Shown here: piece after piece, positions 1 to 64,000 of the stretch
Numbering within the stretch: position 1 is the stretch's first letter
Layout: each line of letters begins with the position of its first letter
Assembly: GCA_003024785.1 (NCBI GenBank)
Contig: PUQB01000248.1
Coordinates: 124,001-188,000, forward strand
Reading direction: 5' to 3'
From: Selaginella tamariscina
Taxonomy: Eukaryota > Streptophyta > Lycopodiopsida > Selaginellales > Selaginellaceae
Length of the DNA stretch: 64,000 bases
The notes under the pieces: model-generated
What the model saw: only the letters and a program-made list of their open reading frames with translations
Told to the model about the DNA's origin: nothing
The model's database searches: none
Made by a program: the position numbers and the translations under genes

Positions 1-960
1 CACAAGATATACATATAAACATTTGACCATATTTCAACATATATATAGACAAATGTTTACAAATAGGGAGTTATATGTTGTCCAAATTTGTATTATTGTC
101 TTATATCAATGTTAAAATGATAATAATAATAATTATTATTATTATTTTAAATAAAGTATTATAAATGTAAACAGTGATTTCATATAATATTTGATATATA
201 TGTCACAGAATAAGTGAATAATGCCAAAGAAGTACATATAAAACTTAAGGTAAATGCCCTGGCTCATCAAATAGATTTTTTTAATGTTGTTTTTTTTTAC
301 CTTTTTATTATAACATGAGCTGTTATTTTTTTTTTTAAAGTTAATTAAATAAACAATTAATTTATTTGTATTAGTGCTTAACTAGGGAAAAGGCAATGCC
401 GAGTGAGTTAAGGCGTTTCAAAACACACACAGATACGTATGTTTGTCCCTGTGCGTGGGTGTTATGTATATATGGATATATAAATATGTGTACATACATA
501 AAATGTGTATCTGTACCTTATTTTGTCTGTGTTTCCTACGAAAATATATACTACAAAGATATATTTAAAAGCGTGTTCAAAGTATATTTAAAAGTCCTTT
601 TAATTAAGACATTGTTTTACTTTTAAATTATTTCATAGTTAATATTTTAATACGAAGGACATCAATATGTTTATATCCTGATACTCTGTAGTTATTACTG
701 TCTTTTAGAAATTAATAATATCTTGAATATAAAGTTTATTTAGATGTATTTTTAATCTCTTCCATACTTATGTAATTATACTACTATGCTAATGTATGTA
801 TATAGTTCGTAATGTTAATCATATGTTGATACAATTGTATATTTTAGTTAAAACAATGTATTAAATACTATGTATTTATGAATATATATACTCAATAATT
901 ATGTGGCTGATAGTTCTTATTTGCAGTTATATTCTCATGTTTACACAACCTTGAAGAAAC
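1..960. repeat. Dispersed AT-rich noncoding repeat, 3' part
   Basis: No coding potential is visible. The stretch from about 20 to 960 is clearly similar to 34,330-35,200: the same order of a tagggagytatatg block, an ATAATAATA run, 'gagttaaggc.tttcaaaacacacaca' and 'ttaattaagacattgtttt'. Part of it recurs again at about 54,000-54,195. It therefore belongs to a multi-copy repeat family. The family type (degenerate LINE, LTR or non-autonomous element) cannot be told from the sequence. Confidence 0.6.
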
Positions 961-2215
961 TATTTAATTTTCGATCGAATAAATTTTATTTAGCATGAAA
1001 ACATAAGAAGTAAAAGTGTGATGGACTCTGTTACTGTAACATAATATTATTACAAGCTGATTAACTATTATGTATTAATCAATAAACCTATTTGACCATT
1101 AGTTATAATTAACAATATTATCTCAATATCTTAAAAACAAGGTACTTAATACAAGCTCATTAAAATATTTATATTAATCAATAAACGTAAATTAACAATA
1201 TTATTTATATACTTCATTTTCTTTGGTGCAAACGTCATGAATATTGTCTCAACAATGGCAACATGATAATCTAATTTGTTTAATAATTACTTAATAATAC
1301 ATGTTAGTTATAGAAAAGTTTAATCGTTATTTAACATTATTAATATTAAAAATAGGTTTGAAATAACTATGTTGTGTGTGTATACATATATCTTTTGCTG
1401 TGTTCATACTGACAAAAAAAATATTTCCGACGGTAATATGGGGACGGGTTTTAGCTGCCACTAATCAACGTTGTAAATTAATAATTTAATAAACGAGACT
1501 TTAATTATTATATATAAAGTTTAATGTTTAATTTAAGGAGCTAAACTTTATTTTTTAAATTGTATTTGTTTATTAGTTTTATAGGATACTTGGCAAGGAG
1601 AAACTTGATGGAAAACATATATATTAATAATTATAATATCTCTCTCTATATATAATTAAAGATCCCTCACTGCAAAGTCAACATTCTAAAGTTTATTTTT
1701 ATTAAAAATTCTACAACTAAAAAAAATTTAGTTTTTTTTTTTGTTTATTAAATTAAATTTTCCACTTGGCGTTAAGCATACCATCCTCATCACACAACAG
1801 TGAAAATTTTAGTTTGTATTTAATCTAATTTTATTTTATTTTGAGTTTTTATGAAAGGAAGCTGAGGATTTTATACAACATTTTAATAACTAACGAACGA
1901 ATTTATTAAAATTACTGAACAGATATTTTAAGAAAGATAAATTTCAATACCAACTATTAATTATACAGAAAACTTAATTATTAGATACCCTCTCGACAAG
2001 AAACATAACAATAAATATATCATATCCTTATTACATTTACCATTCCTATATGTATACAGATAATATATTATTAACACACGCATACACGTGTGTGTGTATT
2101 TACGTGCATAATGTTTATATATATATGTGTGTGTGTGTGTGTTATATCCTATAAAATCAATAAATAAATACAGAATTAATAAAGTTTAAAAGTCACTAAA
2201 TTAAACTATTTATAT
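961..2215. other. AT-rich intergenic DNA, no gene seen
   Basis: Very AT-rich DNA with short microsatellites, for example (GT)n near 2,085-2,140. I see no open frame with protein-like composition and no RNA gene. The only gene-like stretch is the short AAA-ATPase remnant near 1,420-1,475, listed separately. Confidence 0.5.
1405..1475 (+). pseudogene. Short remnant of AAA-ATPase exon
   Basis: The words 'ttccgacggtaatat' and 'gttttagctgccactaat' occur in the order found in the AAA exon at 52,199-52,471, but the roughly 150 bases between them in the parent are missing. It is a deleted, non-coding scrap of the Walker B to sensor-1 region. It probably arose from the same duplication that produced the larger inverted copy at 2,283-2,545. 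Confidence 0.5.
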
Positions 2216-2282
2216 CATTTTATTTATTATGATAAGTTTAATAAATTAAGTTTATTTATTAAATATCTAGAAAACACTTGAT

Positions 2283-2545
2283 TGCTATTACCTTCTTGGG
2301 AGCCGTTGGATTCAAGCGTCGTCTAGATCGAACGGTCGATTAGTGGCAGCTAAAACCATAATACGCTCGTCAGCTTTAGTGCTTAAACCGTCCCAGGCTG
2401 CCATAAACTTCCTTCGTGTTCACACCTTCCTCCACGTGCTCCCCAATATACTGTCCACCTCATCCACGATCGGTGCTATTTTTTTTGCCAGTGTGAACAT
2501 ACCTTTAGTTTTGCTTCTCAGCCTCCCCGTACCACTGTTATTGAT
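2283..2545 (-). pseudogene. Inverted copy of AAA-ATPase catalytic exon
   Basis: Read on the minus strand, this is close to the exon at 52,199-52,471. It holds the stretch from 'GRLRSK' through 'FTLAKKIAP' and 'VDEVDS' (Walker B), then 'AAWDGLS', 'ADERIMVLAATNRPFDLD' (sensor 1) and the exon end at 'PRR'. A deletion removes the VIF of Walker B, another deletion lies after the 'STWRKV' stretch, and stops follow. Intron sequence upstream of the exon was copied too: 2,560-2,760 matches 51,990-52,190 inverted. This is therefore a genomic duplication, not a retrocopy. Non-functional. Confidence 0.8.
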
Positions 2546-2999
2546 AATACAGTATATCAGCGTGTGTGTACACACACACACATATATAGAGAGAGAGAGA
2601 TTATTCTGTTTGGTAACGATAAGTACACAGTCACATATACACATATATTTACAGTTCGAGTAGATTAAGTGCATGTTATATAACTGATGTAACTATAATT
2701 ATATTAATAAACTTATCGTAGTTTATTATAATGACTAAAAATAACCAGATTGGATATTAAACTCTTGATACGTAACTAGTAACAACATGATAAAATGAAC
2801 TATGTTACAGTAACGATTAATGATAATAATTATATAGTTGATGAGATCATTAAACTATTATTTATTCATGAATAAACTGTATAATAACTGTAAGTGCATG
2901 TTAAATGAAACTGATGTAACTATAATTATTAATAAACTTATGTAGTTTATTACAATGACTAAAATAACCAGATTGAATATTAAAGTTATTATTTAGCTG

Positions 3000-4018
3000 A
3001 ATATACATATGTATGAACAATATGTATATGTATTACACACATACACTTACACATATATATACAAGGTTTGCTGCTGGTTACACATACGCATTGAAAGATT
3101 AATTATTGTTATTAGTAACAAATGTGTGTTTAACAATAAACTCATTAACTTAAGAATAACAATATCAAGTTAAGAATATTAAGTAGGCTAATGGTCAAGT
3201 TAAGAATATTAAGTAGGCTAATGGTCCAATTTAGAGCTAAACTTATTAAGTTAACTTAAAAAGGTTAGAGGTTCAACTTAAAGATAAATTTAGTAGGTAG
3301 GAATATTAAGAATAATAACTAGTTAAATAAATTTACTAGATTAAAAATAATAACTACATATGATACATATATACATCGGTACACACATACACTTACACAT
3401 ATATATACGAATATATACAGACATATATATCCAAGGGTTTGCTGCTGGTTACACACACGCATTGAAAGATTAATTATTGTTATAGTAAACAAATGTGTGT
3501 TTAACAATAAATTCATTAACTTAAGAATAACAATATCAAAATTAAGAATATTAAATAGGCTAATGGTCAATTTAGAGATAAACTTATCAAGTTAACTTAA
3601 AAAGGTTAGAGGTTCAACTTAAAGATAAATTTATTATGTAGGAATATTAAATAATAATTAGGTTAAATAAATTTACCAAATTTAAAAATAATAATTACAT
3701 ATGATACATACATACATCGGTAACACATACACTTACACATATATATACGAATATATAATGACATATATATACAAAGGTTTGCTGCTGGTTACACACACGC
3801 ATTGAAAGATTAATTATTGTTATTAGTAAACAAATGCATGTTTAATAATAACTCATTAACTTAAGAATATTAAATAGACTAATAATTTAATTTAGAATAA
3901 ATTATCAAATTAATTTAAAGAGGTTAGGTTTAACTTAAAATAAATTTGTTACATAGGAATATTAAAAATAATAACTAGGTTAAATAAATTTACCAAATTA
4001 AAAATAATAATTAATTAA
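3000..4018. repeat. Three-unit tandem repeat, about 340-370 bp period
   Basis: Three copies of a unit containing 'ggtttgctgctggttacac', then 'attgaaagattaattattgtta', then a run built on 'aagaatattaa' begin at about 3,065, 3,436 and 3,776. Period is 371 and then 340 bases. Each unit also has a short block 'catacacttacacatatatata' between copies. The third unit is the most diverged. No coding role seen. Confidence 0.8.
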
Positions 4019-5490
4019 AGATTAGATTTCTAACGCCCAAAACACTTTTACTTCAGAAATTTGAGAATTTTAAATAAGGACCATGAATCAACTAATAAAG
4101 AATAAGTATTTTTCATAAATGGGGTATGACGTGTGCACTGATATCTATTATAACTATTTTAATTGCACAGACTAAGTTAATCTCACCACATTTCTCATTT
4201 AAATAATAAAATATCCACCATTTTTGTTTTACTTTTACATTTTTTTAATGAATTATTAATTCATTAATTTTATAACACGGTTTGCATAATGCCACGTACG
4301 CAGTTTTATTAATTTATCAAAAATGTAGGTTGGCTAGTAGAATTGTTTTATTTAAAATGTTATAAATCTTTTTGAATAGGCTTCAAAAATTAATGACAAC
4401 CCTTTTATATCATCTAATATTCAATGGGAGAAGTTCCGCTAGATTCAAAATAATGTTTTAAGATTTATAAAATAATTATACATTCATGCATAAATCAACT
4501 AGAAAAATTAGATTAAAATCCATATCAATGAATTCATTAAAACATTAATAATATTATTATCATAAATTTTAATATTTAAATTAATATTGGGATTTAGTTT
4601 GAAAATAGAAATCCTTACTAATTTTAAAATTAAAATTAAAATACTTAAATTAACTTAAAAATTTAAGTTTAAAAAATGACAATGTGAAATTTTAATATAA
4701 TATAATATATAAAATATAAATAAATGTTAACTCGAATGTCCATTAAGTGCCATTTAACATTGAATATTAAGTCTTCCAAAACAACTCAGAAAACTTAATT
4801 TAAATTAGAAATTAAGGGTCCATCCTAAGTCTTAAAGTGATTACCATTTAAAGACGATTTATATGTGCCTTCACTTTAGAAGATTTTCACCACTGTGAAG
4901 TCACACAGTATAATTAACTTTTATAATCAATTTTAAATAAGCTTAAATTGACATTGACTTTCGAGAGTCAAAATATGTCTTTTCTTGCGGTGTGTTTTAT
5001 TATCGTACATTTAAATAAGATTTTTAAAAATATTAATATAAATAATAAGATTATTAATTTTATTTATTTTATATTAAAAACTTAATATAATTGAAAAGCC
5101 TACAATTAAAATTTATACTTATTTTATTTTAAAATAAAATTTAATAAATTTAAATTAATATCGTAAGGATAAAAAGGTTAAATGTAACCTTCCCCGCGAG
5201 GCGCATCTGAACGGCTTTTAAGATGACAAGAGACTTATAATAAATAATTAAAATTAAATTATATAATATTTAATTTAAAAATAAAACGATACACTCTAAT
5301 GTTAAGTTTGAAATTGCATCGATGGAAAAAATCATTACAAAATCAATATTATTTGTGATGTGTGACATATTTTGAACAGTGTAAATGGCATATGAACCAA
5401 TAATAACACCATTTAAATGTTTAAAACAATAACACCATTTTGACGTTATTTAAACTGTAATTGGTATTTTAAATTTATTTATATTTGTTT
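4019..5490. repeat. AT-rich dispersed repeat, related to 37,690-38,600
   Basis: 4,050-4,350 matches 37,690-37,980, sharing 'cagaaatttgagaatt', 'accatgaatcaactaataaag', 'gatatctattataactattttaattgcac' and 'cataatgccacgtacgcagtt'. The 4,560-4,660 part resembles 40,330-40,460 inverted. It is a multi-copy noncoding family. The final 300 bases run AT-rich into the end of the alpha-glucosidase gene. No gene seen. Confidence 0.55.
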
Positions 5491-8190
<2,700 letters not shown>

Positions 8191-8420
8191 AAATAATAAT
8201 TGGAGCACTAGCACAACCTTGAGAAAAGCTGAATATTTGGCCATAACACTGTGTATTATCTCCTTTAATTATCTCGACAGACAACCACGGATAAATTGTT
8301 AATTTTGATATATTACTGTCACAAATAATATAATATACATAGACCACATATAGATAATGTTGAATTAGGGGGTATATACTATCCATTGTAAGGGTATATA
8401 CCAGAATTCAAACAGGCGGC
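8191..8420. promoter_or_regulatory. Divergent spacer between GH31 and Spb1 genes
   Basis: Some 230 AT-rich bases separate the first recognisable exon of the minus-strand glucosidase from the ATG of the plus-strand Spb1 gene. Head-to-head genes this close could share a bidirectional promoter. However, a missing first exon of the glucosidase may also lie here, so this is inference from layout only. Confidence 0.3.
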
Positions 8421-11400
8421 TATGGGGAAGGCGAAGAAGGGAAAAACAGGTAGATAGGTTTCACCATCTCTCCAAGGAGCAGGGATGCAGATCGCGAGCT
8501 TGTCCAGCTCGATCGCAAGTACAGATTTCTCAATACAGCGCAATCTCTTATAGATTTGTGTGCTGCTCCTGGAGGATGGATGCAGGTATGTATTTCATAC
8601 TTACTGTTTTATTCAAGATAAGTATTGTATATATACACACATTTGTACATATATGAATGTATGATAAGTATATTTATACTATGTACTTGTGTAAGGTACT
8701 TTTTAATGCTACTGGAATCGGTATATACGCATTATGTAGTAGAGCTGAGTTTTATCTTAAGTATACTCCAGAAATTGCATACATGTCCATACGCACATAT
8801 GTACGGTAATACTCTTATTTATTTGAAATGTACAGCAAGTATACTTAATTATTTCAAAATGTCTACTTATGTTGTTCTAGTAATATTAGTTCGAAATATT
8901 AACTGTAAACGAGTATACCAGTGCAGTAAGTGACATGTATATAATGAAATTATTTAAACTCTCTTATTAAATATTGAGTTGTACTTAAATTGTATTTAAG
9001 TCGTAGTAATAAACATAAATATACTATTATACTCCAGAAGTTGTAGGTTTAAAAGATATAGATTCTGTGGATTAATTTAAAATGTATATTTGTTATATAC
9101 AGGTAGCTGTGAAGAGCATGCCGGTGGGAGCTGTGGTTATTGGGTAGATCTGGTCCCAATACGACCTATTCGTGGTGCACTAACACTACAGGAAGATATT
9201 ACAACTCCTCTCAGGCAACATGGACACTCGCTTGTTGACGTTGTTCTTCACGACGGTTCCCCAAATGTGGGAGGTGCATGGTTCCAAGAATCTATGACAC
9301 AAGCTGCCCTCGTTCTGGACTCCCTCAAATTGACTACGAAGTTCTTAACACCAAAAGGAACATTTGTAACTAAGGTACACATTCTCTCTCCCTCTCATAT
9401 ACGTACACAACTAGAGTAACGCACACAAAGTTCTTGCACCTGTATTTATTGTACCATACATATGTAATGTTGCGTGTAATTCTGTGGTAGGTCTTTCGTT
9501 CTGAAGATTACAAATCTTTGAAAATGTAATATGGCTATTACATACGTTTATGTATATACTTGTGGGCACATCAATATACTGTTGTTTTGGCAGCTGTTTG
9601 ACAAGGTTGAAACTACGAAGCCATCAGCGAGTCGAACAACTTCTGCTGAAATATACGTTGTTTGTCAAAAGGATAAGGGACCTGGATATATTGAACCGCA
9701 ACTTCTGGATTATAGACAGTGTTTAAAGAGATTCGAACCTCCCAAGGTAAGTTCGCTATGTAATTAGCTATATATTATGAGAGTTCTATTTACGTATTGA
9801 ACTAAGTTTTATTTTATATCTTATCAGGTTTGACGTTCTTCGAGGAACGAAGCAAAAGCGTCACCGCGATGGTTATAAAATAGTAGTTTTATACCAGTTA
9901 CATCACTTTAATGATAATATTAATCATTTATTTGCATACATTTTATAATATCAATGAACCATAACCTCCATTACCTTTGATGACGCTAATAGCACTCCAT
10001 AAAAGAGCATAAAGAAACAACTGATGAGGTATGATACATTTGTATGTTACGTATATGTGTGTGTGTGTGTGTGTGCGCGCTCGCGCGTGCTTTATGCTTA
10101 TTTCCTGATGATGATTTGTGTTTGTATAGATACAAGCCTTATGTGAAGATCTTCGCGTCATTGAAAAAAGGAGTTCAAGCAAATACTGAAGTATGTAGTC
10201 TCATCCATCTTATACATCACATACATGTATATATAAGATATACATGCATACATATATCCGTACACACTCATGGATATTTTATTGTGCATATATAGATGGA
10301 AACACGTATACATTCATAACATTTATATGGATCAAACACCATGTATACACACTTGTACTGAGTTTTAATGTTTTTAGGTGGCGTTTAAACGTTAGAAAAG
10401 CACTATCTACAGATAATAAACCAGAGAATAAGCTGCTAAAGCTGCAAAGGCAGAAGATGATGAAGACATGCTTGAAAAAATGGAGGAACTTAAGTCTATG
10501 ATGGATTCTAAGAATAAGCAGGCCAAGAAAAAGGAGTCAAAACGAAAGCAGAAGGTCCGTATATATTTACACCAATGTTTGTGTCCCTTGCGGAATCGAA
10601 CCAGCACATAATATACATAAGCATGAATAACATTGATATTTATGTATGTGATATACGTGACTTATGAATTATTTTTTTTTAGCTTAAAACGCGGACAAGA
10701 ACAGGAATGCAAGTTGACGTTACTGGGGAACAATACGGCGATATTGAGCTTTTTTCGCTTGCTTCTATCAAGGTTTGTGTGCGTGCGTGCGTGCGTTTGT
10801 GTGATGATATTTAATTGTACGGTCTCTTATGTATGCATATAGGTAAATGGATATGCATGTGCATCACAGGCGGTTTGTAATCCTGTACGCAACGTAGTTA
10901 TATATGGAAGTACATGGAGTGGTGATGTGTTAAACAACTGGCTTAGGCCTCTCCTTGTAGTGCATGATGTGGTGTATATAATGTCTATGTATATGTTATG
11001 AAGAATGATATGGTATGATCAGGCTAAAAATACGTTGGAACAAGATGCTGCAAAATCTGACGACGAGCATGAGAGTGCAAATCCTCAATGGTGCAAAGCC
11101 TTCTAAAGATGAAGATGAAAGTGATTTGGATGCTGAGCGTGAGAGGTGGGCGTATGTTTGTGTATACATAAGTACCATTAAATATATCTTATACATCTAA
11201 TGTATGTATCATATTTATTATGAGGTACATGTATGTGTCTATGTGCATTTGTATGGTCGGATGATTTAACATCATAAGTATTATACGACATATATATACA
11301 TTCAATGGACAAACACCCATGCATATGATCCATGGCACGTGCATCCGTACTTTGTATCTGTCTAAACATGTATATAATGTATGCGTGAGGTAGTTTATAG

Positions 11401-12179
11401 ACATCACTTGAACATGTATACATGTATATAGGCTATACTTTGTAAATATGATTTTTTGCAGGTATAATGCGGAATTGGAGTCATTTCTGGACCGGGCATA
11501 CGATCGTTATAGGAGTAAACGAGAAGGAAGTACTGCACGTCGCAAGCGTGCTAGGATGGGTGACTCGGAGAATGATAAGCTTTTGGAGGTAGATATTCAC
11601 ACATAGACACACACACACACACACACACACATGTGTGTGTGTGTACTTCTATAATATGCTTGTGTGTATGTATAGTAAAACTAAGTTATTGTTTTGAAGG
11701 AGGAAACGGATGATATAATGGAGGAGGATTCAAGGGACGACGAACAACGTGAAGAGGAGGAACCAAATCCTCTTCTTGTCTCCGTTCCTAAACATAACTA
11801 CAGAACAGATTGCACAACAATGGTTTAGTCAGGGTATTTTCCAAGGATTAAATGAACCACAGGAAACTGAGGACGAGATTAAAGGCTCGCAAGGTATGGT
11901 TACTGGTTACTGGTTATGTCTCAGCATATATCCATGTTTGTGTACGTACAATATACACATATCATGATGCACACACATACTCGTGTAGAATAATTATGCA
12001 GGCCAAAACCAATCAGGAGCACAGGACGTTGACAATGATGAGGAGATTAAAAACTTAAAGGGTATGCATGTGTGTGTAGTGATTGATGTACATTTGTGTG
12101 TATAAACAATATAGATATTTGACCCTCTTTAACTTTCATATTTTGTGCTTGTACTTAGTATACTAGTGATGCTAAAGTG

Positions 12180-12213
<34 letters not shown>

Positions 12214-13587
12214 GCACACACACATATAATCTCGTTTTGTGCAAACTGTAATTGATTAACTATACTGGTAACCATTATACGATAACTATTTATAATTTTA
12301 ATCTTGATTAATGTATTTATTGCTCTCTTACAGTTAAAACGCAACAAGTGAAAGAGAGTAACGACAAGAAGAATGAGGAACTACCAAATGAATTTCGAGA
12401 TAGTACCAGCAGAAGATTCTGACGAATCTTCATCGAAAGAGGAAGAATATGACAGTGATACGAAGGCGGAGATTCTAGCATATGTGAAGAATATGCTGAG
12501 GAAGAAAGACAGAGAGAGGATAGTCGATGATTCGTACAACAGGTACATGTTCAGTGACAAGGGCTTACCGGACGATCAGAAGAAACATTGTAAAGGTGCG
12601 TACCATGCTTGTATATGCATATATGTATGTGTGTGGAATTTTATTAGTTTATAGATGTGTAGATATCTGTAGACTGTATATCTACGTTTGTGTATATTTC
12701 TATATAGTTCTGATCGACATATATCATTGGTTTTAATAGAATATTTCAAATGGTGTTCTATAAATGTATGTGCTCGTGAAACTGTATGGGCGTGTGTGAA
12801 TATTCGTCTTCGTGAGTTAGTAGACACATTTGATATGCACTTAACCACTGCAATTTTTGTTATCTAGTTAACTAACTTCCCTACCTGCGTATCGTATATA
12901 TAAAAAATACCTCTGTGGTAGAGTCATGCATACAAACAGACAAGATATATATAGTTATGATATATATCGTATCTATATTTATGATATATACGATATGTGT
13001 GTATGTTGATTGTATGTATGTGTAGGTCCTGGCTATGAAGGCACAGTTCAAGGCCATAGATGCAAGGCCAGTGAAGAAAGTGGAGAGGAGAGTAATGAAG
13101 AGAATGGAGCAGGCCAAGAGCAAAGCTGCTGCCATTGCTGACCAGCCCGATATCTCTAACAAGTCCAGAAACACTTTGAAATATCCTCTCTCTCTCTCTC
13201 TCTACAATATGTAAAAGTATGACAAACTGAACTATCAACACACACACACACACATATATACATTTCAAGCATATAATAAGTAAACCTTATAATGATATTA
13301 TATTTATTATAACTACTTAATAATTAATGTAAATTATAAACAGGATGATGGAGAAGGTGTATAAGAAGGCAGCAGCCAGTATAAAGAAGCCCAAACGTGA
13401 GGTCGAAGTTGCAAAGAAGGGCGCGAGAGTAAAGAGTACTGGGAAAGGCAAAGTGCTTGTGGACCGTCGGATGAAGAAATATGCTCGATCAAGGGGTAGT
13501 GGTAAACCCGGTAAGGGTGGTAAACCTGGTGGTAAACCTTGGAAGGGTGGTAAACCTGGAAAGGGCAGGAAGCCGGGTAAGAACTGA
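8421..13587 (+). CDS. SPB1: Spb1-type 2'-O-ribose rRNA methyltransferase
   Basis: AdoMet-dependent nucleolar methyltransferase that modifies 27S pre-rRNA during 60S subunit assembly. The start is MGKAKKGKT at 8,421. FtsJ domain exons follow: 8,421-8,586 (CAAPGGWMQ, AdoMet site), 9,102-9,374 ([15 protein letters not shown]), 9,491-9,530 ([10 protein letters not shown]), 9,592-9,746 ([21 protein letters not shown]) and about 9,828-9,885 ([10 protein letters not shown]). Charged middle exons span 10,378-11,143. The Spb1 C-terminal domain comes from exons at 11,461-11,589, 11,700-11,893 ([12 protein letters not shown]), 12,333-12,590 (FEIVP.EDSDES), 13,026-13,170 and 13,345-13,587, ending in a Gly-Lys-Pro basic tail. 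Introns carry GT-rich microsatellites. Frame changes occur in several exons. Bases for the conserved DWFADD and INKPFTKE segments are missing at about 12,572-12,597, although a fragment copy at 54.4 kb keeps them. Confidence 0.88.
11604..11645. repeat. (CA)n/(GT)n inverted microsatellite in Spb1 intron
   Basis: A run of (CA)n is followed at once by (TG)n, making a dinucleotide repeat that can pair with itself. It sits just after the exon ending LLEV near 11,589. Similar dinucleotide runs occur in most introns of the host-type genes here. Confidence 0.8.
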
Positions 13588-15690
13588 TGGTTTTACGAAT
13601 TATAATAACTAATTATAATATATATTACTTTCTTACTTTATTTTAGAATTATAAAGTCAATAATGTATTTGTACATGTATATATTCTTTATATAGACTAT
13701 TTACATATGTTTTCAAGGTGTGGCTGTAAACCTGGAAGGATGGTTTTCCATATTATTATAATTATACAAAAAAGGGGTATACACGTGATAATAAATGACA
13801 TAGCTACATTTTTAATAAAGACACATTTTGTCTAATTCAATAATTTTTGATAAGATTTATAAAATGTAAAAAACTATAACGAGTTAATCAGACTTACCTT
13901 TATTAAGATGGAACATAATATAACTCTTTTATATATATATAACTTCAAATTTTCAAAATTATGAAAGCAATGTGTACCATGCGGCACTGAGACTTATTAC
14001 AAAAATTATTAAAATGAAACTAAATTATTTAGGGAACTTCATATAATATTTAAAAATTTGTAAATAACTATAATATACATGGTTAAAGAATAGTATTTTA
14101 AAGTTAAATATATATGAATGTACTTTAAAATTATGACTTTGAATATGATATATGAATGTATATATGTGAGCTATGAATATTGTAATATAGAATTTACTAT
14201 TTAGGAATACAAAAATCATCAATAAGATATAATTAAATTATTTGAAATACTGTGTTTATACTCTAATATTATTTATAAAAGGATTTTTATGTTTTATAAA
14301 ATAGATTAAACTCAAACTGTAAAGTAGCATACTGTATATAATATAATAACTTCATATAATATTTAAAAATGATTAATATAAATTTTAACTAAGAAATTAT
14401 TATTATTAGTTATTATTTAAAGTTTATTATTTTATTCATTTAAAGTAAATAGAATGATATAATTATATATATATAATCTATAGAATGAAACAAAATAAAT
14501 CTAATTTATAAATAAGAAAATGTTAGTAATTATTATAATATTGTAAATAACTATAATATACGTATTTAAAGGAAAGCGTTTTGAAGTTAAATACTACGAC
14601 TTTTGAATATGATATTATATGTGATTCATTGATAAATATGAGAAAACAACCTCATAATGGACTTGAACAAAAAAAAGATAAACTAAATTAAGAAGAAAAT
14701 GATGAGAGTTACTAAATATTTGCACTAATAAAAAGGACTTGTATTTTGATTACTGTAGTCATAGATATATGTTAACTAGTGTTAAATAGGTTAATTTTAT
14801 TATGTTAAGCATGCATGCGTTGTTCTGGCCTAACCTGTATATGAATATACATTTAAGTATATACATAGTAGGCTTGTACCAATAAATTAAACCCAATCAT
14901 TGTATACATAGTAGGCTTGTACCATTAAACCCGATGACGCGCCAAAGACTTAACCTAATCATACATGTTTATATAAAAAGTAACAGATTTAATGTCTTTT
15001 TTTTGTTTTATATTTTATTACAAAACTAGTTTTGAAGTTCTATAGTCAATATAAAAAGAAAGATTCACTTCAGCATAGTTTATAAACAATTTCACATTAT
15101 ATTTAAATTTAATATATTTTTCAGAGTGCGTCAACACACGTTCCATCATTGTTTATATTTCAAATCAAAATCTATGTATTGGCAAGTGAAATATATAAAA
15201 TTAATACATAATGTCGTCTTCGTCACCGAGGGTGTTGTCCTCAACTTTGACAACATGTGAATAACATATAAATATTTCATTTGCACCCATGTGACGCCCA
15301 TGTGAATAACAAATAAATATTTAATTTACACCCCATGTGAAGCCCGTTTGCATATTATTATAAATAATATAATGATATACTTACATTGGATCTAAACAAG
15401 TTTTTATCACCATCCACTGTGCACCCGTGTGAATCCTTTTTAAACCGGTCGGCACTGAATATGCTAAATGCATTTGTATTTAACTTACTTTGTCTTCCAG
15501 AATTATGATATTCTATTTAGAATACTTTTTTATATAAATCTTAAATAAAAACATTATATTATAATCAGGAGTGAAAGTTAAATAAAAACATTATTATTAA
15601 TATTATTATTAACTAATCAATAGTCGTCTATTGTTGACTTCTTTTATTCTTTCTTTCTTTCTTATCAAACCTCTAGAACAGAGTTTGACA
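13588..15690. other. AT-rich intergenic region with one dispersed repeat
   Basis: No gene seen. 13,700-14,330 is AT-rich, and part of it (about 14,095-14,200) is also present after the Spb1 fragment at 55,720-55,790, so it was included in that duplication. 14,755-14,970 is a dispersed repeat listed separately. 15,200-15,420 has direct repeats around 'acccatgtgaa.cc'. Confidence 0.5.
14755..14970. repeat. Dispersed repeat, copy at 21,250-21,440
   Basis: Shared with 21,250-21,440: 'tcatagatatatgttaa', 'cctaacctgtatatgaatat', 'catagtaggcttgtacca' and 'gacgcgccaa', in the same order. The 14.8 kb copy holds an internal duplication of the 'catagtaggcttgtacca' block. No coding content. Confidence 0.75.
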
Positions 15691-15697
15691 TGTTCTA

Positions 15698-18600
15698 ATG
15701 GAGCCATTGTCCGACCAGGAGCTCTACGATCTGTCACAAGGAAGCACTTTTCATCGGATCTTTCGTACCAGCAACAGCAATGTAGTGGAAGTGAACTCAG
15801 CTGAGGATGTCGAGGATGCACTGTCCAAGCACGAAACAGTAAGGGTCACGTTTGAAAAAAACCCAATCTCACGGATCTCGACAGCACTCCTCTCATAGTC
15901 AAGCACCTTGCATTCATTGAGCAAAGCTGGTATGCTGATTTTATGTATGCATATGCACATAGGATGAAACATCTCGACACACTCTCGATTGGGGGATATG
16001 TCCAGGATTTCAATTGGCTCCATGAGCTAGACAAGCTCAGATGTCTACGCATCAAGGTAAGTAAAGACGCTGCTCAGGCTTTTATCACTGCGCTAAAGGA
16101 TTCAAAGTGTGTTATTGAGGAGCTTCATTTGCGGTCGGATAATGAAGAGGTCCTTGATGCAATTGTGTCCATGACTTCTCTAAGGAGGCTCTCTATAGGA
16201 GAGATAATGGTCCGGCAAGAGGTTTTGTTTAACCATCTCACCTCTCCAGAGTGTAACATATACGACCTGGAAATTGAATGGTTGGTGAAGAGTTACCTTG
16301 ATCTGGCAAATGTTCTCAGGCATCCTGACTGTACATTGCGAAGCTTAAGTTTATAAACTGGAGGAGGTTGGAACCTGAAGGGTACAGGCAGTTTCTAGAC
16401 GCCCTGAAATGTAGCAAACTGCAACATTTATCTTTATTCACCGGATGTTGATTTGGTTAAAGGGTTGGAGACAACATTGCACGAGGAGGATGATCTAAAC
16501 CTCACATCACTCTTATTGAGTACCTACTTTTGTTATTTCGATATGGATATGGAGTTGGTGCTCAGTTCCAAGTTGACTTATCTAACAGTGCACATCATGC
16601 TCCCCGGCCCGTCCTTGTTCAAGAGCTCGCAACGTTTTGAGCGAGCTATATCGACTTCAAGGCTGAGACATCTTACTGTCTCAGGACTAAGACATTTAGT
16701 GCCGCTTGGAGAACAACAGAAGCTTGTGGCTTTCCTGGACAGGAATATCGATTGTCCATTGGTGACATTGAACCTTGATAAGTGGAAGTCTGAAGTGTTA
16801 CACCAAAGCTGTTTGCAAATCTTGAAGCGGAACAAAATCTATCGAGAAGGAGGTCTTTTGGAAGAAGACCTAACCAGACCTTCAAATGCTAAACTTTTCA
16901 TATGTGGAGACACTGGAGTTGGAAAGACAACCATTCGGAAGAACCTTGCCAGAAGGGTTGGGATCCCCAGCATTTTCCAGTCATCAAAATCGACTTATGG
17001 AATAGAGCTTCAAGCTTTATGCTTTACAGATACAAAGTTGATCGTGTGTGACTTAGCTGGCCAATCTGAGTACCATGCATTTCATCACTACTTTGTAAGA
17101 GGCAGTGATAAAGAATGTTTCTCCTCGTTTGTAAGGCTCCCACAGCTGCAGACGATCAAGCAGAGCTAGAAAAACAACTCAAATACTGGCTGAGATTCAT
17201 TGTTGCACATCGTTCCTTGTCCGACCAGAGGCCAAGAGTATTGATACTTCTCAATTACTTCCCGCTAGCCAGAGACCCAAAAGTACAACGATGAACAGTT
17301 CGCCATCGATCCGATGTACAGCAGTAATCCAAGAGTACTCGCAGTGGATTGACTTTGGGGATACAGAAAGCATTAGTGTATATGGAATTGTGGCTACAAC
17401 TGTCAGCCAAGTCAGACAACTCAAAGGAGCATTGGAAAGAGCCTTGGAAGGAGTGTTGGAGAAGAGACCAAAAGTTCCATCAGTTTGCAATCACATCATG
17501 AATCAGCTGAATGCTAGTACACAGCAACCCAAGGTGGTGTCACTTAAGGAGTTTAGGGACATGTACAACATGACAAAGTTGGAGGACAATCGGTTTAAGG
17601 CATGTCTCATGCATCTTCACGATAGTGGAGAACTGGTCTACTTTGAAGATGACACCACACCAGACGAGATGCAACAGTTCGTTGTCCTGGATGTTCAGTG
17701 GTTCTTGCGAGATGTTATTGGTGTTTGTCTACCTCGGTTAGGAAGGAACTCGAATGACCCACGACCTCCGGCAGTGCATTCCATCACGAGTGTTCGTGCA
17801 GAACTCGAAACCAGGTGTGGAGCAGCAGCTCACACTCCTTACATACTGTCTTCACTTCAGAAGCTAGGTGTGGTGCTACGAAACCAGGAGAAAAATGAAG
17901 TTACGATCTTGCCTTTGTTGGAAAAAACTCTCCAGCAATGGGAACAAGAACGTGGGAGGCCCGAGTTTAGCAGCTACTGTTTCTGGGGAAGGAGATTCGA
18001 TTGCAAACACTCTGAGACAACAATTCTGCCATCTGGGATCTTCAACATGCTTCAAGTGACACTTGCAGGTATGTTTTCTCAACATAAGGTTGGACAAGGC
18101 TGGCTGTACCTGGTGGAGAACAGAATTCATGTGATTGTCAAGACTGGAGGCAGCAGAGGAGAATGGTATGATATGCATTGGGTCGATGTACTTGTTCGAA
18201 TACCATTCGACTGTGAGACGTACCTACTGGAGAAAGCCGAGAAGCTTTTTCAGGACGTGAACGTGTGCATTGCTTGTGGAGCTCGGAACTGGGGATGTCC
18301 CACACTGGAACTCGAAGAGAAAGTCATCAGGCCGCAACAAATCGAGAGCAACTTAAGTTCAAGCTTTGAGGATGTGTTTCCACTAGCTTCACTTGTTGAA
18401 GAGCTCAACATGGATGGTCGCACTTTGCTGTATGAACATACTTGGCCAAGTTTGCAGAGTAATCCAATCTATGAGCTCTTGTTGCCGAGTGAACGGGATA
18501 AATACTTTTCAGCACAGCAGAGCAACCTGAATGTCATCCGGTCCGAGGTACAAGAGTGTTTAGATGCAACAACTATTGAGAGTGACCATAGTACCACGGA

Positions 18601-19293
18601 TGGTACCAGTGAGTTAACCATTGGTGTACTCAAGCGGATGGAGTCCAACATAGTGAGGGAGATAAGAACTTCAGAAGCCAGGATAACAAGCGAGATTCAC
18701 AGACTGGAGTTGATTGTCAAAAACAAATGAATGCTCTACGCATGCAAGGAGGTGAGACTCTCTCTAAGCTCATGCTCCATCTGGACTTTGAGGCACCCAA
18801 GTACCCATACATAACAGACGAGAACAACTTCCTCCAGAAGCTGTCTCAATCTACATTCGGCTCTACTGTGAGACTTCATTTCTTATGTGAACACCACCAG
18901 CACTGTCATCCAGTGGAGAACCAACGAGGTATCGAAATCACTGTACGTCCGGAGTGGTTGAAGAAAGCAGCTCCAGTGTTAGTTCCAGCACTCAGAATTA
19001 TGTTCTTTGCACTCAAGGTGGTCGCTATTGTGGGTTTTGGTGTAGTCATTCCATCTCCGGCATCTGCATTTCCCAAGGGTCTCAAGGATGGAGCAATTCA
19101 AGCAGTAATGGAGGCAGCGTTTGGCAACGTTGATAAACACCTCAAGTCTGGATTTCCGACGAGAGACGAACTGAAAGAGTTTCATGAATCTCTTGATATG
19201 TTTTTGAAGGGAAGCGATCTGGAGCGTGACTTGGGGTTACGTAGGAGAATACAGAATGGGCGACATGTTTGGCTGTGCCAACAACATGAATGA
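15698..19293 (+). CDS. LRR-Roc-COR (Roco, TORNADO1-like) GTPase, intronless
   Basis: Start MEPLSDQELYDL at 15,698. Residues 1 to about 380 form leucine-rich repeats (LRRLSIGEI, LRHLTVSGLRHL). The Roc GTPase follows: P-loop GDTGVGKTTIRKN at about 16,905, and G3 DLAGQSEYHAFHHYF at about 17,052. A LLNYFPLARDP stretch near 17,250 sits where G4 is expected but lacks a canonical NKxD. The long COR domain spans 17,300-18,500, with LDVQWFLRDVIG and FPLASLVEELN. A coiled-coil-like segment precedes a final helical domain with a hydrophobic stretch (MFFALKVVAIVGFGVVI). The family includes plant TORNADO1, a signalling or scaffold GTPase. No introns are visible in 3.6 kb, unlike the neighbouring genes. 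Frame changes fall near 15,860 (poly-A/poly-C), 16,345, 16,440, 17,120, 17,290 and 18,725 (poly-A). Confidence 0.85.
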
Positions 19294-22200
19294 CTGTTAT
19301 GTTACATTTCTGCCTTTCAATAACAATCTTTTATATTGATATGTATTTACTTGAATTCACGTGTATGTTTGTATGTATATACATATAGATGTGTGTGTGT
19401 GTGCGTACAAATAAATACACCCGCTCATCAGACAAACATACGTAGCAGCTGAAGCTTCCCGTACGTCACTCATTCATATGAAATGCTGCAACCCATAGAT
19501 ACAAACTGGCTCCACGAAGCTTCTTTTCTCCGTGTTTCTAAGGCAGATGTAATAAGATGTATAATATTATAATATTATAATTATATATATACATTCTAAT
19601 ATGCAGATGTAATATGCATATACATATTTGGAACCGGGTTATATATGTATGTATGTACAAACACATCTTACATGTATCTGTATGTATATATACTTTCACT
19701 GAACTCGAGATTTACACTCTGTGATCTATTACTTTACACGCAACCACACGTACATACACATACAGACTTATACGGGATTGAGTTGCGCGTGTATATAGAC
19801 ACATGCTGTATATGAAATGATATTTTAATAATGAGCATATAACCGTATCATTCTTGGTTCTCAACGTTTGATGTCCGTAGTGAAGGATGACGTATGGATC
19901 CTGTTTCGACATCCATTATGTGTCCTTCAGATTATTCCCACCAACAACTAGACAAAGACAAAGCAAAATTAATTAACGGATTAATTAAATAATAGTAAAT
20001 GTTTGCTACAAAAGGGTATATAGATATAACATACCACCGACCACTAAACAACAATCAAATGCAGAAGAAAAATTCAATGTGCTTGAATAGAATGAGTTTT
20101 ATATTAATGTTGACTTGACTTTGTTGTCGTTAATAGTAAGAATTAACAGTAAGGGTATTAGAAAGCATATTTATTATATATTTGTTTGTATTTGACACCC
20201 GTGTGTTGCATTTTTCTAGTTGGTTGTGTATAATCACTTCGTTTCCCGTCTCTCTCCTGAATCTCCATCTTCTCTCGCTCAAATATATATAATAATTATA
20301 TATATCAAATCATGTATACAAATGAAATGCATTAACCCCAAAGGTTTTTAATTTATATTCTCTAAATGCATATAAAATTATTTAAATAATTAAGTTAATT
20401 AATTAAGAAAAGTGAAAACTAGCCGTTTTTCTTATTGCCTTCAATGTGGTGTGTGTTGGATGTGTGGGTACACTAACGATATATGCTTGTATATAATTCA
20501 GTGTGATAGTACGCAGGCGCTGTGTGTGATTTCTTTATTTATCAGATGGTTGCAGTCTCCCAACAGTCGAAATTATCCCGCTCTGGCTTCTACATCTTAA
20601 GGTTGCGTGCATGCGTGCGTTATGTGTGTGTGAGAGTGAGAGTTACTTATAAATAATAAATAAAAATTGTATTAGTCAATATATATAATATTTGTTTCAA
20701 TTTCAGAAATTCTCATATGGATGCCACTTTACACACACAGTGTACAATGCACGTGTTATATGTACATGTGTACTTTTTAATTCTTAATGTACAAGGAGCT
20801 AGCATTTACATATCAATGTACATGTATAATTCATTGCGTATATATTTTACGTGCTCATAACCTCCACTAATAGACACCGTGAGGTGGCACTTGAGAGAGT
20901 AGAGTTTAGTGTGTGATGAAGAATTGAATCCAGGTATTGATATACATTTGATTTAAGTCAATATATAATGGCAAATCATATATAACACACTGCTTATGTT
21001 ATAATAATGTACACATATCAACATACACGTACATAATGCTTATGCGGATTCAGAAGAGGTTCGGCAAACTTCCATTTTATAAAACAAGCTTTACCTTATT
21101 TAATTCCAATGCTATTGAAGACTTTGGCAAAGGAAGAAAACTAAGATGAAGATGAAGATTTATAAGATAATCATTAGTTATTATGTAACACCGTGGATCT
21201 CGCTAACCATATTAATATGCATATTAATAGGTATACAGTTTTTGACTAGGTGTATAATCATAGATATATGTTAAATAGTGTTAAATAGATTAATTTATTA
21301 TGTCAGCACGCATGCGTTGTGTTGACCTAACCTGTATATGAATATACATTTAATTATGTACATAGTAGGCTTGTACCATTAAACCCCGTGACGCGCCAAC
21401 TTTACGCGATAGATTTAAACCTAATCATACATGTTTATAAGTGATCAGGATTTACGCATATTAACATTCTTTAATATAAAAACAGTTAAGTGAGAAAGTT
21501 TAAGAAATAAATTTTAATTATTAATTAAAATCTTAAATTGTTAATGATAAATAAAAGTATTAAAATTATATATATTGCTCTTATTTTTTGGTTTCTTATA
21601 TTGCATAAATAACTTCATTAAATTACTTTAAAACTTAATAATTTTGGTGAGACTTGGAGTTTGACATGTTATAATTGAATCTATTAAACACTAGTTAACT
21701 GTGTACTTTGTTAAGTACGTTGCTAATAGTTGTAAACTATACAGACATATTCTCAAGCGCTTTTAATAGACAATACAGTTTGTCTTTATATAAATAATGA
21801 TAATAATAATAATAATTACGTAATAAATTACTAAAAAAAATAAATTTCTTTTGCTTGTCGATAATCAAAACACATGGAAATCCACTCAGGGATGTTAATC
21901 TCAATTATGTTTTAATAAAATATCACTTTCATTATCTTTAATTTAAAATTAGCTTGATCAAAAATTAATAAATGAATTTTAAATGGATGACTATATTATT
22001 TATATAAAGTTTATTTAACCAAATAAAGTGAATGATTAAATAGGTGCATCTTATTTAATTATTTATATTTAGTATGTATATATATACAATATGCACATGC
22101 ATGTGTATATACATGATTATGATTATACATATGGATATATAAATAGCTTATGTCTTTTAAGGTACAATGTTTAAGTTATTGTTATATTAATATATAACAT

Positions 22201-22792
22201 CAAAGATAAATAAGAATTTATATCTGTAACATTCCGTTGTACTGTAAAATATAAATTATATGTTTAATTAACCTATGATCATTTATTTTTAAGATTAATT
22301 TCTTAACGACATCTAAAATTAATTTTACATTATCTATTTCTTTATTAGTTTGTTTTTATAAGCACATTGATACGTTTAGTTTTATGTATACAGTTAGAAA
22401 TCTGTGTATGCGATTTCTCTCTCTCTCTATTTATCTATCTATATATCATCATATAAATACAGTATGATATGTGTGGGTGTGTAGGCATACACACACACAC
22501 TTTAACGGTTTGTTAAATATCTACAATACTGAAAAATTTGCTTTATAAACACTGCATTACTAATAATAATGTAATATCAATATTAATAACAGTAAGCCTA
22601 TATTCAGCAATTAATAGTCTATCACTTTGTGCTGATTTTTTTTTTTTAATTTCTTTTTGAAAACCTTAACTTGATGGAAAAGAACTGAGGATATATCTGG
22701 CAAACCTGTCTTTTATTATTCATTGCTATTCTTTGATTTAAAATGATTTTAATCAAATAAAATAATATTAAGTAATCTTTAACAGCAGTGAG
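19294..22792. other. AT-rich intergenic region with dispersed repeats
   Basis: No convincing gene. Contains (GT)n near 19,390, the dispersed repeat at 21,250-21,440, and from about 21,430 a copy of the large AT-rich family also seen at 32,450-34,150 and 39,000-40,150 (shared 'aatgataataata..aattacgtaataaattac', 'tataaagtttatttaaccaaataaagtgaatga' and 'gcacattgatac.tttagttttatg'). MULE-1 is inserted into this copy. Confidence 0.55.
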
Positions 22793-22803
22793 CGTGACAG
22801 TGG
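22793..22803. repeat. Target-site duplication of MULE-1, left copy
   Basis: CGTGACAGTGG here is repeated exactly at 30,639-30,649. Eight to eleven bases is the usual range for Mutator-like elements. The same family of flanking repeat near 40,020 lacks an insertion, so it can serve as an empty site. Confidence 0.75.
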
Positions 22804-22835
22804 AGTCCACAAAAAGAGGGCTTCCGGGCTTGGAC

Positions 22836-22905
22836 CCGGAATATTCTAAAGAATCTACCAGAATATTCTTAGAATATTCCTAAATATTCTTAGAATTTAG
22901 GATTT
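22836..22905. promoter_or_regulatory. Subterminal GAATATTC cluster, left end of MULE-1
   Basis: Several GAATATTC or GAA..TTC units lie in 70 bases, e.g. 22,839-22,846, 22,861-22,868 and 22,872-22,879. They mirror a cluster at the right end. They could be transposase binding sites. They also resemble heat-shock elements, although the spacing here is not the perfect 2-base alternation seen at the right end. Confidence 0.45.
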
Positions 22906-23009
22906 TGGCTCAGTCGGCAATTAACAACAAAAAATATTTAATCATAGCCATGTTTATACTGTATTATTAAAGTTTTATTTCAACACCAAAGAGTACAATT
23001 CAACACTTG

Positions 23010-26000
23010 TCACTTCTTCTTACGATTGAGCAATGCTGCAATTCGTGAACCACCAGTCCTACTTGACGTCGCTATTGGTTGGGTTGGGATTTCCTCTGGC
23101 TGGATGTTCTCTTTAATCCTGTTCATAGCAATTCTCCCGAGCTCAGGGTTCTTCTCAGTCCCAACAATGTTTCTCCCCAGCTCGATAGCTGCAAGCATTG
23201 AGGACCCCGTACCACTGCCTATATCCCAGATAAGATCACCTGGCCGGGTGAGTCGTTCTATCACGAGCTGCATCAATCGAGTGCTCTTCGGTTGGTAGTC
23301 CATCCTGCATGTGAAGATAATGGTAAATACTTAATTGTTGAAATGAAATGCCTACCATGGTTCTTGGAACCGCTCAGGATTATCAACAAGAATTGTTGAT
23401 GACAAACGCAGTGGATTATCGCGCAATCCTCTAGATGCATCTTGGAAGACAAGAAGGAGCAGGATGCTCTCCTGTTAAAACATCAAAATCATTAATGAAC
23501 TTCATGAATAAAGAAAAAAGTACCTTCATCTTAGCCCCAACCACGCCCTCTGTAGATGTAGTACGTTGCAGCAAGTTGAAGGTCCACCACACTTGCAGCT
23601 CGGACAACTTGATCCCAGGTGTTTGCTGCAGCAAACACAACCAACCAACCATTTGCAGCCATATGCATACCTGCAAACTGGAGTGCTTCATCGAACTTCA
23701 CTGGATCAAGGTAGAGGTATGGCGTATCACTCGTTGTATTTCCTGGCAAGGTCCCATTTGGAAGGTCGAAGATCACCAAGTTGAAACCATATTCTCCCGC
23801 AATATGCTGGTAGCGAGTCTGGCTGTCAGCTGTATGGTACCTGGCCACCTGTGTCTGAACTTTTCTATAAGGAACCAGTCTAGCGTCAGGAACCTCCTCT
23901 TCCTTCTCATCCGTGAGCACGGCCTGTTGCATCTCCTCGATGTCATCAATCGCCAAGAAATTATCACCTCGAGTTGTAGCAAGTGAAGGGACGAATGTGA
24001 CCAAGTCATCCTTGATGTCCATGGTTCCCTGCGATGGTAGCACTTCAGATAAATTGAAGAAGGCAGCTGGATCGCGAGTAGTGGAGGTGCCAGCTACTGT
24101 ATCTGAGGTCTTCTTTGACTGCTGCACAGGCTGACGCCGCTTTGCCTTGGCCTTTGTCTTCTTAATGAAGTCGACCTCTGCCGGATCCCATGAGATGCAT
24201 GGGAGATCTTTTGAGTGTTCATTGTAGAGATCCTTCTCCCATGTTGGTGGTTGCCCAGGTGGATAATCAAGCCAGAACGGTACGTGTACACGCTCGAACT
24301 CTGTCAGGCCAGATCTTGTCTTCGACCACATGTGTGGTGCTTCCATGTAATCTGACCAGAATACCATAGTCTGTGTGTGAGGCACCTTTCTCGCTGCGAC
24401 ATACCTGTAATGAACATATAGTAGTGTCAGAATGTAACAATGTCAAGAAGATCATCCTTACCTCCAAATCATCCTTCTTGCTGTCTCTTCGTGTTCGAGG
24501 AACTCTTTCGGCTCTATGGAGTAAGTGAACTTCACACACTCATGGAATGGCTGGAACATCACGTTCTTGCATTTTACCCGCACTTCATCGTACCAAGTCG
24601 TGAAATCTGTAACCGGCCTGCTCCACTCGCCATCCTCGATGAGTCCCGTGAGAATCTGTACTGCCTCCTCTCTGATTGCCCGCCAATACAAATCGATAGT
24701 AAACCACCTTATCCACTCCTTATCCTGAACACCCGGCAATCCAAGTGTCTCTTGCTCTCTCTTCAGATCGAGACGTACCAGTTTATTGAAGTACATGATT
24801 CTCGTCTCGTTTGGAATTCTCGCCCTTGAAAGCGCGTACAGCTTTTCCAACCCCATCCATCTGCATTGTTTCCATGTGATTTGGGTCACCTTGTCGAACC
24901 ACTCTTCACCCAATGCAGGATCGATGATGGCTAAGATCTTCATCATGCGCTTGTCATGCTTAATGTAGACCTGTTGTTGCTCCTGGTATTTGTTGCCTTT
25001 GGATGCCCTTGCAGCCTTCTCAAGATCATCCTCAATCTCACTCTGTAATTCACAGACGTAATCAACTAAGTAATATAAGTGTGAGACGTGGTACCTCAAA
25101 AAAGATCTTTGCACAGATCAAATTCGGAAGTGGATGCCAAGCTTGTTGTCCAGTCGCGCTTTCCTTCCACTTTCTTATGTCATCTCGTTCCTTGTCACTG
25201 AGCCTGGCCAAGATCTTCGCTGTGCCCTCCTCACTGGTGCAACATGTCTTCACAGATAGCAGAAGATGTGGCAGTGTGGTTTGCACTGCCGTTGCGGAGG
25301 AACTGCATATTTGAAAAGCTCGAAGTTAGTTAATCCTATGATCTAGAGGTCACTATGTTTACCTATTAATTTGCTGAAACATTGTCACAAGCTGAAGATT
25401 ATCCATGACCCCAGCACGGATGAAGCCTGAACGCACTCTCACTGCCCACTGATCTTATCTTCCGTGTCTTCTGTGTACAGCTTCTGAAGCACCTTTAGCC
25501 TGTGATTACCATCCCAACAGATGAACTTCTTCATCGAAAGCATTGGTGCCCATTGCCGGAACATGTCGGACTGAAGCTCCTCCTCAAAAGCCAAATGCTG
25601 AGCATACATCGCTTCATCGCTTCTCAATGCTGCCAGATCTGCATCTGTCATGGGGTCCCCAACTTGAAGGATGAACTGAGTGGTGTTGCGCAAATAACCA
25701 ACTGCCTTCTTGAAACTCCTAGTCAAAGATTCCAGATCCGCTGGATTGACTCTCCGCACCTGCTCATTTCCCAGAATTCGGCAAATAGGGACATCCGGTG
25801 CCTCTCCATATTCTCGGATTGTGATCTTCGCGAGAAGACGCACTGCACTCTCCGAATGCATGCTGGCTGCAATGTTGTAAACTTCCTCATTATCTGGCAC
25901 TTCTGCTTTCCCCTTCTTCTTCTTCTTAGCAGCCTCTGAATCTCCAGCAGCTTTGCGTCGTCTCTTCTTGCTCTTGGGTTCATCCTCTTCGTCACTCGAC

Positions 26001-26320
26001 AAAGTCACTGCGCATGAGGCTTGTGTGCCTTCTGTCTGCTCCTGTGTCTCCTGTGGTAAGACATCATCCTCAACTTCTTCAACAAAGTCTGATTGTTCTT
26101 GTTGGGGTTGAACTACATCCTCTTGCTCTCCTGACCAGTCCTGCTGGCTTGCCTGTTCAACTGGAGCATCACTTGAAGGTCCTTGTTCCTGAACCACAGC
26201 CAGCTTCCTACTTCCTCTCCCACGACCCCGACGCCCTCTCTGAATTGCAGCTCTAGCTTCTGCTTCTCTCTCAGTAGGCTCCTTCATCTTCTTTTCTTGT
26301 AAACGTTGTGAAGAGCGCAT
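23010..26320 (-). CDS. ParB-like domain plus N6/N4 amino-DNA methyltransferase
   Basis: Predicted AdoMet-dependent methyltransferase acting on the exocyclic amino group of adenine or cytosine in DNA. Six exons: 25,363-26,320, 25,095-25,302, 24,462-25,042, 23,524-24,404, 23,356-23,471 and 23,010-23,304, all with GT..AG borders and 51-60 base introns. The start MRSSQRL leads into a basic stretch (RRGRRGRGRGSRK) and an acidic low-complexity region with KSKKRRRK, a likely nuclear signal. A ParB-like fold follows, with VNPADLESLTRSF and, at 25,499-25,510, WDGNHR. After a helical middle region comes the methyltransferase: motif IV VIFDLPNG (23,752-23,766), then QPKSTRLMQLVIE and the AdoMet loop DIGSGTGS (about 23,195-23,235), then GTEKNPELGRIA. 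The catalytic motif before the AdoMet loop is the order of the bacterial beta-type class (PF01555-like). Frame changes at about 25,445 and in a G-run near 23,535. About 1,000 residues. Confidence 0.82.
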
Positions 26321-26399
26321 CTACAAAAGCAATAAGGTTTAACAAAAAACTGTAATAAATGTTCAAAGATGTTTAATAAAAATTAAAAAAACATACTAG

Positions 26400-26935
26400 C
26401 CCTCACAGTCGGCGTGCCGACTGAGAGAGCAGTTGCTGTAAGTCCCAGTCGGCATGCCGACTGGGCCTGGCATCAAAGGGAGTCCCAGTCGGCATGCCGA
26501 CTGGGACTGGCATCAAAGGGGTCCCAGTCGGCATGCCGACTGGGACTGGCACAAAGGGAGCCCAGTCGGCATGCCGACTGGGACTGGCTCAAAGGGAGTC
26601 CCAGTCGGCATGCCGACTGGGCCTGGCAACAAAGGGAGCCCAGTCGGCATGCCGACTGGGACTGGCAACAAAGGGAGTCCCAGTCGGCATGCCGACTGGG
26701 ACTGGCAACAAAGGGAGGCCCAGTCGGCATGCCGACTGGGACTGGGAACGAAACAAGGCCCAGTCAAAATGCTAGGTGGGACTAGAACAGTCAACCCTAG
26801 TCAAAATGCTGACTGGGGCTGGAACAGTCAACCCCGGTCAAAATGTTGACTGGATCTGGAACAGTCCACCCCAGTCGGCCTGCCGACTGGGACGGACAAC
26901 GAAGTCAGTCCGAGTCGGCAGGCCGACTCGGATTT
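26400..26935. repeat. Tandem array of a 22-bp palindrome (GTCGGCA family)
   Basis: Eight exact copies of CCCAGTCGGCA followed by its reverse complement start at 26,444, 26,484, 26,523, 26,561, 26,600, 26,639, 26,679 and 26,719, so spacing is 38-40 bases. The spacer is near-constant (actggcaacaaagggag). A degenerate copy lies at 26,406, and two variants follow at about 26,872 (ggcctgcc centre) and 26,911 (gagtcggca/ggccgactc). Between 26,760 and 26,860 are three decayed units where GTCGGC has become GTCAAAA. The array lies between divergent genes. Open frames on both strands here are translations of the repeat, not genes. Confidence 0.95.
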
Positions 26936-26939
26936 CTTG

Positions 26940-27394
26940 CAACTGTGAAGAGATGTAAAAAGATGAACAGATCATGAAAAGATCATGAGCAGATCATGAA
27001 GAAATCAGAAAATACTCACCCCCTGGAGCCACACTTGCTCCACGCTATGCCCCCAAATGCCCCTGCTCCACGAAAACCTAGCCGCCCTAGCTGCCCTAGC
27101 CGCCCTAATTGCAAAACCCTAGCCGCCCTAAATCAATTAAAAACCAACCTAATTTCTGTAAACATATTGCATGCATGATCGCCACTTGTACATAGTAAAA
27201 CTTTTTAATTTACAAAAAACCTACCCAGACGCAGTAAATTAATTTCACTCTTCTACCCAGACGCACGCAATTAATATTATTTTTAATATTTGTCAATGAA
27301 ATGATTGCCTCACGACTGACAAACACATTAACCATCGTGTGTAATATGTTCATTGTCTTTGAATTTTAACTTTTGTTTGTTCCATTTTTGCTAC
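26940..27394. promoter_or_regulatory. Leader and promoter region of MULE-1 transposase
   Basis: Non-coding, with a 'agatcatgaa' triplicate near 26,970, a CCGCCCTAG(C) repeat at 27,080-27,130 and a repeated 'tacccagacgca' block at 27,223 and 27,256. The transposase ATG follows at 27,395. No clear TATA box was recognised. Confidence 0.35.
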
Positions 27395-30300
27395 ATGGCA
27401 AGAATCAGCTACAATGGTGTTGACAAGGACTTCCCTGCAGATGAAGATGGTATTGCATTTGTCTTTGAAACAGATCTCAGGTCTGCATTTGACATTCCAC
27501 CTTGGCAATCTTTTAAAGTGCTGCATTTGATGTCTGTTGTTGGTGGAGATGCTGCGAATGTTGAGGTAGAACCAGAAGGGGCAAGAGCTAGCAGTTTTGT
27601 GTATTACACACTTCTTCCTTCCAAAGGACCACTATTCCGGTTGGAGACAACAGATCGGGACAATTCTATGGTAACAATACTTCGCAATAGTCAGAGATGT
27701 AGGATTGGGAAGCAACTGGTGGTCTCGTCATCGATTCAGCAAGTTGCTGAGGTCCCAGAAGATTGCAACGGAAATGTGATTTACGAGTTGCCAGCACACG
27801 AAACAATGAAGGACAAGTACAAGGGATGAATAGGAAGGATGGGTGTGATTACTGGACTCAACGCTGCACAACACATTGGAATGTTCCAGCTCGTGTTAGT
27901 CGCAGTTCATGTATTGGCCACATGAAATGCGTAAAGGAAACATGTCCGTTCATCAGCTTCAGTAAGAAAGCAAATGACTGCCAATTTAAGGGCACCATTG
28001 ATAAAGTCCAGTTATCTTCAGATGGTAGAGTGCTTGGAATGAAGTGTGTGCATTGCAACAATGAGCCCCTTCTAGTGCAGACATGCTCCGTTGTTGCATA
28101 TTACATAATTCCAGATGATATCACATGCACGAGGCTTTTCATCCATCTTGGAGAACATCAACATCCACGTAGACCACCCGAATCCATCATAGAGTTTCAA
28201 GAGCACGCAATATAATTTTGGAAAAACTGGTAACAGATTCTGGAGATGTATCATACGACAAGGTTCTGTCAGATCTACTACCACTCACAAATCACCGCCG
28301 GTAAGAAAAAAATTATTATTCCTTTTGGAGATGCTTAACCTTTCCACTGTAGAACAAGAGAATGGATATCTCAGGCTAGAACAACAGACACTCGTTTCAA
28401 AGAAGGTTACGAAGGACTTCTGCAGTTAAAGAAGAAGCTATCAATCCCATTCATACATGTTATCCACATACCCGGAATGGACCTCAACGGAGCTGAAGAG
28501 CAGCCTTTAATCTTCAAAATGACGGTTGCCGGCCCAGGATCCGGAATAGACTACATTAGAAGGTGTCAATCTGGTGGTGCTAGACCACACATATCGTATT
28601 GATGATTGGTGTACACTGGGAATACATCTCTATGATCCATTGTAAGTATTAACATATCTATGTTTTAAAATACTTACTAATATAATGCACTTATGTTTGT
28701 GTAGTTTAAGGTCGATGGTGACACTTGCTTATGGTGACATGATCAGGGAGGATAGTGTGGCGGTGATCAAATTTTTGAACACTATGCTTCAAGTGTGCAG
28801 CAAGCAAGGACTTCATAATGTGAACTTTGCGGGGTTCATGTCAGATGAGTCAGGTGCAATTTGGTTAGCATTGCGTCAAGTTTTCAACAATGGGTCAAAG
28901 ATGAAGGAAGAGAAAGGAGTTGTTTGTTCCATTACATGCAGTCAGTGCGTCAAGTTACAAAGAAGTGGATACTTGAGGAACACAGGGAGGAGCACATGAA
29001 CCTTGCACGCTCATGGCCTGCAGCACTAACCAACCAAGATAAGTTGGAACGACGAGTAATGTTGGAGTCATTTTGGGAAGGCAGGTCCAGTAACGTTAGC
29101 GCTTTGCAAACATGGCTGTCATGGTGGGCAAGACATGAAGATCATATTTCCATGACAGAGATAATTGACTTGACAGAAGATGGTGTTGCGAATGTGCCTA
29201 CCACTAACAACTCCGAAGTTGTTCATGCAAGAGCACGAAGAGCAAGGCTGACGAAGCGTGTTCCTTTGTTGGAGGCAACAATGTTAGATTTAACAGATGC
29301 TGTTTTCCAAAGTGCAAAGGTCAAGGCATCATTTGAAGGGAGATATTCAGGCACAGGTCCTTCCATGGAAACTCTTCTGAAACGTGCACAGCAGAAACTT
29401 TCAGCGGGAAAATCAGTGTCTCCAACAACTTTTGCAAATCTTGTTAGTGATGAAGAGCATCTTGCAAGTCCAGAGTTTGCCTCTACAACAAATGTTCGTG
29501 TTCGAACCGTTCGTCAACCGTCAACTGGGGACCATGGGATTGATGCACTTCGTACACATAGACATGACACACAATATGCAGAACAAGTCATCCCAAATGC
29601 ACGCAGGAAAAAACTCAAGTTTCAAGATGTCAATGTCACTGAAAGAGAGACGTTGATGACTCAGTGGGCCATCAGACGCATTGGGGAGGCAAGTCAGGTG
29701 AAATGTCTAGGTCTCACTCAGGACGGTAACAGCAAGTGTGGCAGACCCATAGGATATCCACAAGGATTTCACGGTAGACGGCAATATACAAATGCATTTG
29801 GGAACATTGAGTTCACTCATCAGATGTTATGGTTCTGCCCACGCGATTCTTGTTGCTTCAGACGACCATATGCAGGGATTCCTCCTGAGAGTATTCCAGA
29901 AGTTCCAGAGGTTTGGCCAGTTCAAAAAGGAACAAACTTGAATGCAAATGAGGTTGAAGCTCTTCTGAAAGCAGGATTCAAGTTGGAGGGATTTGAAGAA
30001 ATGGTAGACGACAGTAGTAGCCGAATGGATCGAACACCATCACCACCAAGAGGAGAGGGAGCACATAGAGTACCAACATACCATGGACGGAGTGTGCGAA
30101 CACCAACAAGAATGTCCAAGGAACATGAGAAACATTACAACCAGGCAAAGATTCTTCAAGGTCGGATCAACAACGTGGAGGTGGTTCAAAGAGGGAAGAC
30201 TGAGGCCTTCATTGTCTCTGCAGGCATGCAATCTGCTAAGGTAACAATTTCTACTGTTCCGTCATGCACTTGTGCAACTTTTCAGAAAGCCAAGAACTGG

Positions 30301-30453
30301 AGCCCCTGCCAACACATGTATTTTGTGTACACTCATGTTCTTGGATTGGACCCAACGATTACTTACTTCTTACAGAGGCGGACCCTTACTCCAGCAGAAG
30401 TGCATCGGTTATTGGTTGATTGCAAGCGCAATGTCGAACCTGCGACCTTTTAA
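27395..30453 (+). CDS. Mutator-like (MULE) transposase with SWIM zinc finger
   Basis: DDE-type transposase expected to cut and move MULE-1. Exons are 27,395-28,300, 28,353-28,641 and 28,705-30,453, with 52- and 63-base introns. The N-terminal region has an ISYNGVDKDFP stretch. A WRKY/GCM-like zinc site follows: C..C pairs at 27,910-27,950, GMKCVHCN, and a HLGEHQHP pair near 28,150. The catalytic core has LVVLDHTYRIDDW (first Asp, about 28,580), LAYGDM and NFAGFMSDESGA (second Asp, about 28,840). The C-terminal SWIM finger reads CTCATFQKAKNWSPCQH at about 30,265-30,315. Start chosen at ATG 27,395 because the upstream open stretch has only a TTG. Frame changes near 27,810, 28,205, 28,570 and 28,890; the last 1.5 kb is open. 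Confidence 0.82.
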
Positions 30454-30454
30454 G

Positions 30455-30514
30455 TAGTCGGTATAGTAAAGTCTAGTCGGCAAATAATTAGCGTTTTTCA
30501 CTTGTTGGTCGGCA
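30455..30514. promoter_or_regulatory. GTCGGCA half-sites near right end of MULE-1
   Basis: AGTCGGT at 30,456, AGTCGGCA at 30,475 and GTCGGCA at 30,508 repeat the half-site of the central palindrome array. One more half-site, AGTCGGCA, lies near the left end at 22,912-22,919. Their presence at both ends and the centre suggests that a protein encoded by the element binds this word. Confidence 0.5.
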
Positions 30515-30549
30515 TTTTATATTGAAAGTTAAAGATAATCTACTTGGCA

Positions 30550-30615
30550 GAATATTCTAGAATATTCCCTTTATTTGACAGAATATTCCTGGATATTCGG
30601 GAATATGCGAAAAGC
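30550..30615. promoter_or_regulatory. Perfect heat-shock-element-like motif, right end of MULE-1
   Basis: 30,550-30,567 reads GAATATTCTAGAATATTC: four GAA/TTC units in exact 2-base alternation, which is the consensus for heat-shock-factor trimers. A further GAATATTC begins at 30,581, with TTC..GAA at about 30,597-30,603. It lies just outside the transposase 3' end and mirrors the left-end cluster. It could drive heat-induced expression or act as a transposase site. Confidence 0.5.
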
Positions 30616-30638
30616 CCGTTGTACGAAGCCCGGATCCT

Positions 30639-30649
30639 CGTGACAGTGG
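30639..30649. repeat. Target-site duplication of MULE-1, right copy
   Basis: CGTGACAGTGG, identical to 22,793-22,803. Beyond it the flank 'attaactaagcatgtt' continues the dispersed repeat family also seen uninterrupted at 40,040. Confidence 0.75.
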
Positions 30650-31480
30650 TAGTAGAACTTATTAACTAAGCATGTTTGTAAGTGTACACTCGACTGTTTT
30701 CTACATAGTACTTTGTTGTAGATGATATATCTTAACATAATATATCACGTGTGCGGCGTATGTGATATCAGAGTACACAATGACAATTTTATATGTTTAA
30801 TTTTTTTTTTCAAATTATACACTATGGATCATGTAATTTGTTTAATATTTGATAAAACTAGCTTTTAAATATAATCAAATATAACAAAATCGTTCGATAA
30901 AAAAAATATCTACGAATGGATCAACTGCTTATAATTAATGAGATTTGAGACGCTTAGATTAAGCAAAATAAGTACCATTAATCTTTCTTTGTGTGGTGTA
31001 TGTACTTAAGTACCTGAGACATAGATTAGACAAAGTATTGAAGAGATAATGCTCTTAACATGGAGTCTATATACTTCATGTAACTAGAAGACATAATATC
31101 GATGTCTGCACTATTCCATGACCCTCCCTCTCTCTCTCTCAAACACACACACACGCACACACGGTCTAATCTTCCACCAACCTTTAGAGATGGACACTTT
31201 CAACATATTATGGACAATGAACTTGTACTATGGCACCTCCATGTGTGTGTGTGTGTGTGTGTGTGTTATATGTATAAACTCCTGTTAAGAGAGGTCTATA
31301 CACGAGTGCATCGATAACATTCTAGCTTTAAGCAAATACAATTCATCCACGAAACGGCAAGAATTTTGCATAACCTTGCTTTCATGCACTCGTGGCAAGA
31401 TTGTGTATGTGTGCGCGTGCGTGTGTGCAGCTGGGAACAATGTATATGTAGTAATTGAACAGATTTCCCCAGTGAAACCG
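30650..31480. other. AT-rich region with microsatellites
   Basis: 30,650-30,790 continues the dispersed repeat into which MULE-1 inserted. 31,120-31,165 holds (CT)n/(CA)n and 31,242-31,266 holds (GT)n. The minus strand at about 31,305-31,395 is open and could be an exon of the small gene that follows on that strand, but I do not recognise it. Confidence 0.4.
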
Positions 31481-31503
31481 TGTCATCAGACCCTGCGCTT
31501 ATT

Positions 31504-31685
31504 GTCTATCTAAGAGCACTCTTTATCGGAGCTGCACACAATGGCAAAGGCTCCTGTCTAGCACATACAATTTCGTCTATCAGCAAGGACCTCACATGTT
31601 CACCCTTTTTCTGTTCTTGCTCTTCTTCCTTCCCGTTCGGTACTTCCATTACGGCGTACTCAATTCGCTTCCTCTTGGCCTCCAT
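31504..31685 (-). CDS. Unknown short open frame or first exon
   Basis: The minus strand from ATG at 31,685 reads 59 residues, starting MEAKRKRIEYAVMEVPNGKE, then a Glu/Gln/Lys-rich stretch and RSLLIDEIVCARQE, and ends at a TAG. Composition is protein-like and GC-richer than its surroundings. A GC-richer open stretch on the same strand at 31,305-31,395 may be a further exon. Not recognised. It could be the start of a larger broken gene, so confidence is low. Confidence 0.35.
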
Positions 31686-31699
31686 AATGACCTAATAAC

Positions 31700-34600
31700 A
31701 CACACCTACTTTATATACGTACCTTTAATTTGATACGCATGAATATTCCTTGGGGATGGTATGTATACGATGCATCTTAATATTCACACACACACACACA
31801 CATATGCACACGGATCTCTTTAGCTGTGTATGTGCCCATAGTAACGTATAGATCTTCGTTCAAGACTGGTAAACATAATATATAGCATTTACTAACATTT
31901 TTTATTTTGTTCCAATTTATTATAGATCTAAATAATATTTATTTTATTGTATCAGAAATTTCTATAAATTAAAATTATATTTTTAATTAATATCATTCTA
32001 TTTCATTTCAAATTTCAAAACAAGAATAATTCATTTAATTTTAAATATTTAGATATGCTTACATAAATATGTATATTAAACATTACTAGAAATATTATAT
32101 GAAATTTTAAAAATCAATTTGTTTCATTTTATTTATGTCAATATTTCTAATTTATTTTTTTTTGTGTAAAAGGTTAAATCTTAAATTTTAATTATAAAAG
32201 TAAAATTGTTATAGTTTGACTTACTACATATATTCATTGATATAAGCCGTAATTGAAAAATGTTACGGATTAATAATTAAATTAAATTAATAATAAAGTA
32301 AATTAATAATTAGACATTTCTGTAACATTTTTGACTACAGATTACATCATTGTATATATTCATCAGACTACTTTAAAAACTTAATTTGTCAATAATAAAT
32401 AAATCAAATATACAAGCTCTAAATATGCATATTCTCTATAAAGTAAATAAGCTACCTATTATAAGTGATCACATATCAACATTCTTTAATATAAAATAGT
32501 TAGGGAAAATTGGTCTTAAGAAAAAAGAAATGCACAATTAAAATATCTTAAATGTTAATGATAAATTAAAATTGATAAATGTTTATATAAAATTTGTATC
32601 AAATGTTCTTATTTGTTTTGGTTTCTTATATATTATTATATATTACATAAATATCTTCATCAAACTACTTTAAAGCTTTATAATTGTGATATGGCTTGAG
32701 TTTGATTTATTATAATTTAATTTTTAAGTTTTAAAGTAGTTTGATAAATTTATTAAGTAATATAATAAAATATATAAGAAACCAATAAGAACAATTTAAT
32801 ACAATTATTATATAGAACACTTTCAGTTATCTTTGTTTGTTATTGATAATTTAATTATAAATACATATTTCATATTTACGTAGACAATATAGTTTTTTAT
32901 TAGATAAATAATGATAATATCATAATAGTAATAATAATTGAATTTCATATGAAATTCATGCAATAAATTACAAAAAAAAATATTTTGTTTTTATTTATAA
33001 TATTTAAACACATGGAAAGCAACTTATTAACTTTCATCAATGTTTTAATAAAATAACACTCTTCTGAATTTGAAGTTATTTTAAACAAAAGTTAATAATT
33101 AAATTTTAAAGAATAATTATATATTATTATTATTATATAAAGTTTTTTTAACCAAATAAAGTGAATGACAATAAGTGTATCTTAGTTAATTTCATATTTA
33201 TTATATGTCTATTAGATTTAGATATACAATAAGCATAATATTCACTCTCTAATATATATGACTACGATTGTACATTTGTATAAATAGCTTGTCTATTTTA
33301 TGTGTTTTAAGTATATTTTTTAAATTATTGTTGTAAATATAAAATTTCAAAATAAATAAAACGATTTAAAACAATTATTATATAAACATGCATTTGTATT
33401 AACATTTTATTGTATATATAAATTATATGTTTAATTAACCTGTGACCAATTATTTTTGAGATAAATCTTTTAATGATTCATTTTTGGAATGTAATTTAAT
33501 ATATAATGCATTATTTATTTACTTATTAGTTGTTTTTATCTTTATATTAAAGCACATTGATATATTAGTTTATGGATGCACTTAGCAATCTGTGTATACG
33601 ATAAATAAATAAAATATATATATATTTTAACAAACCACTATTAAAGTGTGGATGCGAATATATATATATAATCGCATGCACATTTTAATAGTGGTTTGTT
33701 AAATATTTATATAATAACACCTATTCTTCTGTCACACAATACTAAAAAATTTCTTTTAAAAAACACTGCATTAATAATAATAATAATATTAATTTATAAC
33801 AATAAGCCTATGTATATAATTAAGCAATAAATAATTAATAATCTGTCACGTTGTGTTGATTTTTATTTTTATTTTTTTAAAAACTTAACTCTTTTTAAAT
33901 ATTTTATTATAAAAAAGTTCTTAATAAAGATACTAAAATGAATTGAACATATCCTCATATGTTTCTTTTTGATTATTTATTGTTATTCTTGATTTTAAAA
34001 TTATTTTAATCAATAAAGTGCATATTAAGTTTAATAATAATTTTGAATAACCGATTAAACACGACTTTAATTAATCAACATTAAATTTATTAAATGAACA
34101 AAACTTATTGAATAAGTATTTATAAGTGGACACTTGACATAGTACTTTATGTGTATAATGTATTTTCCACATCATATGTGTGCATAACGCCCATATATAT
34201 AATACACATGTATATGAAGTAGTTGTGAGCTTTAACTATGCTATAATGTCTAACGAAAATAATGTGTGTGTTTTAACTTTGGTGTTATTTATGTTTGTGA
34301 TTTAATGTTATATTTAGATAATACAATAATATATGTATAAACATTCGTGTATATTTTAACACAAATGTTCACAGATAGGGAGCTATATGTCTTATATCAA
34401 TGTTAAAACGATATTAATAATACTAATAAATAATAAAATATTAGAAATGTAAACAGTGGTTTCATATTTATTTAAAATATGGCACATAAAAAGTGGATAA
34501 TATTAAAAGTATATGTAAAATTTAAGGTAAATGCTTTGGCTCATCTAATAGTTTTTTTTAATGTGTATCTTGATTTTCTTTATCTTTTTTATTATAACAT

Positions 34601-36600
34601 AAATGGTTATTTCGAAAAGAATTCAATTAAATAAATAATTAATTTATGTGTATTAGTGCGTAACTAGGATAAATGCAATGCACAATGAGTTAAGGCATTT
34701 CAAAACACACACAAATACATATGTGTGTCCTTGTGCGTGCATGTGTATGTATATATGGATATATAGATATATGTACATACATAAAATGTATATGTATACC
34801 TTGTTTTGTAAGTCTGTGTTTTATGTGAAAATATAAATGGAATTAATACAAAGATATATTTAGCAATGTGTTCAAAATATATTTAAAGGTCTTTTTAATT
34901 AAGACATTGTTTTTGTTTTTAACTATTTCATAGTTAATATTTTAATATAAAGGACATCAATATGTTTATATCTTGATAATATGTAGTTATTAATGTTTTT
35001 ATTATCTTTAGAGATTAATAAATTTTGAATATAAAATTTATTTAGATGTCTCTTCCCTACTTATGTAATATATTATATTAATATTTGTAATGTTAATATA
35101 ATTGTATATTTTAATTAAAACAATGTATTATGTATACACACACACACTCAGTTAGTAATTATCTTTATTCTTCTCATGTTTACACAACCTTAAAGAAACT
35201 AATTAATTTATGATTATTTAGATAATAAGTTTAGGATTGAGAGTATAGTAATTTAAAATGTTAAAGATAAACTCACCAAATTAAAGATAACATTTATAAA
35301 ATTTATGATTTAATTAAGGATAAACTTACTAAATTAAAATTGTTGGTAAACCTGAAAAGTTATAATTCAATTTTAAAATAAATTTATTGGGTTAAACAAT
35401 TGAGTTAAGAATTATTAAATAATTAAGCTTAGGTATAAAAATTAAAGATAACCTCATTAGATTAAGCATAACAATAGTTTAGTAAGTTAATAATTTAGTT
35501 AAAGGTTCAACTTAATAATAAAATCATCATGTTAAATTAAGAGTCATTAAATAATTACGCTTAAGCATGGATAAATTAAAAGTTTAAAAATAAACTCACT
35601 AAGTTAAATTTAATTTAGGGATAAACTCATCATATTAAATATTTATTAATTAATAAATTATTCTTAAATAATTAAGCCCATCAACATTATTAATATTGTA
35701 TATATAATTATTAACGATTACCTTTGTATAAGTATATTTATAATAATATAAAAATTTATAAGAATGTAAATAAATACATAGATAATCAATTATTAAATTA
35801 ACAATATATTAACGACTGATAAACATGCTTAAAGTATAGAAATCAAAATTAATATACTTGTATTCATGTAAGCATATGCTTTGATTAAGTTAATTTGTGT
35901 TCAGTCTTTAGATTTATTCATTATATAATTATATTGACATTAAATACTGTAATCAATAAAATAAATATCTACAACTTAAATTTTTATTATGAAAAAAGAA
36001 TGATCCTAAATGATTTTAATAAATAAAACAATTCAGATATGGAGAATAAAATATCAGAAAAATAGAAAAATATTTATTCACTTTTCTATATACTTGCTAT
36101 TGTAGGTGCACCAGTGTATGTGTATTTATTACATACAGTACATATATTGGGTAGTGATTTGGCTTCCACGTGTTAGTGTCATGTGTCACATGTGGACGAC
36201 GTAAGGATCGTGTATATAAGTAGGTTCTGAACTAATCAAGTATGTTTCGAGTCTTTTAATTAGATAAGTTTACAATGTTTGTCTTATAGTTTTAAATACA
36301 TTAGAAATTACATAATTAATTATATTAAGAAATATATTGCCAATTAAGAAACTTATATATACTAAATTAAGATTCTAATTATTTTCTTAATACTATATAG
36401 TGTCTTCTTATGTGTTGGTTTAGCTGATAAAAATTAAGTTTATAATTAATTTGATTTTAGCGCATTTGAGTTAGAAGTTTCATCCTTATTGAGTTTTATC
36501 CTGGATATAATAAATTGCAATGTCAATATTAACTAGATTAGATCAAAATATACTGAATTAACATTGTAATATTTTATACTAAATTTTATACTGTACATTT
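31700..36600. repeat. Large AT-rich dispersed repeat (full-length-like copy)
   Basis: No gene seen. About 32,450-35,200 contains, in one continuous run, segments that appear separately at 21,430-22,790 plus 30,650-30,790, at 39,000-40,150, at 1-960 and at 53,980-54,200. It may therefore be the most complete copy of a family some 2.7 kb long. 33,600-33,700 has a local inverted repeat around 'ttaacaaaccactattaaa'. 35,200-35,700 has direct repeats built on 'aactcactaaattaa'. Confidence 0.5.
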
Positions 36601-36774
36601 AGACAATCCGAACTAGACACGGCTGCTTTTTTACAGTCGATAAGTACAATAATTGTTCTGACATATTGTTAGTACACACGTGTTCATTGTATTAAATTAA
36701 GACATTACAACAACTTGCTAAGCCATTTGTTAGTCTTACGTGGCCTATTATTTAATAAATACAGCATTTGTCTC

Positions 36775-36851
36775 CACTCATATATAAATCACGCGTTGTA
36801 TAGCTTTATTATGTAAGTTTGAGCAGAAGAAGAGTTTACAGGATCGCCATC
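36775..36851 (+). promoter_or_regulatory. TATA-like promoter of the small three-exon gene
   Basis: 'tatataaat' at about 36,780-36,788 lies some 65-70 bases before the ATG at 36,852, a normal distance for a TATA box with a short leader. The leader is purine-rich (gcagaagaagag). Confidence 0.4.
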
Positions 36852-37367
36852 ATGGTTTGTGTATCTTTTCTACATACACATGTGTATATATAAGGTTGTT
36901 TTTGTTGCAGAGTGTTGAGCCAGCCAGTAAAAAAGATAGAGCTGACATCGATACGTGGCTGTTGCCAAAGTGGATTGATGATTCTTTAGATAAAAATCTT
37001 AAACAGGTGTTTGTGCGTGTGCGTGTGCGTGTGCGTGCGTGAGAGAGTGTACAATTTCATTTTCACAGATGACTCTGATATCGCTGGACAAGAAGGACAG
37101 GCCCAACCGAGGTGGATGGAGGATCGACAGTCAGAGTAACGGGCCATTTGTAAAATACCCGAAAGAAGATCCCAATACTAAATATCAGAATCTGGCAGTG
37201 CAGAACACAAATGGGAGTAAACAAGTAGTCTACTCTAGCTTGGTTGCCCCTGTTGGTGTGAATCTTGGAAGCAGATGTTCAAGGACGGTTTCACAAAGAG
37301 TATGGATAATGTGAAGGTGGTTGTGATTAAGAAGGTTAATGACAAGTGGGAGATGGTACTTGAGTGA
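36852..37367 (+). CDS. Unknown small three-exon gene
   Basis: Exon 1 is only the ATG, followed by an intron from 36,855 to the acceptor at about 36,910. Exon 2 (36,911-37,005) reads SVEPASKKDRADIDTWLLPK and ends DKNLKQ. Exon 3 starts at about 37,070 with MTLISLDKKDRPNRGGWRID, includes KYPKEDPNTKYQNLAV and, after a one-base frame change near 37,275, ends KVVVIKKVNDKWEMVLE at a TGA (37,365-37,367). About 130 residues, basic and hydrophilic, with no signal peptide or membrane segment. The second intron is a (GT)n/(GC)-type microsatellite. I do not recognise the family. Confidence 0.6.
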
Positions 37368-37689
37368 TAAATAATTAGCCATAAATAAGTAATAAATAAT
37401 TTTGAAGGATATCTTGTATATTCCTGAAATTTATCGTATATTATATATATGTGTGGTGTGTGTGTGTGTGTGTGTCCCTTTCTGAAATTTTTAAATTTAT
37501 ATATATATGTGAAATTTCAATTTAAAACTTTATATAAATTAGATTAACAATTATAAACTTTATTTTGTTTTATTCTAAATATGTTATAAGTTAAATATAT
37601 AATTATTTAAATATATTATTTAAAAATAAGAAATTCTTAAAAATATAAATGTCATTTTAAAACTAAATTAAAAATTTTCTGACCGCCTT

Positions 37690-38600
37690 CAGAAATTTGA
37701 GAATTGACCATGAATCAACTAATAAAGAGAATAAGTATTTCTCATAGATACAACGTGTATTACTGATATCTATTATAACTATTTTAATTGCACTTACTAA
37801 GTTAATCTCACCAAATAATAAATATTCACCATTTTTTCTGTCTTACTTTACATCTTTTTTTTCAATGTTTTATTATTAATTTATTAATTTTAAAACACAA
37901 CACATCATTTTTACGGTTGCATAATGCCACGTACGCAGTTTATTAATTTATAAAGAGTAGGTTGGCTAGTATATAATTTTTTATTTAAAATGTTATAAAT
38001 CTTTTTTTTTAAATAGGCTTCAAAATGTTAATGACAGTGGGAGAGGGTTAACATTTCTTAAACTCTAAATTAAAAATTGTATTAAATTGTAGAAAATAAT
38101 CTGTTTGCTCCAACAATTGTATTAATTAAAAAATCGGTGAAAGCAAAAGAAGAAATAAAAGTCAACTTATTTGCTCAAAAATGGTATATATTATAATTAA
38201 TTTATGATTTTAATAAATATATTAAAATTTACTTATGAATTTCAAGAGCTGAAGATAGTAAAATGTTTTCTATATAACTTTAAGAGTTTATATACATGCA
38301 TACATATTTATTAAGAAACTTTCTAGACATCGCTAACCCATGTATTCAATAAAATTAATAAAACTGCGTACGTGGCAGTACATTGGATCATTTTATGAAT
38401 TAATGAATTAATAATTCGTTCAAAAGAAAAGATATAAAAGTAAGAAATAAAAACATGTGAATATTTTATTATTTAAATAAAGAATATTAATAGGATTAAC
38501 TTATTAAAATAGTTATGAAGGCAAGATGTGATAATTATTAATATCAATAATACTGACAATTAAAATGGTTTATTAATAGTGATAATATTAATACAATGTT
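37690..38600. repeat. Foldback element with inverted arms
   Basis: The left arm (37,690-37,990) and right arm (about 38,330-38,600) are inverted copies. 'gccacgtacgcagttttatt' lies near 37,927 and its reverse complement 'aataaaactgcgtacgtggc' near 38,358, and flanking 'attaattcattaa' and 'aactattttaa' words match in mirrored order. A related arm stands alone at 4,050-4,350. This is the structure of a non-autonomous foldback/MITE element. No coding content. Confidence 0.6.
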
Positions 38601-39633
38601 ACTACAATACTAATACTTTTAAAAAATAAAATATAACACGTGTGAAAGAGACTGAGAATATTAAATAAGAAACAATTTGAATGATAACCCAGAAAGACAC
38701 ACACACATATATGTATGTATGTATCAGTGATATTTACATAACAAGTATATAATGTATGTACATGTATAGACACATAATCTACTCGTCAATGTAAACTTAA
38801 TCAACTCAGTTTCTTGCTCAAGATCGCATTAAGAATTTAATCCTGATTATCATATGGATAATAGCAGATAATAATATAGCAGCCTTGCGAAAAGCAATGC
38901 GTATGTAGTTATTTTATATTTACTGTATACGTACTTTTTTTTTATACCATAAGTGCATACTTATATGCACATAGTTGTCTATAAGTAATATATACTATTT
39001 GAATAGATTAATAAATAATTATATATAATTAAAGTTATATTTTCTTATTTAATAATACATTTAATACACAGTACTTGTGTGGTATAGAGAGAGTATTCTT
39101 AGTTATTGTTGTTATTAGAAAATATAAGTAAAGTTTATATAAAGTTTATTTAACCAAACAAAGTGAATGAATCTTATTTAATTATTCATATTTATTACGT
39201 ATATTAAATTTAGATAATACAATAAGCATATATTTACTCATATAGTATGATCATACATTGTGTGTGTATATATATTATATATATATAGCTTGTCGTATAA
39301 TTTTTGAAAGTTACTGTTGTATTGAAGAAAAAGATAAATAAGAATAATTACGACAACAGTTATAACAAAACATACATATATATCTGTAACATTTCACTAT
39401 ATAGTACATGTAAATTATATTAATTATTTTTGAGTTAAATTAACTTACGATCGATTATTTTTGAGTTAAATCTTTTTATGAACATTTAGAATTGATTCTT
39501 TAGAATGTGCAATTATTATACGACTAGCATTTTACATTATTTATTTATGTATTAATTGTTTTATATTTATATTAAAGCACATTGATACTTTTAGTTTTAT
39601 GCATGCACTTAGAAATCTCTGTATTGCCATATC

Positions 39634-39716
<83 letters not shown>

Positions 39717-40499
39717 CACACACACTTTAATTAGATATCTAATACATCTATTCTCGTGTCACACGATACTGAAAATTTGTTTTTATAAACCAATGCATAA
39801 TAAAATAATAATAATAACAACAAACCTAAATAAGAAATTAATACTCTTTAACTTTAAAAAAACCTTAATTTGGTATGATTTTTTAATTTTTTTTAAAAAA
39901 AGAAAGAATCGAGGATAGAAGTGTTCTTTCAATATTCATTATTATTTTTTGATTTTATAATTATTTTTAATTAATAAAATAAATATTAATTTTAACAATA
40001 TCTTTCACAAACGATTAAACACGGTTGAAATGAACGACATTGGGTGGAAATATTAACTAAGCATGTTGGTAAGTATACACTTGACTTGTATTTGTACATA
40101 GTACTTTGTATATAGATAATGTATCTTAACAGAATATATGCATGTGTGCGTGGTGTGCCTGGGTACATATGTGTGTGTGTGTTATAAAGATATGCTATGT
40201 ATGTAACCGTGTTTTATGTTTTTTATATATATCCCTTCGTAATCAAATGTTGCCATGTTATGTTGGTCATTCGAGTCAGCATTTCGATATTTATTTACAT
40301 TATATATTATATTATATTAAAATCTCACAGTCAATTTTAAAATTAAATTCATAAAGTTTAAATTAAGTAGTTTAGTTTTAATTTTAAAATTAGCAAGGCT
40401 TTTTATTTTCAAATTAAATCCCAATATTAATTTAAATATTAAAATTTATAATTTACATTCAAATTCAAAATTAAAAATTGACAATAACATTAATTGAAA
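38601..40499. other. AT-rich region: dispersed repeat copy and long (TA)n
   Basis: 39,000-40,150 is a copy of the large AT-rich family and lacks the MULE insertion found in the 22.8 kb copy. 39,635-39,716 is an almost pure (TA)n tract. 40,140-40,180 is GT-rich. No gene seen. Confidence 0.5.
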
Positions 40500-40701
40500 T
40501 GAAAGAGCAGATATATTAAATGAAAATCTGATATTAGTTTACACAAAAACCCTGCTTATATACAGGAGGTCTCCTGCCACGTGGCACACATGGACACGTG
40601 GCGCTGACACATGGGGGCCAGATCACCACCCATGTGTCACTACGCATGTGCGTATATACACATGCGTATATACGGTACGTTACTATATACAGTATCTTAC
40701 A
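40500..40701. repeat. LTR of gypsy element (3' LTR for minus strand)
   Basis: A 202-bp repeat starting TGAAAGAGCAG and ending CTTACA, so it has TG..CA ends. Nearly identical to 45,215-45,415, with a few indels and substitutions, which points to a recent insertion. A purine-rich tract (read on the minus strand AGAGGGGAGGATAG) sits directly inside it, as expected for plus-strand priming. Confidence 0.9.
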
Positions 40702-42191
40702 CTATCCTCCCCTCTGCGGTTGTGTAGATGGTGATGGATCTGATGGTCCTGGATCCGTGTGAGCTGGGCCATCTAAGGTATGACCAAATGTACTCAACGA
40801 GTCTCGAACGACAAACCGTTTCATTCGAACCACGTGAACTATCTCAACCTCATGAGATCCCACAACTTGATATACCTGAGGACCAACCTTTCGGAGTACT
40901 CGGTAGGGACCAAGCCACTTGTGTAATAAACCAGTTGCAAGCCCAGGTGCAGTCAGCTTGGGAAAACGTACCAGGACTAAGTCACCGTCAGCAAAATCTG
41001 GTGGAATTTGATGTCGTGCATTGTAAGAAGATTGCTGCCGCATTTGAGCTCGACCAAGATGTTCAGCAGACTCTGCACGCAGAAGAGGCAAAACAGCATC
41101 CAAATGTCGAGCCCACATCTTTGCATCCTCGGCACGTGGCAGATTCGATGATAACCCCAATTCACTAGGCAACTTAGGATCATATCCATACAATGCCTTG
41201 AATGGAGAGATACCAATCGAACTCTGAATGCCTGTTACATAAGCAAATCTCAAACATCGCAAATACCAATCCCAGTCCGTGTGATTGAAGTTCACATACT
41301 TCGAGATCATACCCTTGAAGGTCCGATTCAATCGCTCCACCAAACCATCAGTTTGTGGATGATACGGAGAGGCAAATGAATGTTTTACCCCTAACCTCTC
41401 ACACAACACTCGGAATACCTCTGCAATGAAAGCGGGGCCATTGTCTGATAACATCCGCTCTGGACAAGAATGCTGCAAAACCACATTATCGAACAGAAAC
41501 AAAGCTGTTGACATGGCAGTTGCATCCGGAAGAGCACCAACCTCCACCCATCGAGTTAAATAATCAGATACAACAATGATGTACTGGTTACCTTGAGAAG
41601 AACGTGGAAAAGGTCCCATTAAATCCACTGCAATTAACTCAAAAGGGCGAGAGACATTGATGGATTCCAACACCCCATGGCCCGAGTCGTAGAGGAATTC
41701 CGAGTTTGACAATGGGACAACTTTGAATATACCTGATCACATCACCACGCATGCTGGCCAATAAAATGATCGGCGCAGCTTCTCCAACACTCGTTGGTGA
41801 CCAAGATGACCTCCAACAATAGGTGAATCATGATATGCTCGAAGAAGGTGTGGAACATATGTAGAGGGTACAGCCAAACGCCATCTGTCCTCTGGATTTG
41901 TCCCAATAAAATACAATAAACCATCCTGAAGTCGAAACTGAGCATGATATTGTCGAAACCGAGGTTCGGAAGACGGATTGCAAACGCATCGCGTAATTGC
42001 CTCGTCCATGGTTCATGTTTTTGAGCATCCTGCCACTGTTCCAAGGATGGTAAGTCGGCATCGAATACCTGAGGGGCTTGTATCAAACCGAATGCTGCAG
42101 CTACTGCATGAGCAGGCAAAGTGGAATCGGAGAGGGGTGCTCGAGAAAGTGCATCCGCATCCACCATTGTTCGCCCAGGCCTGTGCACCAC
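40702..42191 (-). CDS. Retrotransposon integrase
   Basis: Inserts the element DNA into the genome. An HHCC zinc site (H near YHDSPIVGGHLGH) lies at about 41,770-41,850. The DDE core is intact in the 40,702-41,712 frame: VDLMGPFP, LSDNGPAF and the final Glu in DGLVERLNRTF. A C-terminal region with DLVLVRFPK and LGPYRVLRKVG follows. A frame change near 41,715-41,745 separates the zinc site from the core. Confidence 0.88.
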
Positions 42192-42198
42192 CTTAAAG

Positions 42199-43857
42199 TT
42201 ATATACCTGGAGACGTAATGCCCATCTGGCTACGACCCACTAAATTCTTCCGTTTTAATAAGGAAGTGACAGCAGCATGATCACACTCCAAAAGTGTTTC
42301 ACTCCCATGTAAGTAGGCATGAAGTCGTTCAAAACCCCAAACAGCAGCAAGGCATTCTTTTTCAGTAGTGGAATAATTCCGCTCAGCCGGCGTGAGTACT
42401 CGACTAATGTAAGCCACCGGGTGTCGAATTGAAGAATCCACAGCATCAGTTTGCATCAATACACCACCAATACCAACATCTGAGGCATCTACTCGTAAAA
42501 TGAACGGACGAGTAAAATCTGGGTATTGAAGCAATGGTGGAGTTGTCAGGAACTCTTTTAACTGGTCAAATGCCTGCTGACACCTGCGAGTCCACCTGAA
42601 AGATACCTGTGGACGAACTAACTCCCGAAGAGGGGCAGTTCGATCAGTGAGATGATCGATGAATCGACCCAAGTACTGCACCGTGCCCAAGAAACGCTGG
42701 ACTTCCTGTACTGTACGGGGACGAGGGAACTCTCGAACAGCTCGCAACTTCATTGGATCCACCTGTAAACCCTCTCGAGATATACGGTAACCCAAGTAAG
42801 TGGTGTCGGTCGAACCAAACACACACTTTTCAAGTTTCAACTTCAGGCCAACTTCTCGAAATCGATCAAGAACGCGCCGTACATCACGAATGTGATCCTC
42901 CCAAGAACCAGACCCATGAATGAGCACATCGTCGATAAAATCGGCAGTGATATCAGGCATATCGGAAAGAAGCTCATCCATCATGCGTTGAAAGGTGGCA
43001 GGAGCTGAAGTCAATCCAAAAGGCATGACCAAAAACTCGTAAAGACCAAATGGTGTCCGGAAGGCCGTTTTTGGAATATCCTCCTCAGCCATAGGAACCT
43101 GCCAATATCCTGATGCCAAATCCAACTTAGTAAACCATCGACTCTGACCCAAACGATCTAATAGATCGGCAGAGTTCGGAAGTGGATAGACATCTTTGAT
43201 GGTAACATCGTTAAGAGGTCGGTAATCCACACAAAATCGGAGAGATCCATCAGGCTTGGGAACCAAATGAGGTTCACATGCCCATGGACTCCGTGACGGA
43301 CGACACACTCGTTTACCAATCATATCAGTAACAGCTGTTCGCATGGCTGATAACTCCTTTGGTGACCTGCGTCGAACCGGGACTTTGAAAGGCTTTGCAT
43401 TGCCGGTGGGTATACAGTGTCGAGTCTTCACACGTGCACCTTGGGACAGATCAAATTTGAACAAACTTGCATACTGTTTCTTAAGTTGTTCGATGCAGTG
43501 TGCTCGACACTCAGGTGACGGATCCGGCATTTGAACCTGTTGAGATGAACACCACCCCAAGACCGGAATCAAAGGAGCTGTATGCGTGATACAAACAGCA
43601 ACAAGCTTCTCTGGACGTAAAGGAACAGACTGCAAAGACACAGACTCCAAGCGTAATACAGGAGGAGAGAGTGAAAAATCACATGTACCTTTCGACTGCT
43701 TTAACCAATCACATCCCAGAATGATGTCAAAGACCTGGGAAGGGACAACCCTAAGAGACCCAGAGGGAAACTTACAGTTGGCACCCATAACCAGCGTAGT
43801 CGAAGTGGTGTACTGTGATACTGCACGAGACTGCCCATTACCATATAAAATGTGCAA
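42199..43857 (-). CDS. Reverse transcriptase and RNase H of gypsy element
   Basis: Copies element RNA into DNA. Hallmarks: RFCVDYRPLN, KLDLASGYWQ, PFGLTSAPATFQRMM and the catalytic FIDDVLIH (the usual YxDD is FIDD here). The RNase H-like part begins FILRVDASDVGIGGVL and continues to NYSTTEKECLAAVW. It is one open frame of 552 codons; the connection to protease and integrase needs frame changes. Confidence 0.93.
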   Translation of the reverse strand: MHILYGNGQSRAVSQYTTSTTLVMGANCKFPSGSLRVVPSQVFDIILGCDWLKQSKGTCDFSLSPPVLRLESVSLQSVPLRPEKLVAVCITHTAPLIPVLGWCSSQQVQMPDPSPECRAHCIEQLKKQYASLFKFDLSQGARVKTRHCIPTGNAKPFKVPVRRRSPKELSAMRTAVTDMIGKRVCRPSRSPWACEPHLVPKPDGSLRFCVDYRPLNDVTIKDVYPLPNSADLLDRLGQSRWFTKLDLASGYWQVPMAEEDIPKTAFRTPFGLYEFLVMPFGLTSAPATFQRMMDELLSDMPDITADFIDDVLIHGSGSWEDHIRDVRRVLDRFREVGLKLKLEKCVFGSTDTTYLGYRISREGLQVDPMKLRAVREFPRPRTVQEVQRFLGTVQYLGRFIDHLTDRTAPLRELVRPQVSFRWTRRCQQAFDQLKEFLTTPPLLQYPDFTRPFILRVDASDVGIGGVLMQTDAVDSSIRHPVAYISRVLTPAERNYSTTEKECLAAVWGFERLHAYLHGSETLLECDHAAVTSLLKRKNLVGRSQMGITSPGI

Positions 43858-44057
43858 GACCTTATCTGCTCGTAAGGGTAATGAGCACCGATGCGCAGAG
43901 AAGTAGTTATGGAAGACATACTAGATCCTGTATCCACAAGCACTGTGACTGAAAGATCATTCACTCGTGCAGAAAATGTGAAAACTGGATGATTTGGTGG
44001 AACTTGCAAACCCTTGATATGCATAGCGAAAAAACATGGAGGTGAGTTCCATCGCAC
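43701..44057 (-). CDS. Retrotransposon aspartic protease
   Basis: Cuts the gag-pol polyprotein. The active site LVDTGSSMSSI (DTGS) is clear at about 43,925-43,960. The frame overlaps the end of the RT frame by about 150 bases, so a one-base indel is likely there. Confidence 0.8.
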   Translation of the reverse strand: MRWNSPPCFFAMHIKGLQVPPNHPVFTFSARVNDLSVTVLVDTGSSMSSITTSLRIGAHYPYEQIRSCTFYMVMGSLVQYHSTPLRLRWLWVPTVSFPLGLLGLSLPRSLTSFWDVIG

Positions 44058-45161
44058 GGGATCCCTCCGTCGCCCGTACGATTACTGGTTTTCCGCAACA
44101 GATCCACCGCAAGAGAGCGTCATCATCTGGAAGCTCATCATCAGACATAATGGCCGCCACAGGTACACCATCCGGAACATATGGTCGCCAGCCTGGATGT
44201 GGTGGACGCCAATCAGGATACACATCGCATGCCCGCCAAGTATGTCCAGGTGCCCAACAGGCCCAACAATGAACTTGATTGGGTGACCTGCATTGTTCCG
44301 ATTCCTCCTGTCACGAATCCGTGGATTTTGACCACCACGGGCAGGAACTGGAGCAGGTGCAGGACGATTTCGTGGAGGTGGTCCACGGGGTGGGCCCCGA
44401 GGTCGACCACGAAAGGCTTGTCGTGCGGGCACATATGCAGCAGCATCAACCTCCATTGGATCAGCACGCTGAACAAGAGGAGCAGGTAACCCAAGGGGAA
44501 CACGGCCCTCACCAGGCACCAACTCAAAACGTTGAGCTAGTGCAAAAGCTTCCTCCAATGTGGTAGGACGAAGAGCCCGAACGAATCGAACAAGTTCGGG
44601 TCGCATAGTTGGCCATAACATACCGAGCTTAATAGGCTCAGGCATGTTAGGATATGCACGCCGAACTAAATCCCCGAACCTAATACTGAACCGCATAACA
44701 GACTCACCAGGATGTTGTCGTATCGCATGCAGTTGTTGGAAAGCATCATCTGAATCCTCAACTTTGCCAAACGTACGTTTGAGGCATTCCGTTAACCGAT
44801 TACTATTGGCTTGAATCTCCGCAGCCAATCCATTATACCACTTGAGCGCAGGGCCTTCCAAACATGTAGGGAATTCTCTGAGAGCACGGGCCTCATCCCA
44901 ACCATGGTAACGAACAATGACTTGGAAATGATCAAACCAGTGGTATACATCATCTCCCGGATCACCACAAAAAGATCGGGGTCGAACCCTCGGATTTGTG
45001 GCCTGTGAAGAAGATGAAGGAGTACTAGAAGCAGATCCCCCGGCATGAGGCTCAGACGGGGAAGAGGAGGACGGACCCTCAACAAAGCGCTCCAACAACT
45101 TAGTTTGTGCATCAATAGCAGTAGCAATAATGCTAAAAGCCGTCTCCATGTTCATTGTCAT
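43965..45161 (-). CDS. Retrotransposon gag with zinc knuckle
   Basis: Structural polyprotein. The main frame 44,082-45,161 starts MTMNMETAFS and has the retrotransposon gag stretch DVYHWFDHFQVIV, ALKWYNGL and HPGESVMRFSIRFGDLVRRAYP, then a Pro/Arg-rich linker. The zinc knuckle CWACWAPGHTWRAC (CX2CX4HX4C) near 44,250 lies in another frame, so a one-base indel separates it from the main gag frame. Confidence 0.88.
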
Positions 45162-45214
45162 GGAAACAAGAAAAAGAAAAGGCGGAAGAAAGGAATACCC
45201 AACTTCTCCACCAA

Positions 45215-45415
45215 TGAAAGAGCAGATATATTAAATGAAAATCTGATATTAGTTTACAAAAACCCTGCTTATATACAGGAGACCTCCTGCCACGTGGCAC
45301 ACATGCGACACGTGGCGCTGACACATGGGGGCCAGATCACCACCCATGTGTCACTACGCATGTGCGTATATACACATGCGTATATACGTACTTTACTGTA
45401 TATTAGTATCTTACA
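45215..45415. repeat. LTR of gypsy element (5' LTR for minus strand)
   Basis: 201-bp partner of 40,500-40,701, TGAAAGAGCAG to CTTACA. Both hold CACGTG cores within 'gccacgtggcacacatg' and 'acacgtggcgctgac', possible G-box (bZIP/bHLH) sites, and a short inverted repeat 'gcgtatatacacatgcgtatata'. Confidence 0.9.
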
Positions 45416-46315
45416 TAATGAATTTTATTGATATTGATTTTAATCTAATTTTTCTAATTGATCATTTTATGTTGTTGCTTGATCTTTCAATAATGATAAT
45501 GTATTTAAAAATTATTAAAGTATATTTAATTTGCAGGAATATATAAATATCTATGTATAAATCTTATAAAAATTATTTTAAATTTAAAGGAAGTAACTTA
45601 AACTCAACTTAAAAACGATTTTTAAATATGTTATTAAATATGCATTTTTCTATTAGTAACAAGTTTGGTAAGCAACTTTACTTGCTGTATATGATAAATT
45701 TTTTAATATTATATTTAAGTATTAAAACATATAAAATATATTCCTACATTTACTTGTAGACACAATTAATATTTATAAACTGTGTATGCAACTCTGTTTT
45801 CTAGGGTTCATCATTTGGCGCTCATTTTGTGTTGGGCTTCTACGAAATGGCACTGCTCACAGTCCGGCATCCGAATTGGGGCATCATCAATTGAGGTATT
45901 CTACACAGAATTACTCAACTCACTGTTATTTATATACATAGAACAGAAGAACCGGCACAAAAATCAAGCATCTGATATTGATTCCTTCCAATACAGAACT
46001 TGCCGGAAGCTCTACCAGACTCGATCGGTTTTCCGATCATGAAAAGGGGAGATACGGTGCAGAAAGGGCATTTCACACAGAAGTAAGCGATTCATAGTTA
46101 GCATACATAGAACACAAGAACATTCAGAAAAATCCGGCATTTACAAGCATGCCGGAACCGGATTCAATCCGTTTTTGATGGCGGATGCTATAGAACACAA
46201 TAACAGGCAGAAAATCCGGCTTTTATAAGCGTCCGGTATTGGTTCTTCCCAATACAGACCATGCCGGAAGTTCTGCCGGATTCAATTCGTCGGAAAACGG
46301 AGCATTTCTATGTAT
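45416..46315. repeat. AT-rich spacer, then CCGGCA-type repeats before PLAT gene
   Basis: 45,416-45,780 is AT-rich with nothing recognised. 45,930-46,300 has three diverged units sharing 'agaacacaagaac', 'aaaaatccggcatttacaag' and 'ccggaa..ctgccgga..caattcgt', each with CCGGCA/TGCCGG inverted pairs, about 110-130 bases apart. They end just before the PLAT-like gene and could be part of a small element or promoter repeats. Confidence 0.5.
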
Positions 46316-47355
46316 AGGTCGAACTGGTCACGAGTACGAGTCGCGGTTCTGATTTCTCTGTGGCTATATAGGGAGGATTTGGGTTGCTTGATTGGGAGCA
46401 AGGACAGCACTTTGAGATGCGTGGATAGTGAGGGTTTGCGTTTTCAGAAGGGCGATGTTGACGTATTTGAGTTTCTTGCACCGGATATGGGTCAGCTGGA
46501 AGCACTCTGGATCGGCCCGGAAACAGGTATATACACATGTGTGTGTGTGTGTGTGTGTGATATATGTCACACACCATCAGCATCATAAGTACAGTAGTAA
46601 GATATACATACATGTACATTGAACTTCTCATGTTGAGAGTGAAGAGTGTGTTAGGAACGTGGAGAATGGACGAAGCTAGAGTGACAAAGAGAACACAAGA
46701 TGAAGAAGAGTCTGTTTACATTTTCAAAGGCAAAGGTGAGCTTCTTGGGGATGGTGGCGATGTTTCAGAGTTAAAACCACGGACTCAAAACAGTACTGAG
46801 TAATCTTTCTCTCTCCCATTATATAAACATATGTAGTATACGAGTCTGAATATATAAATGCTTTTCTACAGGTATATAAGGGCCCAGGAAGAAATGAGAG
46901 AACAAGGCATGAAAGAGTACGAGTCACTGAAGAAATCTTCACTTCTTTCTGATGCTTTTATTATAGTCACTCTCGGAACTGGTAAATAATGTGTATATTG
47001 TGTGTGGGTGCTAGTATATGTGTGTATATGTATATTTTCATATGTAGGGATTCTACGAGTAGCAGGATATAAGAGACTTGCAAGCGGGTTCTTATTGGCG
47101 GAGCCGGTGGATTCTTCTACTTGTTTCTGCTTCAGGGTTGGTAAATCTTCAGGGTTCTTTCCAGGCTTGAAGAACTCAAGTGCACGTTTGCTCTTGGTGG
47201 TTTCATTGCTTTTCGCCGTGGCAAAGACTCAGGTAAGTGTGTCAGTGTGTGTGTGTGTTGTGATATTCGTGATCATAAACGTTTTAACAGATGCATTTAG
47301 GTGGAGCGGCTGGATTCATGGTGTTCAAGGCTGCTATATTATTAAATGCTATTAA
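46316..47355 (+). CDS. PLAT/LH2-like domain protein with membrane segments
   Basis: Exons about 46,316-46,527, 46,650-46,800, 46,872-46,981, 47,048-47,232 and 47,291-47,355. The N-terminal part has the PLAT/LH2 pattern: GDVDVFEFLAPDMGQLEALWIG, then across the intron GTWRMDEARV. A linker (VYIFKGKGELL) and a helix (QEEMREQGMKEYESLKKSSL) lead into hydrophobic segments LLSDAFIIVTLGTG, RVAGYKRLASGFLL, LLLVVSLLFAVAK and LGGAAGFMVFKAAI. PLAT domains bind lipid or protein partners at membranes. A plastid membrane role is plausible but not shown. The first exon has a frame change near 46,370, and the transit or start exon is not certain. Confidence 0.6.
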
Positions 47356-47733
47356 TCCATATGTATTATATATCTTTATCTATAAATGAACGTCCTGGCC
47401 TAGAAAGTCTTATATATAGTCCAAGTCTACAAGGTCTAGTACTAAATTTAGAAACTATATTATAATAAATATAAATAATTCTGTGTGGTTGCACTTAACA
47501 ACTTGTGTGTGTGTGTAACTCGCTACTACATGGAAGTTGCGTATGTCCTGGCCTAACATGTCTTTAGTGTCTACATAATATTATAACTACAGGTTACAGA
47601 TTCCTTTCATTAATTTAAAACAATTAATTAATTAAAAGGTTATTGAAGATATAAGATTAGTTAATAATAAGTATTTATTTATGCATATATAATATATACA
47701 GAGGTTGTATCTAAATTGATCTGCTTCTTTAGA

Positions 47734-53277
<5,544 letters not shown>

Positions 53278-54394
53278 ATCTAATCATGGTTTACACACGC
53301 ATTCAAATCTCATTAATTATAAACCGTCTATCCATACGTAGGGAATCTAAACCGTCAATATTTTCTTGTATTGAACGATCGTATTTATATTTGATTATAT
53401 TTAAAAGCTAATTTATCACATATTAGAATTCTAATACAAATTACATGGTCCATAGAGTATGTGTGTTCCGGCTGAATTTTCTGTTTGTATATATTAATGA
53501 TTAAATATATACATAATACTTACATAAAACCTTTATTATATTTTTACTTATAAATTACTGTATTTATAATTAATCTTATGTTTAATTATTTAAAACAATT
53601 ATTTTAATGATTTTAATGAGTTTTATTTGTTAAAATGTACATTTATTTTATAGCAAGGGAGGTACTGGCCAATGGTTAAAGGGTACTATCTCATATAATA
53701 AACTAAAAATATATAATCATTTATGAGAATATTATTTTGAAATCTTGAAATACAAAACATATTCAAATCTAATTTTGAATAAAATATTAAGGTTTTTCGT
53801 TTGTTTAACCGGCAATTAAAGTTCGAGTTGATACAATTAATTTTGACATTAAAAATTAATGATAAAAACAATTAATCCCATATGAAGTTTTAATAAATTT
53901 CATTTTGTTCTAAAAAAGAAAATATTAAATTAATAATTAATTATTGTAAGCTGATAAAGAATGTTTCCTTGAAAATATCCTAATGGCATATTCTCTGACT
54001 GTAGTATGTTTAATTACAGAAGAGCGTACGTATGTGCACCTTTGCGTTGTAAGTCTGAGTTACCTAGGAAAATATAGACGGAATCAATACAAACATATAT
54101 TTAAAAGTGTGTCCAAAGTATATTTAGAAGTCTTTTTAATTAAGACATTGTTTTTACTTATTAACTATATCATAGTTAATATTTTAATATGATAATCTTT
54201 CGTTATAAGTGTTTTTTATATTTATTCACACATACATATATACATATACACTACATACATACCTTTTTGTATACCATGTATTAAGCATATACATGTGTGT
54301 CTGTGTGTGTATAGTGTGCCGGTAACCATTATACGATAACTATATATAATTTAATCTTGATTAATGTATTTATTGCTTTTATTATATATTAAAT
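53278..54394. other. AT-rich spacer with dispersed repeat remnant
   Basis: No gene seen. 54,045-54,190 matches about 530-650 and 34,815-34,945 ('agtatatttagaagtctttttaattaagacattg'), so a piece of the large AT-rich family lies here. From about 54,310 the sequence matches the Spb1 intron upstream of 12,333. Confidence 0.5.
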
Positions 54395-55740
54395 TATACT
54401 TTTACAGTTAAAACGCAACAAGTGAACGACAAGAAGAATGAGGAACTACCAAATGATGATTTCGAGATAGTACCAACAGAAGATTCTGAGGAATCTTCAT
54501 CGGAAGAGGAAGAATATGACAGTGATACGAAGGCGGAGATTCTAGCATATGCGAAGAATATGCTGAGGAAGAAAGACGGATAGGATCGACGATTCGTACA
54601 ACAGGTACATGTTCAGTGACGAAGGCTTACCGGATTGGTTTGCCGACGATGGGAAGAAACATTGTAAAATTAACAAGCCTTTCACGAAAGAGGGGTGCGT
54701 ACCATGTTTGTATATGCGTATATGTATGTGTGTGGATAGTTTATACTTTATAGATGTGTAGATATCTGTAATATAATTCTGATGGACATATAACATTGGT
54801 TTTAAAGAATATTTCAAATGGTGTTCTATAAATGTATGTGCCCGTGAAACTGTATGTGTGTGTGTTGAGTGTGTATAAGGTCTATATGTATGCATATTCA
54901 TATTCGTCTTCGTGAGCATGTGATATGCACTCAACCACTACAATTTTTGTTATCTAGTTAACTAACCTCCCTACCTGTATAAAGAATACCTCTGCGGTAG
55001 AGTCATGCATACATACAGACAAGATGATATATATCGTATTTATATTTATGATATATACGGTATGTGTGTACGTTGATTTGTGTGTGTGTGGTTCAAGGCC
55101 ATAGATGCAAGGCCAGTGAAGAAAGTGGCAGATAAGAATAGGAGAGTAATGAAGAGAATGGAGCAGGCCAAGAGCAAAGCTGCTGCCATTGCTGACCAGT
55201 CGGATATCTCTAACAAATCCAAAAACAGGTGTGTGTGCGTGCGTGGGGTTTTATATCATATTTGTGTATATTATATATTAAAAAAATTCTCTAAAATATA
55301 TGTATTATATTAAATTAGTATAAGTATGGCTCGTTCTTTAAACTCTTTGAAATATATAGTTATAGTTCCTTCTCTCTCTCTGTGCAATTATAAAAGTATG
55401 ACAAACTGAACTATCTACACACACACGTATATATATTTCAAGCATATAATATAATGATATTATAATTATAGTAATATAATTTAGATTTATTATAATTATT
55501 TAATAATTAATGTAAATTATAAACAGGATGATGGAGAAGGTGTATAAGAAGGCAGCATCCAGTATAAAGAAGCCCAAACGTGAGGTCGTAGTTGCAAAGA
55601 AGGGCGTGAGAGTGAAGAGTGCTGGGAAAGGCAAAGCGCTTGTGGACCGTTCGGACGAAGAAAGATGCTCGATCAAGGGTAGTGGTAAACCCGGTAAGGG
55701 TGGTAAACCTGGTGGTGGTTTTGAAGTTAAATACTATGAC
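54395..55740 (+). pseudogene. Duplicated 3' fragment of Spb1 gene
   Basis: Same exon and intron order as 12,310-13,590: [33 protein letters not shown], then [36 protein letters not shown], and [20 protein letters not shown] ending in a short GK-rich tail. Introns are copied, so it is a DNA duplication. It has no methyltransferase domain, hence non-functional as an enzyme. The tail is joined to sequence matching 14,095-14,200 of the parent flank by a deletion. It keeps two conserved stretches lost from the parent. Confidence 0.88.
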
Positions 55741-55973
55741 TTCGTATGAATGTATATATGTGAGCTTTGAATATTGCCATATAGAATTTGAGAGAGGTAT
55801 GCACGTTGTAACTAAAGTGGGCATGATACGTGAAAATGGGAATATAAAATAAATTACTAATTAATACTTAAGTTTTAATTATTAATTAATCATTTAATTA
55901 ATATGTAATTAAGCCTTAAATATTAATTAATTAATTAATTAATCCTTCAATAACCTTACTTAGTAAGGAATAT

Positions 55974-56030
55974 TCTAAAATATCTTAGAATTTCATATTA
56001 TTCTAAAAATAGTTTACAATAATGAAAAAT
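55974..56030. promoter_or_regulatory. GAATATTC-type subterminal motif, element 2
   Basis: 'aaggaatattctaaaatatcttagaatttc' style sequence: GAATATTC followed by TTAGAATTT, as in MULE-1 at 22,839-22,905. It supports, but does not prove, that the two elements are related. Confidence 0.4.
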
Positions 56031-56083
56031 ACTATCAAACATAATTATAAATGAAATCATTTTCTTATCAACATGTTAATTTT

Positions 56084-56447
56084 TTATAAATACTTTCTTC
56101 CTATCATACAAAGAAATCTTCTGATTTTGTCTAAATCATCACTCTCCGGATTAACCAAATCATTTTGGTCAATATCTTGATGTTGTTGCCACCACTTAAC
56201 ACTCTCACGAATGCAATTGGGAGTTGCCATCCTTGTTAATACATAAGATGTGATAAGAGAAGGTCTGCATAAAGGCTCATCTAAAAACTGACGTTCCTTA
56301 AGAATAATATTATAAAGCGCCCGGTTGCTATCCTTCATTTTATAAAATTCAATATCACGAGAAAGAAAAGCTTCAGGAAATGTATGATATGGTGGATACT
56401 GCTCACAAAATTTTCGAGATTCTTCTTTCTGAGGCACGTATCCAAGT
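56084..56447 (-). pseudogene. FCP1/NIF-like phosphatase, C-terminal part (split by hAT)
   Basis: Read from 56,447 down: YLGYVPQKEESRKFCEQYPP, then TFPEAFLSRDIEFYKMKD, ending GRKYL at a TAA (56,084-56,086). It joins in frame, across the hAT and one copy of the 8-bp duplication, to the part at 58,935-59,720. The C-terminal half, with WWQQHQDIDQNDL, is not a standard FCP1 feature and its function is unknown. Confidence 0.75.
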
Positions 56448-56455
56448 AGTTCACT
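56448..56455. repeat. hAT target-site duplication, left copy
   Basis: AGTTCACT, repeated exactly at 58,927-58,934. Eight bases is the hAT standard. Confidence 0.92.
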
Positions 56456-58926
56456 CATAGTTACCACCGACCTAGGTCGTGGTTTTTTAAACTTTTCCGA
56501 CCTAGGTCGTGACCTAGGTCGGAATTGTTTGGAAATTAAAAAAGCCCTAAAAAAAAGCCCTAAAGAAATCAATGGAGCAAGGAAAAAATTAGCAATTTGA
56601 GCAGGATTTAGGGACTTTTGTGCATTCAAACCATCAATGAAGGATGATTGGGCATGGGAATATGTAAAAAAAGTAAGGTAATTTGCCAAAGGTAAAGGTG
56701 TATCTAGATGGACATGTAATTTTTGTGGAAATGAGTATGGAGGAGGGCCACAAAGGATCAAAGCGCACCTTGGAGGAGTTCCTGGCTATAGTATTGATTG
56801 TTGTCATTCACCAAATGTGCCAGAAAATGTGAAGAATGCAGCAAGATCTACTTTTCCACAGTTAACAGTAGATGCCCAGAGTGGGCATATGCAAGAGGCA
56901 TCTGCATCAAGCAGGATCTGATAGAGGTTGGGCCTTCAACAACAAGCAACCCTTCTGGATCTAGAAAAGAAGCTTTGGGGAGGGAACTGTCCTAAGTATG
57001 CTCAACGATCAAAAGTATAAATTGATGAATAATGCAATTCGGAGGTTCTTTTATGCCAATGCAATTCCATTCAATGTCATTAAGAGTAGAAGCATGAATA
57101 AAATGGTGCAAGCAATTTCTGAAGCTGGCCCAGGAAGCTTCTGCATGAGTATTGGTTACGAATCCTTAAGAACAAGACATCTTAAGGAAGAATATGAAGA
57201 AGTTCATCGTAAACTTGGTCAATTTCGAGAGGGATGGACAAAGTATGGCTGCACCATTGTCACAGATGGATGGTCTGATATTCGGAGGCGTGCTATATAT
57301 CAACTTCATGGTGACATCTATTCAAGGTAGCGTCTTTTGGAAAGCTATTGATAGTGGTGGTGTCCGAGAAAACAGGAGCTTGGCTTTGGAACAAATGAGA
57401 AGAAGTGATCATGGAAGTTGGTGTGGAAAATGTGGTGCAAGTTGTGACGGATAATGCATCAAATTGTGTGGCTATGGGGAATTTAATGCAACAAGAATTC
57501 CCTCATATCTTACATGGCCGATGTGTATGCCATGTGTTGGATTTGGCATTGGAGGATATTGGAAGATTGGATTGGGCAACTCCGATCATAGAAAGTTGTA
57601 CAGAGATTGTTTCGTACATTATAAAAAGCCACGGTTGCTTGCCTTATTCCGGAAATTCAGCTCAAGGGAGCTTTTTGAAACCTGCAGAAACACGATTTGC
57701 ATATATGTTTAGTGATTTCACAACTGATGCACCCAGAGATTTTGAATGGTTTACGGAAGATGGTTGTTAGTGATGAGTGAAACTCTTCACAATGGTCAAA
57801 AACAGCTACTGGATTGCGCATCCGACGACGAATTTTAGATGATGCATTTCTTGATAGTTGTCAAGAGATTCTTGTTTTAACTGCTCCAATCTTGAAGGTG
57901 TTGAGGCTTGCTGATCGAGAGGGTGCTACTAGTGGCTTAATTTATGAGGCGATGGAACGTATGATGGAAGGACTAGATAATGTTGCTAATGAACATATAC
58001 TGTGTGTTAACAAAATAGCAAGCATCAAGGCCATTATGAAGGAACGTCATGGTGGACGACCTGCACGTTGGGATATGATGCATTCTATTTTGCATGGAGC
58101 AGCTTATGCAGTGCATCCTGCATATATGGATATCACACCATTGAATGGGATGGCATCTGAAAATTGGCTTCAATACTTACGTAAATATTGTCAAGGGGAT
58201 ATGGAACTTTATGACAAAATGATAACCAATGGGGGAAATTTCGAAGACGTGAGAATGTTAGTATGAGTGATGAAGCTGCTAGGCGTTCAAAGATGATGAG
58301 AACAGGTGTGAGCTGGTGAGAAAGATATGGGAATGCTATGCCAGAGCTACAAAAGTGTGCTCTTCGTTTATTGAGCCAAGGAGTGTGTGCTTCTCCTTGT
58401 GAAAGAAATTGGAGTAGTTGGAACTTGATACAAACAAAACGACGTAATCGATTGCTACCATCCAACTTGAAAATGTTGGTTTTTATTCATGCAAACACAC
58501 GTTTTGTTAGAACGTGTTGAACGAGATGGTTGCACATATACTGAGATTGATTTAGAAGCACTTGAACTTGAACCTCAGTGGCAGAGACTTGTTGATTTAC
58601 AAGATTATCTTGAAAATATGGAAATGAATCCTGAAGTAGTAACTACTCCTCAAGCTCCAATAGAAGGAGAAGAACATGAAGAGGAGGATGATGAAGAAAC
58701 CATGGAAGAAGAAGTGGCTGAGCCCGAGTTAGATTATTAGTTTTTTATTTTTTATGATGTAAGTTAATTTTTTTTGTATTTGGAATTATGTTAATTTATT
58801 TTCTTTTACATTTCTTTATCTTTTATCTTTTGAAACCTCCAACCTAGGTCGGGAATTTTTTTAAACTGTCGCAACCTAGGTCGGCTAGGTCGGGTTTGTA
58901 GGTCGGAAAAGTTCGCGGTAACTATG
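56456..58926. mobile_element. hAT transposon, 2.47 kb
   Basis: Perfect 10-bp terminal inverted repeats CATAGTTACC (56,456-56,465) and GGTAACTATG (58,917-58,926), with an 8-bp target duplication AGTTCACT outside. Subterminal regions at both ends are built of the palindrome CCGACCTAGGTCG (e.g. 56,468-56,480 and 56,498-56,522; diverged copies at 58,843-58,905). It encodes a BED/DUF659/hAT-dimer transposase. It sits inside the coding sequence of an FCP1-like gene. Intact ends mean it was recently mobile. Confidence 0.93.
56637..58740 (+). CDS. hAT transposase (BED, DUF659, hAT dimerisation)
   Basis: Cut-and-paste transposase with an RNase H-like core. Start MKDDWAWEYVKKV at 56,637. A BED zinc finger CNFCGNEYGGG..RIKAHLGG follows at 56,710-56,780. 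DUF659 has CTIVTDGWSDIRRRA (first Asp, about 57,255). A second Asp in VTDNASNCVAMGNL (about 57,437) and HVLDLALEDIG come next. The C-terminal dimerisation block has CASPCERNWSSW (catalytic Glu, about 58,400) and NRLLPSNLKMLVFIH. An acidic tail (EGEEHEEEDDEET) ends at a TAG, 58,738-58,740. There is an in-frame TAA just before the BED finger (about 56,676) and several frame changes, so this copy may be inactive or the reads noisy. Confidence 0.88.
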
Positions 58927-58934
58927 AGTTCACT
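58927..58934. repeat. hAT target-site duplication, right copy
   Basis: AGTTCACT, identical to 56,448-56,455. Confidence 0.92.
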
Positions 58935-59817
58935 AGCTCATCCATGATATCGGTATCAGAATATGGATCGAAAGTGATTGAAATGAATACAAGCAATGTT
59001 TTGGTTGAGCATAGCCTTCTGAGGAGAGTCATCTACTACTAACATTTGTGCGTTCTTCATTATCCTTAAGCGACTGATCTCCCCATGAGTCCCAATTATT
59101 CTTTCATTCTTGAAGAAGTATGGCTTGCTTTCCTTTCTTATATTGTGAAATTCGAGAGGTTTATAACATATTCGCTGGTCAAAAATCCAATCTTTACGAA
59201 TCACCTCTTCTGCAACACTACAATGTTTCTTAATTAAATTCAACAGCGGTGTTAAGTTATGAATCTGCATGCATGACCAAATCCCCACAAGCGCACCCAT
59301 CTCCTTAAGCTTTTGAAAGAGACGATCCAACCCTGGACGAAAAATATAATCATATCGAAATTTACCATGACAAGGAATGAAATCTCCTTGTTTGATTTCT
59401 TTTTTTCTATCCTGGGGCCTTTGTCGATGAAGCAGAACACCATTGACATCCAACAACACAATATGGCCATGAGTAACATGAGATAGCGTTGCCTCTTGAA
59501 TACTTTGCAAATCACTTGTTTGCTCCCTTTCACATTTATCTGTTGCCACTATCTCATTGCCTATCCCTTCATCATTTAATTGTACATCATCCTTACAAGA
59601 TTCAAATATTGCATGCGCTGAAGAAATTGATTTCGGAATTGAAACCAATAAAAATGATGATGAAGTGGCCCCCATGGTAACGATGTTTTGAGCTGCATTA
59701 TTATCCATTTTCCGCATGAACTCTGTCATTCTGACATGTGGCACAAGAATTGTCGCCAACCCCTCTCTTACCTCATGCCAATGCTGAAATCCATGTTCTC
59801 AATTATTTCATTACATC
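58935..59817 (-). pseudogene. FCP1/NIF-like (HAD) phosphatase, N-terminal part, split by hAT
   Basis: HAD-superfamily protein phosphatase of the FCP1/SCP type, which removes phosphate from Ser/Thr. Main exon at or below 59,759, with MTEFMRKMDNNAA as likely in-frame Met region; a short exon at 59,772-59,816 (CNEIIENMDFSIGMR) may precede it. HAD motif 1 reads IVLLDVNGVLL (about 59,440-59,470): the first Asp is kept, but the usual second Asp of DxDG is Asn. Then FRPGLDRLFQKLKEMG, motif 2 WSCM, and motif 4 LVVDDSPQKAM (about 59,010). A frame change near 58,975 is needed to reach DPYSDTDIMDELVN before the hAT. The Asn at the acid-base position suggests weak activity or none; related plant proteins also read LDVNG. 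Confidence 0.75.
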
Positions 59818-60157
59818 TGCAAAATGATAATTAGCTGACCTTAAAATTATCAAGGTATATTATTTACCTTGTTAATGTGTGACCCATGTTTGAAACTAAA
59901 AGCTTCATTAATCCTTGAGAATTTATTTTTTGTACAAATATAAAAGAAATATACAAAAATGCCTTATGTTACACTCATTTACAACTATTCATCACTCTAT
60001 CAATTCATTATCAATTCTTCTTCGCTATTACCTTCTGAGTGAGGCGAAGAAGGTCTAAGCCGCTTGTGAGATGGAAGATCTTGCATCTTCTATTGATGTT
60101 TCCATGGATCCTGGAGTGTGGCGAATGTTCTGTACTCCTCAGATCCGGTCTAATTCA
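59818..60157. other. Spacer between FCP1-like and methyltransferase-like genes
   Basis: Some 340 bases, partly AT-rich. The plus strand has pyrimidine-rich stretches at 60,017-60,060, but no open frame with protein character. Two same-strand genes flank it, so a terminator and a promoter are expected here; neither is recognisable. Confidence 0.35.
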
Positions 60158-63129
60158 TTAAAGTTCGTTCTCAGACTCCGAGATTGAACCAGATTCACCT
60201 TCAGAGCTATCGCACTTATCTGGAGGGAACTTTCTCAAATACGCCTTTATGGAATCGTTGGGGTACTCAGTTGAGACCCAATCTATCCACTTGTTCAGGT
60301 CCTCAACCATGGTCTTATCCTTTTCAACGGCAAACACACATGTATCCGAAGGTCACTCCTTCAAGACGGACCCCCTAGTGCAGTAGTCAAAAACCCATGC
60401 ATCACTGTCAGGACCCCTAATCAAGTTGACGATGCTCCGTGCCGCTTGACTTGTAATGTTTGGATAACGTACATTGCCGAATACGTCACTCATACCTATC
60501 GGTGTATCGGATGGAGGTTCAGGGCCGTTGGAGTGCAAACAGATGCCTGGCCAGTCATTTGGAAGCTTGAAATTGTTTGGCGCATTCCTAACAACCAAGT
60601 GAACAACGGTATCAATGCACTTGGGATTAGCATCGTTCATATAAAATCCTGTCCAACGATGTCTATTCTTCTTGGCGAAGGCGAAGGCAAAAGTATCGGT
60701 GACATGAGCAAGAATCAAGAAATAAATACCTGAAAAAGTAGGTATCAGTGAAGAGCGCAAGCATGAATTCAATAATAAATACCTTCTATGTATATGCTTG
60801 CACGGCTAAGTTTCTCCACCAGATCCTCTAGTGCCCTATCTGTCGAAAGATTTTTTGACACCCGCCGATCCATCACGAACAATTGAAACGGTTTCCTACA
60901 AGCAGTGATGTTACCCCATAAAGTCTCCGAATCTAACAACAAACATCTGTAGGGCTTGTCGTGATTCGTAGCATCCTCCTTTATAAGGTTCAATTCGGTT
61001 CTCCGCTGCTGAAGGACTGCCATAAGAGAAGGCGTCATCCCAATGTTCTCCTTTTTGGCGTTGGCGTGCAATAGATTCTTGCCCAGATCTTCCGATTGGT
61101 TCACCCATTCGACAAGCATATCATCGTTCGTCACATGCAAATATTTGCTGACCTCTTCATATGTTGAAGTCGAGGTCCAACCCAGTTTGTGGCAGTGTAT
61201 TCCCAACCACTCCTTGAAATGCCTGACCGTCTTCAACTCCATTGCCTTGAGATGAAAAGGAGAGGTTGGGCTGCTGTTATTAATTTGTAGTTTGCCATCG
61301 ATCACCAAATCAGCCAAGACTTCCATCTCCTCCATCGTTGTTCCATTTAAAGGCTTCAACCATGTGAGCTTGAAATCGTTGTCTACATCCTTTGTAGATT
61401 GAACAGACTTAGCCTTCGGCGTCTTACTGGGTTTCTTTGCAGACTTTTCTGAGGGCTCCCCTTCACTTGTCTGCTTCTTCTTCAGTGTTCCTTTTGAAAA
61501 GGATTCCATAATCCCCAACCATTTGGCAAAGATCCTATCTTCGGGGCAAGAAATCAACATCATCAGAAAGGATGTTTCCTTCCCGCCCACCTGGGCAAAA
61601 TCAACTGCTGCAATTTCTTCAACTCTCTGAGGAAAAAGACAGATTAATATACCGGCGAGATAAATCCCGCCCAAACAATTTGCTTACCCGGTATTCCGCA
61701 GATTGTGTATTCCCTGCGGTAGCTCTTTGTGGTCGCTGAAGAGATTCCCACACGGCTCGCGTGTGTTTAAACTTCTCCCATATTTTGCTGTTGTAGTGGT
61801 TGGTGTCGGCAGCGTCCCATTCCGCCGATAACTTATGGTACTGCTCGATTGTGAGATTCGGCTTAGCTAAAAACGCCGATCTTTTTGTCAGCTTCTCACG
61901 GGTATGCTCGGAAAGTTTTGTTGCCATCGTTCCTTTGTTGTGTTCCTCGAGAAGTCGTTGGGCTGCCGTTATTGTGTGCTGGCCACTAATGATGTAGTAC
62001 TTGATAGATTTTTATTCTCCGTCTGAATCTTCATGAGTTGTTCTGGTGTTGTGATCCAGACTTTGTCAGCGCCCTTCCTTCTTTCATAGTATGGACACAA
62101 AACAGCATTATGTGGAACGGTATAAGAATTGTCGTCCTTCATCTTCTCCATGAGCTCAGCTACACGTTCCTGGTTGAGTGGCCTGTAATTGAAGTTTGGG
62201 TTGACGCTGCAATATTTAACCCTACAAGGATAAATCTTATCATCCAACATCATTTCCTTGTGACTTATTGCAGCATGAGATGCCACAGGTGCAGCTGACA
62301 AAACGATTGATGATTTTCTTTTGCGATCCGAATCAACATGTGTGATCCCCGACTGCAGCTGTTCTAGTGTTCTCGGTACACTCTTCCAGCTCCCAAAGCT
62401 CCCTAAGCAAATTGAACGTGATCTGTAGAGAACCTGAGACCGAGCCACCCTCTCAATCTCCATTATGATGTCGCTGTGTTCTTCTTCAATGTGAAGAGGG
62501 AAGATTGCTTCACTTGCTGATTTTCTGTATTGTGAAGCAATATCTCCTGACAATACACCTACTCGATGAGTCTGAAGATTTTCGAAGTAGACATCCAGAT
62601 GGATCCCCTCCATAGATGGGCTTTCGTTGAGTTGAAGAAGAACTCCAAGGTCAACATCATTAGTGAACACGTGAACGTCATTATCCACAAGTCGACAAAA
62701 CCACCCGAAATTAATGTTGTAACTGACGACCTCTGGATCCGAGAACGTGACATTGGATGGAACAAGGCATATGTGTCGAGAATCGTCCAATCTGGGTTCG
62801 CAGCCTGCTTTCGGGTGCTTGACTAGCGAATCTACTTTCCATTGTTTTGCTTGTCCATGAGATGTGACAGAGGTTAATTTGACAGCAGCCATGGTTGCTC
62901 CAATGCGCTTCCCATTTATCTTAAAATATGGCCAAGTTGATTCCAGAATCCCCCTGCCCATCTCTTCTCCTGCTCTTGTCTTTAATGTCACCTCAATTCC
63001 ACATCTGAATACAAAAATGATTAGTTCAAGTATCCGAGTATAACAGATTTTATTTTAATTCTTACCCAGAATTTGACGACGACTCCATACTAATGACTCG
63101 ATCTCCTTGTTTGATCAAATCGTCCTTCT
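60158..63129 (-). CDS. Diverged ParB-like plus methyltransferase-fold protein
   Basis: Same layout as the MULE-1 protein. Exons 63,066-63,129, 61,688-63,004, 60,783-61,626 and 60,158-60,730, with GT..AG introns of 52-61 bases. The N-terminal domain (RGILESTWPYFKING..GATMAAVKL) is unrecognised. The ParB-like domain reads VKYCSVNPNFNYRPLNQERV and, after a poly-A frame change, YYIISGQHTITAAQRLL, with GQHT at 61,973-61,984. After a helical region comes a degenerate motif IV, RCLLLDSETLWGN (60,913-60,942, DSET in place of DLPNG/DPPY), then FLILAHVTDTFAFAF, and a degenerate AdoMet loop VFDYCTRGSVLKEG (about 60,352-60,400). The acidic end SESENEL stops at 60,158. Frame changes at about 61,998 and 60,345. 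It is probably not a normal catalyst: it could bind DNA only, act as a partner subunit, or be decaying. Confidence 0.72.
61627..61687 (-). other. Intron carrying one palindrome unit
   Basis: A 61-base GT..AG intron whose body contains, on the plus strand, 'ggcgagataaatcccgccc', a near-match to the palindrome of the 63.4-64.0 kb array. A binding site inside the gene's own intron would be unusual and could allow self-regulation. Confidence 0.55.
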
Positions 63130-63234
63130 GCAAAATAATACACTATGAATACAAATTATATAAAAACGCACACACACTTGTATAAACCCGAATATACAAA
63201 AATAATACACAGAGAGAAGTAGACGTAATTAACT

Positions 63235-63330
63235 GTCCGAAGCTCACATTTGTGTTAGTGCAAAAGAAAGATAACATTTCGTTTTAGAACCACCACAAAT
63301 GTGAGCTCTGGACAGTTTTACATAGATTCC
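63235..63330. repeat. Short inverted repeat upstream of methyltransferase-like gene
   Basis: 'ctgtccgaagctcacatttgtg' near 63,233 pairs with 'cacaaatgtgagctctggacag' near 63,293, arms of about 22 bases with a roughly 40-base loop. It lies between the gene's 5' end and the palindrome array, so it could be a promoter operator or a small element's ends. Confidence 0.6.
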
Positions 63331-63424
63331 TAGCTTTTACTCGAAATATTATGATAAGATGATAAAAGTAAATAAAATGAGATATGCAACTTATATATAC
63401 TAATACACATATATATTCACATGG

Positions 63425-64000
63425 AAGGTGCGGCGGGATTAATCTCGCCACCCCTTCAATGCCTCCTGAAAGAGTGGGCGGGATTAATCTCGCCACCTTT
63501 CTGGAGGCCTTGAACGGGAGTGCGGAATTAATCTTGCCACCCTTCTCGGTCTCAGAGAGAACTGGGCAGGATTTATTTCTCACACCCCTTCAGTGACTCC
63601 AGAAAGGAGGCGGGATTAATCTCGCCCACCATGTAAGGATGGTTAAATGAATTTCCCCACCCTTCCCAATTCTCTCCATTGGTATGTTGAAAACCTTCTA
63701 CGTCCAGACTCACCAATGGAGAAAAAGAAGGGTGGCGGGATTCATTCCTCCAACAGGCATTGAAGACTCGGCGGGATTAATCCCGCCGCCCAGGGCCTTC
63801 ACTCGGTCCCTATGCGGCGGGATTAATCCCGCCGGACGCCAATTCCCTGCGCGGAATCGGGCGGGATTAATCCCGCCGCCTAGGCACTTCAGGCAGGCCA
63901 ATGGCGGCGGGATAAATCCCGCCCGATTCGCGAGGGAATTGGCGTCCGGCGGGATTAATCCCGCCTCCCAGGCCCTTCACTCGGGCCTTAGTCGGCGGAT
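63425..64000. repeat. Tandem array of GGCGGGATT palindromes, about 45-bp period
   Basis: About twelve units centred on GGCGGGATT and its reverse complement. They start near 63,433, 63,478, 63,520, 63,565, 63,608, 63,645, 63,733, 63,769, 63,814, 63,859, 63,903 and 63,946, and the array runs off the edge. Spacing is mostly 43-45 bases. Units towards the right are perfect 18-bp palindromes; those towards the gene are decayed (e.g. ATCTCGCC, ATCTTGCC). The spacer has 'ttcactcgg' and 'cttcaggcagg' words. Same design as the 26.4 kb array, different sequence. Confidence 0.93.

Follow-up and report, generated by a model that had tools for sequence, protein, structure and literature searches.

A two-gene transposon and its copies

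The window (the whole stretch of DNA analyzed here, 64,000 nucleotides long) contains at 22803-30639 a DNA transposon of 7837 bp (7.8 kb), in which a transposase gene on the plus strand and a methyltransferase-like gene on the minus strand lie divergently, head-to-head. The latter is one minus-strand gene running from 26320 to 23010, for which splicing predicted in the window copy gives six exons, five GT..AG introns of 51-60 nt and a protein of ~1010 aa. This model agrees with a first-pass annotation of the sequence, which had proposed one spliced gene, and the transposase gene together with a 9-bp target duplication around 22803-30639 bears out its description of that gene as transposon-borne. 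The features are as follows.

22794-22802, no strand: target site duplication GTGACAGTG, left (same letters as 30640-30648)
22803-30639, no strand: whole transposon, family A (ends common to other copies, and 9-bp duplication)
22803-22840, plus: left terminal inverted repeat region, GAGTCCACAAAAAGAGGGCTT... (inner limit approximate)
22912-22918, plus: subterminal AGTCGGC, left end
23010-23304, minus: methyltransferase gene exon 6 (PF01555 positions 165-220)
23202-23225, minus: AdoMet motif I DIGSGTGS, in exon 6
23356-23471, minus: exon 5 (exon model)
23524-24404, minus: exon 4 (frameshifted near its end in the window copy)
23756-23767, minus: motif IV DLPN, in exon 4
24462-25042, minus: exon 3 (middle region, without known domain)
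25095-25302, minus: exon 2 (exon model)
25363-26320, minus: exon 1 (low-complexity N-terminus and ParB-like pattern; frameshifted in the window copy)
25499-25510, minus: GNHR codons, in exon 1
26404-26945, no strand: array of the palindrome AGTCGGC-NN-GCCGACT (usual spacing 39-40 bp), a short way upstream of the methyltransferase start
27395-30453, plus: transposase gene, several exons, broken in the window copy (DDE-like core, C-x-x-H, weak SWIM)
30475-30481, plus: subterminal AGTCGGC, right end
30600-30639, minus: right terminal inverted repeat region, reading inward GAGGATCCGGGCTTCG... (inner limit approximate)
30640-30648, no strand: target site duplication GTGACAGTG, right (same letters as 22794-22802)

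Comparison of 20 10-kb loci with the window element distinguished two families. Nine loci (L014, L015, L017 and L020-L025) belong with the window copy to family A and have 96-99% identity in the best methyltransferase-side match, and the other 11 (L009-L013, L016, L018, L019 and L026-L028) form family B, with about 65-72% DNA identity to the window element. The transposase was absent from the stretches examined at L014 and L020, and was matched at nine of the 11 family B loci (partially at L010 and L016; not at L011 or L013). Target duplications of Mutator-like elements (MULEs) are 8-11 bp long, typically 9 bp, and duplications of this kind were found in both families. Among eight full-length family A copies, five had a perfect 9-bp duplication, two matched at 8 of 9 positions and one had none; the rearranged L014 and the truncated L020 also lacked a duplication. 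Both ends were in view at six of the nine family B loci inspected, where three duplications were perfect, one matched at 8 of 9 and one at 7 of 9 positions, and the sixth locus showed an 8-bp match offset by one.

The transposase contains the segments LDHTYR, MSDESGAIW and CLFHYMQS, which we take to be a DDE-like core, a reading with no profile behind it. MULE transposases typically have a C-x-x-H that follows the second acidic residue, and a SWIM finger at the C-terminus; CLFH is present in the transposases of both families, and the C-terminal SWIM match (E 0.014-0.024) fell below the cut-off. The Pfam MULE profile PF10551 matched neither the joined window transposase (E up to 1) nor the core pieces from A and B (E up to 10), and it detected other, canonical elements in the same genome (77 matches among the best 150 scored). 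Thus, the proposed Mutator-like identity is supported by the ends, the target duplications and the C-x-x-H, which resemble those of MULEs, but not by a Pfam MULE match; judged by its terminal inverted repeats and 9-bp duplications, the element is best called Mutator-like.

The 300.7-Mb eukaryotic assembly yielded 26 matches, counted per exon, to chlorophyll a/b-binding proteins, and the host is therefore photosynthetic.

The transposon is a high-copy element, with well over a hundred copies in this photosynthetic host genome. A genome search with PF01555 gave matches in 150 of 150 cases scored (the best 150 of 739 candidates), as did a search with a transposase piece (150 of 150; the best 150 of 1857 candidates). 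Among the 150 transposase matches listed, 131 were family-A-like and 19 had 79-80% identity. At least 82 of the 131 have a PF01555 exon-6 match 5.6-6.5 kb away on the opposite strand, and four of the remaining 49 were inspected, all four of which carry the methyltransferase gene; in the 79-80% identity group, at least one of 19 has a PF01555 match at the expected place. A plain host gene is ruled out by the copy number and the element ends.

A methyltransferase domain with an altered motif IV

The first-pass annotation had described a bacterial or phage-like enzyme of the beta type, in which a motif IV (DLPNG) is followed downstream by an AdoMet loop (DIGSGTGS), and the profile comparisons support each of these points. 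The exon 6 region matches PF01555 (N6_N4_Mtase) at 36.3 bits, above the curated cut-off of 26.7 (E 7.5e-9; profile positions 165-220 of 221), and a joined family B piece does so at 36.8 bits (E 5.1e-9). For the AdoMet half, PF01555 was the sole Pfam family above its own cut-off; profile positions 1-164 had no Pfam match in the element protein. PHROGs added phage DNA methyltransferases (best E 3.4e-11), and PDB matches included DpnA, MboIIA and CcrM. Searched against the PDB, the family profile had N6/N4-type DNA methylases, or putative ones, in its first five places. When the last 314 residues were compared with phages by tblastn, 604 records were found at E <=1, the top-ranked at 2e-5 and 31% identity.

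Alignment by hhalign against six phage methyltransferases gave a probability of 98.1% (E 7.9e-14) over 178 columns extending from motif IV to motif I, with FNLVIFDLPN placed onto the phage motif IV, and this confirms the beta-class order in which motif IV lies upstream of AdoMet motif I. Against a single phage fusion protein (P0002) the AdoMet part alone aligned, with a probability of 27%. The AdoMet motif is invariant across families A and B in seven aligned copies.

The catalytic tetrad of this enzyme class is [DNS]PP[YFW], a pattern that the element protein does not have. Its motif IV reads DLPN, which keeps the D and the second P of the tetrad and has lost the aromatic residue in both families, whereas the six phage enzymes have DPPY, DIPY, DIPY, SPPY, DPPY and DPAY, with Y last in all six; the forms DPPY, SPPY and NPPY are named in an earlier report (PMC8885841). 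DLPN was found in the window copy and in 40 of 40 readable copies from both families, in a survey of 40 loci drawn from the best 150 PF01555 matches, so that more distant copies lie outside the sample (39 loci were readable, L014 contributed two copies and L039 was unreadable). The flanking segments GEYGFNL, LDPVKF and ALQF are invariant in seven aligned copies; since these flanks and DLPN are shared by A and B, the change predates the split of the two families and was kept. Because DLPN replaces [DNS]PP[YFW] in every readable copy, classical 6mA/4mC amino-methyltransferase activity of the predicted protein is doubtful, and the earlier suggestion that it marks its own or host DNA with 6mA or 4mC is weakened.

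The N-terminal part had been assigned a GNHR ParB-like domain, an assignment that found no statistical backing and for which a short sequence pattern alone speaks. This pattern, RRVNP.DL..L..S.KK, an insertion and then CWDGNHRL..LQKLY, is common to A and B. No family matched the N-terminal part in Pfam (up to E 10, one sequence per family) or in PHROGs (up to E 5), and PF02195, the ParB profile named in the first-pass annotation, had no match anywhere in the genome (E up to 1). A PDB search returned four matches, none to ParB and all at E 0.64 or worse, and the sole match in phage records was to part of a DNA primase (E 2). A single hhalign comparison with six phage ParB domains gave a probability of 4% (E 0.01), with the helix RRVNPADLESLTRSFKK aligned in register. 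A low-confidence structure model consists of strand-strand-helix, four more helices and strand-helix, a series that was set beside the order of secondary structures in ParB. A ParB-like domain in the element protein is possible. The accompanying statement that phages pair ParB-like domains with such enzymes was correct for one phage protein, in which ParB is followed by a DPPY methyltransferase.

Motif arrays, decay and selection

The heptamer AGTCGGC, often present as CAGTCGGCA, is arrayed upstream of the methyltransferase-like gene and occurs again near the element ends. The array lies at 26404-26945 in the window, where the gene starts at 26320, and at 4813-5690 in L028, where it starts at 5897. 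Families A and B have in common a divergent pair, TGCCGACT..N~24..AGTCGGCA, spaced at 31 bp in A (39 pairs; 13 at 30) and at 32 bp in B (31 pairs; 2 at 31). The repeat unit differs, being mostly 39-40 bp in A and 137 bp in B (6.5 copies in L028), and motif copies at the transposase end of L028 are spaced at 19 bp. The window element and its 1-kb flanks contain 24 copies of AGTCGGC, compared to a mean of 0.4 (maximum 2) in 100 dinucleotide shuffles; in the rest of the window, eight 10-kb stretches with some overlap contain 0, 0, 0, 0, 1, 0, 0 and 1. There are 20 copies each in L018 and L028 (shuffle means 0.57 and 0.79; maximum 4), eight in L009 (shuffle mean 0.78; maximum 5), and one and two in the degraded copies L020 and L011, respectively. 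The arrays and subterminal sites look like putative binding sites of an element-encoded protein; possibly, the transposase alone reads the motif.

In the window copy, the reading frame of the methyltransferase-like gene is shifted where exon 1 ends and again close to the end of exon 4. Every one of 12 full-length family A copies has a frameshifting indel (relative to the column majority) in at least one of the six exons, and each single exon is without such indels in at least three copies. Assembly noise as the sole cause of these frameshifts was rejected, given many stop-free matches: among best matches only, 96 with the top score were 100% identical and had no inner stop, and a separate listing, likewise of best matches only, had 111 of 113 scored rows without a stop. 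Some assembly error is still possible, because the indels in exon 4 (44 gap columns vs 34 substitution variants) exceed the expectation for plain decay. A comparison of decay between the two genes was discarded, as the copies had been picked via one gene or the other.

In exon 4 of family A, eight of 28 pieces show no difference from the window in 870 bp; the variants comprise nine synonymous and 25 nonsynonymous changes, a ratio of 2.8 compared to a neutral expectation of 2.6. Since exon 4 appears neutral and frameshifting indels are present in 12 of 12 copies, no selection on the methyltransferase-like gene is visible in the latest burst. Over the longer interval between the families, protein identity is roughly 45-70% (with one copy of each family, 59% in the ParB part, 66% in exon 3, 48% in exon 4, 70% in exon 6 and 64% in the transposase part). 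For pieces from four methyltransferase exons and from the transposase, comparison of one A with one B copy per piece gave pN of 0.21-0.34 and pS of 0.77-0.85, the synonymous sites being saturated. Because pN is far below pS, selection has maintained both genes over some or all of the period after A and B diverged. A and B also have matching exons and the same two-gene layout. By these sequence comparisons, the methyltransferase-like gene is a standing part of the element and not random cargo.

C>T and G>A dominate among the family A variants. In the methyltransferase half of family A, they make up 116 of the 153 substitution variants; 33 of the 116 lie at CpG, and the rate of 0.147 per CpG G or C compared to 0.058 elsewhere is a 2.5-fold excess. 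The same tendency is seen in family B (94 per 318 at CpG and 174 per 1391 elsewhere) and in the transposase half of A (13 per 196 and 30 per 1376). The excess of C>T and G>A at CpG is consistent with cytosine methylation (5mC) by the host.

Possible roles and comparison with known systems

We consider the chances about even that a methyltransferase-derived accessory protein of this autonomous-type Mutator-like element acts on the element's own DNA, which would be the most economical account of the gene and the arrays together. In such a mechanism, an element-encoded protein would bind the AGTCGGC arrays, and the accessory protein would retain AdoMet binding and either write an unusual methyl mark or work as a sequence-addressed regulator; with its altered motif IV, a regulator might counter host silencing, as VANC does for VANDAL elements. 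Because motif IV is DLPN, we lean slightly toward regulation or anti-silencing over classical 6mA/4mC writing. In its most specific form, which we offer tentatively, a phage- or bacterium-type methyltransferase with a rebuilt DLPN may have become a VANC-like anti-silencing or self-marking system that reads CAGTCGGCA arrays at the element's own promoters and ends.

A functional beta-class amino-methyltransferase placing 6mA or 4mC on element or host DNA would fit the PF01555 match above cut-off, the AdoMet motif invariant in seven copies and the confirmed position of motif IV, and bdelloid N4CMT is a PF01555 enzyme turned eukaryotic DNA methyltransferase (PMC8885841). Nevertheless, we regard such an active self-marking enzyme as rather unlikely, with N in 40 of 40 readable copies where six of six phage enzymes have Y, and with N4CMT activity abolished by a change of SPPY to APPA, which removes Ser and Tyr together (PMC8885841). 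Methylation of RNA or protein (e.g., histones or the transposase) would accommodate the altered motif IV and the weak matches of the AdoMet half to two non-DNA methyltransferases, L11 methyltransferase (E 0.027) and PRMT7 (E 0.058); it is improbable, given that no Pfam family other than PF01555 exceeded its cut-off and that the top five PDB matches were of the N6/N4 type or putatively so. Finally, the frequency of frameshifting indels in recent copies and the neutrality of exon 4 within the recent burst would suit a captured gene piece, Pack-MULE-like and without function for the element, but the presence of the gene in both families with matching exons, the strong synonymous bias between A and B and its occurrence in four of four inspected unpaired transposase copies make a mere passenger very improbable.

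A beta-class amino-methyltransferase-like gene maintained in diverged families of a high-copy Mutator-like element, in company with arrayed target-like motifs, would provide a new case, open to direct test, in which a transposon controls its own chromatin state, and the altered motif IV raises the question of whether the fold does chemistry, or pure regulation, beyond the known 6mA/4mC set. A search of ~5.8 billion proteins found no relative of the joined methyltransferase at E up to 0.01 (among the 7996 candidates sharing most words), nor any relative via the exon-4 alignment (E up to 0.01) or of the joined transposase (E up to 0.1). Scans of IMG/VR with exon 4, exon 1 and exons 4-6 gave 161, 600 and 161 pattern matches, respectively, and 111 came from GTDB species genomes scanned once; none of these matches was confirmed. 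These searches required shared exact words or patterns, the patterns lying outside the AdoMet motif, and the lack of relatives is weak evidence because the searches were word-based and spliced eukaryotic genes are scarce in the collections. In the literature, titles and the beginnings of abstracts mentioned no PF01555 enzyme in a Mutator-like element; a prior description is possible, and the authors of one earlier paper reportedly discuss methylases in transposons. Element-borne epigenetic enzymes as such are already known from retrotransposons and some DNA transposons.

Phage and bacterial PF01555 enzymes have the same motif order (IV, then X-I) and AdoMet region as the element protein, and the ParB-methyltransferase fusion of Latilactobacillus phage TMW 1.2272 P1 shares, by pattern, its N-terminal ParB-like part. 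Unlike these enzymes, the element protein is encoded by a spliced, transposon-borne gene, is ~1010 aa long, has a ParB part that profiles do not recognize, and carries DLPN in place of DPPY and DIGSGTGS in place of forms like DPFMGSGTT. Bdelloid rotifer N4CMT, which is of bacterial origin, resembles the element gene in its PF01555 type, its eukaryotic setting and its introns, and differs in being a host gene, present as an allelic pair in Adineta vaga, that encodes a chromodomain and an SPPY motif (PMC8885841). Among algae and protists, DNA-methyltransferase homologues are likewise encoded by virus-borne Mariners, by DIRS elements (Dam-like enzymes) and by retrotransposons of dinoflagellates and Klebsormidium that bear Dnmt3 (PMC5890265, PMC3627910). 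In contrast to the present element, those carriers are either Mariners of viruses or retrotransposons, and their methyltransferase domains are Dam-like, C5-cytosine or of another kind. MuDR elements have been described with SET methyltransferases and with VANC regulators, and fungal transposons with TET/JBP (PMC12730594). In VANDAL elements, the VANC targets lie in variable tandem repeats of non-coding parts, different repeat units having expanded around one motif (PMC5735166). An accessory gene is combined there with short motifs tandemly repeated in non-coding DNA, as in the present element, and the repeats differ between related elements, as they do between A and B (PMC5735166). The accessory protein of the present element differs in being methyltransferase-like, and the likeness to VANDALs lies in the layout of arrayed motifs alone. 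VANDALs mostly lack terminal inverted repeats, which the present element has.

A second abundant protein-coding family

Besides the Mutator-like transposon, the window carries a second very abundant protein-coding family on the reverse strand, together with two further segments:
61969-63054 (-), second very abundant protein-coding family
60769-61683, with the above
58956-59798, with the above

Of 6143 candidates in the plant's own genome, 113 were scored; all 113 showed 94-100% identity and 111 lacked an inner stop. By eye, the family contains a stretch of ParB-like appearance, NPNFNYRPLNQERVAELMEKM, and its reading as ParB was supported by neither Pfam nor hhalign. An adjoining ORF is a NIF/FCP-type phosphatase.

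Other genes and a retrotransposon

Three further features were annotated in the window:
5675-6894 (-), fragmented gene of glycosyl hydrolase family 31 (PF01055 match at E 5.7e-27)
16408-19293 (+), ROCO-type gene with Roc (PF08477, E 5.6e-7) and COR-A (PF16095, E 7.8e-10) domains
40702-45230 (-), gypsy-like retrotransposon with a reverse transcriptase/RNase H ORF (RVT_1, E 3.4e-35)

Gag-like and integrase-like ORFs, recognized by eye, lie next to the reverse transcriptase/RNase H ORF.

Transposon copies elsewhere in the assembly

At L014, a locus of the transposon's family A, two methyltransferase halves lie head to head (670-8109) with a short motif array between them; no transposase gene was found within the stretch examined, and no target duplication was visible at 670-8109. 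At locus L001 (1-850), a copia-type gag sequence seems, judged by eye, to adjoin the family-B copy at C1293.
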